Positions 1 through 64,000 of a stretch of DNA of 64,000 bases are shown here, piece after piece. Under the pieces are notes generated by a model. It was not told the origin of the DNA. It made no database searches and saw nothing but the letters and a program-made list of their open reading frames with translations. A program made the translations under genes and the position numbers. The first letter of the stretch is position 1. Each line of letters starts with the position of its first letter. Source of the DNA: Microbacterium esteraromaticum (GTDB lineage: Bacteria; Actinomycetota; Actinomycetes; Actinomycetales; Microbacteriaceae); assembly GCF_900163815.1 (NCBI RefSeq), contig NZ_FUKO01000049.1, positions 1-64,000 of the forward strand. The letters are read 5' to 3'.

Positions 1-227
1 TGGACGTCGCCGTACCCGGTGCCCTCGATCGCGATGTCGATCCGCTCATCGGGGACCTCCGTCACCTGTGTCGTGAACGACGGCGTCTCCGCGGCCTGCG
101 CGACGGCTGGCATCGCGACCACGCTGCCGAGTGAGAGCGCTGCCGTGGCGGCGAGACTGAGTAGCCGTTGTCTTCTCTGCGCGCTGCGGGCCCCGACGGG
201 CGGCGCAGCGAATACTGTTTCTGCCAT
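1..227 (-). CDS. Secreted protein, N-terminal part (possibly HtaA-type haem-uptake surface protein)
   Basis: Only the first 75 codons are present; the gene runs off the left edge. The start MAETVFAAPPVG is followed by an arginine-rich stretch, a hydrophobic core and an AQA-AE cleavage site, so it is a clear Sec signal peptide of about 40 residues. The mature protein opens with a segment reaching GTGYGDV, which resembles the beta-sandwich start of actinobacterial HtaA-type and related surface proteins. An AAGGA ribosome site lies 12 nt before the ATG. A DtxR-type iron box about 215 bp upstream (443-464) supports an iron or haem role. The domain assignment is tentative because the diagnostic part is outside the window. 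Confidence 0.5.
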   Translation of the reverse strand, partial: MAETVFAAPPVGARSAQRRQRLLSLAATAALSLGSVVAMPAVAQAAETPSFTTQVTEVPDERIDIAIEGTGYGDV

Positions 228-442
228 GTGATTCGTGATTCCTTCGTGGAGTAGAATCAGCGTGACCGCACGGCCGCGCTGTCTTCAGGCGCGCCAACGG
301 CGCGTGTCAGCCCGAGGCCGGCGGTCAGGAGCGGGCGCTGCTTCTTGGTAGGGAGGGCGCTCGCTCCGTCACTCGAATCTGGGTAGAGTCCCGACCTCGG
401 GCGGTCAGCTGCCCGAACCCGTTCCCGCCTTACGACGTTCCC

Positions 443-464
443 AGGTTAGGGTTACCTAACCTTT
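443..464. promoter_or_regulatory. DtxR/IdeR-type iron box
   Basis: The sequence around 446-463 (TTAGGGTTACCTAACC) is close to the DtxR consensus TTAGGTTAGCCTAACCTAA and is nearly palindromic. It lies upstream of the minus-strand secreted protein, with no other gene between, so it probably places that gene under iron repression. Confidence 0.7.
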
Positions 465-521
465 ATCAGACTAAGGTATGCCGTGCGGTTCTCGCAACCG
501 CCATGCATCCTCGCTCGCGTT

Positions 522-780
522 CTAGATGCTGGTGGGGCGCGCCTCGGCCACCAGCGGTCCGGTGATCGGGTCGATGACGAGGGCGCCGTTTTCTGCGCGG
601 TACCCGAACGGCACCCTGCCCCATGCCACGCACCCTCGATGGCCTGCTGCTTCGTCTCCCTCGCCAAACGACGAGCGGTGTCGGCGGAGGACTTGCTTAC
701 CATCGCCACCAGCACCCTGGCCATCGCGACATCCGAATAGGTGTCCAACCCAACCGCAGCGAACCGATCACCGAGCGGAC
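522..780 (-). pseudogene. Serine recombinase remnant, frameshifted
   Basis: The minus strand reads SDVAMARVLVAMVSKSSAD followed by ARRLARETKQQAIEGAWHG, typical of the helix before the Recombinase domain of large serine recombinases. After a one-base loss near 620 the next frame continues GRVPFGYRAENGALVIDP, the classic start of that domain, and stops at 522 (…ARPTSI). The catalytic N-terminal resolvase domain and the C-terminal DNA-binding part are absent. It is a dead fragment, probably the former integrase or resolvase of the element whose relaxase remnant lies next to it. Confidence 0.65.
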
Positions 781-903
781 GGTGAACCCGCTGAGGACTT
801 TCGCGTCGATCAAATCCTCCAGTATGTCCACCGACGCATCTACCTCTGCGCTCAGCGCGTCTGTCAAGCTGTGCGTACTAGCTCCCGTCAGAAAATAGTG
901 GCG

Positions 904-2580
904 TCAACTACGACATGTGGTATTCCCCGTCCCTGCCGGACCGACCAATACGTCGAGGGTGCGGGCGGAGACGCCGATCTTCGCGATCGCCCGCTCCTGA
1001 TCCGGCGACAACACATTCCCGTCGCGGTTCTTCGTCCGCGCGGCCTGCTCAATCCACATGAGCGGCACCGTCGGCGCAGACCTGTCGTTCGACGCGTCCA
1101 GGAGACGGTCTTCGGCAGCGAGGACCTGTTCGGAAGAGAACACAGTCGCGGCCTTCGGGCGGAACCTACTGGACCCGTCTGGGCGGCGGAATGTCGGCGG
1201 GCTCGACGCGAGCTCCGGCGGTGTCAGACGCAGCGACACTCGTTCTGCGGCGTCGACGATCTGGTGAGTGATGTGGTCGCGGTCGGTCGCAGACGCGAAC
1301 CGGAGTCCCATCGTCTGCCGGACAGCCTCCGCATGCAGATTCCATCGTTTCCACGTCGCCCGACGATCACCCACCCGCGCCACCACCACCTCGGCAACCT
1401 GCTCGAGATCCCCCAATGGGATGTCGTCCGCGCGCAACAACGGCTCCCCGGCACTCCTGGACAGGAGCGTTGTGGCCCACGTCGGAGCATCCTCCCCGAG
1501 CAGCTCGGTGGCACGTTCCCGCCACTGGGCGGTTAGGTCGCTCAGAGAGTGGTGCTGCTTCGGAGGCCGTGTCTCCAACGTGGCCTGTTGCCGGAACTGC
1601 CACAACAACTTCGGAGACGGCTGCCTCCCATGCTTGACCACGTGCTCGGCGACGAGGCGGTCCTTGACCTGCTCGATATCACGGGTGCGGGAAGAGAACG
1701 CGTCCATCAGCGCCTGCGGCACACCGGCGATCTCCCACGCCGTCGACCGCCCCACACCACGCTCCCGCGCCTCCCACCCCACCCCGAGCATCGCTGTGAG
1801 GTGATCGGAGAGGACCGCGTTGTAATGCTCCGACAACCCCGTCACCGCCGCATGAATCGCGCGAGAGTCAAGGGTCCGCCACTTCCCGTCATGAACGGCC
1901 TGGACCCGGTTCGCGACCACCACATGCGTGTGCAGCTGCGGATCCGCCGCACGGGAGTCGTAGTGGTCGTATGCAGTCGCGATTACGCCTTGTACTTCGA
2001 CCTGGGCTACTGCGCCCCGCGGTCCTTTCGCACCGATCCGGGTCATCGCGACGTCTCGCTCGATCAGGGCGATCACATCGTGGATCGCGGCGTGGTGGGC
2101 CTGGGTGATCAGCGCCTGCGTGCCACCGTCGGCAACCGCCCACAGGGTGGAGACGGACTTCGGCACCGAGAACGTCAAATCGAACCCCGCCACCGGCGCG
2201 TCCGTCGGCTTTGCCGCTTCTTCGGCCTCGATCAGCGTGGTCTGGGTCGCACGCTCCTCGTCGGTGAGTGAGTCCGAGAGTTTCTTGAGACGACGCTCGA
2301 CCCGTTCCGTTGCGGTTGCGAACGTCCGGTACGGACGCCCCAATTGCTCGCCGTTGTTCGGGTCCTGCCCGTAACCCATCAACTGCCGCAACTGCTCCTC
2401 GGTCACCGTCGCGCCCGCCGTCACGCCGCCTGAAAGACCGACAAGTCCAGACCCGATCCATGCGCCTGGAGGTGTTCCCGATTCCAGGTAGTACCTCGTC
2501 AACGCAGAGGCGGCGTCACGGTCCCCGTCGCCGGTGACGACGGAGTTCAGCAGGTACCGGTATCCATCACCGGCGGTCAT
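904..2580 (-). pseudogene. MobF (TrwC/TraA) relaxase, truncated before the helicase domain
   Basis: The 558-residue product carries a complete TrwC-type relaxase domain: an N-terminal tyrosine pair (LTRYYLESG), the FDLTFSVPKSVS block, and the three-histidine metal site ending LHTHVVVANR. It would nick at oriT and covalently hold the transferred strand. The usual C-terminal SF1 helicase is lost: the reading ends at LVGPAGTGNTTCRS, where the Walker A lysine codon is AAT (Asn) and a stop follows five codons later. Full-length relatives are about twice as long. I start at ATG 2580 because the GTG at 2601 lies inside the leader hairpin shared with the conjugation genes. Nicking activity might survive; unwinding cannot. 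Confidence 0.8.
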
Positions 2581-2594
2581 CACCCTGATCGACA

Positions 2595-2621
2595 CCGTCA
2601 CACCCGATAGGTACGCGACGG
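2595..2621 (-). promoter_or_regulatory. Conjugation-leader hairpin ahead of the relaxase
   Basis: On the minus strand the core CGTACCTATCGGGTG (2615 to 2601) is enclosed by a perfect CCGTC/GACGG stem (2617-2621 with 2595-2599). The core begins 35 nt before the relaxase ATG. It is the same element found before the conjugation genes at 44-62 kb, over 40 kb away, and so links this remnant to that block. Confidence 0.6.
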
Positions 2622-2679
2622 CCCTCCGCCAGGCCGTGCCGAAGACGGAGTGCCTTGTCCGGGCTGGCTGAGTGAGTTG

Positions 2680-3057
2680 GACTTATGGGCGCGGCCCAGG
2701 TTGTCGGGATGAGTCCTGCTCGTTCCAGATAGCCGACGAGTCCGGTGGTCAGCGGGAGACGGTGGAGCTCGTCGGGCGCGACCCAGCGGGCGTCGTCAGG
2801 AAATCATGAATCTCGAACTGATGTCCGTCGCCGGTTGGTACGGTTGCCACCCACAGTTCTCGGATGATCTGGACGTGCAGCCCGGTTTCTTCGAACGCTT
2901 CCCGCGCGGCGCATTCCGCCAGCATCTCACCCGGATCGACGCTGCCTCCTGGGACCGACCAACAGCCCTTCTCCGGCTCTGTACCACGTTTGACGAGCAG
3001 CACGCGTCCTTGTGCGTCAACGACGACGGCACTTACCGCGAGCACGATCCCATCCAT
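2680..3057 (-). pseudogene. NUDIX hydrolase with internal deletion and frameshift
   Basis: The N-terminal 92 residues are a good NUDIX domain with the full box (GG-SVDPGE…REAFEETGL, residues about 37-60), expected to hydrolyse nucleoside diphosphate derivatives. After FEIHDFL the frame goes wrong and stops at 2749. The neighbouring frame resumes a typical NUDIX C-terminus, DARWVAPDELHRLPLTTGLV…YLERAGL. About 15-20 residues of the central strand are missing at the junction near 2800, and the deletion changed the frame. The gene is therefore broken, although a truncated protein of 102 residues could still be made. Confidence 0.6.
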
Positions 3058-3255
3058 GCTCTCGACCTTAGCCAGCTCCCGCTGCGGCCCGTGCTTAGGC
3101 GAACCCGATCACCTGGGACCACAGCGTTACTGACATCCCCTATCTACGGCGACCGCTGTAGCCTCCGCGCATTCAACAGAGAAGCGGGTTCGCGGTGGTG
3201 TATGGGCGCGCTCTACGGACGTTAGGCGGCTCTGGCTTCAGGGCGTTTCAGGGTT

Positions 3256-4086
3256 CTAAGTAGCCGGTGCGCGTAGTCCGTGTTCGACGGTGGCGAAGAA
3301 GTCTTGCGCGAGTGCGGTGAGTTCAGTTCCGGCTTTGCCCGGTGTGCCTGTGCCGAATGGTGGTTCTGGTGCGTACTCCGCTCCGAGTTCAAGGAACTGC
3401 GCGTACTCGTCACCTCGAAGACGTCCGACCAGGCGTAAGGCGAGGTCCATGCCGGCGGTGACGCCCGCGGCAGTCATAACGTTCCCGTCGACGACGACTC
3501 TCTCGTCGATAGGCGTTGCCCCATAGCCGGCGAGGAGGTGGCGGACAGACCAGTGTGAGGTAGCTCGCCTCCCGTGGAGGAGGCCGGCGGCGGCGAGGGC
3601 GATGGCGCCGGTGCAAACGCTCGCGACGACCTGCGCCGCGTATCCCAGGCGACGAATATCGGTCATCGCGTGAGGGTCGTTGGTCAGGACACTGGTGTCT
3701 CCGCCGGGTACGAGGAGCACGGTCGGCGCGTCGGCGACGTCTGCCAGCGCGATCGTCGGCGTCAGCGGGAGCCCGCCCGCACTAACGACTGGCGCTCCGG
3801 GTTCGCCGGTTGTGGCGAGATGGATGGTTGCGCCGAGCATGGAGCTGAGGAAGTAGTGTGGGCCGATTGCGTCGAGGGTGTCGAACCCGGGGTGCAGGAC
3901 GATGACGATCTCTTCGTCTGCCTGGAAGGTGACGCCGGGTCGGGCAGCGAGCGCTTCGTGTGCGGCGACGGAACGGTCCCACGCGGCCTGAACTTCCGTG
4001 TCGCGCGTTGCATCTGTAGCCATCGAGGGCTGGTCGTGGTGCATGGCGTCCCAGTCACGGTGGAGGTTGTCGTGTGTATCGGTCAT
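3256..4086 (-). CDS. DJ-1/PfpI family protein, isonitrile-hydratase-like
   Basis: 276 residues. After a roughly 55-residue polar N-terminal extension comes a DJ-1/PfpI domain with the nucleophile elbow ASVCTGAIALAAAGLL (Cys158) and RRATSHW, the arrangement of isonitrile hydratases and of GlxA-type sensor domains. It has no AraC helix-turn-helix, so it should be an enzyme rather than a regulator. Its ATG overlaps the stop of the ABC ATPase gene (ATGA), making it the last gene of a four-gene transport operon. It probably acts on the imported ligand. Isonitrile hydration is one possibility; general DJ-1 hydrolase or chaperone activity is another. Confidence 0.8.
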   Translation of the reverse strand: MTDTHDNLHRDWDAMHHDQPSMATDATRDTEVQAAWDRSVAAHEALAARPGVTFQADEEIVIVLHPGFDTLDAIGPHYFLSSMLGATIHLATTGEPGAPVVSAGGLPLTPTIALADVADAPTVLLVPGGDTSVLTNDPHAMTDIRRLGYAAQVVASVCTGAIALAAAGLLHGRRATSHWSVRHLLAGYGATPIDERVVVDGNVMTAAGVTAGMDLALRLVGRLRGDEYAQFLELGAEYAPEPPFGTGTPGKAGTELTALAQDFFATVEHGLRAPAT

Positions 4087-4880
4087 GGTGTGCTCCTATC
4101 GGTGTAGACAAGCTGGGTGCGGCCGGTCAGAGGGTTGGTGATCGTGGCCGCGGTGACCCCGAAGACGCGACGCAGCAGTTCAGGGGTGAAGACGTCCTGG
4201 GGTGTCCCGTCGGCAGCGACGACGCCGTTGGAGAGGACGGCGATGCGGTCGCAGTAGGCGGCCGCGAGGTTGAGGTCGTGCAGCGTCACCAGGATGGTGA
4301 TGCGGAGATCGCGGACGAGGGCGAGGAGTTCGAGCTGGTGTCGGATGTCGAGATGGTTCGTGGGCTCGTCGAGCACGAGGATTCGCGGCTGCTGCGCGAG
4401 GGCGCGTGCGAGGTGCACCCGTTGCCGCTCCCCTCCGGAGAGGGTTGCGACCGGTCGCGCTGCGAAGTTGGTGACGTTCGTGACGGACATCGCGTGTTCG
4501 ATTGCAGCGCGATCGTCCCGGCTGTCGGCGCCGAGGAGACGGCCATGGGGCACCCGGCCGGTCGCGACGCATTCTGCGACGGTGAGCTCGAGATCTGTCG
4601 GACCGTCCTGAACGACAGCTGCGGTAATGCGGGCGGCATCTCGTGCACGCATCTGCCAAACTTCGTCTCCGTCCGCGACGACACGCCCGGATGTCGGTGA
4701 GAGCATGCGATAGATCGTTCTGAGGAGGGTGGATTTGCCGCTCCCGTTCGGTCCGACGAGCCCGACCACCTCTGCGTCCGCGGTGAGGGAGACCCGGTCG
4801 ATGATGCGCCGTCCGGCGACCTGCACGCTCACACCTTCAACGTCGAGCCGGGCACCTACTGTGCGGTCTGGCTGATTCAT
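4083..4880 (-). CDS. ABC transporter ATPase (FecE/BtuD type, metal-chelate import)
   Basis: 265 residues with Walker A GPNGSGKST (43-51), Q-loop AAVVQD, signature LSGGERQRVHLARAL, Walker B ILVLDEPTNHLD and the switch histidine in LVTLHDLNLAA. This motif set is typical of the FepC/FecE class that powers siderophore, haem or cobalamin import. The ATG at 4880 overlaps the permease stop codon (ATGA), which fixes the start and implies translational coupling. It is the third gene of the substrate-binding protein / permease / ATPase / DJ-1 operon. The ligand is not evident from sequence. Confidence 0.9.
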   Translation of the reverse strand: MNQPDRTVGARLDVEGVSVQVAGRRIIDRVSLTADAEVVGLVGPNGSGKSTLLRTIYRMLSPTSGRVVADGDEVWQMRARDAARITAAVVQDGPTDLELTVAECVATGRVPHGRLLGADSRDDRAAIEHAMSVTNVTNFAARPVATLSGGERQRVHLARALAQQPRILVLDEPTNHLDIRHQLELLALVRDLRITILVTLHDLNLAAAYCDRIAVLSNGVVAADGTPQDVFTPELLRRVFGVTAATITNPLTGRTQLVYTDRSTP

Positions 4881-5935
4881 GTCGCGCTCCGTCCGGACCG
4901 GCGCAGCAGCCACAGGAAGAACGGTGCTCCGATCGCCGCGGTGAGCAGCCCGACAGGAAGCTCCGTCGGGGCGAGGACGGTCCGGGCAACGATGTCCACC
5001 ACGACCAGCAGCAGGCCTCCCGCTAGAGCAGAGCTGGGAAGCAGCCAGCGGTGATCCGAGCCGACGATCATGCGCATGGCGTGGGGCACGACAAGGCCCA
5101 CGAATCCGATTGCCCCGCTGACGGCGACAACGACGCCGACCAGAAGAGACGTGATGACGAACAGGACGAGGCGGACCCGTCCGACATCGATACCGAGACT
5201 TGCCGCAGTCTCGTCTCCGACGAGAAACGCGTTCAAAACGCGGGCGAGCAGAACGAGAACGGCGATTGTGATCACGAGCACCGCTGAAGGGAGCCCGAGG
5301 CCGTCCCATTCCGCGGCGGCGAGGCTACCGGAGAGCCAGGAGAGCACGGACGTCACTCCTTCCCCGGGTGAGCTGGCCCGCAGCACGAGGTAGCTGGTGA
5401 TCGAGCTCAGCAGATAGGACATCGCAACGCCCGCGAGCACGAGCCGGTTCGGCGTCACTCGCCCGCGCTGCTGCGCGAGGAGGAAGACGATCAACGTTGT
5501 CGCCAGTGCGCCGGCGAACGCGGCGATCGGCACCGAGACGACCGCGAGAGCCCCGGTCGCGAGCGTCAACGTCGCCACCGCCGCGACCGAGGCCCCGGAG
5601 GAGACACCGAAGACGAACGGGTCGGCGAGCGGGTTGCGGACGACAGCCTGCAAGACAGCACCGGCGACAGCGAGCGCCGCACCGACGACGAAACCCAGCA
5701 GTGCCCGCGGAAGGCGGAACTCCCAGATGATGCGCGTCTCGATGTCCGTCGCCGAGGTCGGGATAGTCCAGGGCAACAGATGATCGGCGATGACGGTAAT
5801 GATCCGATCCGGCGACACCGTCACCGAACCGACGCCGACCGAGAGGATCAGGGCGGCAACGGAGGCGAGGATGAACACGCCGACAGCGATCCGTGGCCGA
5901 TGCGGTGCACCGATCACGGATTCGGTTCGCGTCAC
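4877..5935 (-). CDS. FecCD-family ABC permease
   Basis: 352 residues, about ten membrane segments, with the family hallmarks RLPRALLGFVVGAALAVAGA near residue 75, NPLADPFVFGVSSGA and GFVGLVVPHAMRM. It forms a homodimeric channel with the ATPase downstream to import a metal chelate or a cobalamin-like ligand. The GTG start at 5935 overlaps the stop of the binding-protein gene (GTGA) and its own stop overlaps the next ATG, so the operon is tightly packed. Only one permease gene is present, as in BtuCD-type or homodimeric systems. Confidence 0.9.
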   Translation of the reverse strand: MTRTESVIGAPHRPRIAVGVFILASVAALILSVGVGSVTVSPDRIITVIADHLLPWTIPTSATDIETRIIWEFRLPRALLGFVVGAALAVAGAVLQAVVRNPLADPFVFGVSSGASVAAVATLTLATGALAVVSVPIAAFAGALATTLIVFLLAQQRGRVTPNRLVLAGVAMSYLLSSITSYLVLRASSPGEGVTSVLSWLSGSLAAAEWDGLGLPSAVLVITIAVLVLLARVLNAFLVGDETAASLGIDVGRVRLVLFVITSLLVGVVVAVSGAIGFVGLVVPHAMRMIVGSDHRWLLPSSALAGGLLLVVVDIVARTVLAPTELPVGLLTAAIGAPFFLWLLRRSGRSAT

Positions 5936-6954
5936 GGCGCGGGAACCGTCAGTTCCAGCTCCGAGTGCAGGGCGTTCGCGATCTCGGTCAGTCCTCGCAT
6001 CACGGTCACGGATGCGTCGGTGTCATCGACGGGGATCTCCACGAGATTCCCGGCCTGCACCGCTGGAAGGTCGGGGAATGTCTGCTCAAGGTAGGCGCGG
6101 AGGGTGTCGTAGTCCTGTCCCTCGAAGGTTCCGACGAGGACGACCTCCGCGTCTGAAGCGGCGAAGTCCTCCTTGCTGACGTAGACGGAGTCCGCAGGGA
6201 ACACGTTTCGGCCGCCTGCCGTCTCGATGGCGTCGTCGTAGATGCCGCCTGCGAGCACGATGAGCGGGCCCTCGCCGCCGTTGTAGAAGGCGACTTCCAC
6301 GGTGTCTTTTCCTTCGACGGCGTCGATGACGGTCTGCTTGTCCTGCTCGAGATCTGCGATGAGCTCTTCTGCCCGGTCGCTGACGCCGAAGATAACCCCC
6401 AGATCGCGCAGCGTATCGATGGGGGTGTCCAGGGTCATCGCGATGGCGTCCCCACCGTCGGCGTCGCAGATATTCGCCCCGTAGACCTGTGCTCCGCTAT
6501 TCTCGATCTGCTCCACCGACGCATATCCCTGGGACGTGTCGAACGCGTAGCCTTCCAGCGACTGACCAAGCACGAGATCGGCACCCTCGCTGAGCAGCAC
6601 CTCCTTCGACGGCCACCCCATGGCCGATCCGATCGACGGGATCTCTTCCGCCTCTTCCGCCAACGAGGCGGGGTACGCCGCGTAGTCGCCGGCCCGGGCG
6701 ACGAGATGGTCGCCGAGGCCCAGGGCTAGCATCATCTCGGTCGGCGCCTGCCACAGGCTCACGACATGCTCGGGTGCAGCGTCGAAGGTCAACGTCCTCC
6801 CGCAGTTCTCGATCGACACGGGATACCCCGCCTCCGATGATGGTGTCTCCGCATCCGCCAATGAGGACGGGGCTGGCGATGACGCCGAGCATCCTGCGAG
6901 GGCGAGGAGGAGAGCGGCTGCTGCGACGGTTGTTGCGCTGTGAATCCTGGTCAT
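5932..6954 (-). CDS. Substrate-binding lipoprotein of the FecCD-type importer
   Basis: 340 residues. It starts MTRIHSATTV and has a lipobox LALAGC (Cys22), so it is a lipid-anchored solute-binding protein. The body is a helical-backbone (cluster A) periplasmic-binding fold: RTLTFDAAPEHVVSLW, ADLVLGQSLEGYAFD, and a C-terminal ALHSELELTV tail. Start ATG 6954 was chosen because the signal peptide begins there, although the frame stays open far upstream. It is the first gene of the import operon. Its promoter region holds an inverted repeat (6960-6980) and a CTACATGTTGTAG operator (6995-7009) also found at the copper genes. The ligand is unknown. Confidence 0.85.
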   Translation of the reverse strand: MTRIHSATTVAAAALLLALAGCSASSPAPSSLADAETPSSEAGYPVSIENCGRTLTFDAAPEHVVSLWQAPTEMMLALGLGDHLVARAGDYAAYPASLAEEAEEIPSIGSAMGWPSKEVLLSEGADLVLGQSLEGYAFDTSQGYASVEQIENSGAQVYGANICDADGGDAIAMTLDTPIDTLRDLGVIFGVSDRAEELIADLEQDKQTVIDAVEGKDTVEVAFYNGGEGPLIVLAGGIYDDAIETAGGRNVFPADSVYVSKEDFAASDAEVVLVGTFEGQDYDTLRAYLEQTFPDLPAVQAGNLVEIPVDDTDASVTVMRGLTEIANALHSELELTVPAP

Positions 6955-6959
6955 GACGT

Positions 6960-6980
6960 CCTGTCCTGCGTCCGGACAGG
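6960..6980. repeat. Inverted repeat at the binding-protein leader
   Basis: CCTGTCC (6960-6966) and GGACAGG (6974-6980) form perfect 7-nt arms around a 7-nt spacer, 6 nt before the ATG of the binding-protein gene. It could be an operator half-buried in the leader or a hairpin over the ribosome site. Confidence 0.45.
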
Positions 6981-6994
6981 CCGGAACGATAGAA

Positions 6995-7009
6995 TCTACA
7001 TGTTGTAGA
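6995..7009. promoter_or_regulatory. CTACATGTTGTAG operator A (BlaI/CopY-like)
   Basis: TCTACATGTTGTAGA has TCTACA/TGTAGA arms around TGT. The stretch CTACATGTTGTAGAGATA recurs exactly at 14225-14242, before the DUF5134 gene. It sits between the divergent import operon and the DJ-1-AraC regulator and could control both. The TACA…TGTA pattern is what BlaI/MecI/CopY repressors bind, and such a repressor is encoded at 8124. Confidence 0.6.
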
Positions 7010-7080
7010 GATATCAATTGTCCCGAAGGAACCACCAGGACAACAGAGGCAGGAACCGCCGGGAAGGATAGATTTCCGCC

Positions 7081-8067
7081 ATGTCGCACGCGCAAACCGC
7101 CGCGGTCACGCAGCGGCATCGCATCGCGGTGCTCGCGCTGGAGCACATGATGCCGCTGGAAATATGCATGCCTTTCGTCGTGTTTGGGGCACCGCACTTG
7201 GCTTACGACGTCGTCCTGTGCGGACGCCAGGCAGGCCTCGTGCCGACGGATCACGGGTGGCCGATCGTGGTCGAGCTCGGACTCGACGCCGTCGCCGTCG
7301 CGGACACGGTGATCGTGCCCGCTTTCCGCGGTTTCCTCGACAGCGTGCCGGACGACGTCGCTGAAGCGCTGCGCGCTGCACACGGCAACGGCGCACGCAT
7401 CGCCTCCATCTGCACCGGCGCTTTCGCTCTCGCCGCAGCAGGATTGCTCGACGGCAAACGCGCCACCACCCACTGGTGCCACGCGGACGAGCTCTCCTGC
7501 CGCTATCCCGTAGCAGAGATTGACCCCGGCGTGCTCTTCGTGGACTCAGGCGACGTCCTCACCTCGGCGGGAGTCGTTAGCGGCATCGATCTCTGCCTGC
7601 ACCTCCTGCGATCAGACCGCGGCGCCGCCGTCGCCAACGACATCGCCCGCACCATCGTCGCCGCCCCCTATCGCGACGGGGGACAGGCCCAGTTCATCCG
7701 CCGGCCGGTGGCCGCGGTGGCCTCCGGAGATATCGGTCGCACTCAGGAGTGGGCGCTGGGGCGCCTTCACGAGCCGCTGACCGTCGCCGATCTCGCCGCT
7801 CACGCCAGGATTCCGCGGCGAACATTCGAGCGGCGATTCACCGAAGAACTGGGCGCCACGCCCATCCGATGGCTCAACAGTGCACGCATCGACCACGCTC
7901 GCGAGCTACTGGAGTCCACCGACTGGACCATCGAATACATCAGCAGCCTGTGCGGCCTCGGCAGCCCCGCGAACTTCCGTCAGCACTTCCGCCGCGCTAC
8001 GGGAACCAGCCCGCGCGAGTATCGAAAGGCGTTTACCCACGCCCGAGCAGGCGTTGCTTCACCTTGA
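7081..8067 (+). CDS. GlxA-type transcription regulator (DJ-1 sensor + AraC helix-turn-helix)
   Basis: 328 residues. Residues 12-175 form a DJ-1/PfpI domain with the elbow IASICTGAFALAAAGLL (Cys111) and KRATTHW; residues about 220-320 form an AraC-type DNA-binding domain (PRRTFERRFTEELG, then ISSLCGLGSPANFRQHFR). It is divergent from the import operon, whose last gene encodes a DJ-1 protein with the same cysteine motif, so sensor and enzyme may recognise the same small molecule. It probably activates that operon. The ATG follows the intergenic operator A. No ligand can be named. Confidence 0.88.
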   Translation: MSHAQTAAVTQRHRIAVLALEHMMPLEICMPFVVFGAPHLAYDVVLCGRQAGLVPTDHGWPIVVELGLDAVAVADTVIVPAFRGFLDSVPDDVAEALRAAHGNGARIASICTGAFALAAAGLLDGKRATTHWCHADELSCRYPVAEIDPGVLFVDSGDVLTSAGVVSGIDLCLHLLRSDRGAAVANDIARTIVAAPYRDGGQAQFIRRPVAAVASGDIGRTQEWALGRLHEPLTVADLAAHARIPRRTFERRFTEELGATPIRWLNSARIDHARELLESTDWTIEYISSLCGLGSPANFRQHFRRATGTSPREYRKAFTHARAGVASP

Positions 8068-8069
8068 GC

Positions 8070-8086
8070 CTACGACGTGATGTAGA
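8070..8086. promoter_or_regulatory. CTACGAC-NN-GATGTAG operator B
   Basis: CTACGACGTGATGTAGA lies 38-54 nt ahead of the BlaI-type repressor ATG. It matches 9344-9360 in every base except the two in the centre. It is probably the autoregulatory site of the repressor. Confidence 0.65.
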
Positions 8087-8123
8087 TTTGATGATCGATT
8101 GACATGCAGAGTGGAGGTGGCAG

Positions 8124-8507
8124 ATGGCGGGTGAGCGCACGCGTGAACGAGGGGAGCTCGAGGGCACCGTCATGCGCATCCTCTGGGAGGCGTCCGAGCC
8201 GTTGAGCGCCCGTGATATTCAGGCGGTGTTCACGGGTCACGTTCCTGCGTATGCGACGTTGATGACGGCGCTGGAGCGTTTGCAGAAGAAGGGCGATGTC
8301 GTCCGCTCCGGCGACTCTCCGCGGAAGGTTCGCTTCCGTGCGGCGCGAAGCGGGGACGAGCATGTCGGCCGGTCGATGATGACCGCCCTCGATGGAGCCG
8401 GAGACCGGCAGGCTGCTCTATTGCAGTTCGCCGGGAACCTCGCCGAGGAGGACCTCGATCTGCTCCGCGGCGCGATCACCGGCAAGACTTCCCGCAAGCG
8501 CAGGTGA
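8124..8507 (+). CDS. BlaI/MecI/CopY-family transcriptional repressor
   Basis: 127 residues with the winged-helix domain of the family: ELEGTVMRILWEASEPLSARDI, YATLMTALERLQKKG and the wing RKVRFRAA. A GGAGG site precedes the ATG. Next to it, as in beta-lactam and copper loci, is an M56 membrane peptidase gene (4-bp gap). Family members are released from DNA by cleavage or by copper. Here the surrounding chaperone, CtaG, CopA, YcnI and CopCD genes make copper the likely signal. Candidate operators are at 8070-8086 (own promoter), 9343-9360, 6995-7009 and 14225-14237. Confidence 0.9.
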   Translation: MAGERTRERGELEGTVMRILWEASEPLSARDIQAVFTGHVPAYATLMTALERLQKKGDVVRSGDSPRKVRFRAARSGDEHVGRSMMTALDGAGDRQAALLQFAGNLAEEDLDLLRGAITGKTSRKRR

Positions 8508-8511
8508 GCCG

Positions 8512-9318
8512 TTGATCGCCACCGGCTCCTTCCTCGCCGCAGCGGTGCTCATTCTGCTGTTCTCGCCTCTCATGTTGACGGCGGGCCGGTGGCAGGTGCG
8601 CCGCCCACGGACCGCTCTGACGCTGTGGTTCTGCGCTTTCTTCGCTGGAATCGGATTCGCGGTGACCTCCGCCGCTATTGCACTGCTGGGTGCCGTCGGC
8701 GGGGTGAATCCTGCGAGTTCAGGTGAAGCGCTGGTGCTGACGCTCGTTGGCTGGTTGAGCCTGGGTGTGCTGGCCGCGGTGATCGCTCTTGTCTCCGCGT
8801 CCGCGGAGCCGCTCGCCGACTCGTGGCGGGAGGCGGTCGGACGCTTCGCCCCGGTGGCAGTCTCCCGCGAGCACTCGCATGGTGTCACCCTCGTGTGGTT
8901 CGATTCCGAGGAGCCGGTGGCGTGTGCGGTGCCTTCTGGGGAGCCAGAGATCTTCCTCTCTACCGCGCTCAAGGAGCTGTTGAGCGACCCGCAGCTTCGT
9001 GCCGTGATCGAGCATGAGCGTGCTCATCTGCGTCAGCATCACGGGTGGGCGGTGCGAATTGCTGAGATCAACGCGCTCTGCTTGCCCAAGCGGTTCCCGG
9101 CCGGGCGAGCGCTCAAGCGGGCCACTCTCCTGTTGATCGAACTCATCGCGGACGATGCAGCCGCTCGTCGCGCCGGTGCCGTCCACCTCGCCAACGCCCT
9201 CGCGACGATGGGGCATAACACGGCCGATCCCGGCCTTGAGCTTCGCGCAGACCGGCTCACCCTCCGCCGCTGGAAGAAGCCGCGGAGCCAGCGCGCCGCA
9301 GCCCTCGCACGCGCCTGA
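8512..9318 (+). CDS. M56-family membrane metallopeptidase (BlaR1/MecR1-like)
   Basis: 268 residues. Three or four N-terminal membrane segments are followed by a zinc site IEHERAHLRQHHGW (HExxH near residue 167) and the downstream glutamate block LIELIADDAAARR. There is no C-terminal penicillin-binding sensor domain, as usual in actinobacterial M56 proteins. The TTG at 8512 is the first plausible start after the repressor stop (8507). By analogy it cleaves or otherwise inactivates the neighbouring BlaI-type repressor in response to a membrane or metal signal. Confidence 0.82.
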   Translation: MIATGSFLAAAVLILLFSPLMLTAGRWQVRRPRTALTLWFCAFFAGIGFAVTSAAIALLGAVGGVNPASSGEALVLTLVGWLSLGVLAAVIALVSASAEPLADSWREAVGRFAPVAVSREHSHGVTLVWFDSEEPVACAVPSGEPEIFLSTALKELLSDPQLRAVIEHERAHLRQHHGWAVRIAEINALCLPKRFPAGRALKRATLLLIELIADDAAARRAGAVHLANALATMGHNTADPGLELRADRLTLRRWKKPRSQRAAALARA

Positions 9319-9342
9319 CCTCGCCGGCACCGGCCACCCTTG

Positions 9343-9360
9343 TCTACGACACGATGTAGA
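9343..9360. promoter_or_regulatory. CTACGAC-NN-GATGTAG operator C
   Basis: TCTACGACACGATGTAGA, 36-53 nt before the copper-chaperone ATG. Seven-base half sites CTACGAC/GATGTAG with a 2-nt centre match operator B at 8070-8086, so the chaperone-CtaG-CopA operon is probably controlled by the same repressor. Confidence 0.65.
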
Positions 9361-9395
9361 GTTATCGGAGTGGTTGGGTGTCAGGAGGAGTAGTC

Positions 9396-9623
9396 ATGGC
9401 CGAGTTCGAGTTCTGGGTGAACGGGATGACCTGCGAGCACTGCGAGCGCGCTGTTACGGCCGAGCTTTCCGCGCTCTCGGGTGTCGTCGATGTCCAGGTG
9501 GATGCCGCTTCCGGTCGCGTTCTTCTCGCCCACGAGAGGCCCCTTGATCTGATTGTGGTGGAGTCGGCTGTCGATGATGCCGGCTACACGGTGCGGTCCT
9601 GGCCCGCAGTGGTGGATGTCTGA
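9396..9623 (+). CDS. Heavy-metal-associated (HMA) copper chaperone
   Basis: 75 residues, a single HMA domain: FWVNGMTCEHCERAV with Cys13 and Cys16 as the metal-binding pair. It should carry Cu(I) in the cytoplasm to the CopA-type ATPase two genes downstream. The start is ATG 9396, which has an AGGAGG site 8 nt upstream; the in-frame GTG at 9378 would lie before that site. The next gene begins inside its last codons, so the two are translationally coupled. Confidence 0.9.
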   Translation: MAEFEFWVNGMTCEHCERAVTAELSALSGVVDVQVDAASGRVLLAHERPLDLIVVESAVDDAGYTVRSWPAVVDV

Positions 9624-11682
9624 CACCATCGCGGCCACCACTGCAGCGTCCGCGCCCATGCCGGATCCTCGAGTGCGTAAACCCTTGACTGCGGTGGCCG
9701 CGCTTCTAATCGGCGGAGCCGCCCTCGCGCTCATCGCCTTCCCGATTGTCGTGGCGGTCATGCTCGGCGAAGCACCGTATGACCTTCTACATGTCGGATA
9801 TCCGGGCGTCGATGTGGCTGTGATCACCACCAGTCTGCTCTCCGGCGCGCAGCTCGCCACCTTGGTGACCAGTGGTGCGCTGGTGCATCTGTTGTTCCTG
9901 AGGGATGCGCCTGCCCGCACGGCGCGCTATCTCTCGGAGGGTTTCGAGATCACGGTGCTGCGCATCGCTTCGGGGGCATGGGCCGTGTGCGCAGGTGCGC
10001 TGGTGGTCTTCGAGGCTCTTGATTCCAATGGCACTCCGTTGGCGCGCCTGGCGACGCCCAGCGCGTTGCCGTTCCTGTGGGAGGCGAGCTATGCGCCGAA
10101 GGCGTGGACGATCAGTTTCCTGGCGGCGTTGATCGTTTTCTTCGTCTCGTTCTTCTCGGAACGGTGGACGGGCCTGATGATCCCGTTGTGGGCGACCGGA
10201 ATCGCGGTGCTCGCCCCTGTCGTGTCTGGGCAAGTGCTCGTGGGCCCCGATCATGACTTCGGCAGTGACGCGGCGATCTTCCAGACCATCGCTGTGAACG
10301 CGTTCTTCGGGGCGGCACTGGTCGCCGTCATGCGCGTGGTCTCCGGGCGGCTTGTCTCGCCGCTGACTTTGCGGCGACTGTTCCGGATCGGGGTCGTCGC
10401 GCTTCCCGTCATCGTCGTCTCCGATGTGATCATCGCCGTGTTCAAGCTCGCTGGTGGCGATATCGCCGCCTCGCTGACCGGGTGGCTGATTCTCGCTGGC
10501 TTCGCCTGCCTGGTCGTCATCACGGTGGTGTTTGTCGTCGCCGCGATCCTCGCCCGGCGAGGAAAGCTGCGGGCCGGGCACATCACCGGGCTCCTCTCCC
10601 TGGCGGCCGTGGCGGTGGCGGGGTGGACCGGGGTCGGTGTGGCGATGACGAGGCAGCCGCCGCCGCAGTACTTCGTGCCGACGAGCATCGAGCAGGTCTT
10701 CATGGGCTTCGAGGTCCCTGACGCTCCGACGCTCGGTGTGTTGTTCGGGCAGTGGCGTCCGAACCTGCTGTTCCTGGGTATCGCCGCGGCGGCGATCATC
10801 GTCTACCTGGTCGCTGTGCGCACGTTGCACCGCCGGGGTGATCGGTGGCCTCTCGGGCGGACGGCCGCGTGGATCGGCGGGTGGACGGTTGTGGTCGTCG
10901 CCACGAGCTCTGGGTTCGGGAAGTACTCGGCCCCGGATTTCGGGGTGCACATGATCGTGCATATGTCGCTGAACATGCTCGCCCCGGGGCTTCTCGTCCT
11001 CGGAGGCGTCGTCACACTGCTGCTACGGGCATCCCGCTCGGACCGGACGAAACCGGCGGGCTTGCACGACTGGATCACGTGGGTGCTGCACTGGCGGGTG
11101 CTGCAGTTCCTCTACAACCCGCTGATCGTGTTCGTGGTCTTCGTCGGCTCCTACTACGGCCTGTATCTCACGGGCATCTTCGGCGACTACATGCGGTTCC
11201 ACTGGGCGCACCAGCTCATGAACCTGCACTTCCTCATCGTCGGCTACCTCTACTACAGTCTCATCATCGGCGTCGACCGGCCCCCACGGCCTCTCCCGCA
11301 TATCGGCAAGCTCGGGTATGTGCTGGCGGCGATGCCGTTCCATGCGTTCTTCGGCGTGATCCTGATGACCAGCCATGTGATCATCGCCGAGACCTTCTAC
11401 CGCTACCTCGACCTGCCCTGGGCCGACCTGCAGGCCCAGCAATACCTTGGCGGCGGCGTCGCGTGGGCGGGCGGGGAGATCCCGCTGATGATCGTCATCG
11501 TCGCACTCGCCATCCAGTGGAGCCGGCAAGACGCCACAGGTGCCCGCCGTAAGGACCGGCACCTCGACACCGGCCGCGACGACGAGTACGACGCCTACAA
11601 CCAGATGCTCCAGCGCCTCGCCGACCGCGACGCCACCCGACCCGGCCCCCGACCGACCGTCCGAGAGGACACCCACTCATGA
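9616..11682 (+). CDS. CopD-CtaG fusion membrane protein (copper transport / cytochrome oxidase assembly)
   Basis: 688 residues with about 14 membrane segments. The first half (to about residue 350) resembles the CopD copper-import domain; the second half is a caa3-type CtaG domain (PDFGVHMIVHMSLNMLAPGL, FHWAHQLMNLHFLIVGYLYY, MPFHAFFGVILMTS), rich in His and Met. Such fusions move copper across the membrane toward cytochrome oxidase assembly. ATG 9616 overlaps the chaperone gene by 8 nt, and the stop overlaps CopA (ATGA), giving a chaperone/CtaG/CopA operon. Confidence 0.88.
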   Translation: MSDTIAATTAASAPMPDPRVRKPLTAVAALLIGGAALALIAFPIVVAVMLGEAPYDLLHVGYPGVDVAVITTSLLSGAQLATLVTSGALVHLLFLRDAPARTARYLSEGFEITVLRIASGAWAVCAGALVVFEALDSNGTPLARLATPSALPFLWEASYAPKAWTISFLAALIVFFVSFFSERWTGLMIPLWATGIAVLAPVVSGQVLVGPDHDFGSDAAIFQTIAVNAFFGAALVAVMRVVSGRLVSPLTLRRLFRIGVVALPVIVVSDVIIAVFKLAGGDIAASLTGWLILAGFACLVVITVVFVVAAILARRGKLRAGHITGLLSLAAVAVAGWTGVGVAMTRQPPPQYFVPTSIEQVFMGFEVPDAPTLGVLFGQWRPNLLFLGIAAAAIIVYLVAVRTLHRRGDRWPLGRTAAWIGGWTVVVVATSSGFGKYSAPDFGVHMIVHMSLNMLAPGLLVLGGVVTLLLRASRSDRTKPAGLHDWITWVLHWRVLQFLYNPLIVFVVFVGSYYGLYLTGIFGDYMRFHWAHQLMNLHFLIVGYLYYSLIIGVDRPPRPLPHIGKLGYVLAAMPFHAFFGVILMTSHVIIAETFYRYLDLPWADLQAQQYLGGGVAWAGGEIPLMIVIVALAIQWSRQDATGARRKDRHLDTGRDDEYDAYNQMLQRLADRDATRPGPRPTVREDTHS

Positions 11683-13934
11683 CGACCACGGACACCACCA
11701 CACCGGTGGATCTCACCCCGGTAGAGCTCGACATCTCCGGGATGACCTGCGCCGCCTGCGCGGGACGCGTCGAGCGCGCACTGGGCAAGCTCGATGGTGT
11801 GACGGCGAGCGTCAACTACGCCACCGAACGCGCCATCATCACCGGCCTTCCCGACAGCGAGGTGCCCACGGCGATCCGTCAGGTCGAGAACGCCGGATAC
11901 GGTGCGCACCTACGCGAGGGCAGCGACGACACCTGGTCGACGCGCGCCACCGAGGTACGGATCTCCTCCCTCCGGCGTCGCCTGGCTGTGTCCGCGCTGC
12001 TCACTGTCCCGCTGATGGACATCACTATCGTTCTCGCCCTCGTCCCCGGGTGGCGGTTCCCCTGCTGGGAATGGGTATGCGTGCTGATGGCCCTGCCGAT
12101 CGTGACCTGGGCCGCGTGGCCATTCCACCGGGCCACGCTCCGCAACCTGCGCCACGGCGCAGTCAGCATGGACACCCTCGTCTCCCTCGGCATCGCCGCC
12201 TCCTTCGGATGGGCGATCCTCACCCTGCTGCTCGGGTTCGGCACCACCGAAGCCGCCAGCTACTGGCTCGGCTTCGGCGTCACCCCCGCAGGCGCCGACT
12301 CCATCTATCTGGACGTCGCCGCCGGAATGACGACCTTTCAACTCGCCGGCCGGTACTTCGAGACCCGTTCCCGCCGCAAAGCCGGCGATGTCCTCGGCGC
12401 TCTGAACGCCCTCGCCGCCACTCACGTCCGGGTCGTTAGCGACGGCGTCGAGACGATCGAACCCGCAACCGCACTCCGCGTCGGCGACACCTTCGTCGTC
12501 CTTCCGGGTGAGACGATCCCCGCCGATGGCATCGTCCACGCGGGCACGGCCGCGGTGGATGCGAGCATGATGACCGGGGAACCCGTCCCCGTGCCCGTCG
12601 GCCCCGGAGCCGCGGTGACCGGCGGGACGATCAGCACCGACGGTCGCCTGGAGGTGACCACGACCTCGGTCGGCGCCAACACCCAGCTCGCGCAGATGGC
12701 CGCCCTCACCGAGCAGGCCCAGGCCCGCAAAGCGCGAGTGCAGAACCTCGTCGACCGCATCGTCACCTGGTTCGTCCCCGCCGTCATCACCCTCGCGATC
12801 ATCGTCACCGTCGCCTGGACATTCACCGGCACCCCGTTCGCGCAGGCGTTCGGCATCGGGATCAGCGTCCTCATCATCGCCTGCCCCTGCGCACTCGGGC
12901 TCGCAACGCCGACCGCACTCATGGTCGGGATCGGACGGGCCGCGACCCTCGGCATCCTCATCAAAGGCCACGACGCCCTCGAAGCCTCCGGCACCATCAC
13001 CACCGTCGTCCTCGACAAGACCGGAACCCTCACCACCGGACGCATGACCGTCGAAACCGCGACCCCCTTCGGAATCGCCGATCACGAACTGTGGCGTCTC
13101 GCAGCCTCTGTGGAGCAGGGTTCCGAGCATGCGATCGCGCACGCCATCCAGGACGCCGCCCGCGCCCACGTCACCGACCTTCACCCGTTGGAGGACTTCA
13201 CCGCCCTCCCCGGCCTCGGTGCTACCGCCCGCATCACAGGGAGCACCCTCCTCGTCGGGAACGCCGACCTGCTCCGCGAGCACGGCATCGACCTCACCCC
13301 GGCGGCCGCAGCGCTCGCGGACGCCCACGAGCACGGGCACACCGTCGCTCTCGTCGCTCGCGACGGGCAGCTGATCGGGCTCCTTGCCCTCGCCGACACC
13401 ATCAAGCCCGGCGCCGCGGACGCCATCACAGCGCTGCACGCCCAGAACCTCACCACCGTGCTCCTCACCGGCGACAGCCCCGCTGCCGGTGCTCGCATCG
13501 CGGCCGAACTCGGCATCGAACGCGTCCACGCCGGCGTCGCCCCTGCCCAGAAAGCAGACGTCGTCCGCGAACTCCAAGCAGCCGGAGAAAAGGTCGCGAT
13601 GGTCGGCGACGGCATCAACGACGCCATCGCCCTCGCCACCGCGGACCTCGGGCTCGCGCTCGTGTCCGGCACCGACATCGCCCTCAAAGCCGCGGACATC
13701 ATCCTCGTCCGCGACGACCTCCACGTCATCCCGGATGCGATCGCGATCTCCCGCAAGACCCTCCGCACCATCCGCACCAACCTCGGCTGGGCCTTCGGAT
13801 ACAACATCGCCGCGATCCCGATCGCTGCTGCCGGGTTCCTGAACCCCCTCATCGCCGCCGCCGCGATGTCCCTGTCCTCCGTCCTCGTCGTCTACAACAG
13901 CCTCCGCATCCAGCGCGTGCGCAGCACCCGGTAG
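11679..13934 (+). CDS. copA: Copper-translocating P1B-type ATPase
   Basis: 751 residues. One N-terminal HMA domain (GMTCAAC, Cys24/Cys27), eight expected membrane helices, TGEP actuator loop, transmembrane CPC motif near residue 402, phosphorylation site DKTGTLT near 446, the P-domain GDGIND near 643, and C-terminal YN and MSLSS motifs in the last two helices. CPC plus YN and MxxSS define Cu(I)-exporting P1B-1 ATPases. Odd point: the P-domain reads GDGINDAIAL where nearly all relatives have AP at positions 6-7 of this motif. It is coupled to the CtaG gene by an ATGA overlap. Confidence 0.92.
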   Translation: MTTTDTTTPVDLTPVELDISGMTCAACAGRVERALGKLDGVTASVNYATERAIITGLPDSEVPTAIRQVENAGYGAHLREGSDDTWSTRATEVRISSLRRRLAVSALLTVPLMDITIVLALVPGWRFPCWEWVCVLMALPIVTWAAWPFHRATLRNLRHGAVSMDTLVSLGIAASFGWAILTLLLGFGTTEAASYWLGFGVTPAGADSIYLDVAAGMTTFQLAGRYFETRSRRKAGDVLGALNALAATHVRVVSDGVETIEPATALRVGDTFVVLPGETIPADGIVHAGTAAVDASMMTGEPVPVPVGPGAAVTGGTISTDGRLEVTTTSVGANTQLAQMAALTEQAQARKARVQNLVDRIVTWFVPAVITLAIIVTVAWTFTGTPFAQAFGIGISVLIIACPCALGLATPTALMVGIGRAATLGILIKGHDALEASGTITTVVLDKTGTLTTGRMTVETATPFGIADHELWRLAASVEQGSEHAIAHAIQDAARAHVTDLHPLEDFTALPGLGATARITGSTLLVGNADLLREHGIDLTPAAAALADAHEHGHTVALVARDGQLIGLLALADTIKPGAADAITALHAQNLTTVLLTGDSPAAGARIAAELGIERVHAGVAPAQKADVVRELQAAGEKVAMVGDGINDAIALATADLGLALVSGTDIALKAADIILVRDDLHVIPDAIAISRKTLRTIRTNLGWAFGYNIAAIPIAAAGFLNPLIAAAAMSLSSVLVVYNSLRIQRVRSTR

Positions 13935-13960
13935 GAGAAAGCCAGAAGACAGATACCCCG

Positions 13961-14134
13961 ATGGAGTTCTTCCTGCCGCTGTCCCTTGCCGCGACGCTCT
14001 ACCTCCTCGTGCTCTGGATCGCCCTCACCACACCGCCACGGCCCCCACAGCTCTCAGATCCCACCCTGCGCGACGAATGGGACTCCGTTGCCTTTCGGGT
14101 GCGCAAAGGCGTCGAACGCCTGCGCAGGCGGTAG
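13961..14134 (+). CDS. Small single-span membrane protein
   Basis: 57 residues: one N-terminal membrane helix (LPLSLAATLYLLVLWIAL) followed by a basic cytoplasmic tail ending GVERLRRR. The start 26 nt after the CopA stop, with a GAAAG-type site upstream, suggests it is the last gene of the chaperone operon. I know no named family. A role as a small partner of CopA or CtaG is only inferred from position. Confidence 0.6.
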   Translation: MEFFLPLSLAATLYLLVLWIALTTPPRPPQLSDPTLRDEWDSVAFRVRKGVERLRRR

Positions 14135-14224
14135 CGCCCTCGCGGGAGCCCGAGCCGGCTCACCCGGGGAGACGCTGTGCGCAGGCGCTTTGACCTCGCG
14201 ATCGCCACCCCGCTAATGTAGCTA

Positions 14225-14237
14225 CTACATGTTGTAG
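14225..14237. promoter_or_regulatory. CTACATGTTGTAG operator D
   Basis: The 18 bases starting at 14225 repeat exactly those of operator A at 6996-7013. The palindrome ends 16 nt before the DUF5134 ATG. Its half sites overlap more closely than in operators B and C (13 versus 16 bp), so a second repressor or a different dimer register is possible. Confidence 0.6.
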
Positions 14238-14253
14238 AGATAAGGTGTGTGGC

Positions 14254-14844
14254 ATGCTGTCTGACCCGGTGCTCCAATGGACGCTGACACTCGCCTTCTC
14301 CGCGACCGCCGCCTACGCAACACTGCGACTCTTCACAGACCGCAAGCCGCTGCTCATCGTGGGCAACGCTCTGCACCTGGTGATGAGCCTCGTGATGATC
14401 GCCATGTGCTGGCCGTGGTGGACCGTACTGCCGCCACTCCCGCAGACGCTCTTCTTCTCGGCCGGCACGGCCTGGTTCGGTGCGATCGTGCTCCTCCAGA
14501 CGCGGCGTCGCATCACCCGGGCTGCCGTGGGCGGACACAGCGCGTGGCATCAGGTGGCACACGCGGGCATGATGCTCGCGATGGTCTGGATGATCCTCGC
14601 GATGCCTTCCGGAACCGACGCCACGATGCATGCCCACCACCATGGCGGACTCGAGCCGTGGGCCGCCCTGACAGGGGTTGCCATCACCGCGGCGCTGACG
14701 ACATCCGGCGTCCTTTTTCTCGTCGAGCTCATCCGCTGCCTGCGCGGTCGCACGACCTGGCTCGGACACACCGGCGACGTCGCTTCCGGGACTCTCATGA
14801 GCTTCGGCATGGCAGCGATGTGCTGGCCGATGATCACCGGCTAA
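14254..14844 (+). CDS. DUF5134 family membrane protein
   Basis: 196 residues with about six membrane segments and many histidines and methionines (HLVMSLVMIAMCWPWW; MHAHHHGGLEPW). DUF5134 proteins usually sit in actinobacterial copper clusters. The His/Met-rich segments suggest copper binding or passage, but the function is unknown. ATG 14254 has an AAGG site 8 nt upstream; GTG 14245 is an alternative. It is followed by the YcnI and CopC-CopD genes, and operator D lies directly upstream. Confidence 0.8.
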   Translation: MLSDPVLQWTLTLAFSATAAYATLRLFTDRKPLLIVGNALHLVMSLVMIAMCWPWWTVLPPLPQTLFFSAGTAWFGAIVLLQTRRRITRAAVGGHSAWHQVAHAGMMLAMVWMILAMPSGTDATMHAHHHGGLEPWAALTGVAITAALTTSGVLFLVELIRCLRGRTTWLGHTGDVASGTLMSFGMAAMCWPMITG

Positions 14845-14908
14845 AAACCCTCAACACCACCATCAATCCGCCGCTCCTGCCGGCGGGCCAACAAGAAAGA
14901 GAGACACC

Positions 14909-15646
14909 ATGAACACACGACGCACCAAGAGGCCCCTTCTGATCGGAACCGGAGCCCTCGCGGCTACTGCCGCACTGGTTCTGGGCGGTGCCGTCGCTGC
15001 GAACGCACACGTCAGTATCGCGGAAGGCCCGGTGGAGGCGGGCTCGTACTCGATCCTCACGTTCAGCGTGCCACATGGATGCGATGGGGCTGCGACGACG
15101 GAGGTGGCGATCCAGATCCCCGAGGGCATCAACGCCGTCACACCCACCCGCAACAGCCTGTACACCGTCGAGAAGGTGATGGAAGACCTCGACACCCCGA
15201 TCACTGACAGCCACGGCAACGAGGTCACCGAACGCGTCGCGCAGGTCGTCTACACGGCGGCGACGCCGCTCCCCGATGGGCAGCGAGACGCGTTCGAACT
15301 CTCGCTGCAGATCCCCGAGGACGCCGCCGACACCGCCCTGTACTTCCCGACTGTGCAGACCTGCGAGCAGGGCGAGACCGCCTGGGTGCAGATCCCGGAA
15401 GAAGGCCAGGACGGCCACGATCTGGACGCGCCAGCCCCCAGCGTCGACGTCGTCGCAGCCAGTGACGCAGGATCGCACGGGCACGGTGACAACACTGACG
15501 CCACCGTCGATGCGCACGACGAGGATTCGGCATCCGCGGCGGCTCCTGCAGATCAGACGCCGCTCGTTGTAACCTCGCTCGCCGTCGGCAGTATCGGCCT
15601 CATCGTCGCTGTCATCGCGCTGCTGAGGGGACGCAAGAAGGCGTGA
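14909..15646 (+). CDS. ycnI: YcnI-type copper-binding protein (DUF1775)
   Basis: 245 residues. A signal peptide ends at ANA-HV, leaving His34 as the mature N-terminus, the usual first copper ligand of YcnI proteins. The DUF1775 domain (FSVPHGCDGAATTEVAIQIP) is followed by an acidic His/Asp-rich linker, a single C-terminal helix and RGRKKA, so the protein is anchored outside the membrane. Family members bind Cu(II) and are found beside CopC/CopD, as here. The stop overlaps the GTG of the CopC-CopD gene. Confidence 0.88.
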   Translation: MNTRRTKRPLLIGTGALAATAALVLGGAVAANAHVSIAEGPVEAGSYSILTFSVPHGCDGAATTEVAIQIPEGINAVTPTRNSLYTVEKVMEDLDTPITDSHGNEVTERVAQVVYTAATPLPDGQRDAFELSLQIPEDAADTALYFPTVQTCEQGETAWVQIPEEGQDGHDLDAPAPSVDVVAASDAGSHGHGDNTDATVDAHDEDSASAAAPADQTPLVVTSLAVGSIGLIVAVIALLRGRKKA

Positions 15647-17364
15647 GCACTCTCATCGCCGGGAAACACGCACCGCGACAGGGTTCCGCCCTGGTCCTCC
15701 GTGCGCTGGCAGCCCTCCTCCTAGGAGGACTGCTGACGCTGACGGGAGCGCAGGCAGCGTCCGCGCATGCCGAGTTGCTGTCCACGACACCGGAGAACGG
15801 TGCCGTGCTCGATGAGGCTCCCGCTGAGGCGGTGCTGACGTTCAACGAGCCCGTACAGCTCATCGACGGCAGCATCCGCCTGTTTCCCGGCGATGACAAC
15901 CCCCTCACCCTCGACGCGCACGTCACCAACACCAGCGTCATCGCCGCGCTCCCCGCCGACCTAGCGGATGCGGGCTACGCGCTGAGCTACCGCGTCGTCT
16001 CAGCAGACGGGCACCCCATCTCCGGCGCGATCACCTTCACCATCGGAGACGGCCAGGCGGACAGCGCGACGGCTCCCATCGTGGAAACCGCGACACCTCC
16101 AGACACCCAGTTCGCCGTCAGCGCCCTGACGGCACTGCAATACCTCTCGCTCCTGGTCTTCGCCGGCCTGATCCTGTTCGAGCGACTGGTGCTGCGCAGC
16201 ACAGCACCACCTGAATACTGGTCCAGGAACATCCTGCGACTGACCGGCATCGGAGCGGGAACCGCCTCGCTGCTGCTCATACCCACGTCAGCGCTCAACG
16301 TGACCGGAAACCCACTGACCGCGGTGATCGATCCGACTGCATGGTGGTCGGGTGTCCTCTGGGCACCGGTCGCTGCGGCCATCATCGTATGCGCAGGACT
16401 CGCCGGAGCCGCCGTACTATCGATGCGTCAGCAGGAGCGCAGGGGGATGCGCCTGCTCGCCGTGCTGCCGCCGCTCCTCGCGCTGGCTGCGCCCGTGCTC
16501 GCCGGACACACCCAACTGATGGAACCGCGAGCACTGATCATCGCCGCCGACCTTGGACACCTTCTCGCCGGCTCCTTCTGGACAGGAGGAGTCCTCGGCC
16601 TCCTCCTATTCCTCGCCGCCACCCGCGTGACCAGTACCCAAGAGGCACGTACCGCACCGACTCTCGCCGCGAAGGTCGTGCAGAGGTTCTCCCGCGGCGC
16701 GGTCTGGAGCGTCTTTATCCTCGCAGTCAGCGGAACTCTCATGGGCATCATGATCGTCGGAAGCCTCGACGCTCTCGTCACGACCAGCTACGGGCTCACC
16801 CTCCTGCTCAAGATCGGGATCATCATCCCCGTCATCGCGATCGCCGCCTACAACAGAACCCGACTCCTCCCACGCATCGCGTCACGACCGACCGCACGCA
16901 TGCAATGGCAGACGCTGACCCGAACCCTCAGCTACGAAGCCGCACTCCTCATTGCCATTCTGCTCCTGACCGGCTTCCTCACCAATCTCAGCCCCACACA
17001 CGAACACCACGACACGCCAACCGAGAACACGGCCGCCACCGCTCAGACCGTCACTATCGACGCGGATGCCCAGGGGCTATCGCTGCGGGGCGAGCTCGAA
17101 CCAGCGGTGGCCGGCGAGAACAGGATCACCTTCACACTCGAATACGACGCCGAACCAGTCACGCCCGACGAAGTGACCATTCGCACCCACCAGGCCGAGC
17201 ACGATCTCGGGCCGTTCCAGACCACAGCTGAACTCGACCCAGCAACCGGTCAATACTCCGCGGATCTAGACATGCCCGTCACCGGAGAATGGGAGATACA
17301 AGTGCTCGCCCGCGTATCCACCTTCGCGCAGCCGATCGTCACGATACCCATCACCATCAATTAG
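15643..17364 (+). CDS. CopC-CopD fusion copper resistance/uptake protein
   Basis: 573 residues. A signal peptide ends at ASA-HAELL, so His42 starts the CopC beta-sandwich (SADGHPISGAITF holds a second His ligand). Then comes a CopD domain of about eight membrane helices, and a C-terminal extracytoplasmic segment of about 120 residues resembling a YtkA-like immunoglobulin fold. It should bind Cu(II) outside and move copper across the membrane. The GTG start overlaps the YcnI stop (GTGA), so the two are coupled. It ends the copper block. Confidence 0.88.
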   Translation: MSTLIAGKHAPRQGSALVLRALAALLLGGLLTLTGAQAASAHAELLSTTPENGAVLDEAPAEAVLTFNEPVQLIDGSIRLFPGDDNPLTLDAHVTNTSVIAALPADLADAGYALSYRVVSADGHPISGAITFTIGDGQADSATAPIVETATPPDTQFAVSALTALQYLSLLVFAGLILFERLVLRSTAPPEYWSRNILRLTGIGAGTASLLLIPTSALNVTGNPLTAVIDPTAWWSGVLWAPVAAAIIVCAGLAGAAVLSMRQQERRGMRLLAVLPPLLALAAPVLAGHTQLMEPRALIIAADLGHLLAGSFWTGGVLGLLLFLAATRVTSTQEARTAPTLAAKVVQRFSRGAVWSVFILAVSGTLMGIMIVGSLDALVTTSYGLTLLLKIGIIIPVIAIAAYNRTRLLPRIASRPTARMQWQTLTRTLSYEAALLIAILLLTGFLTNLSPTHEHHDTPTENTAATAQTVTIDADAQGLSLRGELEPAVAGENRITFTLEYDAEPVTPDEVTIRTHQAEHDLGPFQTTAELDPATGQYSADLDMPVTGEWEIQVLARVSTFAQPIVTIPITIN

Positions 17365-17676
17365 CTTCGGTGCGCTGGGGTAGCCGTCGCCGTCAGGGGC
17401 GATGTATGCGCGGATCGGTTCGACGCCGCACCCTTGTGCGCCACCGCGGCAAGACTATGTCTCGCACACACCGATAATTCGGACGTTGCGACCTTTGCGC
17501 CCCTACGGCGTTCCTTTCTTCGCGTAGTAGCGCGCAGGGGTGTTGACAGTGAGCGATCGCCATTTGCGGCGGTAGTTGAGCTCGTAGCCGTCACCGGTTG
17601 GCGGGGCCCGCCAGGAGGTTGTCTCGCCGCGAGGCGCGCAACGCCGCCTTGGGAGATCATCGAATCTGCTGCGGAT
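17365..17676. other. Intergenic region between converging genes
   Basis: No complete gene is visible in these 312 bases between two converging genes. A minus-strand stretch near 17505-17600 reads GYELNYRRKWRSLTV…ARYYAKKGTP and stops, which looks like the C-terminal end of a lost protein, but I cannot assign it. Confidence 0.4.
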
Positions 17677-18429
17677 TCACTTCCGTGGTGTTGGAGTCAG
17701 GAGCGCGAACTCGGCGCCGGTGGGGTCAGCGAGTATGGCGATTCGGCCGGCGGGGATGTCGTTCGGCTCGGTGAGCGTCGCAGCGCCGAGGGCGGCGGCG
17801 ATCTCGACGACCTTGTCTGTGCCGACGTCGGGATCGACGGCGAAGTAGACGCGCCAGCCTGCGGGAGCATCGGTGCGGAGTCGCCCTACAACGGGAACCT
17901 GCTGTCCGGCCGGAGTCCAGATCGTGTAGTCGTAGTGCTCGCCATCACCAAGCTGGGTCACGCTCGCTCCGGTGAGAGCCGAGTAGAAGTCATCCGCCTT
18001 GCCGTCCGCAGTCAGCAGCTCGGCCCACGCGAACGTGCCGGGCGTATGGGATGCAAACTCGTAGCCGGGCTCGGGCTGCGAGAACCCGGTGATGGCTCCG
18101 GTCGGTTCGGCGACGATGAGGACGCCTCCCTGTCCCGGCACGTTGACCGGTCCGTGCAGGATGCTCCCGCCCTGCACGGTCGCGCCCTGTGCGGTTTCTG
18201 CGATGTCGTCGGCGGCGAGGTAGAGCGTCCATGCTGGCGTGGCCTCACCGTAGGCCGCGCGGATGCCGGCGATGATCGCTCCTTTGTCGGTGCGGGCGTA
18301 GCGGTAGCCGCTGGGGTTCTGTGCGTCGATCGTCCAGCCGAACAGCGCGCTGTAGAACTGGACGGAGGCATCCTCGTCGGGTGTTTGGAGGTCGATGAGC
18401 GCGGGAGTGCCGGGTCCGATGTTGGTCAT
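17677..18429 (-). CDS. VOC (glyoxalase-fold) family protein, two-domain
   Basis: 250 residues made of two vicinal-oxygen-chelate repeats (residues about 6-115, DEDASVQFYSALFGW; about 130-245, GKADDFYSALTGA and ADPTGAEFALL). Two-domain VOC proteins of this type are common in actinobacteria and are annotated as glyoxalase or bleomycin-resistance-like. The actual substrate is usually unknown. It is the last gene of a TetR / ASCH-protein / VOC operon; the ASCH gene ends 13 bp upstream. Confidence 0.82.
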   Translation of the reverse strand: MTNIGPGTPALIDLQTPDEDASVQFYSALFGWTIDAQNPSGYRYARTDKGAIIAGIRAAYGEATPAWTLYLAADDIAETAQGATVQGGSILHGPVNVPGQGGVLIVAEPTGAITGFSQPEPGYEFASHTPGTFAWAELLTADGKADDFYSALTGASVTQLGDGEHYDYTIWTPAGQQVPVVGRLRTDAPAGWRVYFAVDPDVGTDKVVEIAAALGAATLTEPNDIPAGRIAILADPTGAEFALLTPTPRK

Positions 18430-18442
18430 GTGCTGCTTCTTT

Positions 18443-19018
18443 CTACTGTTGGTCGGTGGCGCGCAGGTAGGCGTGGCCGCGTTCGGATAGTTCGTAGCCG
18501 ACCCGCAGGCTGCGGGTCAGGCCGTGTTCTTTGAGAGTGCGGATACGTCTTTTGAGCGATTCCTTTCCGACCGTCAGGCCGTCGGTGAGCGCGCCCGCGG
18601 TGATGCCGGGCTTAAGTTGGATGCGCGCAAGAGTGGTGCGTGCCCAAGGAGTTCGAGCGTCGAGTCGGTCAAGGAGTGCGTCGATGCCCGTGATGTCTTC
18701 AGCAGTGAGGTTCGGATGGGCGGCGAGCTCGTCTCGTACGTCTGCCGCGACCCAGGAGAGTCCGATGCGGAAGACCGGATCGTGGTCGCGGCTGCGGAAG
18801 GTGGCTGTCAGGTCGTCCAGCGTGGCGTAACCGGCCTGGCGTGCGTCGGCGTCACTGAGTCCGGCGGGTGCAACGGGCTTGATCGTCTCGACTCGCACGA
18901 GTCCTGCGACGGTGCGGAATTCCGTACCGGGCTTCACCCGCGGCTGCTTCCAGCGCCGGTAGGCCACGGTGACCTTGCCCGCTGCAACCGCATGGGCGAT
19001 GCGCTCGGTGAGGATCAT
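18443..19018 (-). CDS. ASCH-like domain protein with C-terminal winged helix
   Basis: 191 residues. It starts MILTERIAHAVAAGKVTVAY and contains the ASCH/PUA-like signature YRRWKQPRVKPGTEFRTVAG, then a DADARQAGY linker typical of the family. The C-terminal 80 residues look like a winged helix (GALTDGLTVGKESLKRRIRTL). ASCH proteins bind RNA or nucleotides. Start ATG 19018 was preferred over an upstream in-frame ATG at 19129 because homology begins there. It sits between the TetR and VOC genes, 37 nt after TetR. Confidence 0.65.
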   Translation of the reverse strand: MILTERIAHAVAAGKVTVAYRRWKQPRVKPGTEFRTVAGLVRVETIKPVAPAGLSDADARQAGYATLDDLTATFRSRDHDPVFRIGLSWVAADVRDELAAHPNLTAEDITGIDALLDRLDARTPWARTTLARIQLKPGITAGALTDGLTVGKESLKRRIRTLKEHGLTRSLRVGYELSERGHAYLRATDQQ

Positions 19019-19055
19019 GCGCCCGCCCGGCGAGGACAACTCGACACCCGCAGCG

Positions 19056-19667
19056 TCATGCGTCGGCCCCCAGGACGAAGGCGAGCTGCGCGAGCACGAC
19101 GTCGCGGTAGTCCATGTCGTCTGATCCACGGTACCCGAGCACGACTGGGTAGAGCAGTCCGTCCATCGTTGCTACGACCACGTCGACGATCACCGAAGTC
19201 TCGAATCGCGGCGTGAACGAGCCGCCGTCGACGCCTCGACGCACCGCATCGGTGAAGGGCTCCCGATACTGCTCGGCAAGAGCGGCGGCATGTTTATGCA
19301 GTTCGGAGTCATGCGCGGCGGCGGTCCAGAACTCCATCAGCATCCGCCACGTCGCGACGCTCGTGGAAAGCCCTCGATCGACCAGCGCGACCATCTTCTG
19401 CCACGGGTCATCGAACCTTGCGGCGAGCTCATGCAGAGCCGCCACTTCGCCAGAGGTGGCACCTGCCAGCGCCTCGATCAGCATGTCCTCACGCGAACCG
19501 AAGTAGCCCTGAAGCGTGCTGACGGCAACCCCCGACGCTTCCGCCACGTCGATGAACCGCGTGCCCGCGAATCCACGATCCGCCAACACCTCCACCACCT
19601 GCCCGAGAACCACGGCGCGCCGCGCACCGCCGGCGCGCCTTATGCGACCTGAACCTGCTCTGCTCAT
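19056..19667 (-). CDS. TetR-family repressor
   Basis: 203 residues with an N-terminal helix-turn-helix (GFAGTRFIDVAEASGVAVSTLQGYF, quoted only to F; residues about 32-56) and an all-helical ligand domain. The ATG lies inside the left arm of a 23-bp perfect inverted repeat (19658-19707), which must be its operator and suggests a leaderless or near-leaderless message. It heads the operon with the ASCH and VOC genes and faces a broken AraC gene, so it probably repressed both directions. Confidence 0.85.
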   Translation of the reverse strand: MSRAGSGRIRRAGGARRAVVLGQVVEVLADRGFAGTRFIDVAEASGVAVSTLQGYFGSREDMLIEALAGATSGEVAALHELAARFDDPWQKMVALVDRGLSTSVATWRMLMEFWTAAAHDSELHKHAAALAEQYREPFTDAVRRGVDGGSFTPRFETSVIVDVVVATMDGLLYPVVLGYRGSDDMDYRDVVLAQLAFVLGADA

Positions 19668-19707
19668 ACCGGTACCGTATCACGATACGGTACCGGTATG
19701 AGCAGAG
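19658..19707. repeat. 23-bp perfect inverted repeat enclosing both start regions
   Basis: Arms 19658-19680 and 19685-19707 match perfectly around the 4-nt centre CACG. The inner part ACCGGTACCGTAT/ATACGGTACCGGT is TetR-operator-like. The outer part encodes ATG AGC AGA on both strands, the first codons of the TetR gene on one side and their mirror image on the other. This is longer than an operator needs and suggests an inverted duplication of the promoter and start. Confidence 0.85.
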
Positions 19708-19747
19708 GTATGCAGCCCGCTCCGGCCACTCAGGAGGGAGGAGACTC

Positions 19748-20221
19748 ATGCCGCGTGAAATCGGGTCTTCTCTTACGGCGGGAGCTCGCCCGGAAGGACA
19801 GCACGCGGCCTCATCGCCCGGATTATCATCCGAGCGCGTCCGTGTCGATGCTGGGCCTGTCAGTGCGCTCCGTGCACAAGCCGTGAGCGCGGTCGGCCCC
19901 ACCCGCTCCGCGCGGATGAAGCTCGTCTACGTCGTAGGAGGCAGCACGAAGATCACGTACGACGCAGGTTCACCGTCGATGCTTCAAGAGGACATCGCGC
20001 TTCTTCCCGCAGAGCGCGTTTACATCGGATCGCCACTCGCCTTCGTTGGGACGATTGCTGTGTACGTCGACCCGCAGTTTGCCCTCGACCAACTCCGTTG
20101 GCTCCCGAGCGCAGGATCGTTTTTCAAGGAGCTTTTCTCTGCCACGGAACCCCCGGCAACTCGCCGTTATACCCGATCGTTGGGGTCTGCTGAAGGTTCG
20201 GTTGAGTCCATGACCGCATGA
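19748..20221 (+). pseudogene. AraC-family regulator fragment (sensor domain only)
   Basis: An excellent AGGAGG site precedes ATG 19748. Residues about 40-120 (RMKLVYVVGGSTKITYDAGS, LLPAERVYIGSP, QFALDQLRWLPS) match the cupin-type sensor domain of the intact AraC regulator at 43348 (QQQMRWIPD). After RWLPS the similarity stops at about 20115 and foreign sequence leads to an IS3-type left end. The DNA-binding half is missing. It was probably the gene divergent from the TetR operon. Confidence 0.7.
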
Positions 20222-20248
20222 TTCCCGGCTGGGGGTCGTGCTGGAAGG

Positions 20249-20548
20249 ATGGCAATCGTGCCGAAGATCTATTCCGATGAGTTCAAGCGGGACGCGGTGG
20301 CGATGGTCGCTGCGGGCTCGTTGCAGAAGAAGGTGTGCAGGGACCTCGGGATCTCGAAGACCGCGCTGCAGACATGGGTTCGCGATGACCGGTTCCGCTC
20401 ACATGGGATGATCCCGTCGACCGATCCGGACGAGCGTCGCGAGATGACGGCGGCGCTGCGGCGGATCCGGGAGCTGGAGATGGAGAATGAGGTGCTCCGG
20501 CGGGCTGCGGCGTATCTGTCTCAGGCGCATATCCTGCCCCCAAAATGA
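20249..20548 (+). CDS. IS3-family transposase OrfA
   Basis: 99 residues: helix-turn-helix (YSDEFKRDAVAMVAAGSLQK, KVCRDLGISKTALQTWVRDD) and the leucine-zipper segment RRIRELEMENEVLRRAAAYL, the standard IS3 OrfA layout. The stop is in CAAAATGACG, the usual OrfA/OrfB overlap, but OrfB with its DDE catalytic domain is absent: only its first codons remain before IS110-type sequence begins. OrfA alone cannot transpose the element. Confidence 0.88.
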   Translation: MAIVPKIYSDEFKRDAVAMVAAGSLQKKVCRDLGISKTALQTWVRDDRFRSHGMIPSTDPDERREMTAALRRIRELEMENEVLRRAAAYLSQAHILPPK

Positions 20549-21700
20549 CGCTTCTATGCCTGATGTCAAGTCATACGGGTCTGGAGCTCGCGGAAGAGTG
20601 CTCTGACGACGTAGCGCTTGAGGCAGCGTCGGACCTCGCGTGCGGTGCGTCCTTCGGCACGGCGCCGGGCAACATACGTGCGAGTGGTGGTGTCGTAGCT
20701 CATGCGAGTTCGAACGATGACATCAACAGCGCGATTGAGTTGTCGGTCTCCTGAGCGCGAGAGGCGGTGCCGGGTGCTGTTCCCCGAAGATGCGGGCAAC
20801 GGTGCAATGCCGCCTAGCGCCGCGAAGGCGGCTTCTGAGCGGATGCGTCCGTGGTGTGAGTATGCCGTGACGAGTATGGCTCCGGTGACGGGGCCGACTC
20901 CGGGCAGTTCCTGAAGTCCCGGGGCGAGGCGCTCGGTAAGGTCAGCGAGTTGTTTGTGATTCACGTTGAGCGCGGCGCTTTGCTCCAGAATCGTTGCGGC
21001 GAGACGCTTGGCCTCGGCCCGTAGCACCCGCACCGGTTCTGCATCACGAGGGATGCGCCATGCTGCGATGGTCTTGATCTGGGCATCGGTGAGGGGCTTG
21101 CGTGCGTCGAGGCCGAGGTCGACGCTGCGGGCGAGAGCATTGAGAGCATTGCGGTTAGCGGTGCGCTGCTGGTCGATCAGCGACCGTGCGGTGAGCAGGA
21201 CTCGCAAGGCCGCGCGGTCACCGGGCTGGCGTGGTTGCGCAAGCTTGTCGACGTCGCGACCAAGTAGCGATCGAGCAGCGGCTTCAGCATCGATTGCGTC
21301 AGACTTTCCGGTATGAGCATGCGATGCGCGTGATGCAGGTCGGACTTCGGCAACCTCGATCCCGGTCTCGGTCAGCACGGCCGTGATGCTTGCGCCGTAG
21401 GATGAGGTGCCCTCAACACCGGCGAGGACGCTCGTGCCGTGGGCGCGTCGAGCGATCCAACTGACTGCGCGGGCGTTGCCGGCCGCTGACGTCGGGAACG
21501 TCGCGGTATCGATGAGTGCGCCAGTGCGCGCATGGATAAGGCAGTAGGTGTGCGTGCGAGCATGCGTGTCGATGCCGACGACGTGCTCGAACTGTTCGGC
21601 AACAAGGACCACGAGAACCTCCAAGTAGTGAATGCGGACAGGCGCCGGCTCGTAGGGTCGCGAAGAGTCACATCTGTAATGAGTCACACACCCGACTGCA
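20549..21700 (-). mobile_element. IS110-family insertion sequence (approximate bounds)
   Basis: An IS110 element occupies the space between the interrupted IS3 orfA/orfB junction and a methyltransferase fragment. IS110 elements lack terminal inverted repeats, so the ends are estimated: about 15-20 nt after the transposase stop and roughly 90 nt before its start, where methyltransferase homology takes over. The noncoding part ahead of the transposase (21613 to about 21700) is where this group carries its guide (bridge) RNA. Confidence 0.6.
20566..21612 (-). CDS. IS110-family transposase (DEDD recombinase)
   Basis: 348 residues. N-terminal DEDD/RuvC-like domain begins FEHVVGIDTHARTH (first Asp), then GVEGTSSYG and KSDAIDAEAAARSLLG; C-terminal Tnp_20 domain has LPGVGPVTGAILV, SEAAFAALGGIAPLPASSG and the serine region. 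This layout is complete for an RNA-guided IS110 recombinase. GTG 21612 was chosen because a TGGAGG site lies 5 nt upstream; the open frame upstream of it is not conserved. It lies in the IS110 remnant region and looks intact. Confidence 0.88.
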   Translation of the reverse strand: MVLVAEQFEHVVGIDTHARTHTYCLIHARTGALIDTATFPTSAAGNARAVSWIARRAHGTSVLAGVEGTSSYGASITAVLTETGIEVAEVRPASRASHAHTGKSDAIDAEAAARSLLGRDVDKLAQPRQPGDRAALRVLLTARSLIDQQRTANRNALNALARSVDLGLDARKPLTDAQIKTIAAWRIPRDAEPVRVLRAEAKRLAATILEQSAALNVNHKQLADLTERLAPGLQELPGVGPVTGAILVTAYSHHGRIRSEAAFAALGGIAPLPASSGNSTRHRLSRSGDRQLNRAVDVIVRTRMSYDTTTRTYVARRRAEGRTAREVRRCLKRYVVRALFRELQTRMT

Positions 21701-22127
21701 CGACACTGAGAGCATTTCGCTGCAACGCACCAGCTTTGCCTCCTTCGAACCCGGTGCCGCACGGTTCGACATGATCGCCCTTGTCGCGACACTCCACCAC
21801 ATGGAACTCCAGCCCACGCTCGAGCAAGCCGCAGCACTGCTTCGCCCCGGAGGGCACCTGATGGTCGTCGGTCTCGCAGCGAACCACACCCCGTCCGACT
21901 GGATCCTCTCGGCCGCTGCCCTTCTATTCGTGAGGATCGGATCGCTCCTCCACCGGGAGACGGCCGACGTTGGAGTCCCCACCACGGAACCACGCGAGAA
22001 CCTCGCGGTAATCCGACATGTGAGCAGGAAAGTCCTTCCTGGACGAAAGCTCCGTCGTGGGCTCTACTACCGATACTTGCTCACCTGGGAGAAACCGAAA
22101 GAGGCCATAGGCTCCGTACCCCAATAA
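21700..22127 (+). pseudogene. SAM-dependent methyltransferase, C-terminal fragment
   Basis: The frame reads ISLQRTSFASFEPGAARFD, MIALVATLHHMELQPTLEQA and LLRPGGHLMVVGLAANHT, the second half of a class I methyltransferase, ending RYLLTWEKPKEAIGSVPQ. The N-terminal half with the SAM-binding glycine motif is missing, lost at the IS110 junction around 21680-21710. No proper start is present, so it is a remnant. Confidence 0.7.
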
Positions 22128-22314
22128 ACGGCGTTTCGAAATGCATCTCCGGGGGCCTTCAATCGTTGATTGCCGATCGTGTGTGGGAGAAAGCTGGCAC
22201 TGGAAATCAGCGAAGCGCAGGCACCTCGGGGGAGCTCGGACTCGGCCCGCTGGGACTGACTCTCGCCTGGCGTCGACGCTGGGGCTGTGTGGGCTCGGTT
22301 TCGTCGGTATGGCC

Positions 22315-22336
22315 CGTACCTGCTGGGTGACCCTGT
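22315..22336 (+). promoter_or_regulatory. Conjugation-leader element ahead of the DNA methyltransferase
   Basis: Core CGTACCTGCTGGGTGACCC, 71 nt before the methyltransferase ATG. A downstream hairpin CCTGTTCGT…ACGAA…ACAGG follows. The outer stem is weak here. The same core precedes the conjugation genes at 44-62 kb, which ties this gene to that element. Confidence 0.55.
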
Positions 22337-22385
22337 TCGTCGCACACGAAGGCGGACAGGCCCCGAACAGCAAGGAGCCCCCGCC

Positions 22386-23474
22386 ATGCCTGACCCCATA
22401 CCGTCGCCCGCCCCGCGCCTGGCCGAAATTCCCGCGCCCGTCTTCGCCGATGAGCGGGCGACGCTCTACCTCGGTGACACCGTTGAGCTTCTCCCGCTCC
22501 TGCCCGAGGCCAGCATCGACGCCCTGGTGACCGACCCGCCGTATGGGCTGAGCTTCAACGGGCAAGCCTGGGACGACGCTTCCGGGTTCCGCGAGTCCCT
22601 CCCGCACATCGACATGACTGGGATGAGTGCGCCGGAGGTATTCGAGACCTGGTGCACGGCCTGGGCTGCAGGAGCATTGCACGCACTCAAGCCGGGCGCG
22701 TATGTTGCAGCATTCGGTGGTGCACGCACCTGGCATCGCATGGTGCGCGGGATCGAGAATGCAGGGTTCGAGATCCGCGACCAGATCGCATGGTTGCACA
22801 CAACCGGGATGCCCAAGAGCTTGGACCTCTCGCACACGATCGACAAGCACCACGGCATGCAGCGCGCCGACCGGGTCGTGCAGGCCACGGATCACGACGG
22901 GGTGCTCGGCGCAACGCGCACTGTACTGTCGAAAGGCACACCGGTCACCGAGGACGCGACACGGTGGGAAGGGTGGGGCACGGCATTGCGGCCTGCGTTC
23001 GAGCCGATCATCATCGCCCGCAAACCACCCGAAGGAAGCGTCGTCCGAAACGTCCTCAGTCACGGTGTCGGCGGGCTCAACATCGACGGCGCCGGGTTCG
23101 CTGACGGCCGGTGGCCGACGAACGTCGCATTCGATGCCAGTCAAGCGGATGCGTTGGATGTGTTGACGGGGACATGGCAAGGCGAGTCGCTATCGAGGAA
23201 GTTCCCGATCTTCCGCTTCGACCGAAAGCCCTCCGCCGCTGAGCGTCCTCGGGCATTCGGGGTGTCGCACTCAACGGTAAAACCACTGGCGCTGATGCGC
23301 TGGCTGGTCACGCTCGTCACCCCACCGCGTGGCATGGTGCTGGAGCCATTTGCCGGATCCGGCACCACGGTGGAGGCCGCAGCTGGAGCGGGGTTTTGTG
23401 TGGTCGCGGTAGAGAAGGAAGCAGCGTACGTGCCTCTGGTCCGCTCCCGTCTGGACAGGTCTTCTCGAGCGTGA
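22386..23474 (+). CDS. DNA adenine/cytosine-N4 methyltransferase (orphan)
   Basis: 362 residues. Catalytic DPPY motif at 50-53 (ALVTDPPYGLSFNG) precedes the SAM-binding motif LEPFAGSGTTVEAAAGAGF near residue 320, the beta-class order of N6-adenine or N4-cytosine methyltransferases. No restriction partner is nearby, so it is probably an orphan enzyme that hides the mobile element from host restriction. ATG 22386 has AAGGAG 10 nt upstream. The conjugation-leader core lies in its 5' region. Target sequence unknown. Confidence 0.85.
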   Translation: MPDPIPSPAPRLAEIPAPVFADERATLYLGDTVELLPLLPEASIDALVTDPPYGLSFNGQAWDDASGFRESLPHIDMTGMSAPEVFETWCTAWAAGALHALKPGAYVAAFGGARTWHRMVRGIENAGFEIRDQIAWLHTTGMPKSLDLSHTIDKHHGMQRADRVVQATDHDGVLGATRTVLSKGTPVTEDATRWEGWGTALRPAFEPIIIARKPPEGSVVRNVLSHGVGGLNIDGAGFADGRWPTNVAFDASQADALDVLTGTWQGESLSRKFPIFRFDRKPSAAERPRAFGVSHSTVKPLALMRWLVTLVTPPRGMVLEPFAGSGTTVEAAAGAGFCVVAVEKEAAYVPLVRSRLDRSSRA

Positions 23475-23735
23475 CCGTTGAGTGCCTACCGGGGACCGCC
23501 AGCAGCGGTTTGGGGCATAGCTGTCCGCCACGGAGGCATAACGTCGAGTCCGCCGGCCCCTTGCTGAGAGTGTGAGTGTTCCGTGGTGTTGTTTGGCGAT
23601 GGCATCGACCGAAGCGCCCTCGGTCTGATGCCGCTTCCTTTGGGACTCCGCACCGCGCAGCGTCGGCAGGTCAGCGCCACAGGATCGGTGACTGGTACCG
23701 ATGTCCTGAAACTGTCGTACTCGTCGCCACCGGCG
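23475..23735. other. Intergenic region between converging genes
   Basis: About 260 bases between the converging methyltransferase and MFS genes. I see no coding remnant with homology and no strong terminator. Confidence 0.4.
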
Positions 23736-25037
23736 TCAGCGTTGACGGGTGCCACGAGGTTCTCGGCTGCCAGTCGACGGTGTGGCGTGATGAGTGTTCT
23801 GGATGTCGTCGTCGAGTACGCGGCCGATGTTCCATACGACCACCGTGAGTCCGAGTGCGGACAGCACTCCGGCGCCGAGTATGACTGGGACGAATCCGAA
23901 GGTGCCCGCGAGTGCGAGGCCGGAGCCGCCGGAGATGACCATGAGGAGTGACGTGATGGTGGTGAAGAGGGTGAAGTCGGTGCCTGCGCTTTCGGGGCGG
24001 GTGAGGTCCATCGAGATCGTGTAGATGATCGCGAAGGCGGCTGCGAATGCGGCGTTCGACAGTGCCACGACCAGCAGCACGAGCCATGGCCAGGTCGCAC
24101 CGAGTGCGATCGGCAGGGTGCCGAAGGTGGCGAGCACCTGTAGTCCGCCCAGCCACAGTAGTGCGGGTCGTCTGCCGATCCGGGCGATGTATACGCCGGC
24201 GAGGATGCCGGCTGCGACGCCGGTGAGACTGCCGCCGATCACGACGTACAGGCCGATCGTGGCCTCGTCCCAGCCGTCGGTGACGAGCATGGGGCGTACG
24301 AGGTTATAGGCGATGGTGAAGCCCGCACTGTACGCGGGGATGAGTGCGAGACTCCACCATCGCACGCGCCGATCGCCGAAGAACTGGCCGATCGTGCGTA
24401 GCGTGACGCGGGGTGCCGGCACGTCGCGTTCATCGGCCTCCTCGCGCCAGCGGAGGACGAAGGGCAACGCGACGAGCGTGCATGCGGCGAGGCAGAGCGC
24501 GGCGATCTGCCATCCCGCCGCCTGGTAGACGACGAGTACGACGCCACCGCCGACGACCTGTGCCACTGACGATCCCGCCGATTGGAAGCCGTTGCCCAGG
24601 CCGCGCTCGTCTGGCCGAAGGAGTCTTGTCGCGGCGGCGTCGGCGGCGACGTCTTGGGTGGCGGCGACGACGAAGATCACCGCGAACAGCGCGAGCAGGG
24701 TCGTGAACTGGGTGGCCGGGTCGAACAGGGCGAGCGAGGCGCATCCTATGGCGAGCAGCGACTGCGTGAGGAGGAGCCAGCCGCGATAGTGTCCGAGCCG
24801 TCGTGACCCGAACCGGTCGACGACCGGCGCCCACAGGAACTTGAGCGTGAGTAGTGTTGCGATGCCCGCTGCGGCCCCGATGAGCGCGAGTGGCACGCCA
24901 CGGGCCTGCGCGATGGTCAGGAACGCGTAGGTGAAGAAGCCCAGGCTCAGGTTCTGGGTGCAGTAGAGCGCGGCGACGAGTGCGAGCCTCCCGCGACGGG
25001 ACTGGCCACCGGGAATCGGGGGGCGGCTGGTGGTCAT
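23736..25037 (-). CDS. MFS transporter of the RhtX/FptX (AmpG-like) siderophore-importer type
   Basis: 433 residues, 12 membrane segments. The start LYCTQNLSLGFFTYAFLTIA and the loop LKFLWAPVVDRFGSRRLGHYR are characteristic of the AmpG/PAT branch that includes the siderophore importers RhtX and FptX. It probably imports a ferri-siderophore or exports a hydrolysed one. Its ATG overlaps the stop of the large ABC gene (25034), so both are one operon under the DtxR box at 28667-28685. The substrate is inferred from context. Confidence 0.75.
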   Translation of the reverse strand: MTTSRPPIPGGQSRRGRLALVAALYCTQNLSLGFFTYAFLTIAQARGVPLALIGAAAGIATLLTLKFLWAPVVDRFGSRRLGHYRGWLLLTQSLLAIGCASLALFDPATQFTTLLALFAVIFVVAATQDVAADAAATRLLRPDERGLGNGFQSAGSSVAQVVGGGVVLVVYQAAGWQIAALCLAACTLVALPFVLRWREEADERDVPAPRVTLRTIGQFFGDRRVRWWSLALIPAYSAGFTIAYNLVRPMLVTDGWDEATIGLYVVIGGSLTGVAAGILAGVYIARIGRRPALLWLGGLQVLATFGTLPIALGATWPWLVLLVVALSNAAFAAAFAIIYTISMDLTRPESAGTDFTLFTTITSLLMVISGGSGLALAGTFGFVPVILGAGVLSALGLTVVVWNIGRVLDDDIQNTHHATPSTGSREPRGTRQR

Positions 25038-28000
25038 GATGCTCCTTGCTGGGCGGCGAGATCCGCGTAGGCCGGGCAGTCGCCCAGCAGTTTGGTGTGG
25101 GCGCCGATGCCGGCGATGCGGCCGTGTTCGACCACGACGATGCGGTCAGCGGCGGCGATGGTGGTCAGGCGGTGCGCGATGACGAGCACGGTGCGGCCGG
25201 CCACGAGCGAGGACAGTGCTCGCTGGATGCGGTCTTCGGTGCCGGGGTCGACTGCGGCGACGGCCTCATCGAGGATGAGCACCGGCGCGTCCTTCAGCAG
25301 GGCTCGGGCGATCGCGAGCCGTTGGCGTTGTCCGCCGGACAGGTCGGTGCCGCCGTCGTGCAGCACGGTGTCGAGGCCGTGGGGCAGCGCCCGGACGACG
25401 TCGTCGCACTGCGCGGCCTCGAGCGCGGCCCACAGCTCGTCATCGGTGGCGTACGGGTGTCCGAGTGCGAGGTTGTGGCGCACGGTGTCGTCGAAGAGGT
25501 AGACGTCCTGGTGCACGACCGCCACCTGTGCCATGACGCGGTCGCTGCCGAGTTCGGTGACCGGTACGCCGCCGAGCAGCACGTGCCCCGATGGGACGTC
25601 CCACAGTCGTGCGGCCAGGTGGGCGATGGTCGACTTGCCCGAGCCCGACGGTCCGACGAGTGCGGTGATCTGCCCAGGCTCGGCTCGGAACGATACACCC
25701 GTGAGGGCCGGTTGCGATGCGCCGTCGTATGTGAAGGAGACGTCGCGGAACTCGACCGACCCGTCGGCGGGCTCCGCGGAAAGTTCGGGCTCACTGAGCA
25801 CGGGAGCGTCCCAGATCTCGCCGATCTTGGCGGCGATCTGCTGCTGGTTGCGCCGGTAGCCGGCGAGCATCATGAGCTCTTGGATGGGCTGGTAGATCGT
25901 CAGCGACAGGAACAGGAAGGCCAGCAGGGTGACGGCAGGCACCGCCCCAGTGGCGTACAGACCTGCCCCGACGACGATGAGCACCACTTGCCCGGACTCC
26001 ACCGCGATCGAGCCGAGCGCCGTCGCGGGCGTGGCCCGTACCGACATGGCCGTGCTGGCGGCGGAGAGCCGTGAGATCGCGGTGTCATAGCGGGCTGCCA
26101 TCGCCGACCCAGGGTTCCCACGCAGCACAGCGGCGCCGCGGGCCTGGTCGAGCAGTGCGACGGTGGCCTCCTGTCTCGCGGCGTAGAGGTCGGCGAAGGC
26201 CCGGTGGTGGATGCGATCGCTCCACACTGTCAGCAGCCAGAACAACGGCAGGCCGATGAGCGCCGCGAGGGCGAGCCGCCAGTCGATGACGAGCAGGATG
26301 ATCATCGCGTAGACGGGTTGCACGAGCCCGCCGACGATCTGCTGCGGGACGTTCTGGAAGTCGATCATCGCCGTGTCGTTGCCGACGAGCGTGGCGATCC
26401 TGCCGTTGTCGACGCGACCGAAGAACCCCAGCGGAACCCGCCGGAGACGTTCGAGCACCGACAGCTGCAGATCGGCCTTGGAGCGGGCCGACAACCGCCA
26501 CACCAGCGCGTTGGACCAGACGGAGGCGAGCAGGCGCAATACCAGCATGCCGGCGAGCAGCGCCGTGACGGTCCAGACCAGTGACGCGTCGAGGCCGCCG
26601 GCCCATCCCTCGCCGATGGCGGCCATGACGATCACGAAGACCGCGATGAGCGGCGCCCCGCGCACGAGCGATTCCGCGATGAGTCGCACGAACCCGCGGC
26701 GCCACAGCGTCTGCCAGCTCCGCCCGTACAGGGCCCGCCACTGCCTGGCGAAGCCGAGCCCGCCGATGTGCGCTCGCACGACGGAACGCGCAGCCTGCCC
26801 CCACTCGTCCGCGGCGCTGTCCGGGAGGTTCTCGGCGACATTCGTAGCGGGTGCCGGCGCGGGTACCGGTGCGGTCGATGCCTCGAGCCGCCAGCCCGCG
26901 GCGTCCCGGTAGGAGTGCCAGAGCTCCCGATACGGGGTACACGTCTCGAGCAACCCCTCGTGGTCGCCGGTCGCGGCGACTACACCCTGGTCGAGATAGG
27001 CGATCTGGGCGCTGTGCTGGATGGTGGAGAGCCGGTGGGCGATCGCGATCACGGTACGTCCCGCTATGACTTCATCGAGAGCCTCGAGTGTGTTGCGTTC
27101 GGTGGTGGCGTCCAGCGATGCGGTGATCTCGTCGAGCACGAGGATGCGCGCGTCCTTGAGGATCGCCCGGGCGATGGCGATGCGCTGCCGTTCACCGCCG
27201 GACAGCACCCCGCCGCCGGCGGGCAGCTCGGTCGCCCACCCCTGGAACAGTGCGGCAGCGACGTCGCCGAGCTGGGCGCGTTCCGCGGCGGCGATCGACT
27301 CGGCATCGGTCGCGTCCGGTCTGGCGATGCGGATGTTCTCCAGCAGCGACGCGGCGAAGACATACTCGTCCTGCTGGATGAACGCCACGAGCCCCGCGAG
27401 CGACTCTGAGGGGATCTGCCGCACGTCGACCCCGCCGATGCGTACCGCACCGGAATCGACGTCGGAGAATCGCGCCACGAGCCTGGCGAGCGTCGATTTA
27501 CCGCTGCCGGTCCGGCCGACGAGCGCGAGTGTCTCCCCTTCCCGTGCGGTCAGGCTGATGCCGTCGAGCACCGGCGCGTCCTCGCGGTAGGCGAACCGCA
27601 CATCGTCGAACTCCACGTCGAAACGCTCGGGGACGACGGGCTCGGCCGGTGCGGGCAGCGGGTCCTCGGCGAGGATCTCGGTGATCGTCCCCGCCGCCAG
27701 CTGGATCCTGACGAGGATCGTCGCCAGCGTGCCGACGAGGCCCATGACGGGCGTGAGATACCCGAGCGCCAGCAGCAGGAACAGCACGAGCGTCGCCAGA
27801 TCCAGCTCACCGGAGGTGAAGCGCAGACCCGCGACGGGGATGAGCAGCGCGACCGTGAGCCCCGTGGCCACGGTCATCGCCGCCACCAGCCACTTCACCG
27901 GCCCGGCTGTCGCCGCCGTCTGCAGACGCGCGGCCTCGATGACGGCTGCGCGTGCCTGGTCGTAGCCGGTGTCCGGCCGCAGGTACCCGCGGATGACCTT

Positions 28001-28681
28001 GATGCCCTGCAGATACCCCATGACGGCCCGGCTGAGCGTGGTCGAGTGCTCGGCGAGAGCGGCGTTGTTGCGCTGCGCGAGCCTCATACCGACCGCGGAG
28101 ACGACGACGAGCAGCACGAGCGAGGCGAGTGCCACGAGCGCGAGCCTCCAGTCGACGACGAACAATGCGATTGTCGTCGCCACAGGCACCGCCGCAGCGG
28201 CGGCGCCGTCGGGAACGCCATGCGCGAGCGCCTCCTCGAGCTGCTCGACGTCGTCGTGCAGCACCTTCTTCAGCTCACCCGTCGACCTCGCCTGCACCCG
28301 CCCGAGCGGCAGCACCTGCAGCTTCGCAGCGATGGCACGCCGCAGGTCGCCGAGGATCCGGTACGCGGCGACATGCCCGACGTGGGTGGACAGGCCGTTC
28401 GCGATCGCGCGCACGACGAGCGCGACCGCCGTCCACCACGCGATCCAGCCGACCGCTGCGATATCGGCCGACGGTCCGGCGAACAAAGTCACCGTCACCG
28501 CATACACCGCGAGATACGGCGCCAGCGAGCACCCGGTACCGACGACGGCGAGCACGGCAGAGGCCACAAGCCCGAGCCGGTGCCCGGCCACGATCGCACC
28601 GAGGGTGGTGGGTTCCGCACCGGGCCGGGCACCTGCCTCGCCAGCTCCAGACATCAGGGCATTAGCTCGAGTAAGGGTCAC
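25034..28681 (-). CDS. Fused double ABC transporter (IrtAB-like, two TMD-NBD halves in one chain)
   Basis: 1215 residues with two complete ABC exporter-fold halves. Half 1 (to about 600): six membrane helices, Walker A VGRTGSGKSTLA, signature LSGGERQRIAIARAIL, Walker B ILVLDEITASLD, then tail YRDAAGWRLEAS. Half 2 (from about 640): six helices, VGPSGSGKSTIA, LSGGQRQRLAIARALL, LILDEAVAAVDP. Mycobacterial IrtA and IrtB are separate chains; here they are fused, without the N-terminal siderophore-reductase domain of IrtA. Probable role: ferri-siderophore import. GTG 28681 is 7 nt downstream of the -10, so the message looks leaderless; ATG 28654 is the alternative start. Confidence 0.85.
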   Translation of the reverse strand: MTLTRANALMSGAGEAGARPGAEPTTLGAIVAGHRLGLVASAVLAVVGTGCSLAPYLAVYAVTVTLFAGPSADIAAVGWIAWWTAVALVVRAIANGLSTHVGHVAAYRILGDLRRAIAAKLQVLPLGRVQARSTGELKKVLHDDVEQLEEALAHGVPDGAAAAAVPVATTIALFVVDWRLALVALASLVLLVVVSAVGMRLAQRNNAALAEHSTTLSRAVMGYLQGIKVIRGYLRPDTGYDQARAAVIEAARLQTAATAGPVKWLVAAMTVATGLTVALLIPVAGLRFTSGELDLATLVLFLLLALGYLTPVMGLVGTLATILVRIQLAAGTITEILAEDPLPAPAEPVVPERFDVEFDDVRFAYREDAPVLDGISLTAREGETLALVGRTGSGKSTLARLVARFSDVDSGAVRIGGVDVRQIPSESLAGLVAFIQQDEYVFAASLLENIRIARPDATDAESIAAAERAQLGDVAAALFQGWATELPAGGGVLSGGERQRIAIARAILKDARILVLDEITASLDATTERNTLEALDEVIAGRTVIAIAHRLSTIQHSAQIAYLDQGVVAATGDHEGLLETCTPYRELWHSYRDAAGWRLEASTAPVPAPAPATNVAENLPDSAADEWGQAARSVVRAHIGGLGFARQWRALYGRSWQTLWRRGFVRLIAESLVRGAPLIAVFVIVMAAIGEGWAGGLDASLVWTVTALLAGMLVLRLLASVWSNALVWRLSARSKADLQLSVLERLRRVPLGFFGRVDNGRIATLVGNDTAMIDFQNVPQQIVGGLVQPVYAMIILLVIDWRLALAALIGLPLFWLLTVWSDRIHHRAFADLYAARQEATVALLDQARGAAVLRGNPGSAMAARYDTAISRLSAASTAMSVRATPATALGSIAVESGQVVLIVVGAGLYATGAVPAVTLLAFLFLSLTIYQPIQELMMLAGYRRNQQQIAAKIGEIWDAPVLSEPELSAEPADGSVEFRDVSFTYDGASQPALTGVSFRAEPGQITALVGPSGSGKSTIAHLAARLWDVPSGHVLLGGVPVTELGSDRVMAQVAVVHQDVYLFDDTVRHNLALGHPYATDDELWAALEAAQCDDVVRALPHGLDTVLHDGGTDLSGGQRQRLAIARALLKDAPVLILDEAVAAVDPGTEDRIQRALSSLVAGRTVLVIAHRLTTIAAADRIVVVEHGRIAGIGAHTKLLGDCPAYADLAAQQGAS

Positions 28682-28717
28682 CTAAGTGAGGCTAGCAGCA
28701 GCAAGCGCGAAAATCAA
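28667..28717 (-). promoter_or_regulatory. Promoter and DtxR-type box of the fused ABC gene
   Basis: On the minus strand: -35 TTGATT (28717-28712), 17-bp spacer, -10 TAGCCT (28694-28689), then GTG at 28681, where transcription should start. The box TTAGGTGACCCTTACTCGA (28685-28667) matches 13 of 19 bases of the DtxR consensus and covers both the start point and the start codon. Confidence 0.6.
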
Positions 28718-28758
28718 TAGCCATGTATTTACTGTTCTCGCCAAGCTAGGATCGTGGT

Positions 28759-29463
28759 GTGTCCACTGAGCGCCGTAGCGACCGGGGGAGAGGGCGCCCC
28801 CGTCAGGGTGACATCGTCCTGAGTCGCGACCTCATCGTCGAGACCGCGCTCGCGATCGCAGGTGCAGAAGGCTTCGCCGCGCTCTCCATGCACAGACTCG
28901 CTCGCCAGCTCGACGTGACCCCGAGAGCGCTCTACAACCATGTCGCAGACCGGCAGGAAGTGATCGATCTCGCCGCCGCGCGCATGCTGCAGCACACGCC
29001 CATGCCGGCCTTCGACCACCCGGATTGGCGCGACGCGCTCCGCGATGCCTACGACAAAGCCCGCCAGGCCTACCGGGCCTACCCGCGCGCCACCCTGATC
29101 TCACTGGACGAGACCGTCAGTGCCACGTCGGTCGACCCGCACCGGGTGATCCTTGCCGAACGCCTCCTACAGTTCTTGGTCGACCTCGGGTTGACACTGC
29201 CCCAGGCGCTCGTGATACGCAGCGGGTTCCTCTTCGACGTGTTCGCCTTCACGCTGCTGATCGACTACCGCTACGACCGCGGCGACGACGAACTGCGCCG
29301 GATGATGAGCCAACCAGTGCCCGAAGCCTGGCTGGACTCCCTCCCCGACGTCGTTGCACCACGGTCACGAGAAGCGTCCGACCTTGACCCCCGCACCAGC
29401 GATGAGATGTTCGCCGAGACCATCGCCATGCGAATCGCCACCATCGAGCACCTGCTCGAATGA
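28759..29463 (+). CDS. TetR-family regulator (TetR_C C-terminal class)
   Basis: 234 residues. Helix-turn-helix at about 30-65 (SMHRLARQLDVTPRALYNHV) followed by DRQEVIDLAAARML, the tetracycline-repressor-like subclass. It is divergent from the fused ABC / MFS operon, so it probably regulates it in response to the transported ligand. The GTG start lies about 8 nt after a TAGGAT -10 box, again suggesting a leaderless message. Confidence 0.82.
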   Translation: MSTERRSDRGRGRPRQGDIVLSRDLIVETALAIAGAEGFAALSMHRLARQLDVTPRALYNHVADRQEVIDLAAARMLQHTPMPAFDHPDWRDALRDAYDKARQAYRAYPRATLISLDETVSATSVDPHRVILAERLLQFLVDLGLTLPQALVIRSGFLFDVFAFTLLIDYRYDRGDDELRRMMSQPVPEAWLDSLPDVVAPRSREASDLDPRTSDEMFAETIAMRIATIEHLLE

Positions 29464-29575
29464 ACCAGGCGCTGCGCCATGTGCCGCAAGCACCCGGGTA
29501 GCCCAGCTGTCGACCCCGTCCTTCGGTGTCGATGACGCCGTCCCTTGATTTCGGTAGTCTACTCTCATAATCTGT

Positions 29576-29594
29576 TGAGGTGAGCCTTACCTCA
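29576..29594. promoter_or_regulatory. DtxR-type iron box over the TetR start codon
   Basis: TGAGGTGAGCCTTACCTCA is a 19-bp near-palindrome matching the DtxR consensus. It includes the GTG start (29580) of the downstream TetR gene. A CATAAT -10 (29566-29571) with TTGATT 15 bp upstream puts the transcription start at or next to the GTG, so the message is probably leaderless and iron-repressed. Confidence 0.75.
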
Positions 29595-30296
29595 GAAAGT
29601 GGTGGCCGTGCGGCAGGTCGCGCGCGTCGGCCGGGGCGTCCACCCACGATCGATGCGGCGGCCATCGGCGGCGCGGTCGTGACGGTCGGTTTCCGGGAGG
29701 TGACGTTCGCTGCGGTGGCGGACCGGCTGGGTGTCGGGCAGGCGACGGTGTATCGGCACGCGGCCAATCGTGACGAGCTGGTGCGTCTCGGGTTGGAAGA
29801 GGCGGTGTCTGGTTTCGCCTGGCCGGATCTTACAGGCCGGTGGGACTCATTGTTGCGGCGATGGGCGGTGGCGTCCTGGCGGGCGTGGGAAAAGCATCCC
29901 GGTGCGGTGTTCGCGATCTCGCGTGGAGTGATCCCGCCATCGATAGTGGGACTCGCCGACCGGATAGGCGGAGCGCTCGTGGAGCGGGGGTTCATCGCCG
30001 CGGATGCCGTGCTCGCCGTCGACCTCGTCTTCGACCTCGCGGCGGACAACCGTCGCGGTGTCGAGGCGCTCGACACCGCGACGGTTGTCCGCCGCGAGAC
30101 GGCCGCTCGAGGCGGAGTGGAACACGGATGGCGCACAGCCCCTGTGTCACCGGGACCGGAAGGGCAGCACGAGGTGCGGGCGGAGATGGTGCGGGCGATC
30201 CGGGTGGAACCGGTCGAGTGGTTCGAACGGAAACTGGGCGTCGTCCTCGCGGGCATCGCACAGGAACTCGCACCCCGACAGGAGGAAACGCCATGA
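29580..30296 (+). CDS. TetR-family regulator heading the SIP/MFS module
   Basis: 238 residues. N-terminal helix-turn-helix FAAVADRLGVGQATVYRHAA (about 42-61) and a divergent helical C-terminal domain. GTG 29580 is the only start early in the frame and lies inside the DtxR box. The gene is first in a run with the 56-residue ABC remnant, the siderophore-interacting protein and an MFS transporter; its stop overlaps the next ATG (ATGA). It probably senses a siderophore-related ligand while DtxR senses iron. Confidence 0.82.
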   Translation: MSLTSESGGRAAGRARRPGRPPTIDAAAIGGAVVTVGFREVTFAAVADRLGVGQATVYRHAANRDELVRLGLEEAVSGFAWPDLTGRWDSLLRRWAVASWRAWEKHPGAVFAISRGVIPPSIVGLADRIGGALVERGFIAADAVLAVDLVFDLAADNRRGVEALDTATVVRRETAARGGVEHGWRTAPVSPGPEGQHEVRAEMVRAIRVEPVEWFERKLGVVLAGIAQELAPRQEETP

Positions 30297-30463
30297 CGAC
30301 CGTTGAGCAGTCTCCGGCGCACACGAGCACGGCCGCATCGTTCAACGCGGAACCAACCTGGCTGCCGGCGGCCCGCTATACCGGCTTCTGGGCCGAACAC
30401 AGCCGCGCTGCCGGATGGCGCCTCGAACCCACCGCCACACCACACGGACAGGAATCACACTGA
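30293..30463 (+). pseudogene. 56-residue ORF, head-to-tail remnant of an ABC transporter gene
   Basis: The product starts MTTVEQSPAHTSTAASFNAE and ends with FWAEHSRAAGWRLEPTATP. The second half matches the C-terminal tails of the IrtAB-like proteins here: YRDAAGWRLEAS in the fused protein and YWRERVEAAGWKLTHHD at 39581. Both ends keep ATGA overlaps with the TetR and SIP genes. The simplest reading is an in-frame deletion that removed one or two ABC genes and left their first and last codons joined. A functional small protein cannot be excluded. Confidence 0.6.
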
Positions 30464-31203
30464 TGGCCAACTGGCAGCGCGGCGTGATGCGCCTGATGCG
30501 CATTCCCAACCACGCGGTCACCGTCACCGTGATCCACGACTACACCCCGTGCTACCGGCGCATCACCTTCACCGCGCCAGACCTCGTCAACCAGCTGGAG
30601 GTGTTCCCCACGCTCTGGCTACGCCTGTGGGTGCCGCACCCTGCGAAAGGCGAGGGGCACCTCAGCCAGCGCGGATACACCTTCGTCGACATCCGGCCAG
30701 ACGAGGGCACGTTCGCTCTCGACTTCATCCTGCACGAACAACCCGGCCCCGCCGGAGACTGGGCAAAGAACGCCGCCATCGGCCAGAGGCTCGACGTCGC
30801 ACTGACCCCAGCCAGAATCAGCCTGCCCGAGAAAGCAACCGAGGTCATCCTCGCCGGCGACACCACCGCCCTGCCCGCGATCAACACCTGGATCGACGCC
30901 ATCCCCACCCACCTGCCCGTATCAGTGGCGATCGAAGACGATCACGACGACCTCGCCGGCCTGCCCTGTGCAGCGCGAGAGAACGTGACCTGGACCTGGG
31001 TGGGGCCAGAGGCGACGCGCGGTGCCGCGCTCGCGGCGCATCTGACGGGTTCCGAGCACGCCCGGCCGGGCCTGTACGCGTGGGCGGCGGGAGAGAAGAC
31101 CCTGATCAAACATGTCCGTTCGGTGTTCCGCGACCACCTCCAGCTGGACCGGTCCTCGCAGTTCACCCAGTTCTACTGGATCCACGGCAAAGCCACCGGC
31201 TGA
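30463..31203 (+). CDS. Siderophore-interacting protein (FAD-dependent ferric-siderophore reductase)
   Basis: 246 residues. N-terminal FAD-binding barrel with YRRITFTAPDLVN and the flavin motif RGYTFVDIRPDEG, C-terminal SIP domain with AGDTTALPAINTWI and the closing QFYWIHGKATG. It reduces imported ferric siderophore in the cytoplasm and releases Fe(II). In mycobacteria this domain is fused to the ABC transporter; here it is separate and directly follows the ABC remnant. ATG 30463 overlaps the previous stop. Confidence 0.88.
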   Translation: MANWQRGVMRLMRIPNHAVTVTVIHDYTPCYRRITFTAPDLVNQLEVFPTLWLRLWVPHPAKGEGHLSQRGYTFVDIRPDEGTFALDFILHEQPGPAGDWAKNAAIGQRLDVALTPARISLPEKATEVILAGDTTALPAINTWIDAIPTHLPVSVAIEDDHDDLAGLPCAARENVTWTWVGPEATRGAALAAHLTGSEHARPGLYAWAAGEKTLIKHVRSVFRDHLQLDRSSQFTQFYWIHGKATG

Positions 31204-31249
31204 CCCCGACTCTCCACTCGTCCACCCCCGCTCTTGGAAAGCCCAGGTC

Positions 31250-32515
31250 ATGAACCGTTCTCCGTCCACCGTGCCCGTGCCGGTCCAGCACTCGCCGCAG
31301 ATCCCGCTCGTCCTGTCTGCGGTGCTGATCGTGTTCCTGGGGCAGATGACCCTCAACCCGGTCATCGCCCCGCTCGCCCGCGAGGTCGGATTGGCCGAAT
31401 GGCAGGTCGGGGTGACCATCAGCACCGCCGCGATCATGGTCGTCACCACCAGCCAGCTGTGGGGACGCCGCTCCCAGTCCTGGGGACGCAAACCTGTCCT
31501 CGTCGGCGCGCTCACCCTCGCCGCCGTCTCGATGATCCTGTTCACGATCGTCGCGCAGCTCGGGATGACCGGCCTGATCGGCGGGACCGTGCTGTTCGTG
31601 TTGTTCGTGCTGCTGCGCGGCATCGCGTTCGGCACCGCGATCGCGGCCGTCCCTCCGACCGCGCAGGCCTACATCGCCGACGTCACCATCGACGAACGCA
31701 CCCGTGTGAAAGGGATGGCCGGCGTCGGCGCCGTGCAAGGCATCGCGATGGTCGGCGGCGCCATCATTGGCGGAGCGCTGTCCGCGTTCGGTCTGATGAC
31801 CTCCCTCGCGGCCGTTCCTGTCCTTCTCATCGCCGGGCTGAGCATCGTCGGATTCCGGTTGCGCCGCGAGCCGCGCACCACACTCATCGACGACCCCGCC
31901 CGGATCCGCCCCACCGACCCGCGCGTCTGGCCGTTCCTGCTGGCCGGGTTCGGCATGTTCACCGCCCTCGGGTTCATCCAGGTCATCACCGGATTCATCG
32001 TCCAGGACCGCCTCGGCCTCGACGCCTCCGCCACCGGACTGGTCACCGGCGCAGCGCTCCTGGCCGCCGGCGTCGGCATGGTCCTCGCTCAAGCCGTCAT
32101 CGTCCCGCGCCTGGGATGGGGACCACCCGCGCTGTTGCGCACCGGCAGCGCCACCGCCCTGATCGGGTTCGTCGTCTTGATCCCCGACCTGGGCATGGCC
32201 TCGATCCTCGCCGCGATGCTGCTGATCGGTCTCGGGCTCGGCATCGCCATGCCCGGCTACACCGCAGGGCCCTCCCTGCTCATGGAACGCCACGAACAAG
32301 GCGGACTGGCCGGACTCATCGGCGCCACCAACGGCCTCACCTTCGTCATCGCACCCACCGCCGGCACTGCCCTCTACAGCGCCTGGACACCCCTGCCCGT
32401 GATCGTCGCCGCCATCATTATGGCCACCGTCACCACCTTCGTCCTCACTCACCCGCGCTTCACACGACCCTCACGGCCGAACCATCCCGACGAGAGCTCG
32501 GCACCATCGCGGTAA
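31250..32515 (+). CDS. MFS transporter, siderophore-associated
   Basis: 421 residues, 12 membrane segments, with the MFS loop motif GRRSQSWGRKPVLVG between helices 2 and 3. It follows the SIP gene by 46 nt and belongs to the DtxR/TetR-controlled module. Its N-terminus (MTLNPVIAPLAREVGLAEWQ) is clearly paralogous to the truncated MFS stub at 43108, which lies at the end of the third siderophore module, so it was a standard part of these clusters. Direction of transport is unknown; siderophore export or recycling is likely. Confidence 0.8.
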   Translation: MNRSPSTVPVPVQHSPQIPLVLSAVLIVFLGQMTLNPVIAPLAREVGLAEWQVGVTISTAAIMVVTTSQLWGRRSQSWGRKPVLVGALTLAAVSMILFTIVAQLGMTGLIGGTVLFVLFVLLRGIAFGTAIAAVPPTAQAYIADVTIDERTRVKGMAGVGAVQGIAMVGGAIIGGALSAFGLMTSLAAVPVLLIAGLSIVGFRLRREPRTTLIDDPARIRPTDPRVWPFLLAGFGMFTALGFIQVITGFIVQDRLGLDASATGLVTGAALLAAGVGMVLAQAVIVPRLGWGPPALLRTGSATALIGFVVLIPDLGMASILAAMLLIGLGLGIAMPGYTAGPSLLMERHEQGGLAGLIGATNGLTFVIAPTAGTALYSAWTPLPVIVAAIIMATVTTFVLTHPRFTRPSRPNHPDESSAPSR

Positions 32516-32698
32516 CAGGCCCCGCCGGTGCCTGCCGCCATGGCTGCCGAGTCCAGGTCAGACGCCACTCGTTCCTCGGTGCGCGCGGGCCGCACTGATG
32601 AACGACGGGGCTGATCGAAACGAATGCTGACCGGTTCATCACGAAGATCGATCCTGCGACCGCGGAGTTCGCCGGTGAGAAGCAGCTCGCGGACGCCC
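32516..32698. other. Short region between converging genes
   Basis: No complete gene. A plus-strand stretch (about 32605-32730) reads DRFITKIDPATAEFAGEKQL…, possibly the end of a lost protein. I could not identify it. Confidence 0.3.
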
Positions 32699-34096
32699 CT
32701 ACGCTGGTGCCGCCTCCCGGTGCCGGGTGAGGGTTCCTACCGCGAGGAGCAGTCCGCCGCAGGCGGTGATGATGATCCACCCGGGGAGGCTTGCTGCGGC
32801 GAATCGGTCGGGTGATACGCCCGCGATGAGGGTTCCGGCGAGGGCGATGCCGATCGCGGTGCCCAGTTGCCGGGCGGTGGAGGCGGTGCCTCCGGCGACT
32901 CCGGCGCGTTCGGGTGGCAGGCCGCTGACGGCGGTATTCGTGATAGGCGCGTTCGCGAACCCGATACCGGTGCCGATCAACAGGTACGCCATGAGCAGCG
33001 CGGGCACGTTCATCCCGCCGGTGAGGGTGATGAGGCAGAGTCCGCCGGCCAGGATGAGCGTGCCGGCGAGCAGCAGCGGGAGCTGGGGGCCGGTTCTGCC
33101 GACCAGGAATCCGGACACGGGTGCGAAGACGGTCGCGCCGAAGGCCATCGGCAGGGTCGCGGCTCCTGCCGCGAGAGGTGCCCACCCCTGCGCGTCTTGG
33201 AGGAACAGGGTGGTCATCAGCAGGGTCATGCTGAACGCGACGAACACCGCGACGGCCCCGAGGATCGCCCCGGTGAAACTGGGCACCCGGAACAGGCCGG
33301 GATCGATGAGCGGCTCGCGCCGCCGCGACTCCACCCAGACGAACACCCAGACCAGCACCGCCAGCACCCCGAAGCCGGCGAGCACGACCGGAGAGGTCCA
33401 GCCGAGTCCGGGCGCTTCGATCAGCAACGCCACGGCAAGCCCCAGCACGACGATGAGAAGGAGCTGCCCCGGAAGATCGATACGGCGGATGCGTCGCCCA
33501 CGCGATTCCGGCACCAGGGCGGCGACGAGCACGAGCGCGAGGAGGACGACGGGGGCGTTGACCCAGAACACGGCCCGCCAGTCGAACGCGGTGATCAGCG
33601 CACCCCCCACCACCGGGCCTGCGGCCATGCTCAGCCCGAACATCGCTCCCCACACCCCGATCGCCTGGGCGCGCTCTTTCGGGTCGGGCATCGCATTGAC
33701 CACGATCGCGAGCGCCACCGGGGAGAGCATCGACGCCCCGATCCCCTGGAGCGCCCGGCCGGCGATCAGGACCGGGAGGTCCCCGGCTGCCGCGCACAGC
33801 AGCGACGCTGCCCCGAAGACCACGAGCCCGGTCTGGAAGACCCGGCGTCGCCCGAACCGGTCGGCCAGCGCACCGGAGGTGATCAACAGGCTCGCGAACA
33901 CGACCGTGTACGCATCGACCACCCACGACAAGCTGCCCGGCTCCGCACCCAGGCCCGCACCGATGTGCGAGAGCCCGACCGTCACGATCGTGGCGTCCAG
34001 CCCTACCAGGAACAACGCCGACGCGCAGATCACCAACACCAGCCACCGGCGCCGCACGCTCAAACCGGGAGCTTCGTCCACGATGGTCTCAACCAC
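32699..34096 (-). CDS. MFS drug-exporter (DHA2, EmrB/QacA type)
   Basis: About 465 residues with 14 expected membrane segments, motif ALADRFGRRRVFQTG after helix 2, antiporter motif C-like GLSMAAGPVVGGALI, and the DHA2 start VGLDATIVTVGLSHIG. Such proteins expel cationic or lipophilic compounds using the proton gradient. I chose GTG 34096, which follows a GAAGGG site; GTG 34162 gives 22 more residues and would be almost leaderless. It is divergent from an XRE-cupin regulator with a nested palindrome between them. Confidence 0.82.
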   Translation of the reverse strand: MVETIVDEAPGLSVRRRWLVLVICASALFLVGLDATIVTVGLSHIGAGLGAEPGSLSWVVDAYTVVFASLLITSGALADRFGRRRVFQTGLVVFGAASLLCAAAGDLPVLIAGRALQGIGASMLSPVALAIVVNAMPDPKERAQAIGVWGAMFGLSMAAGPVVGGALITAFDWRAVFWVNAPVVLLALVLVAALVPESRGRRIRRIDLPGQLLLIVVLGLAVALLIEAPGLGWTSPVVLAGFGVLAVLVWVFVWVESRRREPLIDPGLFRVPSFTGAILGAVAVFVAFSMTLLMTTLFLQDAQGWAPLAAGAATLPMAFGATVFAPVSGFLVGRTGPQLPLLLAGTLILAGGLCLITLTGGMNVPALLMAYLLIGTGIGFANAPITNTAVSGLPPERAGVAGGTASTARQLGTAIGIALAGTLIAGVSPDRFAAASLPGWIIITACGGLLLAVGTLTRHREAAPA

Positions 34097-34168
34097 AGCA
34101 GCACCACGCCCTTCACTCTGGTGACGAATTTGTCTTCGTCGATCCTCCAGCGGCGCGAGCACTACCCC

Positions 34169-34198
34169 CTAGTAGGTTTGCGGAATCTGCAAAACTAG
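34169..34198. promoter_or_regulatory. Nested palindromic operator between MFS and XRE genes
   Basis: CTAGT (34169-34173) pairs with ACTAG (34194-34198), and inside it TTTGC (34177-34181) pairs with GCAAA (34189-34193). The site is centred between the divergent start codons, a natural place for the XRE-cupin protein to bind. Confidence 0.6.
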
Positions 34199-34202
34199 GA
34201 GA

Positions 34203-34790
34203 GTGGAAACGACTCCCGGTGCGGATGTTGCCGCGATCCTCGACGCGATCGGGCCGCGCCTGCGCGCGCTCCGGCAGTCCCGAGAACTGACACTCGCCGA
34301 GGCGGCGGACGCCTCGGGACTGTCCATCAGTATCCTGTCGCGGGTGGAGACCGGTCGCCGTCAACCCACACTCGACGTGCTCATACCGCTCGCACGCACC
34401 TACCAGGTGGCACTGGATCAACTCGTCGCCGCACCGGCAACGGGCGACCCGAGAGTGCACCTGGAGCCCCATCGTCATTCCCGCGGTGGCATCGTCGTGC
34501 CCCTGACCCGCTACCCGACACGGGTGCAGGCGTTCAAACACGTCGTCGGACCACGCACACCCCACCTCGTCTCACACGAGGGCCACGCCTGGCTCTACGT
34601 CCTCGCCGGCACACTCCGACTGATCGTGGGCGACGACGAACTCGAGCTGCATCCGGGAGAGACCGCGGAGTTCGACGCCGCCGTGCCGCACTGGTTCGGC
34701 CCTGCAAACGACACCGCCGCAGAGATCTTGCACCTGTTCGGCCCCCACGGCCACCGCGCCATCTCCCGACTCGACCACCAAGAAGCATGA
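34203..34790 (+). CDS. XRE-family regulator with cupin sensor domain
   Basis: 195 residues. Helix-turn-helix at about 17-72 (RALRQSRELTLAEAADASGL; SILSRVETGRRQPTLDVLI), cupin_2 barrel at about 105-190 (HEGHAWLYVLAGTLRLIVGD, ELHPGETAEFDAAVPHWFG). It presumably binds a small ligand in the cupin and controls the divergent DHA2 exporter through the palindrome at 34169-34198. GTG start, close to the promoter, with an AGGAG-like stretch just upstream. Confidence 0.85.
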   Translation: METTPGADVAAILDAIGPRLRALRQSRELTLAEAADASGLSISILSRVETGRRQPTLDVLIPLARTYQVALDQLVAAPATGDPRVHLEPHRHSRGGIVVPLTRYPTRVQAFKHVVGPRTPHLVSHEGHAWLYVLAGTLRLIVGDDELELHPGETAEFDAAVPHWFGPANDTAAEILHLFGPHGHRAISRLDHQEA

Positions 34791-35236
34791 CCGCAACGCC
34801 CCAAGCCGACACGATGGGGATAGGAGCTCTCGCCCCTGTCCGTGGCCGCGGGGTCTGTCCGTTGAATGGTGTGTGAGGTCCGGCGGTTTTCATGAGTGGC
34901 TTCTCGAACCGTGCGGAGACGGTGATCGCCGACGCGTTCAGCGTGGGCGTCTGTCTCCATGTTCCCGGTGGATACCGGGCGGGGCCAGCGCCGGGTCGTG
35001 GTTCTGCCCCTGAACGGGGCGCTGATCGGGTGGGACGGCCTCCGGATCAGTACCGCTCAGGGCCAAGTGGTGGATACCACCTGCAATTTCTGACCCTAGC
35101 AATGGAGTCGCCGTTTTAAAGGCCTACGGCGGCGCGGGTCTTTGCCCAGGGCCCCGCGTGCGGGGGAGGGGGGCGTCCGGCTGTGTTGGGCGTCGAGGCA
35201 GCATTGCTCCCGCGGAAGACCTGGCCCGCGACGGCG
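34791..35236. other. Gene-free region with likely insertion-sequence debris
   Basis: No credible gene in about 440 bases. GGGTCTGTCCGTTGAATGG (from 34851) followed by GTGTGTGAGG looks like the end of an IS256-type element, and the stretch around 35060-35095 (GTGGTGGATACCACC) is a short palindrome. I see no transposase coding remnant long enough to name. Confidence 0.35.
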
Positions 35237-35944
35237 CTATTCCCTCGCCGCGGCGTCTGTGGATCGGAGAGTAGCGTCGAGGCCAGCGATCGTGGTGTCT
35301 ACGGCGAAGCGGTAGTAGTCCCAGCGCATGAGGGCGGCGTTCTCCCCGCCTTCTGCGAACGGCCGGATGAACTCTTGGCCCATCGCGCGGACTTCGGCGG
35401 ATGCGGTGGGGATCTGGCGGAACTCGGCCATCATCGTGGCGTGGTCCCGCGGGCCGTCCCCCTCGTGCTGGAGGCGGTCGTCGCTCATCGACACCGTGAG
35501 CATGGCGTTGTTGAGCAGTAGTGCGTAGGCGAGGTCCGCACGGCTCCCGAAGCCGGCGCGATGCAGGATTGCCATACCGGCCTCGAGAACGGGCAGCGCT
35601 GCGGGCAGCGTCGGTCCATGCATGAGCATCCATTTGGCCGAGCCTGGATACTCCGCGGCACGAGGACCGGCTGAGTACAGGAGCGCGCGGAACCATTCCT
35701 GCCAGGGCAAGCTCGCGTCCGGCGGTTCGACCTGGCCGAGCATGCGCTCGACGACTTGGCGGCAGAGCAAGTCCTTTCCGCCGACGTGGTGGTAGATCAC
35801 CGAGGCAGCGACGCCGAGACGGCCGGCGAGGTCGCGAATCGACCAGCTCATCAGGTGCGACTCGCGCGTCAGCTCGACCGCGGCGTCGATTACCCGCTCG
35901 GGGGTGAGACCGACATGGAACCGTGCGGGGTCCGTCATGGTCAC
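35237..35944 (-). CDS. TetR-family regulator of the ABC/ECF module
   Basis: About 235 residues. Helix-turn-helix SIRDLAGRLGVAASVIYHHV near residue 35-54, then VGGKDLLCRQVVERML, placing it in the TetR_C subclass. It is divergent from the ABC/ECF operon and shares the promoter region holding the DtxR box at 35971-35993. GTG 35944 was chosen because AAGGAG lies 5 nt upstream; ATG 35938 is equally possible. It probably adds ligand control to iron control. Confidence 0.82.
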   Translation of the reverse strand: MTMTDPARFHVGLTPERVIDAAVELTRESHLMSWSIRDLAGRLGVAASVIYHHVGGKDLLCRQVVERMLGQVEPPDASLPWQEWFRALLYSAGPRAAEYPGSAKWMLMHGPTLPAALPVLEAGMAILHRAGFGSRADLAYALLLNNAMLTVSMSDDRLQHEGDGPRDHATMMAEFRQIPTASAEVRAMGQEFIRPFAEGGENAALMRWDYYRFAVDTTIAGLDATLRSTDAAARE

Positions 35945-35969
35945 CGTTGCTCCTTGACTAGCCAACCTA

Positions 35970-35997
35970 TTGAGGTAAGCCTTGCCTTACCTATAGT
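35970..35997. promoter_or_regulatory. DtxR-type box within the ABC/ECF promoter
   Basis: AGGTAAG (35973-35979) and CTTACCT (35986-35992) are perfect arms around CCTTGC, and the 19-mer from 35971 matches 14 of 19 DtxR consensus bases. It fills the spacer between a TTGAGG -35 (35970-35975) and a TATAGT -10 (35992-35997) for the rightward operon. Confidence 0.7.
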
Positions 35998-36032
35998 CTC
36001 TATGAGATTAGAACACTGTTCATACTAGTATG

Positions 36033-36047
36033 TGATAATCGTTCTCA
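36033..36047. promoter_or_regulatory. Fur/Zur-type box TGATAATCGTTCTCA
   Basis: A 15-mer of the form TGAnAAnnnTTnTCA, the pattern bound by Zur and other Fur-family repressors in actinobacteria, 23 nt before the first ABC gene. With the DtxR box upstream it would give dual metal control, perhaps iron plus zinc or manganese. Confidence 0.5.
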
Positions 36048-36069
36048 ATAGCGCGATGGAAGGGACACG

Positions 36070-37848
36070 ATGAGCGTGGCACAGAGCGAGGCAATTTCGG
36101 CAGAGGGTTCGTTCTTCGTGCCGGTGCGGGGCAGTCTGGCGGGGATCATCGTGCTGGCGGTCCTTGGCGCGGCCAGCAGCGTGGTGCCGTTCATAGCGAT
36201 CGTCGAGTTGGCTCGCGTGCTGCTCCCGGCGATCGACGGGGCGCCGGTCGATGCGGGTCGGGTCTGGGTGATCGTGGTCGTCGCCGTGATCGCGCTGGTT
36301 GTGAGCGTCGGTGCGGCGTTTGTGTCCGGCCTGGTCGGTCATTTCGCGGATGCCGAATTGCAGCACTCGTTGCGCCGGAGGATCGTCCGCCACCTGCAGC
36401 GGCTTTCACTGGGCTGGTTTGATCGGCGCAGCTCGGGTTCGGTGCGCAAGCTGGTGGAGAACGACGTCGTAGCGTTGCACCAGCTTGTCGCGCACTCGAT
36501 CCAGGACGTCCTGACCGCGATCACGGTGCCGCTTCTCAGCCTGGTCTATCTCTTCGTTGTGGACTGGCGGATGGCGCTTGCGGCGCTCGTGCCGCTCGTG
36601 TTGATCTTCCTCCTGTACCCGTTGATGATGCGGGGAGCCGGTGAGAAGTACGTGCAGTACGACCAGGCGACGCAGGCCCTGTCCGGCGCGACCGTCGAGT
36701 TCGTGCAGGGCATCGCCGTGGTCAAGCGGTTCGGGCAGGTCGGGCGCAGCCATCGCCGCTATCGTGATGCGACGGGGGAGTACTCGAGGTTCGTCGGTGA
36801 GTGGACCCGTGAGACGGCTGTCCTCTTCACGGTTGTGGAACTGCTCGCCTCGCCGATCGTCGTGCTCGCCTGGCTGCTGACCGCCGCGGTCTGGCTCGTC
36901 GCGAACGGCGGAGCCGCCCCGGTCGATGTGCTCCCGGGCCTCCTCCTCGGGCTCGGGCTCACCGCACCGCTGATGAAGCTTGGGGCTTCGGGGCAGTTCC
37001 TGCGCAACGCGACGAAGGCGCAGCAGTCGCTCGGCGCGTTCTTCGCCCTCCCTTCCGTCGCCCAATCGGACTCTCCGCAGACGCCGAAGGGCGGTTCTGT
37101 CGACTTCCAGCATGCGTCGTTCAGCTACGACGGCGAGCAGCGCGTGCTCCACGAGATCGCGGCGTCCTGCTCTCCTGGCACCGTGACGGCCCTCGTCGGC
37201 GCGTCGGGGTCGGGGAAGTCGACGCTGGCGAAGCTCGTTCCCCGCTTCTACGACGTGGATGCCGGTGCGGTTGAGATCGGCGGAGCGGACGTGCGTCAGA
37301 TAGCGTCGGGCGAGCTGTACCGTCAGGTCGCTTTCGTGTTCCAGGATGTGCAGCTGCTGCGCGCGAGCCTACGCGACAACATCCGTCTCACCCGGCCCGA
37401 CGCGACCGACGCCGAAGTCGAGGACGCTGCCCGCGCGGCCCAGATCCACGACCGCATCCTGCGATTCGAGCGGGGCTACGACGCCGTGGTGGGCGAGGAT
37501 GCGAACCTCTCCGGCGGTGAGGCCCAACGGGTCACGATCGCCCGCGCGCTGCTAGCCGATGCGCCGGTCCTCGTGCTCGACGAGGCGACCGCGTTCGCCG
37601 ACCCCGACTCGGAGGCGGCGATCCAGAAGGCGCTCAGCATCCTCGCCGCCGACCGTACCGTGCTCGTGATCGCCCATCGTCTGCACACGATCGTCGCAGC
37701 CGATCAGATTCTCGTGCTCGACGGCGGCCGCATCATCGAGCGGGGCACGCATCCCGAGCTCGTCGCAAGCGGGGACCGGTTCGCGAAGATGTGGGCCGAC
37801 TACCAGGCCAACCATGCCCGCTCTCTACCGGAAGGAGCGGGCGCATGA
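36070..37848 (+). CDS. ABC half transporter, IrtA/IrtB-like (first of pair)
   Basis: 592 residues: six membrane helices (to about 310), then a nucleotide-binding domain with VGASGSGKSTLAKLVPRFYD, signature LSGGEAQRVTIARALL, Walker B VLVLDEATAFADP and IAHRLHTI. Similar to the exporter-fold pair IrtAB/YbtPQ that actually imports ferric siderophores. GGAAGG before the ATG. It is coupled by an ATGA overlap to the second half transporter. The degenerate second half of its Walker B (FADP rather than ALDP) is also seen in YbtP/IrtA-type chains. Confidence 0.87.
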   Translation: MSVAQSEAISAEGSFFVPVRGSLAGIIVLAVLGAASSVVPFIAIVELARVLLPAIDGAPVDAGRVWVIVVVAVIALVVSVGAAFVSGLVGHFADAELQHSLRRRIVRHLQRLSLGWFDRRSSGSVRKLVENDVVALHQLVAHSIQDVLTAITVPLLSLVYLFVVDWRMALAALVPLVLIFLLYPLMMRGAGEKYVQYDQATQALSGATVEFVQGIAVVKRFGQVGRSHRRYRDATGEYSRFVGEWTRETAVLFTVVELLASPIVVLAWLLTAAVWLVANGGAAPVDVLPGLLLGLGLTAPLMKLGASGQFLRNATKAQQSLGAFFALPSVAQSDSPQTPKGGSVDFQHASFSYDGEQRVLHEIAASCSPGTVTALVGASGSGKSTLAKLVPRFYDVDAGAVEIGGADVRQIASGELYRQVAFVFQDVQLLRASLRDNIRLTRPDATDAEVEDAARAAQIHDRILRFERGYDAVVGEDANLSGGEAQRVTIARALLADAPVLVLDEATAFADPDSEAAIQKALSILAADRTVLVIAHRLHTIVAADQILVLDGGRIIERGTHPELVASGDRFAKMWADYQANHARSLPEGAGA

Positions 37849-39581
37849 TGATCGGTCGTCTGCTGCACTACTGCTCGCCCCGCGCCCGGCGTCTGGTGAT
37901 CGCGGAGTTGAGCTTCGTCGTGGTCGCCGCGGTGCTGCAGGGCATCGCGTTCCTGCTGCTCGTGCCGCTGCTGCGCTCGCTGTTCGTCGGCGACCTCGAC
38001 GCCTCCTGGGGATGGCTTATCGCCGTCGGCGGGACGGCCGCGGGCTATGTCGCCGCTTCCTGGTTCGCATCCCAGATCGGGATGGAAGCATCGACCGCGG
38101 TGCTCGACTCGCTGCTGGAGCGGCTCGGCGATAGCGTGGTGTCGCTGCCGGTGGCCTGGTTCTCCACCGACCGGACCGGACTGATCACGGGCCTGGCGAC
38201 GCAGGGCGCGATGTTCGTTTCGACCATGCCCTACGCGATCCTGCGGCAGATCCTCGCCGGGTTCATCGCCCCTGGCACCGTCCTGGTCGGCATGTACTTC
38301 TTCGACTGGCGGCTCGCTCTGGCGATGACGGTGATGGTGCCGATCATCGTGATCGGCTACCGCTGGCTCAGTCGACGCATCGGCCGCGGCGACAAGGCCC
38401 ACTCGGTCGCGGTCGCCGAAGCCTCCAACCGGGTCGTCGAGTTCGCCCGCGCCCAGCCCGCCCTCCGCACCGCAGGCGAAGGCTCGATCGCCGATCGGCT
38501 CGTCGACCAGGCGCTGGAAGACCAGCATAACCAGTACCGGGGTCTGCTGATGACCGGGGGCTCGGCTATCGCTCTGTTCGCGGGACTCGTCCAGCTATCG
38601 GTCACGGTGCTGTTGATCGTCGGCGCGTTCCTCGCCATCGGCGGAACCGTCGACATCGCGATCCTGATCGCGCTCCTCGTGCTCGGGGTGCGGTTCAACG
38701 AGCCGATCGTCGCCGCGGGCGACCTCGGCGGCGGCGTCGCCGTGGCGAAGACCACGATCGACCGGCTCGACGAGCTCGCCGCCGTCCCCAGACTGCCCGA
38801 GCCCGAGCATCCGGCGACGCCTACCGACTTCGGCATCGAGTTCCAGGGTGTCACCTTCGGCTACGGCGGTGACCCCGTACTGCGAGATCTGTCCTTCACC
38901 GCCCCAGCCGGAGGGATGACCGCGATCGTCGGCCCGTCCGGCTCCGGTAAGACCACGATCACCAAGCTCATCGCGCGCTTCTACGACCCGGAGGTGGGGA
39001 CGGTGCTCATCGGCGGTGTGCCCGTGCCTGAGCTAGGCACGGACGTGATCGAACGCGCTGTGGCCCCGGTCTTCCAGGATGTCTACCTGTTCGACGACAC
39101 GATCCTTAACAACGTCTGGATCGGCAATCCCGACCTGTCCCGCGAGGAGGTGATCGCCGCCGCCACACGCGCCCGAGTCGATGAGATCGTCGCACGCCTC
39201 CCCAGCGGATGGGACGCGCGCGTCGGGGAGGGTGGCTCGAACCTGTCCGGCGGGGAACGCCAGCGGGTCTCGATCGCCCGAGCTCTCCTCAAGGACGCAC
39301 CCGTCGTGCTGCTCGACGAGGCCACCAGCGCGCTCGACATCGGCAACGAGATCGTCGTCGGCGAGGCCATTGACAATATCCGGGCCGACCGCACGCTCGT
39401 CGTCGTCGCCCACCGACTGCAGACCATCATGACCTCCGACCGGATCATCATGCTCGACGGCGAGGGCGGCATCCGCGAGTCCGGCAGCCACGCCGAACTG
39501 CTCGCGGCGGGCGGCGCCTATGCCCGGTACTGGCGCGAGCGCGTCGAGGCCGCGGGCTGGAAGCTCACCCACCACGACTGA
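37845..39581 (+). CDS. ABC half transporter, IrtB-like (second of pair)
   Basis: 578 residues: six membrane helices, Walker A VGPSGSGKTTITKLIARFYD, LSGGERQRVSIARALL, VVLLDEATSALDIGN, and the family tail YWRERVEAAGWKLTHHD. It should form a heterodimer with the product of the preceding gene; ATG 37845 overlaps that gene's stop. The pair is followed by ECF-type genes, a combination known from Gram-positive metallophore loci. Substrate unknown; a siderophore is the best guess given the DtxR box. Confidence 0.87.
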   Translation: MMIGRLLHYCSPRARRLVIAELSFVVVAAVLQGIAFLLLVPLLRSLFVGDLDASWGWLIAVGGTAAGYVAASWFASQIGMEASTAVLDSLLERLGDSVVSLPVAWFSTDRTGLITGLATQGAMFVSTMPYAILRQILAGFIAPGTVLVGMYFFDWRLALAMTVMVPIIVIGYRWLSRRIGRGDKAHSVAVAEASNRVVEFARAQPALRTAGEGSIADRLVDQALEDQHNQYRGLLMTGGSAIALFAGLVQLSVTVLLIVGAFLAIGGTVDIAILIALLVLGVRFNEPIVAAGDLGGGVAVAKTTIDRLDELAAVPRLPEPEHPATPTDFGIEFQGVTFGYGGDPVLRDLSFTAPAGGMTAIVGPSGSGKTTITKLIARFYDPEVGTVLIGGVPVPELGTDVIERAVAPVFQDVYLFDDTILNNVWIGNPDLSREEVIAAATRARVDEIVARLPSGWDARVGEGGSNLSGGERQRVSIARALLKDAPVVLLDEATSALDIGNEIVVGEAIDNIRADRTLVVVAHRLQTIMTSDRIIMLDGEGGIRESGSHAELLAAGGAYARYWRERVEAAGWKLTHHD

Positions 39582-39609
39582 ACCACCCGAGCACAGGAAG
39601 GAACACCCC

Positions 39610-40254
39610 ATGTCCGACACCACCGCCCCACACCGGACCGCCGCAGCCACGGCTGAACGCCAGCCCTTCTCGCTGACGTTCAAGGCCCGCGATTTCCTCA
39701 ACGTCGCGATCTTCGCCGTGATCTACATCGTGGTGATCTTCGCCGTCGCAATGCTCGGCATCATCAGCCCGCTCGTGATGGTCGTCACCCTGCCCCTCGC
39801 CCCGCTGGTCGCTGGCATCCCCTACATGCTGTTCCTCAGCCGCGTGCGACACGGCGGCATGGTCACCCTCTTCGGGATCGTCTTCGGCCTCGCCTCGATG
39901 GGATGGGGACACCCGTGGCAGAGCGCCCTCGTCATCGTCGCCTTTTCCCTGATCGGCGAGCTCGTGATGTACGCCGGACAGTACCGCTCCAAGTGGGCCG
40001 CGATCTGGACCTACACGACCTTCTCGGCATGGATGATCGGTCCCTGGATTCCGTTCTTCCTGGACCCCGCCGCATACATCTCGCAGCAGGCCAGCCAGTC
40101 GATGGGCAGCGAGTACGCGACGCAGATGGAAGCGGTCCTGACCGGGCCAGTCGTGCTCGGCGTGTGGGTCGCCGGGATTGTCTTCGGCTTCCTGGGGGGC
40201 CTGCTCGGAGCCGCGGTGCTGCGCAAGCACTTCGTGAAGGCGGGACTCGCATGA
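39610..40254 (+). CDS. ECF transporter S-component, MptD/Trep_Strep family (copy 1)
   Basis: 214 residues, about six membrane helices. The start FSLTFKARDFLNVAIFAVIY, the loop RVRHGGMVTLFGIVFGL and the end GGLLGAAVLRKHFVKAGLA are typical of the Trep_Strep (MptD) S-components. It captures the substrate for an energy-coupling-factor transporter made with the EcfT and EcfA genes downstream. ATG 39610 follows an AGGAAGGA site. It is paralogous to the next gene, with which it overlaps (ATGA). Confidence 0.82.
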   Translation: MSDTTAPHRTAAATAERQPFSLTFKARDFLNVAIFAVIYIVVIFAVAMLGIISPLVMVVTLPLAPLVAGIPYMLFLSRVRHGGMVTLFGIVFGLASMGWGHPWQSALVIVAFSLIGELVMYAGQYRSKWAAIWTYTTFSAWMIGPWIPFFLDPAAYISQQASQSMGSEYATQMEAVLTGPVVLGVWVAGIVFGFLGGLLGAAVLRKHFVKAGLA

Positions 40255-40880
40255 CCGACACAGCTCTGCCGCCCGGGTCAGCCCGGCCTCGACTCTCGTT
40301 GCGGTTCAGCGCGCGCGACCTGGTGAACGTCGCGATGTTCGCCGTCCTGATGATCGTCGTCACCTACGCGATCGGGATGCTCGGCATCGTCTCACCTCTG
40401 GTCTGGCTCGCGGTCGTGCCCGTGTCGGTGCTCGTGAACGGGATCGTGTTCATGCTGTTCGTCACGCGGGTCAGGCACGCGGGGATGGTGACGCTGCTCG
40501 GCGTCGTGGTCGCGCTGTTCTACCTGCTGACCGGCAATACGGTCTTCAGCTCGATCGGGATCATCGTGCTCGCGGTCCTCGCAGAGGTCGTGCTCTGGGG
40601 CGGGGGTTATCGTTCGCGATGGGCGGCGATCTGGGCGTACACGATCTTCGCCCTGAGCTTCTTCACCCCGTTCCTGCCGCTCGTCTTCGATCGCGAAGGC
40701 TACCTGACCAGTCCGAGCTTCACCAGGATGGGCGACGAGTACGTCGCCGGCGCCGATGCGCTGACCACGCTGCCCGTGCTCGGCGTCCTGGCGGTCGCGG
40801 TCGCCGTCGCCGGGTTCCTCGGCGGCCTGCTCGGCTCCGCCGTTCTGCGCAAGCACTTTGTCCGCGCCGGCCTTGCCTGA
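40251..40880 (+). CDS. ECF transporter S-component, MptD/Trep_Strep family (copy 2)
   Basis: 209 residues. It follows the same plan as copy 1: LSLRFSARDLVNVAMFAVLM at the start, RVRHAGMVTLLGVVVAL in the middle, GGLLGSAVLRKHFVRAGLA at the end. Two S-components in one operon suggest either two ligands sharing one ECF module or an unusual heteromeric substrate unit. Its ATG overlaps copy 1 and its end overlaps the TTG of EcfT by 23 nt. Confidence 0.82.
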   Translation: MTDTALPPGSARPRLSLRFSARDLVNVAMFAVLMIVVTYAIGMLGIVSPLVWLAVVPVSVLVNGIVFMLFVTRVRHAGMVTLLGVVVALFYLLTGNTVFSSIGIIVLAVLAEVVLWGGGYRSRWAAIWAYTIFALSFFTPFLPLVFDREGYLTSPSFTRMGDEYVAGADALTTLPVLGVLAVAVAVAGFLGGLLGSAVLRKHFVRAGLA

Positions 40881-41631
40881 CCTCGCCGCCACCGTCGGCA
40901 CCGCCCGCCGCGGTGTTGCTGGGCGACGGGGGCTCGACCCACGCAGCAAGATCCTGCTCGTGCTGCTCGTCAGTCTCGCCGTGATGAGTCCCGGTGGGCT
41001 GGTGTTCGTGCCGGCAAGCATCGTGCTGGCCACCGTGCTCGCGGTGACGGAGCGCGCCTGGTCACGTGCCCTGCTCGTCCCTGTCGCGGCGGTCGTCATG
41101 TACGTGCTCGGCTGGGTTCTGCCGCTGGTCTGGGCGAACCCCGTTGTGACCGTCGTTGCCATCGGCTGCGGGTACCTCATCCGCTTCATCGCCGCGTTCG
41201 GCGTCGGCGCCCACCTCATCGCCACCACCTCGCCGACCCAGCTCAGCGCTGCGCTGAGGGCCTGGCATGTGCCCCGAGCGATCTCCGTCACGCTCGCCGT
41301 GATGCTCCGGTTCTTCCCGGTTGTCGCCGCGGAATCCGCCGCGGTCCTCGATGCCATGCGCCTGCGCGGACTGGCGGGCACGATGGACCTTGCCCGGCAT
41401 CCGATCCTCGGTATCGAACGCTTCACCGTCCCGATGATCGCCGCGAGCCTGCGCGCCAGCGAGGACCTCTCCGCCTCGGCGATCCTGCGCGGGCTCGGCT
41501 CACGCCGCGTCCCCGTCTCCCTCGATCCACCCCGGTTGGGCTGGCTCGACCTTGTGCTGCTCCTCGCATTGACCGTTCTCGCGGCCGCGAGCCTGCTCCT
41601 GCCGAACCCCCTCACGATGGTGATCGCATGA
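40858..41631 (+). CDS. ECF transporter T-component (EcfT)
   Basis: 257 residues. Five to six membrane helices and the coupling-helix motifs AARAWHVP-like LRAWHVPRAISVTLAVMLRF and MRLRGLAG, which dock into the EcfA ATPases. It is the scaffold of the ECF transporter, between two S-components and the double ATPase. TTG 40858 gives the family's usual start (LDPRSKILLVLLVSLAV near residue 25). The stop overlaps the EcfA ATG. Confidence 0.85.
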   Translation: MSAPALPDLAATVGTARRGVAGRRGLDPRSKILLVLLVSLAVMSPGGLVFVPASIVLATVLAVTERAWSRALLVPVAAVVMYVLGWVLPLVWANPVVTVVAIGCGYLIRFIAAFGVGAHLIATTSPTQLSAALRAWHVPRAISVTLAVMLRFFPVVAAESAAVLDAMRLRGLAGTMDLARHPILGIERFTVPMIAASLRASEDLSASAILRGLGSRRVPVSLDPPRLGWLDLVLLLALTVLAAASLLLPNPLTMVIA

Positions 41632-43097
41632 TCGAGATAGCGGGCGTTTCCTGGACCTATCCGCACGCGGAAGCCCCGGCGCTGCGCGACCTCGACCTGC
41701 GGATCGCACCCGGTGAGTTCGTCGTGCTGTGCGGGGCGTCGGGCTCCGGCAAGTCGACGGCTTTGCGGCTAATGAACGGCCTCGTGCCACAGTTCCACGA
41801 TGATGGGATCCTCAGCGGGACCGTCACTGTCGAGGGGATGGTCACCACCGACGTCGAGCTCGATGCCCTCGGCCTCGTCACCGGCACCGTGCTCCAGCAC
41901 CCACGACGCCAGTTCTTCACCGACAACGCCCGCGAGGAGACAGCCTTCGCGATGGAGAACTTCGGCTTCCCCCGCGACGAGATCCGAGCGTGCGTCGAGG
42001 CGACCATCGCCGACCTCGCGGAGCGGGTTCCGATCGAACAGCGCCTGCAGCACCTCTCCGGCGGGCAGCAACAGCAAGTCGCGATCGCCGCCGCCGCCGC
42101 CCACGACCCGCGCATCCTGCTGCTCGATGAACCCAGCTCCAACCTCTCCGCCGACGCCGTGCACCGGCTCACCGCGACCCTCGCCGAGCTCAAAGCCCAG
42201 GGCGTCACGATCGTCATCGCCGAGCACCGAGTGCGCTACCTGCAGGACCTGATCGACCGGGTCGTGGTCATGCGCGACGGCGCCGTCGACATCGAATGGA
42301 CCGCCGCGCAGTTCCGCGCCGTCCCCGACGAACTGCTCGCCAAGGAGGGACTCCGCGGGGAGGTCCGCTTACCCGAGCTGCCTGTCCTGCCCGCGGCCGG
42401 CCGCAGCGCGGTCGAGCCGACGCAGGTAGGGAACGCTCCGAGCGGGACGCTGCTGTTGGCCGGCATTCGCTGCCAGCTCGGTGGACGCATGGTTCTCGAC
42501 CTCGAGCGCGTCTCCTTCGCAGCCGGAGAGGTGACCGCGATCCGCGGCGTCAACGGCGCGGGAAAATCCACCCTCGCACGCATCATCTCCGGCCTGCAGA
42601 AATCCGCCAGCACCATTCGGCTCGACGGGAGAGTGCTGAACAGGCGCGCGAGACAGCGCGTGAGTACCATCGTGATGCAGGACGTGCAACGTCAGCTGTT
42701 CACCGACAGCGTGCAGGCGGAGATCGACCTCGCCGCGGTAGACGCCCCGACCGCTCCCGACCCGGCCGCCGTACTCGCCGCACTCGACCTCGACCATCTG
42801 GCCGAGCGGCACCCGCTGTCGCTGTCCGGCGGACAGCAGCAGCGCCTCGTCGTCGCGGGCGTCCGCGTCGCTGGCCGCCGCATCGTGATCTTCGACGAAC
42901 CCAGCTCGGGCGTCGACCGCCGTCACCTCCAGTCGATCTGCGATCAAATCCGCCAGGTCGCCACCGCCGGGGCGGTGGTGCTGCTCATCAGTCACGACGA
43001 CGACCTGCTCGCCCTGGCCGCCGACCGGCAGCTCACCTTGACCCCACCCGCCTCGGAACGGCAGCTCGCGTCCGTCCATGCTGGCAGGAACCGATGA
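41628..43097 (+). CDS. ECF transporter double ATPase (EcfA-EcfA' fusion)
   Basis: 489 residues with two nucleotide-binding domains: residues 1-225 (CGASGSGKSTALRLMNGLVP, LSGGQQQQVAIAAAAAHDPR, LLLDEPSSNLS) and about 270-480 (NGAGKSTLARIISGL, LSGGQQQRLVVAGVRVA, VIFDEPSSGVD). A single chain thus supplies both ATPase subunits of the ECF module. The ATG overlaps the EcfT stop. It is directly followed by a truncated MFS gene. Confidence 0.87.
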   Translation: MIEIAGVSWTYPHAEAPALRDLDLRIAPGEFVVLCGASGSGKSTALRLMNGLVPQFHDDGILSGTVTVEGMVTTDVELDALGLVTGTVLQHPRRQFFTDNAREETAFAMENFGFPRDEIRACVEATIADLAERVPIEQRLQHLSGGQQQQVAIAAAAAHDPRILLLDEPSSNLSADAVHRLTATLAELKAQGVTIVIAEHRVRYLQDLIDRVVVMRDGAVDIEWTAAQFRAVPDELLAKEGLRGEVRLPELPVLPAAGRSAVEPTQVGNAPSGTLLLAGIRCQLGGRMVLDLERVSFAAGEVTAIRGVNGAGKSTLARIISGLQKSASTIRLDGRVLNRRARQRVSTIVMQDVQRQLFTDSVQAEIDLAAVDAPTAPDPAAVLAALDLDHLAERHPLSLSGGQQQRLVVAGVRVAGRRIVIFDEPSSGVDRRHLQSICDQIRQVATAGAVVLLISHDDDLLALAADRQLTLTPPASERQLASVHAGRNR

Positions 43098-43107
43098 AGG
43101 AGGCAGC

Positions 43108-43338
43108 ATGATCGAGCCCATCCGGACACCCGCGCCCGAGACGACCGCGCCTCGCCCGCAAATCCCGCTGCTGCTCGCGGCGGTGCTGCTCATCTACCTC
43201 GGGCCGATGACCCTCAACCCGAGCATCGCGCCGCTGTCACGCGAGGTCGGGCTCGCCGAATGGCAGATCGGAGTCACCAAGCAGAAAGACTTGGAATGGG
43301 CTCTTCCCCGACCTCTGCGACGATTGCCCACCAGGTGA
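43108..43338 (+). pseudogene. MFS transporter stub, truncated after the first helices
   Basis: A GAAGGAGG site and ATG begin a protein whose residues to about 57 (IPLLLAAVLLIYLGPMTLNP, SREVGLAEWQIGVT) match the N-terminus of the intact MFS protein at 31250. Similarity ends exactly after GVT at about 43278; the next bases encode KQKDLEWALPRPLRR and a stop. The rest of the gene, about 1.1 kb, has been deleted, and the conjugation-side regulator gene follows. Confidence 0.8.
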
Positions 43339-43347
43339 CGGATCATC

Positions 43348-44202
43348 GTGCATGGGATCACACGGATATCACGTGAGGAGAGCTTGCAGGCTGCCCGTTT
43401 CCCGCTGTTGGTGCGGCATGCAGTCCATTCCACTGCGACCGGTCGCATCGCGCATGATGTGACGAAGGTGATGCTGGTCAACTCCGGCTCCACGACGCTC
43501 AGACATGAGACCGGAGAGCTCGTGCTGCATCAAGGCGATGTTGTCCTCTTGCCTTCTGGACAGTGGTACGCGGGCGAACCCGCTGGTCTGGTCGTCACCA
43601 CAACTGCGTATATCGACACCGAGTACCTTCAGCAGCAGATGCGCTGGATCCCAGATCTCGGTGGGACTGCTCTATGGACGCCCGCGGATAATTGCTCATT
43701 CCCGCCCCTGGTGATCGAGCTACCCGCAGCGACCCTGCCCCATCTGGACGCTACGTTTCGGACGCTGCTTGATGGGCAGATGCGTGTTGAGCCGTCGTTC
43801 CACAGACTCGCCCATGTCGCGGAATTCCTGGACGTTCTGGCCCGGCACAACGGCTCCCGTACCCCTGAACACGCGGTGCTGCGCCGGGCTATAACACTGC
43901 TGCTGGAACGGCTCGAAGAGCCGTGGAGCATCTCAACTCTCGCAGAAGCGGTGTCCATGTCCACCTCACAGATTTCCCGGCTGTTCCGGGAACATCTGGG
44001 CATGGGCCCGGCTGAGTTCCTTCGCAAGGAACGGGCGAGACGGATGGCCGGACTTCTCCTAACCAGCAGCGATCCGGTAGAGGCGGTCGCGCAGCGCGTG
44101 GGATGGGCGCAGGCGAGCCACGCGTCACGCGCTTTCCGCCACACCCACGGCGTATCCCCACTGCAGTACCGGCGGACTCACCGCCCCCAGACACATCCAT
44201 GA
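43348..44202 (+). CDS. AraC-family transcriptional regulator
   Basis: 284 residues: N-terminal cupin sensor (VMLVNSGSTTLRHETGELVL; GDVVLLPSGQWYAGEP) and C-terminal AraC domain with two helix-turn-helices (ISTLAEAVSMSTSQISRLFR; VAQRVGWAQASHASRAFRHT). The sensor half is paralogous to the fragment at 19748. GTG 43348 follows AGGTGA. It lies just after the truncated MFS gene and just before the conjugation block; which side it regulates is not clear. Confidence 0.82.
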   Translation: MHGITRISREESLQAARFPLLVRHAVHSTATGRIAHDVTKVMLVNSGSTTLRHETGELVLHQGDVVLLPSGQWYAGEPAGLVVTTTAYIDTEYLQQQMRWIPDLGGTALWTPADNCSFPPLVIELPAATLPHLDATFRTLLDGQMRVEPSFHRLAHVAEFLDVLARHNGSRTPEHAVLRRAITLLLERLEEPWSISTLAEAVSMSTSQISRLFREHLGMGPAEFLRKERARRMAGLLLTSSDPVEAVAQRVGWAQASHASRAFRHTHGVSPLQYRRTHRPQTHP

Positions 44203-44253
44203 CGTCGCCGCTTCGCACATTGTTCCTCCAAGCCGTGGATTCACTCGTCGGTG

Positions 44254-44284
44254 GCGGTTCCTACCTGACAAGTGCGCAAACCGC
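44254..44284 (+). promoter_or_regulatory. Conjugation-leader hairpin, first gene of the block
   Basis: Perfect stem GCGGTT (44254-44259) / AACCGC (44279-44284) around the core CCTACCTGACAAGTGCGC. The core begins 53 nt before the ATG at 44313. Confidence 0.6.
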
Positions 44285-44312
44285 GCGGAGCTCCTGTCAC
44301 GGAAGGAACCTG

Positions 44313-44801
44313 ATGGATGCCGAACCAACCCCACGAAGCATCGATGCGCTCAATCACCGATGCGAGTTCGAGCCCACGGGCGCCTCTCAGTTTCTCGGGG
44401 TGATCGTCTGGACCGATGACCCGGAGGTGGAGCCGACGGTGATCGTGGACCGGAGCCCAGTCGCGTTGGCGCGGACGGTCGCGGTCACGATCCACGAGAT
44501 GCTCGAAGACTCCGAAGCGTATACCGGGGCGACGGAGTTCCTTCAGTCGAATCCACCACCGCAGGACTGGGTACTGCCCGAGGAGGTGGATGCCTGGATG
44601 GAAGTGTTGCGGGAGGCTACGCCGTACCCGGCGTACTCGTTCCACCGGGTACCTACGACTGGTGGTGCGGACGGAACGAACCACACGGTCGTGAACCGGT
44701 ACCTGCAGCACGCTCGGCAGGAACGCGAAGAGGCCCTCGCCCCGGACCCGTCACCGAGTACCGTCGCTGGCCGGTCGGCTGGACGTCACCTCGGACGCTG
44801 A
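44313..44801 (+). CDS. Hypothetical protein of the conjugation block, with shared C-terminal tail
   Basis: 162 residues, acidic, no membrane helix, no family I recognise. It starts MDAEPTPRSIDALNHRCEF with GGAAGGA 5 nt upstream; earlier in-frame starts fall in the AraC gene. Two mixed segments (FLGVIVWTDDPEVEPTVIVD; EEVDAWMEVLREATPYPAYS) look globular. The end ARQEREEALAPDPSPSTVAG is one of six versions of the tail motif found in this block. The leader hairpin precedes it. Confidence 0.7.
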   Translation: MDAEPTPRSIDALNHRCEFEPTGASQFLGVIVWTDDPEVEPTVIVDRSPVALARTVAVTIHEMLEDSEAYTGATEFLQSNPPPQDWVLPEEVDAWMEVLREATPYPAYSFHRVPTTGGADGTNHTVVNRYLQHARQEREEALAPDPSPSTVAGRSAGRHLGR

Positions 44802-44880
44802 ACCGGATCCGTGGTTGACGTATCGCCGCATCTTCTTGACGGATCGACGCGACATCACCAGCACGCCTCGATCTCGACGA

Positions 44881-44911
44881 GTTCCTGTGCGTACCTCTGG
44901 AACAGCACCGC
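44881..44911 (+). promoter_or_regulatory. Conjugation-leader hairpin
   Basis: Core CGTACCT (44890-44896) lies in the loop of a perfect GTTCC (44881-44885) / GGAAC (44899-44903) stem, 88 nt before the ATG at 44978. The GGTG half of the core is replaced here, so this is a weaker copy. Confidence 0.45.
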
Positions 44912-44977
44912 CTGCGACACCTGAGCGTTTGTGCTGTGCGTCTTCCGCCTATCCGACTGTGAATGGAGTTTTTGATC

Positions 44978-46339
44978 ATGTCCGACATCACGATCCCGCC
45001 GTTGGGGTATTCGCCTGAGCCGCCCCGCCCACATCGGGTGGTGGTTGAGTTCGATGTCCTCGCCCGCTCCCAGGCTGAGGCCGACCACATGGTTGGCGAG
45101 GTGCTGATCGAGGATCTCGCTGGTCCTCCAGGCCAGCTCCGCCCTGACGGCGACCGGGTGTTCGGGGAGGACTTCGGCGATGACGTCCCGCACATCCGCT
45201 CCTGGGCTCCCGCACCCGCTCCCAGCCGTTCAGCGTCTGCATCGGTGGCGCCGTCGCTGGGGTGGGAGCCGTTCGAGGGGACGGGGATCCCGGAGATCGT
45301 GGCGGAGATGTTCCCACCTGAACCGGTCGCCAGCGACTTCCGATTCCCAGACGGCACGTCTGACTTCGATGGGTTTGAGGGAGCGCATGAGCAATGGCGT
45401 GACGAGTGTTTGTCGCTTGCGGTGCAGGCCTCCCGTCTCCCGGACACGTTGGAAAGGTTGGAGCGGACCGAACAGGTCCGCGACGGCCTTGTGGATCTGC
45501 TGGAGCGGGAGCAGCTTCCCGTGGAGCCGGTGAAGGATGACTATCTCGTCACGGTCGCTCCGTCGTTCGAGGGCGAGTATGAGGATCTGCGGTTCCGGTC
45601 CGACCACGGCCAGTGGCGGTCCGAGTTCACCGCGACCGCGCTGCGCCGCGAACACGCCCTGCAGGCACTGGTGGCGGAGGGTGGTCCGCGGACGGGGTTT
45701 CTTCCGGAGCGGTTTCATCGTGAGTGGGTGCCTTCGGATCTGATCGCCCTGCAGACCCTGCGGGTGCTCGTGGAGCGGGAGAAGGCCGGGGATGGCAAGG
45801 CGTTGCTGGACCGGGCGCAGCGGGAGGAACTGTCGGCGATGTTGTTCGCCGCCGACCCCGATGTGACCGTCCCTGACCCGGATGACCCTGTCGGTATGCC
45901 GATCTATGAGGGGCCTGCCTCGGAGGCGCATTCGTGGATCATCCCTGGCGTCTACGACGCCACCGGCATCGATGGCGAGGGCCAGTTCCGTCTCGTCGTG
46001 GGCCGGGTCCCGGTCGGCGATGAGGTGACGGCCTCAGCAGCGTTCCCACCCACCGAGCATGACAGTGCCGTGGTGAACAAGATCGCCCGCATCCTGGAGC
46101 AGGACACCGAACAGCACGACCCGGCGATGGTCCTCGATCGGATCAATACCGCGGTTCTCGCCACCGGCCGCACTGGTGCCGCTCCGGGGGACATTCGCCC
46201 GCCCGCGCAGGCGCTGACGTCCCTTGAACGTGGGGCGCTGCTGAGCGAGCTGCTCGCCGAACGGGAACAGCACCTGGACACCGACCCGGACGGGCCAGAA
46301 CCACCGACGCCGGGCCGTGGTCCGGGTCGGAGCCTATAG
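44978..46339 (+). CDS. Large hypothetical protein of the conjugation block
   Basis: 453 residues, acidic, soluble, no signal peptide, no known domain that I recognise. ATG 44978 has GGAG 8 nt upstream; an ATG five codons earlier overlaps that site. The middle has helical, charged segments (LERLERTEQVRDGLVDLLER; LRVLVEREKAGDGKALLDRA). It ends LLAEREQHLDTDPDGPEPP, a version of the tail shared by six proteins of this block. Being early in the transfer region, it could be an entry or regulatory protein, but nothing in it shows this. Confidence 0.65.
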   Translation: MSDITIPPLGYSPEPPRPHRVVVEFDVLARSQAEADHMVGEVLIEDLAGPPGQLRPDGDRVFGEDFGDDVPHIRSWAPAPAPSRSASASVAPSLGWEPFEGTGIPEIVAEMFPPEPVASDFRFPDGTSDFDGFEGAHEQWRDECLSLAVQASRLPDTLERLERTEQVRDGLVDLLEREQLPVEPVKDDYLVTVAPSFEGEYEDLRFRSDHGQWRSEFTATALRREHALQALVAEGGPRTGFLPERFHREWVPSDLIALQTLRVLVEREKAGDGKALLDRAQREELSAMLFAADPDVTVPDPDDPVGMPIYEGPASEAHSWIIPGVYDATGIDGEGQFRLVVGRVPVGDEVTASAAFPPTEHDSAVVNKIARILEQDTEQHDPAMVLDRINTAVLATGRTGAAPGDIRPPAQALTSLERGALLSELLAEREQHLDTDPDGPEPPTPGRGPGRSL

Positions 46340-46381
46340 CAGAAGGGCGACGCTGAACGGCGGAGGCGGGGGTGGGTGTGT

Positions 46382-46418
46382 TTGACGATTTGGCGCAGGT
46401 TCTTGACGAAACGGCGCA
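46382..46418. repeat. Two 16-bp direct repeats spaced 21 bp (iteron-like)
   Basis: TTGACGATTTGGCGCA (46382-46397) and TTGACGAAACGGCGCA (46403-46418) differ only at three central bases and are two helical turns apart. They lie in the 250-bp gap before the prim-pol gene, a suitable place for an origin or a regulator's paired sites. Confidence 0.6.
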
Positions 46419-46506
46419 TCTTGCCCGGGAACACTCGCGGTAAGCGCTGAGGTTCGGGTAGGGGTTGAGGTTCAAAGAGGGAATGCTCATGAGCGGAGAT
46501 TCTGCA

Positions 46507-46545
46507 GGCAGCATGACTGCTGCCGCACCTTCCCGGTAACACCGC
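46507..46545 (+). promoter_or_regulatory. Conjugation-leader element with adjoining hairpin
   Basis: A perfect 7-bp hairpin GGCAGCA/TGCTGCC (46507-46513 with 46518-46524) is followed by core CGCACCTTCCCGGTAACACC (from 46524), 64 nt before the prim-pol ATG. A second hairpin GCACG…CGTGC lies between core and ribosome site. Confidence 0.5.
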
Positions 46546-46587
46546 GCACGAGCCCCCAGCCCGTGCTGTGTCCCGAAGGAGATGCAC

Positions 46588-47472
46588 ATGTCGTTCGCCG
46601 ACGCCACCACATGGTCGATGCCCGCCCGCCTTCCCGGCGCACTCGGGGCAGCGGCCGCCGTCTACGCCGCCGCGGGCATCCCGGTGTTCCCCTGTGCACC
46701 TGGTCAGAAGCATCCACTGACCGCGCATGGTTTCCAGGACGCCTCCACCGACCCTGCGCAGATCGACGCGTGGTGGCAACGGTACCCGACCGCGAATATC
46801 GGCATCCCCACCGGGACGGTGGTGGATGTTCTGGATCTGGATGTGCACGCCACCGGCACCGGCTATCCGATCCTCCGTGTCCTGCAGCGGGAGGGGCTGA
46901 TTGGCGGATGGGAGCAAGCGGTCAGGTCCCCGTCGGGTGGCCTGCATCTGTATTACCCGTCCGATCCGGATCGGCAGCCGCGGTCGTGGTCGCGGGGGCG
47001 GGCGCATGTGGACTTCCGCGGTACTGGCGGCTACATCATTGCCCCGCCCTCCACTGTTACCACCGACCACGGGGACCGCCGCTACGAGATCATTGCCCGC
47101 GGACGCGTTCCTCGGCCCGTTGATGCGGACGGGGTTCGGGACCTTCTCACTCCGACCCCAGGACCGCGCCCGGCCACAGGTCCGATAGCCCGCCGGGAGA
47201 CATCGGTGGAGCGACTCGCGGACTGGGTCGCCGGGCTTGCGGAAGGGAATCGGAACGCGGGATTGTTCTGGGCCGCGTGCCGTCTCGCTGAGGCCGGCCT
47301 GCCCGAACCCGACACCTTCGGGGTGCTCGAGCCCGCGGCGACCGCTGCCGGACTGGAGTCGCGGGAGATCGCAGCGACGATCCGCTCCGCACACCGCGCC
47401 GCCCGAATCGCTGTCGAGCCCGATGACCCCGTTTCGCAGGGTGCCCGTTCCTTGTCCGGGATCGGGAGGTAA
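46588..47472 (+). CDS. Bifunctional DNA primase/polymerase (prim-pol) N-terminal domain protein
   Basis: 294 residues. The prim-pol fold is shown by AGIPVFPCAPGQKHPLTAHG, the metal-binding VVDVLDLDVH, and FRGTGGYIIAPPS. It can synthesise primers or short DNA for replication of the element or for the complementary strand after transfer. There is no helicase part, so it is a stand-alone primase. ATG 46588 sits 6 nt after AAGGAG, better than ATG 46582. The DUF2637 gene starts 3 nt after its stop. Confidence 0.85.
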   Translation: MSFADATTWSMPARLPGALGAAAAVYAAAGIPVFPCAPGQKHPLTAHGFQDASTDPAQIDAWWQRYPTANIGIPTGTVVDVLDLDVHATGTGYPILRVLQREGLIGGWEQAVRSPSGGLHLYYPSDPDRQPRSWSRGRAHVDFRGTGGYIIAPPSTVTTDHGDRRYEIIARGRVPRPVDADGVRDLLTPTPGPRPATGPIARRETSVERLADWVAGLAEGNRNAGLFWAACRLAEAGLPEPDTFGVLEPAATAAGLESREIAATIRSAHRAARIAVEPDDPVSQGARSLSGIGR

Positions 47473-47474
47473 CT

Positions 47475-48317
47475 ATGACCCGCCCGGCGAGCACGGTCCG
47501 CGTCCCTCGCGATCCTGACCTGAGCCCGGGCGAACAAGCACCCGACGGCCTGTTGCCCAGTGGCATGCAGCGGGGTGGGGTGTCGCGCCTGGTCGTCGTG
47601 CTTGCGGTGACGGGGACGATCTTGCTCGCTCTTGGCGCGTTCTGGCTGTCGTTTACGACTCTCCGCGACCTCGCGGTCCTTTCCGGGCTCCCCGCAGCAC
47701 AGGCGTGGATATGGCCGCTGATCGTCGACGGTGTCATCTTGGAAGCCACGATCAGTGTCGTCGCCTTGCGGGATTCTGCCCGTCCTGCGCGGCGGTTCGC
47801 GTGGCTGCTGCTGGGCGCCGGCGCCGGAATGTCGGTGGCAGCGAACATCACGTACGCGGTCGTCGCGGCCGACACCCGCGTGCCCGCCCTGGTCGCGGCA
47901 CTGGTCGCCTCCGTGCCGCCGCTGGTGCTGCTGGCGATGACGCATCTCACCGTCGAACTCACCCGCAACACCGCACCCGCTCCAGCTGGTCGAGAACCGA
48001 GGGCTCGTCCGCGGGTCCCTGCGGAGATCACGACGATCGCGACCTCCGGCGACCCGGACCGTTTCGAGCAGGGCGTGAGACTCGAGCCGCCGGACACGAC
48101 AGTCGCGGCGCGACCGGAGACGAGGACCGGGGCACGGCCGGTGGCAGCTCGCGGAAGAGGCGAGCGACAGCGAGATGCCCATGCTCGGGCGCTCGCCCTC
48201 AATGCGGAGGGCGTGTCGAAGCGGCAGATCGCGGCCCAGCTCGGGGTGCATCCCACCACCGTCGGCCGGTGGCTGAACGCACCTGGCCGTCAACAGGACG
48301 GAGATCCACATGACTGA
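47475..48317 (+). CDS. DUF2637 membrane protein with C-terminal helix-turn-helix
   Basis: 280 residues. Four membrane helices (about 40-160; FWLSFTTLRDLAVLSGLPAA, WIWPLIVDGVILEATISVVA) form the DUF2637 domain known from Spd-type spread proteins of actinobacterial plasmids. After a polar linker the end reads ALALNAEGVSKRQIAAQLGV…VGRWL, a resolvase-like helix-turn-helix. It may link the transfer apparatus at the membrane to DNA. It overlaps the next gene by 8 nt. Confidence 0.8.
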   Translation: MTRPASTVRVPRDPDLSPGEQAPDGLLPSGMQRGGVSRLVVVLAVTGTILLALGAFWLSFTTLRDLAVLSGLPAAQAWIWPLIVDGVILEATISVVALRDSARPARRFAWLLLGAGAGMSVAANITYAVVAADTRVPALVAALVASVPPLVLLAMTHLTVELTRNTAPAPAGREPRARPRVPAEITTIATSGDPDRFEQGVRLEPPDTTVAARPETRTGARPVAARGRGERQRDAHARALALNAEGVSKRQIAAQLGVHPTTVGRWLNAPGRQQDGDPHD

Positions 48318-48753
48318 CCCCACCACCCCAGGCCACCAGCACCTGGACCCGCCGCGCGTCACGGATCACGATCAGCAGACGGGCACGGGCGAGCACACTG
48401 ACACGCCCTCCACACCGTCGACGCGCGGGGCGGCTGAGGAGGCGCGGGCGTCGGAGTTCGCCACCCACGGCGATCCCACCCTCACGCGAGATGGCACGGA
48501 TCCGGTCGCAAAGCGCCCGGGCGTGCAGTGGGTACGACCCACCGATCTCGCTGCCCGAGCGGGCGGTGCCGTCCTGGACCGCGGTGCAGAGCTGAATCTT
48601 CGCTTGCGTGACGCGGTCCTCGACGGGGTCCGTGAAGGCCGCGCGCAGTTGCAGGAACGCCTGGCCCGCAGGCAGGAGCAACTTGACCCAGATCTGAACG
48701 GTCCGACGAGCGCCTCGGGGCGTGTGGTCGGGAGGACGGGGGTGAGCCGGTGA
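48310..48753 (+). CDS. Hypothetical protein of the conjugation block, with shared C-terminal tail
   Basis: 147 residues, largely disordered in its first half (rich in Pro, Thr, Asp, Gly), then a helix (GAVLDRGAELNLRLRDAVLD) that is amphipathic. Ends QERLARRQEQLDPDLNGPTS, a version of the tail found in six proteins here. ATG 48310 overlaps the DUF2637 stop region, so it is translated with it. No domain recognised. Confidence 0.6.
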   Translation: MTDPTTPGHQHLDPPRVTDHDQQTGTGEHTDTPSTPSTRGAAEEARASEFATHGDPTLTRDGTDPVAKRPGVQWVRPTDLAARAGGAVLDRGAELNLRLRDAVLDGVREGRAQLQERLARRQEQLDPDLNGPTSASGRVVGRTGVSR

Positions 48754-49015
48754 CCGCTGCCTGTCCCGGCACCACCCGAGTGCCGCACGACACCCACACC
48801 CCCTAACTACTCATTCCGCCGCCCGGTTGCTCGCTGTCGCACCCGGCGGCACCGCACAGACTCGCACCCACCGGGCAGGTCTGCTGGTTCCATCACGCCT
48901 CCGCACGGCCCGTTTGCCTGCGCAGTGGGCGGTGGTCGGTGAGCCCAAGTCGGGGTTCATCCGGGTGGGGGTCGCACCTCTCTACCGACGGATCTCATCT
49001 CTTTCAGGAGTCGCT
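48754..49015 (+). promoter_or_regulatory. 262-bp leader region with a conjugation-leader core
   Basis: No gene is visible. Core CGCACCTCTCTACCGAC (48973-48989) sits in a short GTCG/CGAC stem 43 nt before the next ATG. The rest of the gap shows nothing I can name. Confidence 0.4.
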
Positions 49016-49867
49016 ATGAACCACCACACACCCACCCCCGCGCCGACCGCGTCACTACCGCCAGATTTCACCACGAGCGAGGGGCTGCGCGGGCTGCTCA
49101 TGGAGCTGAACGAGCACAACGCGTGGGCCACCAGCCCGGTCGCTGCTGAGCTCATGGTCTACGCGACGCGGAAGTATGCGCCGATCGCGAAGGCTTGGCG
49201 GCGTGATCCCGATGATGCGGCGTATGAGGCGTTCCTCGCGATGCGGCAACCCACGACGTTGCGTGCGGATGATCCGTGGGCGGTGATCACTCGTGCGGTC
49301 GCGCTCGGCATCGCGGCCGAGGTCAACGCCGACCGGAACATGACGTCGCAGGACAAGGCGCGGCGGCCGTCGAAGCGTCCGGCGGAGGAGCCGATGCGGG
49401 CTGGGCATTACGAGGAGTTCTTCTACGACGTCCACCCCCATGCCCACTCCTTCTACGCCCGAGACGACGGCGAAGGGGTGGACAGGTCGGTGGATCGGGT
49501 GATCCGCGCTACCTGTGTGTTCCTCGTCCTGACCGACTGGCCTGCACGCCCGGTCGAGCAGGCCGTGGACTACATCGCCCACCGCATCACCGGCCTGTCC
49601 TCCGGGACCTCGGCGTTGGAGATCGTCTCCCATGAGCGGCACATCGCGATCCGCCTCGGATACACCGCCACCGAATGGGCAGACCTGGTGCGCCTGGTTG
49701 TCGGGACGAAGACCAGGCGGCGTAAGAGCGGGGAGTACGGGCTGTTCGCGCGGGTCCTGCTCGGTGACGATGTCGCTGACCTTCTCCGCGACGAGACCCT
49801 CGTCGAGACCTCTCGCCGGATGGCTTCCGTACCTGACGGGCAAGAGGAGAACGGGGGCGTGTCGTGA
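49016..49867 (+). CDS. Conserved mobile-element protein, helical, possibly sigma-like
   Basis: 283 residues. After a disordered start comes a helical region (YAPIAKAWRRDPDDAAYEAF, LAMRQPTTLRADDPWAVITR, AVALGIAAEVNADRNMTSQD) whose layout recalls sigma-factor region 2, a type of protein common in actinobacterial conjugative elements. The second half has DRVIRATCVFLVLTDWPARP and RLGYTATEWADLVRLVVGTK, possibly a helix-turn-helix. It may regulate or bind DNA of the element. AGGAG precedes the ATG. Its end overlaps the ParB-like gene. Confidence 0.6.
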   Translation: MNHHTPTPAPTASLPPDFTTSEGLRGLLMELNEHNAWATSPVAAELMVYATRKYAPIAKAWRRDPDDAAYEAFLAMRQPTTLRADDPWAVITRAVALGIAAEVNADRNMTSQDKARRPSKRPAEEPMRAGHYEEFFYDVHPHAHSFYARDDGEGVDRSVDRVIRATCVFLVLTDWPARPVEQAVDYIAHRITGLSSGTSALEIVSHERHIAIRLGYTATEWADLVRLVVGTKTRRRKSGEYGLFARVLLGDDVADLLRDETLVETSRRMASVPDGQEENGGVS

Positions 49868-50994
49868 GTCGGGGGCATTTGGTGTTGGAGCATGCGACGG
49901 ATCAGATCATCGATGGTCACTCTTACCGGCGTGACCTTGGGGATCTGGAGGAGTTGACGGAGTCGATCCGTCGGTTCGGGTTGCTGTCGCCGATCGTGAT
50001 CACCACCGGCAACGTCCTCATCTCCGGTAACCGTCGCCTCGCCGTCATGCGCGTCCTCGGGCACCGCACGGTCCCGGTGTGGGTCGTGCAGGGTGTCTCC
50101 GACAAGCTGTCCACCGTCCTGGCGATCCAGGACGAGAACACCCTTCATAAGATGCTCACCCCGATCGAACAGGCGGCGCTCTATGAGGAGCTCAAGCAGC
50201 TCTACACCGAAGAGAACGCCCGCAAGCAGGAGAGCACGCAGTTCGGTTCCCTCGCCCGCACCTCCGCCGCCGAGGACGGTGAAGGCGGGGAGGAGCGGGA
50301 TGTTCGCGGGAGTGAACACGGTGGTGTTGATTCAACACCACCGCAACCGACGGGCGGCGCGGCTGGTGGGAAGACGCGTATCCAAGCCGCGAAAGCCGTG
50401 ACCGGGCGGGACTCTCACTCGATGCTCGATCAGGTCGTGGAGCTCAAGCAGATCGCCGCATCCGACGGTGAGCATCCCGAGGTGCGGCAGGCCGCTGCCG
50501 AAGCGCTGCTCGAGTTGAACACGGATGGGAAGGTCAACGGCCGCTATCTGCGAGTGAAGCTCCTCCAAGTACTCAACACCCTGGACCGGTGGGCGGTCGA
50601 CCTGGACGAGCCCGATGCGGTCCGGGAGGCGGCTGCGGCGGAGCTCGAGTTGGTGAAGGCGCAGGAGCATCCCAAGGATGCGATGAAGGAAGCAACGCGG
50701 GCGTTGGGGCGGGTGGGTCAGTTGCGGAAGGATGCCGCAGCTCTCGCGCCGCGGGAGGGGTGGACGGACGCGGACCCGTTGCTGCGGCAGAGACACGCCA
50801 TCCGCAAATTCGTCGATCTGCTGCGCCGGGAGCACGGCTGGTGGGACCGCTACGATCCCGCCGACTTCGGGCGGTATGCCGACGCCGAGCAGTGGGAGCT
50901 CGTCGACACCTACATCACCGAAGCCGCAGCATTCCTCGACCAAGCCCGCACCGCCCGAATCGCAAGCGAGGACAACGCTGAGGCCGACGTTTGA
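49864..50994 (+). CDS. ParB/Srx-fold protein
   Basis: 376 residues. N-terminal ParB-type domain: SYRRDLGDLEELTESIRRFG, LLSPIVITTGNVLISGNRRL (the GxRR nucleotide loop), VLAIQDENTLHKMLTPIEQA. The middle and C-terminal parts are helical with a long charged segment. Such proteins may bind and cleave CTP or act in partition or in protecting incoming DNA. The GTG start overlaps the preceding gene's stop. The segment after residue 130 is low-complexity. Confidence 0.8.
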   Translation: MSRGHLVLEHATDQIIDGHSYRRDLGDLEELTESIRRFGLLSPIVITTGNVLISGNRRLAVMRVLGHRTVPVWVVQGVSDKLSTVLAIQDENTLHKMLTPIEQAALYEELKQLYTEENARKQESTQFGSLARTSAAEDGEGGEERDVRGSEHGGVDSTPPQPTGGAAGGKTRIQAAKAVTGRDSHSMLDQVVELKQIAASDGEHPEVRQAAAEALLELNTDGKVNGRYLRVKLLQVLNTLDRWAVDLDEPDAVREAAAAELELVKAQEHPKDAMKEATRALGRVGQLRKDAAALAPREGWTDADPLLRQRHAIRKFVDLLRREHGWWDRYDPADFGRYADAEQWELVDTYITEAAAFLDQARTARIASEDNAEADV

Positions 50995-51448
50995 GGACTC
51001 GTCCCGGGACGCGGATGAACTGGCGGAAGCCGCACGGGGGCTGGCGTATGCGACTCGGCAGATCGAGACCCCGGAAGACACCTATGACGTACTCGGGTCA
51101 CTGCACCTGGCGCTGTCCCGGGTCCAGCAGGGGCTGCAGCAGTTCGCGGCCTGGCATCAGCGGCACGTCTCACTCGCTGCCACTGACGACGGTGACCGGG
51201 CTGCGGGTCGCGAGCACGCGGTCAAGGCCGGAGGCTGGTTGACGATCGCCGCAGCCTCCACAGAGCAAGTGGTCCAGCTCGTGATGAAAGCCCACAGTGA
51301 GAACGGGCGGATCGCCTGGCAGCCTGAGACCGCACCGACACGATCTGAGGACCTGGCTGAAGCACTCGCGGGACGGGAAGCAGCCCTCGACCCCGAACCC
51401 CCAGCATCACGCGGACACACCAGCGACGGCAGAGGCCTCACGCGCTGA
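50978..51448 (+). CDS. Hypothetical helical protein with a probable CTG start
   Basis: 156 residues. Similar actinobacterial proteins, as I recall them, begin M-(K/R)-PTFE…, and here the same block reads RPTFEDSSRDADELAEAARG, preceded by CTG at 50978 with GAGG 6 nt upstream. There is no in-frame ATG/GTG/TTG closer than ATG 50877, which would lie deep in the ParB gene. The protein is helical (LSRVQQGLQQFAAWHQRHVS) and ends ALAGREAALDPEPPASRG, the clearest form of the shared tail. Confidence 0.6.
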   Translation: MRPTFEDSSRDADELAEAARGLAYATRQIETPEDTYDVLGSLHLALSRVQQGLQQFAAWHQRHVSLAATDDGDRAAGREHAVKAGGWLTIAAASTEQVVQLVMKAHSENGRIAWQPETAPTRSEDLAEALAGREAALDPEPPASRGHTSDGRGLTR

Positions 51449-51462
51449 GAGCGGAACGGCCA

Positions 51463-51500
51463 GCGGGCGGGAGGCGCACCTATCGGGTGACCCCGCCCGC
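51463..51500 (+). promoter_or_regulatory. Conjugation-leader hairpin, strongest stem
   Basis: Perfect 8-bp stem GCGGGCGG (51463-51470) / CCGCCCGC (51493-51500) around core CGCACCTATCGGGTGACC (from 51475), 50 nt before the ATG at 51525. Confidence 0.65.
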
Positions 51501-51524
51501 CCTCTTGTTGAAAGGCCCCGCCTC

Positions 51525-52220
51525 ATGTCCTCTCCTCGCCCCGACGGTCAGCGTCGTCGTCGCCGTCTGATCATCACCCTCACCGCGACCGGCCTCGTCA
51601 TCGCGGTGCTCGCCGGGATCGGCATCTACGGCCTCATCACCGGGCCCCGAGGCAACACCGATGATCCCGGGGACCGCGCACCCGCGTCCACGGCACCGGT
51701 CGACCCCACCGACCCGAACGGACAGCCAGAACAGACTGAGCTGCCAGCCCTGCCCCGCACGAACAACTCCGAAGCCTACGTGCGTGCGGTCGCGGAGACG
51801 CTGTTCACCTGGGACACCTTCACGCTGCTGACTCCGGCGGACCACCGTGCGGTGTTGATCGAGGACGCCGACCCGTCCGGCACCGAGACCCCGGGACTGA
51901 TCTCCGACCTTGACGGGTATTTCCCGTCGGCGTCGACGTGGCGGGATCTGGCCGAGTACCGCACCCGCCAGAGCATCACCATCGACCAGGTGTTCATCCC
52001 CGCGCAGTGGGAGGAAACCGTCGCCGCCTCGGGCGGGCAGATCACCGAGGGGACGGTGGCGTACACGGTCGAGGGCATCAGGCACCGGGACGGTGTCTGG
52101 TACGACGACCCCGTCACCAGCGAGCATGCGGTGGCGTTCACCGTGTTCGTGTCCTGTGAGCCGGTGTTCGACCGGTGCCATCTGCTGCGCCTGTCCGAAC
52201 TCGACAACCCTCTCCGCTGA
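51525..52220 (+). CDS. VirB8/TcpC-like conjugal transfer protein (single-span, extracytoplasmic domain)
   Basis: 231 residues: basic N-terminus, one membrane helix (LIITLTATGLVIAVLAGIGI), Pro/Asp-rich linker, then a mixed alpha/beta domain (RAVAETLFTWDTFTLLTPAD; TVAYTVEGIRHRDGVWYDD). The size and layout fit VirB8/TcpC-type proteins that scaffold type IV secretion channels. The assignment rests on topology and position before the M23 gene rather than on clear motifs. AAAGG before the ATG; leader hairpin upstream. Confidence 0.6.
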   Translation: MSSPRPDGQRRRRRLIITLTATGLVIAVLAGIGIYGLITGPRGNTDDPGDRAPASTAPVDPTDPNGQPEQTELPALPRTNNSEAYVRAVAETLFTWDTFTLLTPADHRAVLIEDADPSGTETPGLISDLDGYFPSASTWRDLAEYRTRQSITIDQVFIPAQWEETVAASGGQITEGTVAYTVEGIRHRDGVWYDDPVTSEHAVAFTVFVSCEPVFDRCHLLRLSELDNPLR

Positions 52221-52235
52221 CTGACGGGGATTGTG

Positions 52236-53402
52236 ATGAAGAAGTTCCTTGCCGCCGTAGCCACCTTCCTGCTGCTGGCCCCGATGCTCGGGCTGGTCAG
52301 CATCGGGGTGCTGGTGAACCCGGCCGTCCTCAACCAGGGCAACTGCATCGCCAGCGGCGTGATCCTCGGCCCGATCCCCGACGAACTCGAGGTCACCATG
52401 AAGGACGGATACACCTTCACCCTCAACAAGCAGCAACTCACCCATGCCGGAACCATCATCACCACCGGCTCGGGCATTCCCGGTGTCGGGCGGGACGGAA
52501 TCCTGATCGCGTTGATGGCGGCGCTCACCGAATCCACGCTCCGCCAACTCGCCAACACCGGCACCTACCCCGAGAGCGGCGACTACCCGAACGACGGCAA
52601 CGGCAGTGACCACGACTCTCTCGGCCTGTTCCAGATGCGACCGCAAGCCGGGTGGGGCACCGTCGCCGAACTCATGGATACCACCTACCAGGCGCGAGCG
52701 TTCTACGGCGGACCCGACGGCCCCAACCACCCCTCACCCCGCGGACTGCTCGACATCCCCGGCTGGCAGCAGATGGACAAAGGCGAAGCCGCCCAAGCCG
52801 TCGAAGTCTCCGCGTACTCGGACCGGTACCAGAACTACGAGCCCGTCGCCGTGACGATCCTCGACACCCTCACCAGCAGCAGCAGCGGTGGGAACGGGGT
52901 GCCTGGGGATACGAACATCCCGGAGACGGGCAGGTTGGTGTTTCCGCTGCCGGAGGGCAGCTATGTGCATACGTCGTCGTTCGGGCCGCGGGTCCACCCG
53001 ATCACCGGGGTGCCGAGTTTCCATGCCGGGACCGATTGGGCCGCCCCCGACGGCACCCCCATCTTCGCCCTCGCTGACGGCGTTGTCGTCTATGCGGGCA
53101 TGGTCGACGGGTTCTCCGGGCAGATCACCCTCGAGCACACCATCGACGGGGAGAAGACCGCGACGAAGTACATCCACATGTGGGCGCACGGCATCCACGT
53201 CACCGCTGGCGACCGGGTCATTGCAGGCCAGCACATCGGCGACGTCGGTAGTAGCGGCCACTCCACCGGCCCGCACCTGCACTTCCAAGTCCACCCCGGC
53301 GGCGCAGACCAGCCCCCGGTCGATCCGGAGCCGTGGCTCGCCGAGCACGGCGTGGAAGGCATCGACGCGCCGGTCGGGGGCGGGCCGGGCTGCACCACCT
53401 GA
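52236..53402 (+). CDS. M23-family peptidoglycan hydrolase of the transfer apparatus
   Basis: 388 residues. N-terminal membrane helix or uncleaved signal (FLAAVATFLLLAPMLGLVSI), a middle domain resembling a lysozyme-like fold (LIALMAALTESTLRQLANTG, DHDSLGLFQMRPQAGWG), and a C-terminal M23 endopeptidase with its zinc ligands (HPITGVPSFHAGTDW; GHSTGPHLHFQV). It should open the cell wall locally for the conjugation channel, the VirB1 role. ATG 52236 has GGGGA 5 nt upstream. Confidence 0.88.
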   Translation: MKKFLAAVATFLLLAPMLGLVSIGVLVNPAVLNQGNCIASGVILGPIPDELEVTMKDGYTFTLNKQQLTHAGTIITTGSGIPGVGRDGILIALMAALTESTLRQLANTGTYPESGDYPNDGNGSDHDSLGLFQMRPQAGWGTVAELMDTTYQARAFYGGPDGPNHPSPRGLLDIPGWQQMDKGEAAQAVEVSAYSDRYQNYEPVAVTILDTLTSSSSGGNGVPGDTNIPETGRLVFPLPEGSYVHTSSFGPRVHPITGVPSFHAGTDWAAPDGTPIFALADGVVVYAGMVDGFSGQITLEHTIDGEKTATKYIHMWAHGIHVTAGDRVIAGQHIGDVGSSGHSTGPHLHFQVHPGGADQPPVDPEPWLAEHGVEGIDAPVGGGPGCTT

Positions 53403-53419
53403 CCCGAGCTGAGGGAGGC

Positions 53420-53458
53420 CGGGCGGGGTGGGTGGCGCACCTGATGGGTGCCCGCCCG
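53420..53458 (+). promoter_or_regulatory. Conjugation-leader hairpin
   Basis: Perfect 8-bp stem CGGGCGGG (53420-53427) / CCCGCCCG (53451-53458) around core CGCACCTGATGGGTG (53436-53450), 46 nt before the ATG at 53482. Confidence 0.65.
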
Positions 53459-53481
53459 CCCCTTGTCTTGAGGAGAACCGC

Positions 53482-53787
53482 ATGCCTACCACCGCCCTGA
53501 CTACTGCGCTGCTGCCGGCCGAGAACGTCTACCCCGACCTGAGTGGTGTCGGAGGCCGCTCCACGCTCATCGAGATCGTCGGCGCGCTGCTGACGATTGT
53601 GCTGGTTGTCGCGGTGCTCATGCTCGTCGTCTCCGGGATCGTGTGGGCAGTGTCGTCCTCGGGCGGGAACCCGCAGACGTCCGCGAAAGGCAAGGTCGGG
53701 GTGTTCGTCGCCTTCGGAGCCGCGATCCTTGCCGGTGCTGGGGTGACGTGGATGAACTTCTTGTTGGGTCTCGGCGACACCCTCTGA
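53482..53787 (+). CDS. DUF6112 membrane protein (copy 1)
   Basis: 101 residues with two membrane helices (IVGALLTIVLVVAVLMLVVS; VFVAFGAAILAGAGVTWMNF) separated by a short basic loop (NPQTSAKGKVG). The size and two-helix layout resemble VirB2-type pilins or TrbC, so a pilin-like channel role is a reasonable inference. ATG 53482 has AGGAG 9 nt upstream. It is paralogous to 54388; an oppositely oriented gene lies between the two. Confidence 0.78.
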   Translation: MPTTALTTALLPAENVYPDLSGVGGRSTLIEIVGALLTIVLVVAVLMLVVSGIVWAVSSSGGNPQTSAKGKVGVFVAFGAAILAGAGVTWMNFLLGLGDTL

Positions 53788-53831
53788 CTCCCGCACCCAC
53801 CACCGCTTGCGGGAGCCAGAGGTGTGCCGGT

Positions 53832-54203
53832 TCAGGCGGGTTGGTCGTGGTTGTCGCCTGCGGTGAGCTGGCCGAGGAAGCTCCCCAGGACTGTGTGCAA
53901 TCGTGTGGTGCTTTCCAGGGTCAGCTGGAGGCCTTGTCTGTCGTTGGCGATCGCGACCCACGTCTCCTGGGCGTTGACGTCTCGGAAGGCGACGATGTTG
54001 AGCTCATCGGCTTCGACATCGTCGGTCAGCAGCCTGCCGCATCCCGACGTTCTCGCCAGTCGTTGGATCACGGGGACAAGGCGGTAGTCGCTGTGGTGCC
54101 GTCTGCTGTCGACCAGATGCTGGGCGAGGTGGTCGCGATCGCACCACTGCGGGCAAGGCTCCGTCAACCACTCTGACCGCTTGCCGAACATAGACATGGA
54201 CAT
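53832..54203 (-). CDS. DUF6907-like protein, inverted within the transfer operon
   Basis: 123 residues. Contains LTEPCPQWCDRDHLAQHLVD, the Cys/His pattern of DUF6907 proteins of actinobacterial mobile elements, then a beta-rich part (ETWVAIANDRQGLQLTLEST). AAGGAG precedes the ATG. It is the only gene on the minus strand between 44.2 and 64 kb and splits the two DUF6112 genes, so it looks like a later insertion. The conserved Cys/His set suggests metal binding; role unknown. Confidence 0.7.
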   Translation of the reverse strand: MSMSMFGKRSEWLTEPCPQWCDRDHLAQHLVDSRRHHSDYRLVPVIQRLARTSGCGRLLTDDVEADELNIVAFRDVNAQETWVAIANDRQGLQLTLESTTRLHTVLGSFLGQLTAGDNHDQPA

Positions 54204-54308
54204 GACCTCTCCTTTTCACCGGTGCGCACCGTGCGCTCGGGTGAAGAACGGCCAGCCCGACGCGGCATCGGAAAGCGAGCCGAATCGCACACAGAGAACA
54301 CCAGGTGA

Positions 54309-54350
54309 GGGGGATGTCCCGGCAACGCACCTGTCCAGGTGACCCCGCAC
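54309..54350 (+). promoter_or_regulatory. Conjugation-leader element
   Basis: Core CGCACCTGTCCAGGTGACCC (from 54326) contains a perfect CACCTG/CAGGTG palindrome. GGGG near 54309-54312 can pair with CCCC at 54342-54345; alternatively CCCCG pairs downstream with CGGGG near 54360, close to the ribosome site. The core begins 62 nt before the ATG at 54388. Confidence 0.6.
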
Positions 54351-54387
54351 GACCGGGTACGGGGCGATCGCTTGTGAAGGAGCCCTC

Positions 54388-54711
54388 ATGCTTGCCGTCC
54401 TCGACACCCTCACCACCATGACTGGTGTTCTCCCGGCGGAGATCGACGTCACACCCAACGACGCCGGGCTCCCCGGCATCAGCGCGCTGCGCACCATTGT
54501 CGGCGCAGTGATGACTATCGGGCTGATCCTGTCCGTCCTGGCCCTGATCGTCTCCGCCGTCGTCTGGGGGTTCGGCTCCAACTCCTCGAACCCGCATTTA
54601 GCTTCGCGGGGGAAGGTCGGGGTGCTGATCTCCTGCGGGGCGGCGATCATCACCGGCGCGAGCGTGACGCTGATCAACTTCTTCTGGAACGTCGGCCAGA
54701 CCGTCTCCTAA
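54388..54711 (+). CDS. DUF6112 membrane protein (copy 2)
   Basis: 107 residues. Two membrane helices (IVGAVMTIGLILSVLALIVS; GVLISCGAAIITGASVTLIN) around the loop NPHLASRGKVG, matching copy 1 at 53482. Two pilin-sized paralogs in one transfer operon suggest a two-component channel or fibre, or differential expression. AAGGAG lies 7 nt before the ATG. Confidence 0.78.
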   Translation: MLAVLDTLTTMTGVLPAEIDVTPNDAGLPGISALRTIVGAVMTIGLILSVLALIVSAVVWGFGSNSSNPHLASRGKVGVLISCGAAIITGASVTLINFFWNVGQTVS

Positions 54712-54744
54712 CGATCACCTCTACCTACGGAAGGGAGGGGTGTT

Positions 54745-56238
54745 GTGGCTGGTATCTGTGACGTCCCCATCATCAGCAACGTCTGCGACACGGTCGGCGA
54801 GGGTGCGGCGACTCTGATCAGCGCACCGTTCGACTGGCTCGCGTCCGCGATTGGTGCCGCCGCGTCCTGGCTGTTCCAGGGCGTGTGGGCACTGTTCGAC
54901 TCGACCACCCTGGTCGACATCACCGGGGCCGGGTATATCGGCGTGTACAACCTGATCTTCGGGATCGCGATCTTCGTCATGCTGATCTTCTTCTGCCTCC
55001 AACTCATCACCGGCCTGATCCGCCGCGACCCCGGCTCCCTCTCCCGCGCAGCCCTCGGCCTCGCCAAGAGCGTGCTCGGCTCGTTCCTGGTCATCACGCT
55101 CACGGCGACACTGCTGGAGATCGTCGACCAGCTCTCGATCGGCATCATCCAAGCCACCGGGACAACGTTGGAAGAGATGGGCGGGAAGATCGGCGTCCTC
55201 GTGGCCGGGCTGACTGCGATCACCCTCACCGCCCCCGGTGCCGGGGCGATCATCACCATCTTCCTCAGTTTCTTGGCAATCTGCGCGGCAGCGATCGTCT
55301 GGTTCTCACTGCTGATCCGGAAGGCTCTGATCCTGGTGGCGGTCGTGATGGCACCGATCGCGTTGTCGGGAGCGTCGTGGGATGCGACGAAGGGGTGGTT
55401 CGGGAAGTGGGCGTCCTTCGTCCTCGCCCTGATCTTCTCCAAGCTCGTGATCGTGGTGGTGTTCCTGGTGGCGATCAACCAGGTCAACGCCCCGATCGAC
55501 ATGGATCTGTCTTCGATTGCGGATCCGATCGCGGGGATCGTGCTGATGTTCATCGCCGCGTTCGCCCCCTACATGGTCTACAAATTCATCTCCTTCGTCG
55601 GCTTCGACATGTACCACGTCATGAGCGCCGAGCAAGAGTCCAAGCAGGCCATGAACCGGCCCATGCCGCTGCCTGGGAAACCCGACGGCGGAGGGCCGCA
55701 GAAGATCCTCGACGGCGGTGGCGGTGGCGACAGCAAGAGCGGCGGTGGCGGTGGCGGTGGCGGGAATCCGCCGCCCCCTCCGGGTGGTGGGTCCAAGCCT
55801 CCGCCGGGCGGTGGGGGTGGTGCCGGAGCCGCAGGGAGCAGCGCGGGTGGTGGTGCGGCGGCAGGCACCAGCGGTGCCGCTGCCGGAGGCAGTGGCGCAG
55901 CAGCCGGTGGCAGTGGGGCGGCCGGTGCCGGGGCTGGTGCGGCCGCTGGACCGGTAGGGATCGCGGCCGTCGCCGGGGCGAAGATCGCCAAGGGCGCTGC
56001 GGAGGCCGGCCCCAAGGCCGGTGACGCGGTCGGTCGCGCGGCAGACGGCCACGCCGGTGCCGCCTCAGAGGGACAGACCGCGCCGCCGCCGGACCGGTCG
56101 ACGCCACCGGCGCACCCGAGCATCCCACCGCAGAGTGGTCCGCCATCGAAGCCACCTGCTGCGGGCGTGGAGAAGCCGCCTGCCAAGCCGAACCACGGCG
56201 AGGCACCCCCTCCGCCGAAACCGACGCCGAAGACCTGA
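54745..56238 (+). CDS. VirB6/TrbL-like polytopic channel protein
   Basis: 497 residues. Residues 1-305 hold about six membrane helices (FGIAIFVMLIFFCLQLITGL, KWASFVLALIFSKLVIVVVF), with Cys near the N-terminus (CDVPIISNVCD), as in TrbL/VirB6. Residues 320-497 form a Gly/Pro/Ala-rich disordered tail. It should form the inner-membrane pore of the type IV secretion system. GTG 54745 follows AAGGGAGG. A short CACCTCTACCTACGG stretch upstream resembles a degenerate leader core. Confidence 0.8.
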   Translation: MAGICDVPIISNVCDTVGEGAATLISAPFDWLASAIGAAASWLFQGVWALFDSTTLVDITGAGYIGVYNLIFGIAIFVMLIFFCLQLITGLIRRDPGSLSRAALGLAKSVLGSFLVITLTATLLEIVDQLSIGIIQATGTTLEEMGGKIGVLVAGLTAITLTAPGAGAIITIFLSFLAICAAAIVWFSLLIRKALILVAVVMAPIALSGASWDATKGWFGKWASFVLALIFSKLVIVVVFLVAINQVNAPIDMDLSSIADPIAGIVLMFIAAFAPYMVYKFISFVGFDMYHVMSAEQESKQAMNRPMPLPGKPDGGGPQKILDGGGGGDSKSGGGGGGGGNPPPPPGGGSKPPPGGGGGAGAAGSSAGGGAAAGTSGAAAGGSGAAAGGSGAAGAGAGAAAGPVGIAAVAGAKIAKGAAEAGPKAGDAVGRAADGHAGAASEGQTAPPPDRSTPPAHPSIPPQSGPPSKPPAAGVEKPPAKPNHGEAPPPPKPTPKT

Positions 56239-56342
56239 CCGGAACGAGGGTCCGCATATCGGAGAGGAGGTGACACCCGTCGTCATTCGGGGCGGCGGCG
56301 CCGTGAACATCCGCCCTGGGGGACAGCCAGCGACCTGACCCC

Positions 56343-56399
56343 CGGGGTGCTCACGGGCCGCCGCCCGCTATGGTGCCCGTACCTGACCGGCGACCCCGA
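56343..56399 (+). promoter_or_regulatory. Conjugation-leader hairpin (branched)
   Basis: CGGGGT (56343-56348) can pair with ACCCCG (56393-56398), enclosing a side hairpin CGGGC/GCCCG and core CGTACCTGACCGGCG (56378-56392), 47 nt before the ATG at 56425. Confidence 0.5.
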
Positions 56400-56424
56400 T
56401 CACCCCGCCGCGTCAGGAGCACCC

Positions 56425-57888
56425 ATGGCCAGCACTGCGTCCACCCGCACCGAGTTCGAGTTGTCAGCAGTGAAGTTCTCCCGCCTCACCAAGCGCGGGA
56501 TCATCCTCGGCCTCTCCCTCCCACAAGTCATCGCCCTCTCCGTCGCGGTCTGCGTGTTCATCGCCTCCCTCTACACCGGTGGCCCTGCCGCCCTGTACAC
56601 GTCTCCGATCTGGGGCACCGCCACCGCCCTCGCCTGGGTACCGATCGGCGGCCGGAAGCTCGTCGAATGGGTCCCCATCACCCTCCACTGGATCCTCCGT
56701 CAAGCCCTCCGCCAGATCGGATACCGGCGTCGGATCGTCAAGCCCCGCCCTGCGGGAACGCTCGCGCTGCCCGGGGATGCGGCACCGCTTCGCCAGTACG
56801 AGGACCCCGACACCGGTGCGGTCATGGTGCACGACCCGCACGCCCAGACGTTGACGGCGCTGGTGGAGGTGACACATCCCTCGTTCATCCTCCTCGACCC
56901 CGGCGAACAGGAACGCCGCGTCCACGCCTGGGGCCGCGTCCTGTCCACCGCCTGCCGGTCCACGAGGATCGCCCGCCTCCAAGTCCTCGAACGTACTGTG
57001 CCGGACTCTGGGTCGGGGCTCGCGCAGTGGTGGGCCGAACAGGGCAATGATGACGACTCCTGGGTCGCGAAGACCTACCGGGAACTCATCGACCGGGCAG
57101 GCCCCGCAGGCGAACGCCACATCTCCACCATCTCCCTGTCCCTGGATATGCGGGCAGCGTCCCGTGCGATCCGCACCGCGGGCGGCAGCCTCCGCGGTGC
57201 GGCGGTGGTCCTCAAGCAGGAGATGGAGACCCTCACGACCGCGCTGCGCACCGCAGACCTCAAACCCACCGACTGGTACACGCCCGGGCAGCTCGCGGTC
57301 ATGCTTCGTTCCGCGTATGACCCCGCGATCGCCGCGACACTAGAGCGGTCCGGACAGATTGGGCACGACCTCGCCACAGCGGGCCCGGTCGCAGTGGAAG
57401 AGACCTGGGAGCAGTTGCGGTCCGACAGTGCACATCATGCGGTGTTGTGGATCAGCGAGTGGCCCCGCTCCCTCGTCTACCCAGGGTTCCTCGCACCCGT
57501 GCTCCTTAGCTCAGGGATCCGGCGGGCGTTCACTTTGCTGTGTGACCCGATCCGCAGTGATCAGGCCGCGCGGGATATTCGGAAGAAGAAGACCGAGTAC
57601 ATCTCTGATGCGGCTCAGCGGCAGAAGGTCGGGCAGATCGAAGACGCCACACAATCTGCCGAATACCAAGACGTCCTCCAACAAGAAGCCGACCTCACCA
57701 GCGGACACGGGGTCCTGCGCTACACCGGCCTCCTCGCCGTCTCCGCGACCACCGCGGACGAGCTCGAAGCCGCCGTGTCCGCGATCGAACAGGCCGCGAT
57801 CCAGGCCTCGTGTGAGACGAAGCGGTTGGTCGGGCAGCAGGCGCAGGCGTTCGTCGCGGCGGCGTTGCCGCTGTGCCGGGGCATCTGA
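56425..57888 (+). CDS. SCO6880-family transfer protein
   Basis: 487 residues. Two N-terminal membrane helices (LPQVIALSVAVCVFIASLYT; AALYTSPIWGTATALAWVPI, a PrgI-like region) then a large cytoplasmic domain similar to the N-terminal part of VirB4 ATPases (GQEERRVHAWGRVLSTA-type GEQERRVHAWGRVLSTACRS; YISDAAQRQKVGQIEDATQS). It lies directly before the VirB4 gene, so the VirB3/VirB4-like unit is split over two chains, a common actinobacterial layout. ATG 56425 follows AGGAG. Confidence 0.8.
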   Translation: MASTASTRTEFELSAVKFSRLTKRGIILGLSLPQVIALSVAVCVFIASLYTGGPAALYTSPIWGTATALAWVPIGGRKLVEWVPITLHWILRQALRQIGYRRRIVKPRPAGTLALPGDAAPLRQYEDPDTGAVMVHDPHAQTLTALVEVTHPSFILLDPGEQERRVHAWGRVLSTACRSTRIARLQVLERTVPDSGSGLAQWWAEQGNDDDSWVAKTYRELIDRAGPAGERHISTISLSLDMRAASRAIRTAGGSLRGAAVVLKQEMETLTTALRTADLKPTDWYTPGQLAVMLRSAYDPAIAATLERSGQIGHDLATAGPVAVEETWEQLRSDSAHHAVLWISEWPRSLVYPGFLAPVLLSSGIRRAFTLLCDPIRSDQAARDIRKKKTEYISDAAQRQKVGQIEDATQSAEYQDVLQQEADLTSGHGVLRYTGLLAVSATTADELEAAVSAIEQAAIQASCETKRLVGQQAQAFVAAALPLCRGI

Positions 57889-57889
57889 G

Positions 57890-57918
57890 GGTGGGGCGTA
57901 CCTGACGGGTGTCACCGC
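57890..57918 (+). promoter_or_regulatory. Conjugation-leader hairpin
   Basis: Stem GGTG (57890-57893) / CACC (57913-57916) around core CGTACCTGACGGGTG (57897-57911), 48 nt before the ATG at 57945. Confidence 0.55.
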
Positions 57919-57944
57919 GCATTCCCGTAGAAAGGCCACCGCTC

Positions 57945-59468
57945 ATGGGACAGCACACCAGTCCGAAAAAGCTCTACTCCACCGTCCTCGTCGAAGACGG
58001 CACCGGCCGGAAGAAACGCAAGACCCGGGAGCGCGCCGCCCGCCAAGTCATCACCCGCGAGCACGCCGAGCAGCGACAGGCGGAGAAGGCGAAGCTCGCC
58101 GCAGAACGCGCCGAGGCACGCTCGACGAACTACCTCCCCAGGAGTGGCGAGCCGGGGCCTGCGGGGTTGCGTTCGTATCGGGGGTTTCGGGTGCCTGCGC
58201 ATCAGGACACCTCGGCCGCGTTGCAGGGTGCGTACCCGTTTCTCGCCGAAGGAGGCCTCGGCTCCCAGGGCGTGTTCGTGGGGCAGGACATGTACTCCGG
58301 CGGATCCTTTGTGTACGACCCGTGGGTGCTCTACCAGCGCGGCATCATCACCGCCCCCAACCTCGTGCTCGCCGGCATCGTCGGCTCCGGGAAATCCTCC
58401 CTCGCCAAGAGCCTGTACACCCGCTCGATCCCGTTCGGACGCCGCGTCTACGTCCCCGGCGACCCCAAAGGCGAACACACCGCCGTCGCGGAAGCGGTGG
58501 GTGGGAAAGCGATCATCCTCGGCCACGGGTTACGCAACCGCTTGAACCCGCTCGACCAGGGCTACCGACCCGCAGGACTCACCGACGCGGAGTGGGCCTC
58601 CACCGTCGCCTCCCGCCGCCGCGACCTGATCGGAGCCCTCGCCGAAACCGTCCTCGAACGGTCGTTGTCACCGTTGGAGCACACGGTCATCGATGTCGCA
58701 CTCCAAGCCGTCGTCGCCAGCAACGATGTGCCGATCCTGCCGATGGTCGTCGACCGCATCCTCACCTCCGACCCCACAGACGACGACCGCCTGGCCGAGG
58801 ACGGCCGCATGGTCGGCCACGCCCTGCGACGCCTCGTCTCCGGCGACCTCCAAGGCCTCTTCGATGGCCCATCCACGGTGACGTTTGACCCGACGTTGCC
58901 GATGATCACCCTCGACCTGTCCCGCGTCGTCGAAAACTCCACCCTCATCTCGGTGCTGATGACGTGCTCGTCGGCGTGGATGGAATCCGCACTGCTGGAC
59001 CCGAACGGCGGTCAACGCTGGGTCGTCTACGACGAAGCCTGGCGACTCATGTCACACCCGGCGCTGTTGAAGCGGATGGATGCGCACTGGCGGCTCGCCC
59101 GTCACTACGGGATCGCGAACCTGCTGATCTTCCACAAGCTCACCGACCTCGACAACGTCGGAGACCACGGCTCCGCCATGCGCGCCCTCGCCAACAGCCT
59201 TCTCGCCAATGCGGAGTCGCGGATCATCTACCGGCAAGAATCCGACCAGATTGGCACCACCGGCAAGACCCTCGGACTGACCGGCACCGAACAGAAACTC
59301 CTCCCTAGCCTCGGGACGGGGCAGGGGCTGTGGCGGATCAAAGAATCCTCATACGTGGTCCAGCACCAACTACATCCCGAAGAATATCGAGCTTTCGACA
59401 CTCGTCAACGAATGTTGACAGATTCGCGGGAGTTCACGGCTCCTGAACCTTCTGGAGGCGTGTCATGA
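57945..59468 (+). CDS. VirB4-like ATPase of the type IV secretion system
   Basis: 507 residues. Walker A LAGIVGSGKSSLAKSLYTRS near residue 145, PGDPKGEHTAVA, Walker B RWVVYDEAWRLMSHPALLKR near 360, and the QESDQIGTTGKTLGLTGTE block typical of the TraC/VirB4 RecA fold. It powers assembly or substrate transfer in the conjugation channel. The N-terminal part of a full VirB4 is supplied by the preceding SCO6880-type gene. ATG 57945 follows AAAGG. The stop overlaps the next ATG. Confidence 0.9.
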   Translation: MGQHTSPKKLYSTVLVEDGTGRKKRKTRERAARQVITREHAEQRQAEKAKLAAERAEARSTNYLPRSGEPGPAGLRSYRGFRVPAHQDTSAALQGAYPFLAEGGLGSQGVFVGQDMYSGGSFVYDPWVLYQRGIITAPNLVLAGIVGSGKSSLAKSLYTRSIPFGRRVYVPGDPKGEHTAVAEAVGGKAIILGHGLRNRLNPLDQGYRPAGLTDAEWASTVASRRRDLIGALAETVLERSLSPLEHTVIDVALQAVVASNDVPILPMVVDRILTSDPTDDDRLAEDGRMVGHALRRLVSGDLQGLFDGPSTVTFDPTLPMITLDLSRVVENSTLISVLMTCSSAWMESALLDPNGGQRWVVYDEAWRLMSHPALLKRMDAHWRLARHYGIANLLIFHKLTDLDNVGDHGSAMRALANSLLANAESRIIYRQESDQIGTTGKTLGLTGTEQKLLPSLGTGQGLWRIKESSYVVQHQLHPEEYRAFDTRQRMLTDSREFTAPEPSGGVS

Positions 59469-59977
59469 GCGTACGCGGACCCGCCCGAGACCACCAGGGT
59501 CCGGGTGGTTCGGGCGGTTTGTCAGACGAGGAGCTGGTGGGGAACATGATGGCGCTCGACGCGGGGCTGCACCGCATCGAGGACGCGTTCTCCGAGCATG
59601 TGCTGCTCGCGTATGAGGATCCTGTGACGTTCGGGGCGGGACACTTCGTGCTCTACCCACCTGAGGGCAGCTCGCCGCGGTTCGTGATCGAGGAGCAATA
59701 CCCGCCCGGCGTGGACTGGTCTGATGATGACCGGGTCCCGACCTCGTGGGCTTGGACGGCGGAAGCACGACAGCGACAACCCGACGGCACCCACCCCTGG
59801 GTGTCCCTCGCAGAAGGCGAGATCGCCTCGGCAGACTACGCCGAGCTCCTGGATCTCGCGGAAGGGTGGGCGAAGACGGTCCACGACCTTGCGGTCCGGG
59901 AAGAAGCACTCACCCCGGAGCCGCTCACCAGCCCGGGAGAGATGCGGGCGGATCAGCAGCGCACCTTCCTGACATGA
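59465..59977 (+). CDS. Hypothetical protein with shared C-terminal tail
   Basis: 170 residues, soluble, acidic. No recognised domain; the middle (EHVLLAYEDPVTFGAGHFVL) looks globular. The last quarter is a helix followed by LAVREEALTPEPLTSPGEM, one of six versions of the block's tail motif. ATG 59465 overlaps the VirB4 stop (ATGA), so it is made together with the ATPase. It could be a substrate or accessory factor; nothing more is visible. Confidence 0.65.
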   Translation: MSVRGPARDHQGPGGSGGLSDEELVGNMMALDAGLHRIEDAFSEHVLLAYEDPVTFGAGHFVLYPPEGSSPRFVIEEQYPPGVDWSDDDRVPTSWAWTAEARQRQPDGTHPWVSLAEGEIASADYAELLDLAEGWAKTVHDLAVREEALTPEPLTSPGEMRADQQRTFLT

Positions 59978-60038
59978 CCCACAGAACCCTGTCCCTGCTG
60001 TCATGCATCGAGGCTGTCGCGTCCTGGGAGGTGACGGT

Positions 60039-60593
60039 ATGACTCTGCGTCGCACCCGTCGCCAACGCCAGACGCGGTCCACGACACCCGGCATCGACCA
60101 CCAGGAAGCTGCGGTGGTGGTTCCTGCGGTGCTGCCGCAGATCCTGCTCGAAGCCGTCAGCGCCGACACTCTGGTCGTGACCGTGAACGGTGACAGGCTC
60201 GCTGCGACCCCGATCCGTCGGGACGAGATCGCGACGACGGTCACCGGGCTCGTCGCCCGCCTCGGCTCACCGACACGGGTGGAGGTGCGAGAACTGGACG
60301 GCAGCGTGCACGCCGACATTCTCACCCCACCCACGCCGCAGCCGGATTCGCTGTTCGCGCCGCCGGAGACCGCGTCGTCCGGTGTGGTGGTGCCGCAGTT
60401 GTGGGAGTGCACCGGTGACGGGTTCGTGCCCGGTGAAGACGTCGCCGTCGCGCTCATCCTGCGCCACACCACCGCAGATCTCACGGGGACGGCACGCGCC
60501 CTGGTCGACCGTGACGAGCAGCCCGCCATCACCGGAGAGGTGATCCTGCTGGGCCGGATCTCTGGCACCACCTCGGTGCACCCCATCGACTGA
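60039..60593 (+). CDS. Hypothetical protein between VirB4 and coupling-protein genes
   Basis: 184 residues, basic at the start (RRTRRQRQTR), then a soluble mixed fold: HILTPPTP-like linker around residue 100 and a beta-rich end (GEDVAVALILRHTTADLTG, ITGEVILLGRISGTTSV). No membrane helix and no family I recognise. ATG 60039 follows GGGAGG. It lacks both the tail motif and a clear leader core. Confidence 0.6.
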   Translation: MTLRRTRRQRQTRSTTPGIDHQEAAVVVPAVLPQILLEAVSADTLVVTVNGDRLAATPIRRDEIATTVTGLVARLGSPTRVEVRELDGSVHADILTPPTPQPDSLFAPPETASSGVVVPQLWECTGDGFVPGEDVAVALILRHTTADLTGTARALVDRDEQPAITGEVILLGRISGTTSVHPID

Positions 60594-60605
60594 TCGCCCA
60601 CTTGC

Positions 60606-60627
60606 CGCACCTGTCTCCTGACCCCGC
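60606..60627 (+). promoter_or_regulatory. Conjugation-leader element
   Basis: Core CGCACCTGTCTCCTGACCCC, 58 nt before the GTG at 60664. No outer stem is obvious, but the end of the core (GACCCCG) pairs perfectly with CGGGGTC about 20 nt downstream, next to the AAGG ribosome site. Confidence 0.5.
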
Positions 60628-60663
60628 CCTCCGCTGTCACGGGGTCGGGAAGGTGCGTTCACT

Positions 60664-62436
60664 GTGTCTGGTCCTGTGCAGGCGAAACCCGCTAACGACC
60701 TCGTCATCAACCTCGCCCTCGGAGCCCTCATCTCCGCCGCCGTGCTCACCGGGCTGCTCCGGGTCGCAGGATCCGTGGCCGCGTTCCTCACCGGCCTGCC
60801 CGAACCGTCAGGCGGCTTCACATCCGGGGTCGGTGTCCTCGCCACCCCCGCAGACCCGGGTGCCGCACTCGGCGCGGACGGCCTCAACCCGTTCCTGTAC
60901 TGGACGGTCGTGGCCGTGGCCGTGGTCCTCGGGGTGCTCGGGGCAGCGGGGTTCTTCATGTTCCGTGCGATCCACCGCACCCGGTCGAAGACGGACCCGC
61001 ACCGACTGGCGGGGACGGCGACCACGGCCGAGGTTGCACGGGTGGCGTCACCGAAGGCGCTGGTGAAGAAGGCCACCACGTTGCGTCCCTCGCTCACCGA
61101 GAAAGCACGCCCCGAAGAGGTGGGGTATCTCCTCGGTGCCGGGAAGGGCGGGCAGGTCTGGGCCACCGTCGAAGACAGCATTCTGCTGATCGGCCCGCCC
61201 AGGTCGGGGAAAGGCCTGCACGTGGTGATCAACGCGATCCTCGACGCCCCCGGCGCCGTCATCACCACCTCCACCCGGCCGGACAACCTCACTGCCACGC
61301 TGAAAGCACGGGACCAGAAAGGGAAAGTGGCGGTGTTCGATCCGCAGCAGCTCGCCCCCGGGCTGCCGGCGGGGATGCGATGGTCACCGGTGCGAGGCTG
61401 CCAGGACCCGCTCACGGCGATGATCCGCGCCAAAGGCCTTGCCACCGCCACCGGATTCGGCGGCGTCCAGGACGCCGGGTTCTGGGAAGGGAAGACCACC
61501 GCCGCGATCCAAGCCCTCTTACACGCTGCCGCCCTCGACGGACGTGATGCGAAGACCCTCTACCAGTGGGCGCTGAACCCCACCCTCGCCGCCGACGCCG
61601 TCCGCATCCTCTCCTCCCACCCCGGAGCCGCGGAAGGGTGGGCGGACTCGCTGGATGCGATGGTGCAGGCAGACCCCCGCACCAGAGACTCGATCTGGCA
61701 GGGCGTGTCCCTCGCTTTCGCCGCCCTCGCCGACCCCCGCGTCCTCGACGCCGTCTCACCACGACCAGGCGAGGAATTCGACCCGGAAGAGTTCCTCCTC
61801 GGCAACGGGACGCTGTACCTCCTCGCCACGGGTGCGGGGGCCGGGGCGTCGTCGGCGCTGGTGGCCGCGTTCATCGAAGACCTCGTCGAAACTGCCCGCA
61901 AGATCGCCGCCCGATCCCCAGGCGCCCGCATGGACCCGCCCCTGCTGCTGGCGTTGGACGAGGTCGGGAACCTCGCCCCCTTGCCCAGTCTGCCGACGTT
62001 GATGGCAGAAGGCGGTGGCACCGGCATCACCCCGCTACCAGTCCTGCAGTCCCTCGCACAAGCCAGGGAGAGGTGGGGCGAGAACCAGGCGAACGCGATC
62101 TGGGACGCCTCCATCGTGAAGATCATCCTCGGCGGAGCATCCAACAGCCGAGACCTCCAAGACCTGTCCACGTTGATCGGCGACCGGGACGAGACCACCA
62201 ACTCCGTCACGACCGACGCCTATGGGGCGCACTCGAGCCAGCGGTCGATCCGGCGGGTGCCGATCCTCCCACCCGACATCCTCCGCACATTGCCGTTCGG
62301 GACCGGTGTCGTCATGCTCCGCACTGCTCGCCCCATCATCACGAACCTGCGCCCCTGGCCGTCCCGGACGGATGCGAAGCAGCTCCGGGCGGACCGGGGC
62401 GAGGTCGAGCAGGCCCTCCAGGGCGGTGCCCGGTAG
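60664..62436 (+). CDS. Type IV coupling protein (TraG/VirD4/TraD-like)
   Basis: 590 residues. Two N-terminal membrane helices (LGALISAAVLTGLLRVAGSV; VVAVAVVLGVLGAAGFFMFR), Walker A LIGPPRSGKGLHVVINAILD near 176, Walker B LLLALDEVGNLAPLPSLPTL near 428, and QSLAQARERWGENQANAIWD, all typical of VirD4/TraG. It brings relaxase-bound DNA and protein substrates to the channel and is the likely reader of any C-terminal translocation signal in this element. GTG start with AAGG upstream. Confidence 0.92.
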   Translation: MSGPVQAKPANDLVINLALGALISAAVLTGLLRVAGSVAAFLTGLPEPSGGFTSGVGVLATPADPGAALGADGLNPFLYWTVVAVAVVLGVLGAAGFFMFRAIHRTRSKTDPHRLAGTATTAEVARVASPKALVKKATTLRPSLTEKARPEEVGYLLGAGKGGQVWATVEDSILLIGPPRSGKGLHVVINAILDAPGAVITTSTRPDNLTATLKARDQKGKVAVFDPQQLAPGLPAGMRWSPVRGCQDPLTAMIRAKGLATATGFGGVQDAGFWEGKTTAAIQALLHAAALDGRDAKTLYQWALNPTLAADAVRILSSHPGAAEGWADSLDAMVQADPRTRDSIWQGVSLAFAALADPRVLDAVSPRPGEEFDPEEFLLGNGTLYLLATGAGAGASSALVAAFIEDLVETARKIAARSPGARMDPPLLLALDEVGNLAPLPSLPTLMAEGGGTGITPLPVLQSLAQARERWGENQANAIWDASIVKIILGGASNSRDLQDLSTLIGDRDETTNSVTTDAYGAHSSQRSIRRVPILPPDILRTLPFGTGVVMLRTARPIITNLRPWPSRTDAKQLRADRGEVEQALQGGAR

Positions 62437-62457
62437 CCGGGCCACGGTATCCGGGGT

Positions 62458-62486
62458 GCTGGTCGTACCTGTCTGGTGACCCCAGC
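62458..62486 (+). promoter_or_regulatory. Conjugation-leader hairpin
   Basis: Perfect stem GCTGG (62458-62462) / CCAGC (62482-62486) around core CGTACCTGTCTGGTGACC (from 62464), 57 nt before the ATG at 62521. ACCCC at the end of the core can instead pair with GGGGT just downstream. Confidence 0.62.
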
Positions 62487-62520
62487 ATTTGCGGGGTGTG
62501 ACCGAGAGGAGCGATATCTG

Positions 62521-63015
62521 ATGACCATTCGCACGAAAGAGTCCCTGTCGGGGTTCGTCGCGTCCGACCCGGAACTGACCTTCACCAGCAAGGGCGATGC
62601 CCGCCTCTACGCCCGGATCGGGCAACCCCAGGCACGGTTCGAAGATGACGGAACGTTCACTCAACTGGAGCCGACGTTCACGGACCTGGTGATGTTCCGC
62701 AAGTCCGCCCAGCTCGCACATGAGCAGTTCCGTAAGGGCGACAACTTCCTCGCCGAAGGCGAGACCCGCACCTACACCGGCAGCGACGGCACCGAACGGG
62801 ATCAGTTCGTCGCCTCCCGGATCGGACACGACAACAACATCACCCGCTACACCGTCGACCGCACCCCGCACGAGCGAGAGGCCCCGCAGCAGGAGACCCC
62901 GGTGCGTGAACAGATGCAGCAGGCCCTAGTCGAGCGGGAAGCGCAGCTCGACCCGGAGCCACCGGCCGCGACCGCGAGTACCGGCACCGTGCAGCGCGAC
63001 GCGGTCGCCCGATAA
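62521..63015 (+). CDS. Single-stranded-DNA-binding (SSB)-like protein with shared C-terminal tail
   Basis: 164 residues. OB-fold features of SSB: SGFVASDPELTFTSKGDARL, FRKSAQLAHEQFRKGDNFLA, EGETRTYTGSDGTERDQFVA. It should coat single-stranded DNA during transfer. The usual acidic SSB tip (DDxPF) is missing; the C-terminus instead has ALVEREAQLDPEPPAATAS, the motif shared by six proteins of the block. GAGGAG precedes the ATG; a leader hairpin lies upstream. Confidence 0.8.
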   Translation: MTIRTKESLSGFVASDPELTFTSKGDARLYARIGQPQARFEDDGTFTQLEPTFTDLVMFRKSAQLAHEQFRKGDNFLAEGETRTYTGSDGTERDQFVASRIGHDNNITRYTVDRTPHEREAPQQETPVREQMQQALVEREAQLDPEPPAATASTGTVQRDAVAR

Positions 63016-63137
63016 GCCGCGGGTGCGGCGACCAGCCTCTCCACCACCTCCGTCTGGCCGCCGCACCCGCCTCCTTCACTTCGCCGCGACTTTCGCGGCT
63101 CTCCTTCTTCGCCTCGCCTTGTCCCGGGAGCTTTCTG

Positions 63138-63839
63138 ATGAGTACCGACAACCCCACACCACCCGACCTGCCTGATCCCGATGACCCCGATCTGCCTGAT
63201 GCGGATCCGACCGTGCAGGGGCCTGACTTCGACGGGATCGACCTGTCCGAGCTCCCCGCCGACGTCGCTGAGAAAGCAAGAGCGTTCGCGAAGCAGACGT
63301 TCGTAGCGGACCTGGCGAAATCACTCACCGCGGTGGCCCGTCCGATCAACTGGCGCACCCTCCCGCCCGCAGACCTGGAAGCGGAGCTCCTGGAGTTGAA
63401 CGGGTGGGTGGACTGGCTCCGCCACACCTACGGCCTGCCCGCGCAGGTGGTGCCCCCGATGTGGCACCGCCACCCCGAGCTCCTCTGGGAGCTCTCCGCC
63501 CTCCGCCAGCACTGGCTGTTCTGCTTCGACCCCCAGGCGAAAGGCAACCAGGCCCTCGCCTGGCATCACGATTTCTCCCAAGCGCGGGAGCGACTGCGGG
63601 ATTGGGTCACCATCTCTGGCACCCGCCTCGACCGCGACCGCCCCACCCGCATCACCTCCTGGCCCGGCGGCGAAGCCGAAGACTGGACCGAACCCGACAC
63701 CACCGAACGCCCCGTCGCAGGGCGCACGGACGACTTCCTCGCATTTGTCGCCGAACAGGTCGCCGCACGACGCGCGGAACAAGACGCAACGATCCATGAC
63801 GTGATCTCCGAAGAACAGCAGGCCCGTGATAGCCGGTAG
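63138..63839 (+). CDS. DUF4913 protein
   Basis: 233 residues. Acidic Pro/Asp-rich start, then the DUF4913 domain: ELLELNGWVDWLRHTYGLPA, VPPMWHRHPELLWELSALRQ, HWLFCFDPQAKGNQALAWHH. DUF4913 proteins are regular members of actinobacterial conjugative elements; their function is unknown. CGGGAG precedes the ATG. The 120-bp gap upstream holds CCGCACCCGCC, at best a degenerate leader core. It overlaps the next gene by 14 nt. Confidence 0.8.
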   Translation: MSTDNPTPPDLPDPDDPDLPDADPTVQGPDFDGIDLSELPADVAEKARAFAKQTFVADLAKSLTAVARPINWRTLPPADLEAELLELNGWVDWLRHTYGLPAQVVPPMWHRHPELLWELSALRQHWLFCFDPQAKGNQALAWHHDFSQARERLRDWVTISGTRLDRDRPTRITSWPGGEAEDWTEPDTTERPVAGRTDDFLAFVAEQVAARRAEQDATIHDVISEEQQARDSR

Positions 63840-64000
63840 GCGTCGCCCGTATCAGCGGAAGACCGGGTACGTCCCGCAAGCGGAACGCTCTTACGGGATC
63901 CGGGTGGTGCACCGGGAGCGTCCGAACATGACCGCGTTGACGGAGTTGTTCGTCCGGTTTACGCTCGCCGAAGCCCACGCCAGTCGCGATCTCCAGAACG
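63826..64000 (+). CDS. Conjugation-block protein, N-terminal part only
   Basis: The frame opens at GTG 63826, inside the end of the DUF4913 gene, and runs off the window: MIAGRRRPYQRKTGYVPQAE, then IRVVHRERPNMTALTELFVR and LAEAHASRDLQN. It is strongly basic at the start. No family can be assigned from 58 residues. The overlap with the previous gene suggests translational coupling. Confidence 0.6.
   Translation, partial: MIAGRRRPYQRKTGYVPQAERSYGIRVVHRERPNMTALTELFVRFTLAEAHASRDLQN

Follow-up and report, generated by a model that had tools for sequence, protein, structure and literature searches.

Four operator-like sites in a mobile copper gene cluster of Microbacterium esteraromaticum point to one BlaI-type repressor with a protease partner

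How many repressors, and how many classes of operator, serve the copper genes near the start of contig NZ_FUKO01000049.1 of Microbacterium esteraromaticum? In the window, which is the whole 64,000-nucleotide stretch analysed, four CTAC…GTAG palindromes (A to D) accompany these genes. A preliminary description assigned the four to one metal regulon with two operator spacings, A and D sharing one and B and C the other, and proposed either one repressor bending to both spacings or two paralogous repressors. Its coordinates and sequences for the four sites match the window, and its downstream genes agree with a Pfam domain scan (Table 1). Site A lies between fecB (-) and the GlxA-type regulator gene (+), B is 5' of blaI, C is 5' of HMA-ctaG-copA and D is 5' of DUF5134-ycnI-copCD. 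The sequence CTACATGTTGTAGAGATA is common to the A region (6996-7013) and the D region (14225-14242).

Table 1. Candidate operator sites and genes of the copper cluster (positions in the window).
Feature	Position	Strand	Sequence or remark
Site A	6996..7008	.	CTACATGTTGTAG; N5 core alone, without outer CTAC
Site B	8070..8085	+	CTACGACGTGATGTAG; outer CTAC plus core CGACGTGATGTAG at 8073-8085
Site C	9344..9359	+	CTACGACACGATGTAG; outer CTAC plus core CGACACGATGTAG at 9347-9359
Site D	14222..14237	+	CTACTACATGTTGTAG; N8 and N5 combined, core at 14225-14237
DJ-1/PfpI protein	3256..4086	-	End of importer operon
Importer ABC ATPase	4083..4880	-
FecCD permease	4877..5935	-
FecB-type substrate-binding lipoprotein of importer	5932..6954	-	Peripla_BP_2
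GlxA-type regulator	7081..8067	+	DJ-1/PfpI plus AraC HTH
BlaI-type repressor	8124..8507	+	Penicillinase_R, 127 aa
Membrane metalloprotease partner	8512..9318	+	M48-type, HERAH; TTG start from sequence
HMA-domain copper chaperone	9396..9623	+	75 aa
Caa3_CtaG protein	9616..11682	+	688 aa; domain at residues 396-638
CopA-type P-type ATPase	11679..13934	+	751 aa
Small ORF between copA and DUF5134	13961-14134		Read from sequence
DUF5134 membrane protein	14254..14844	+	Start from own gene caller; GTG at 14245 possible
YcnI-type DUF1775 protein	14909..15646	+
CopC-CopD-YtkA protein	15643..17364	+	YcnJ architecture (PMC8424229)

Sites A to D are genuine, are located in promoter regions and occur far more often than chance predicts. 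In comparison with dinucleotide shuffles of the window, CTAC-N8-GTAG was observed three times (0.11 expected) and CTAC-N5-GTAG twice (0.07 expected), while CKAC-N5-GTAGA gave six matches (0.40 expected), of which two are A (read on both strands), three are B, C and D, and the last lies at 18442. A scan of the whole genome (3.37 Mb) for both patterns found each at five places, B, C and D being three of those with N8 and A and D two of those with N5. The fifth genomic N5 place (C28:55272), which overlaps the stop of a PAS/PucR-type gene and is followed after 92 bp by a gene with an Ig-like domain, was judged a chance match. No promoter was found at A to D in a strict scan for the sigma-70 consensus.

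Conservation in relatives extends this picture. The core of site A recurs at the equivalent position in L010, L012 and L140, with one mismatch (CCAC) in L011; site B is kept in L010, L011, L012, L016 and L058; the N8 form of site C is also present in L009-L013, L018 and L058; and CTACTAC or TTACTAC is kept at site D in most aligned orthologous promoters. In independent BlaI loci, all 13 heads of BlaI-linked CtaG operons and all nine DUF5134 operon heads entered have an N5 or N8 site no more than 300 bp upstream, head positions being entered by hand. The DUF5134 copies of L063 and L068 were left out of this count because each follows another gene on the same strand; that of L063 has no site nearby, and in L068 a site is present at the operon head. 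N5 sites were intergenic in 31 of 31 cases across 16 loci, where the intergenic share is 18% by our own simple gene caller, which missed some genes. The placement of the sites, their scarcity in the genome and their conservation in relatives support the earlier proposal of a single regulon.

The BlaI encoded between B and C is the predicted single repressor of all four sites, and one BlaI operator code very probably runs through them, as judged from sequence. A BlaI dimer lying over the promoters would repress the FecBCD importer and/or the GlxA-type regulator through A, blaI and the protease through B, HMA-ctaG-copA through C and DUF5134-ycnI-copCD through D. The repressor matches PF03965 (Penicillinase_R) at 49.9 bits (cut-off 22.6), and its nearest solved structure by sequence is 2g9w, the Mycobacterium tuberculosis BlaI Rv1846c (E 1.9e-11). 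In the region of the recognition helix it carries Ala44, whereas Thr occupies this position in all 50 other aligned rows, and this copy may therefore bind differently. Autoregulation of blaI is not general, since site B was not found in the close relatives L009 and L013 and few blaI promoters carry a site (three of 13 independent copper loci, or six of 20 when seven other BlaI loci are included).

Release of BlaI by proteolysis is a reasonably probable step, proposed by analogy with BlaR1-BlaI, in which the M48-type membrane protease would be the likely de-repressor and would cut BlaI. The protease gene adjoins that of the repressor, and its product matches PF01435 at 27.3 bits (cut-off 20.3), with HERAH as the HExxH motif. 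The pair resembles BlaI-BlaR1 and MecI-MecR1 of staphylococci in joining a repressor gene to one for a membrane metalloprotease (PMC7253601, PMC9834060), but the partner lacks a beta-lactam sensor domain and the targets are copper genes; its 267-residue reading contained no second Pfam domain and no penicillin-binding sensor domain. The M. tuberculosis BlaI Rv1846c has reported targets that include ATP synthase genes (PMC5874750, PMC7924339), likewise connected with respiration; a copper cluster was not found reported for it in the literature searched. Taken as a whole, the model in which A to D are operators of one BlaI, released by the protease upon a signal of copper shortage, is likely to be correct.

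Gene content points to copper as the metal of the presumed regulon.

Known substrates of the FecBCD families are siderophores, heme or cobalamin. There is close to an even prospect that the role of site A is in iron or heme uptake and that the importer does not carry copper, a view consistent with these substrates, with the PepSY_TM and Fer2 reductase genes that linked clusters of relatives add, and with the siderophore-type genes elsewhere in the window. Nevertheless, the operator is that of the copper genes in the window and in L140, L141 and L158. Four FecB loci near a copper-type BlaI carry N5, and 16 other FecB loci showed no such site.

For the copper genes themselves, the signal would most likely be that the heme-copper oxidase runs short of copper, since the genes under control import, carry and insert copper and do not just export it; shortage, not excess, is mildly favoured on these grounds. 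The opposite reading is that of a CopY-like BlaI in which CopA and the HMA chaperone, both inside the operon, serve export and are induced by high copper. CopY/CopR of Firmicutes, which bind the cop box RNYKACANNYGTMRNY, belong to the same repressor family, likewise place a BlaI-like repressor before copper genes and use KAC…GTM half sites (PMC7253601). However, the sites studied here have N5 between KAC and GTM in place of the N4 of CopY (CTAC-N4-GTAG was counted once against 36 N5 sites in 20 independent loci, and not once in 29 class-level loci, where N5 numbered 30), and the repressor has a protease gene as its partner. Direct copper sensing in the manner of CopY is unlikely because the 127-residue BlaI contains no cysteine and hence lacks the C-terminal Cys-X-Cys site. 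Furthermore, CsoR-family genes number three in the genome, one of them immediately 3' of another P-type ATPase gene, and CtaG, YcnI and CopC-CopD serve acquisition or assembly in Bacillus subtilis and Corynebacterium glutamicum. Control by copper excess is doubtful on this evidence. The targets resemble those of ycnKJI under YcnK in B. subtilis and of the C. glutamicum copper-deprivation stimulon, which comprise YcnI, CopC-CopD and the CtaG fusion CtiP (PMC13344008, PMC8424229, PMC9145763, PMC7337898), whereas the regulator is a BlaI with a protease here and YcnK or SigC there. The 688-residue CtaG protein gave no Pfam match for a CopD part such as the one that precedes Caa3_CtaG in CtiP.

The two spacings did not hold up as two operator classes. 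A to D have in common the core C(T/G)AC-N5-GTAG, and B, C and D have an additional CTAC three bases further out on the left side. Site D holds both spacings, which the preliminary description missed, so that the division of A/D from B/C is not clean; moreover, in the promoters of L014, L015, L059 and L067 that are orthologous to that of site C, the site takes the N5 form when aligned on the right half. Both patterns reduce to a single N5 core, to which an outer half site in three-base phase may be added. When CTAC-Nn-GTAG was counted for n = 1-15, with expected values from shuffling, 20 independent BlaI loci (338 kb) contained 36 N5 sites (0.65 expected), 10 N8 sites (0.75 expected) and a slight excess of N6 (five, 0.75 expected). 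Eight of these 10 N8 sites also contain N5, and N8 in the BlaI loci of relatives mostly arises from CTACTAC/GTAGTAG, with N5 as the main spacing. Thirty other CtaG loci, the best-scoring 30 of 119 matching genomes and not a random sample, contained the pattern at no spacing from 1 to 15; among them L117 has no sequence upstream of the gene and L113 no gene call. Sites A to D and those of the relatives' BlaI loci have the form of a putative dyad operator with (K)AC…GT(M) half sites. The unit recognised would be the 13-bp dyad core, and the left outer CTAC of B, C and D would be a second, in-phase half-site copy that offsets the weak inner CGAC in B and C. Overlapping triplet half sites can thus mimic two operator spacings, a natural misreading that is corrected here.

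Two true registers are unlikely. In that reading the dimer of the copper BlaI would accommodate half sites separated by three more bases, using N5 for A and D but N8 for B and C. This would make N8-only sites private to the copper BlaI, because the sites of the chromosomal cyd BlaI are N5 only: nine cydA-BlaI loci contained 22 N5 sites (0.15 expected) and no N8, a form found in copper-type loci. B and C persist as N8-only sites across 83-90% nucleotide identity, and one N8-only site in L065 serves the ctaG and DUF5134 heads. Against it, B and C resemble CTACTAC sites in which a single inner base is altered, and they retain a KAC inner half (CGAC) with a change that the CopY consensus permits (PMC7253601). 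The same recognition-helix sequence (L015 and the island) also goes with either N5 or N8 in orthologous promoters, and 3 bp corresponds to about 100 degrees of DNA turn.

The proposal of two paralogous repressors was correct insofar as the genome contains a second BlaI (blaI2), but this paralogue does not account for the division of A/D from B/C. Its two sites, on contig C6, precede cydAB/blaI2 (cytochrome bd) and cydDC and have the flanks TTCTAC-N5-GTAGAA. In the tree, copper BlaI (22 rows) and cyd BlaI (nine rows) are split by a branch with 100/99 support. All four sites score as copper type by their flanks (A +9.4, B +11.2, C +6.2, D +6.8), and a sharing of A to D between the paralogues was rejected. 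The classifier erred at six of 36 copper-group and three of 25 cyd-group sites. Four of the 17 loci in the copper-type group (L061, L064, L072 and L075) are not proven to be copper loci; the score places both L072 sites with the cyd type, and that genome's BlaI (L045) is on the cyd side of the tree. Among 30 cydA loci (the best-scoring 30 of 90 matching genomes, not random), sites were present in 11 of 14 from genomes with a BlaI match, including 8 of 8 with an adjoining BlaI, and in 0 of 16 from genomes without a match (Fisher test). Binding by another factor, such as the GlxA-type regulator, whose gene adjoins A and B, or the chromosomal cyd BlaI, which may read the same core, is very improbable in view of these cydA loci and the copper-type flanks of A to D, and in independent loci the sites accompany BlaI, mostly with no GlxA.

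The cluster would be a new form of BlaI/CopY-type control. For a large actinobacterial family it suggests a candidate that may regulate copper supply as well as the change to cytochrome bd, and the operator code can be tested on about ten promoters. In C. glutamicum, SigC raises cydABDC when the aa3 oxidase fails, as in copper deprivation, and the matching step is attributed to SigC together with other factors (PMC7337898). The sister switch on a copper-free backup respiratory enzyme hints at a shared response to copper shortage. More tentatively, actinomycete BlaI-protease pairs may form a respiratory-copper switch, in which sibling repressors run a mobile copper regulon and the chromosomal bd genes from one CTAC-N5-GTAG core, TT..AA flanks set the cyd sites apart, N8-only blaI and ctaG-copA promoters are insulated from the host cyd BlaI, and both sets open when copper-dependent respiration fails. 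No account of sibling BlaI repressors connecting copper supply with bd oxidase was found in the literature searched.

The cluster is mobile, with 99.9%-identical copies across genera, so that a regulatory circuit is seen passing intact between them. No record in the plasmid collection held 80% of it. The ActinoRUSTI islands of cheese bacteria were compared here by description, and mention of the copper cluster or BlaI was not found in the text searched (PMC5526665); they resemble it in near-identical transfer among cheese Actinobacteria and in siderophore-type ABC importers with AraC regulators (PMC5526665).

All four candidate operators A-D lie at the coordinates claimed in the preliminary description, as a check of the sequence confirmed. 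CTAC-N8-GTAG (N8) has three matches in the window against 0.11 expected, and CTAC-N5-GTAG (N5) has two against 0.07. The proposed genome scan gave five places for each pattern in 3.37 Mb, namely B, C, D and two elsewhere for N8, and A, D, C6:3181, C6:7877 and C28:55272 for N5 (C6 and C28 are other contigs); the binomial chance of three of five N8 places falling inside 7.3 kb is 1e-7, and of two of five N5 places 5e-5. Pfam domains on one side of the cluster are Penicillinase_R (BlaI), M48-type protease, HMA, Caa3_CtaG, CopA-type ATPase, DUF5134, DUF1775 (YcnI) and CopC-CopD-YtkA, and on the other FecB, FecCD, ABC ATPase, DJ-1/PfpI and a DJ-1/AraC regulator.

Coordinates of sites and features in the window and in comparison loci (L056, L058)
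Feature	Location	Remarks
Site A	window 6996-7008	between fecB and GlxA-type regulator
Site B	window 8070-8085	before blaI
Site C	window 9344-9359	before HMA-ctaG-copA
Site D	window 14222-14237	before DUF5134-ycnI-copCD
BlaI residue 44	window 8253-8255	Ala; Thr in all 50 other aligned BlaI rows
Small ORF	window 13961-14134	in the copA-DUF5134 gap; 57 codons, hydrophobic product
TrwC relaxase and TraG/TrwB-type coupling protein	window 904-2424 and 60676-62436	
Siderophore-interacting protein and two ABC exporter-type half transporters	window 30463-31203 and 36118-39581	
L056	G000 (this genome) contig C6, 476-7889	cydAB, second BlaI, M48/M56-type protease, cydDC, two N5 sites
L058	9580-16726	extra FecCBE set, PepSY_TM protein, Fer2 protein, second DUF5134 (also L010)

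The sites and their shared core are conserved. N5 or N8 occurs ≤300 bp upstream of 13/13 BlaI-linked CtaG-operon heads, of 9/9 DUF5134 heads entered (leaving out two further copies, L063 and L068, behind another same-strand gene) and of blaI in only 3/13 loci; L065 has the N8 form only. Four of 20 FecB loci carry N5 (window, L140, L141 and L158) and 16 lack it; BlaI in the L141 genome lies ~25 kb from the FecB locus. Using a simple gene caller, whose calls span 82% of bases in the 16 loci concerned, 31/31 N5 sites were intergenic. Site A is retained in L010, L012 and L140, with one mismatch in L011; site B is retained in L010, L011, L012, L016 and L058 and absent from L009 and L013 among the close relatives compared. 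N5 sites, 30 in total, occur in 19 of another 29 BlaI loci from across the wider class, and none of these 29 contains CTAC-N4-GTAG. Additional N5/N8 sites lie between the added genes of L058 and L010.

The suggestion of a paralogous repressor holds in part. The genome has two Penicillinase_R genes, the second (blaI2, on C6) being transcribed away from cydA and cydB, with an M48/M56-type protease gene after it and cydDC next on the other strand; one N5 site lies between cydA and blaI2 and one ~100 bp upstream of cydDC. In a family survey of cydA (30 loci, the best 30 of 90 matching genomes), N5 occurs two to four times in 8/8 loci with divergent BlaI, mostly at intervals of 22-24 bp, and by genome such sites occur in 11/14 with a BlaI match at 1e-8 vs 0/16 without (Fisher 6.7e-6). 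The cyd form is TTCTAC-N5-GTAGAA, with T before CTAC in 54/54 half sites and TT in 49/54, whereas copper-group half sites read (A/T)CTACA. A simple flank score, tested leaving one locus out, was correct for 30/36 copper-group and 22/25 cyd-group sites. A (+9.4), B (+11.2), C (+6.2) and D (+6.8) all score on the copper side, and C6:3181 (-9.2) and C6:7877 (-1.8) score as cyd type. In a 46-row tree, the 22 copper and the 9 cyd BlaI rows each occupy one side of a branch (100/99); there are two BlaI clades with two flank codes.

The spacing of CTAC-Nn-GTAG was tallied at every n from 1 to 15, with dinucleotide shuffles giving the expected counts. Twenty independent BlaI loci gave 36 N5 (0.65 expected), 10 N8 (0.75) and five N6 (0.75), the remaining spacings giving 0 to 3 each; nine cydA-BlaI loci, including one from this genome, gave 22 N5 (0.15) and no N8, and 22 cydA loci without adjoining BlaI gave five N5 (0.05). 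Thirty other CtaG loci, the best-scoring of 119 matching genomes, had the motif at no spacing from 1 to 15. The island (the mobile copper cluster) and close relatives, seven sequences, hold 13 N5 and 18 N8. By hand tally, N8 sites also contain N5 in 8/10 cases in independent loci and 8/18 in the island set; D has both because it reads CTACTACATGTTGTAG. When promoters of orthologous operons were aligned on the right half site, 11/12 DUF5134 promoters carried CTACTAC or TTACTAC; the CTACGAC of B and C is one inner base away from CTACTAC, and ctaG-operon promoters of L014, L015, L059 and L067 had N5 where the island has N8, followed by the same bases as the island's (AGTTA in 3/4). Two distinct operator spacings, as previously claimed, are therefore set aside, and the simplest reading is that A-D share a single core, to which an outer half site can be added.

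Repressors of the BlaI type act as dimers on dyads of this kind, and BlaR1-type proteases release them; by family analogy, the window's BlaI would repress from the predicted dyads and its protease partner would relieve it. This BlaI contains no cysteine in its whole sequence, and among solved structures the chain closest to it in sequence is 2g9w (E 1.9e-11, sole match at 0.01). Residue 44 sits in the recognition-helix region (PAYATLMTAL) and is Thr in the three 99.9%-identical copies; Ala44 is a natural change, and it may alter or abolish the predicted DNA binding. Because the genes are of copper-supply and oxidase-assembly types, the signal is inferred to be copper shortage. In B. subtilis and C. 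glutamicum, CtaG-type proteins, YcnI and CopC-CopD-YtkA act in supplying copper or in assembling the oxidase (PMC9145763, PMC13344008, PMC8424229), and C. glutamicum SigC raises cydABDC when aa3 oxidase fails, copper deprivation included (PMC7337898); the bd-oxidase link in this genome is consistent with that signal. A separate CsoR gene directly follows another P-type ATPase gene, which is suggestive of copper excess being left to another system. The literature searched, mostly outside subscription papers, contained no report linking BlaI to copper and cytochrome bd in Actinobacteria, which argues only weakly that none exists.

Over 12.6-15.6 kb the cluster shares 99.92-99.95% identity with sequences of Agrococcus casei, Frigoribacterium sp. 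JB110 and Microbacterium gubbeenense, hosts which we take, partly from their names, to be cheese organisms. The A. casei and JB110 matches extend back into the relaxase gene region, and the relaxase and coupling genes place the cluster on a predicted conjugative or mobilisable element. The siderophore-interacting protein and the two ABC half transporters would add iron functions to this element. JB110, which appears as Microbacterium sp. in PMC5526665, has three different copper-type BlaI loci (L008, L013 and L015).
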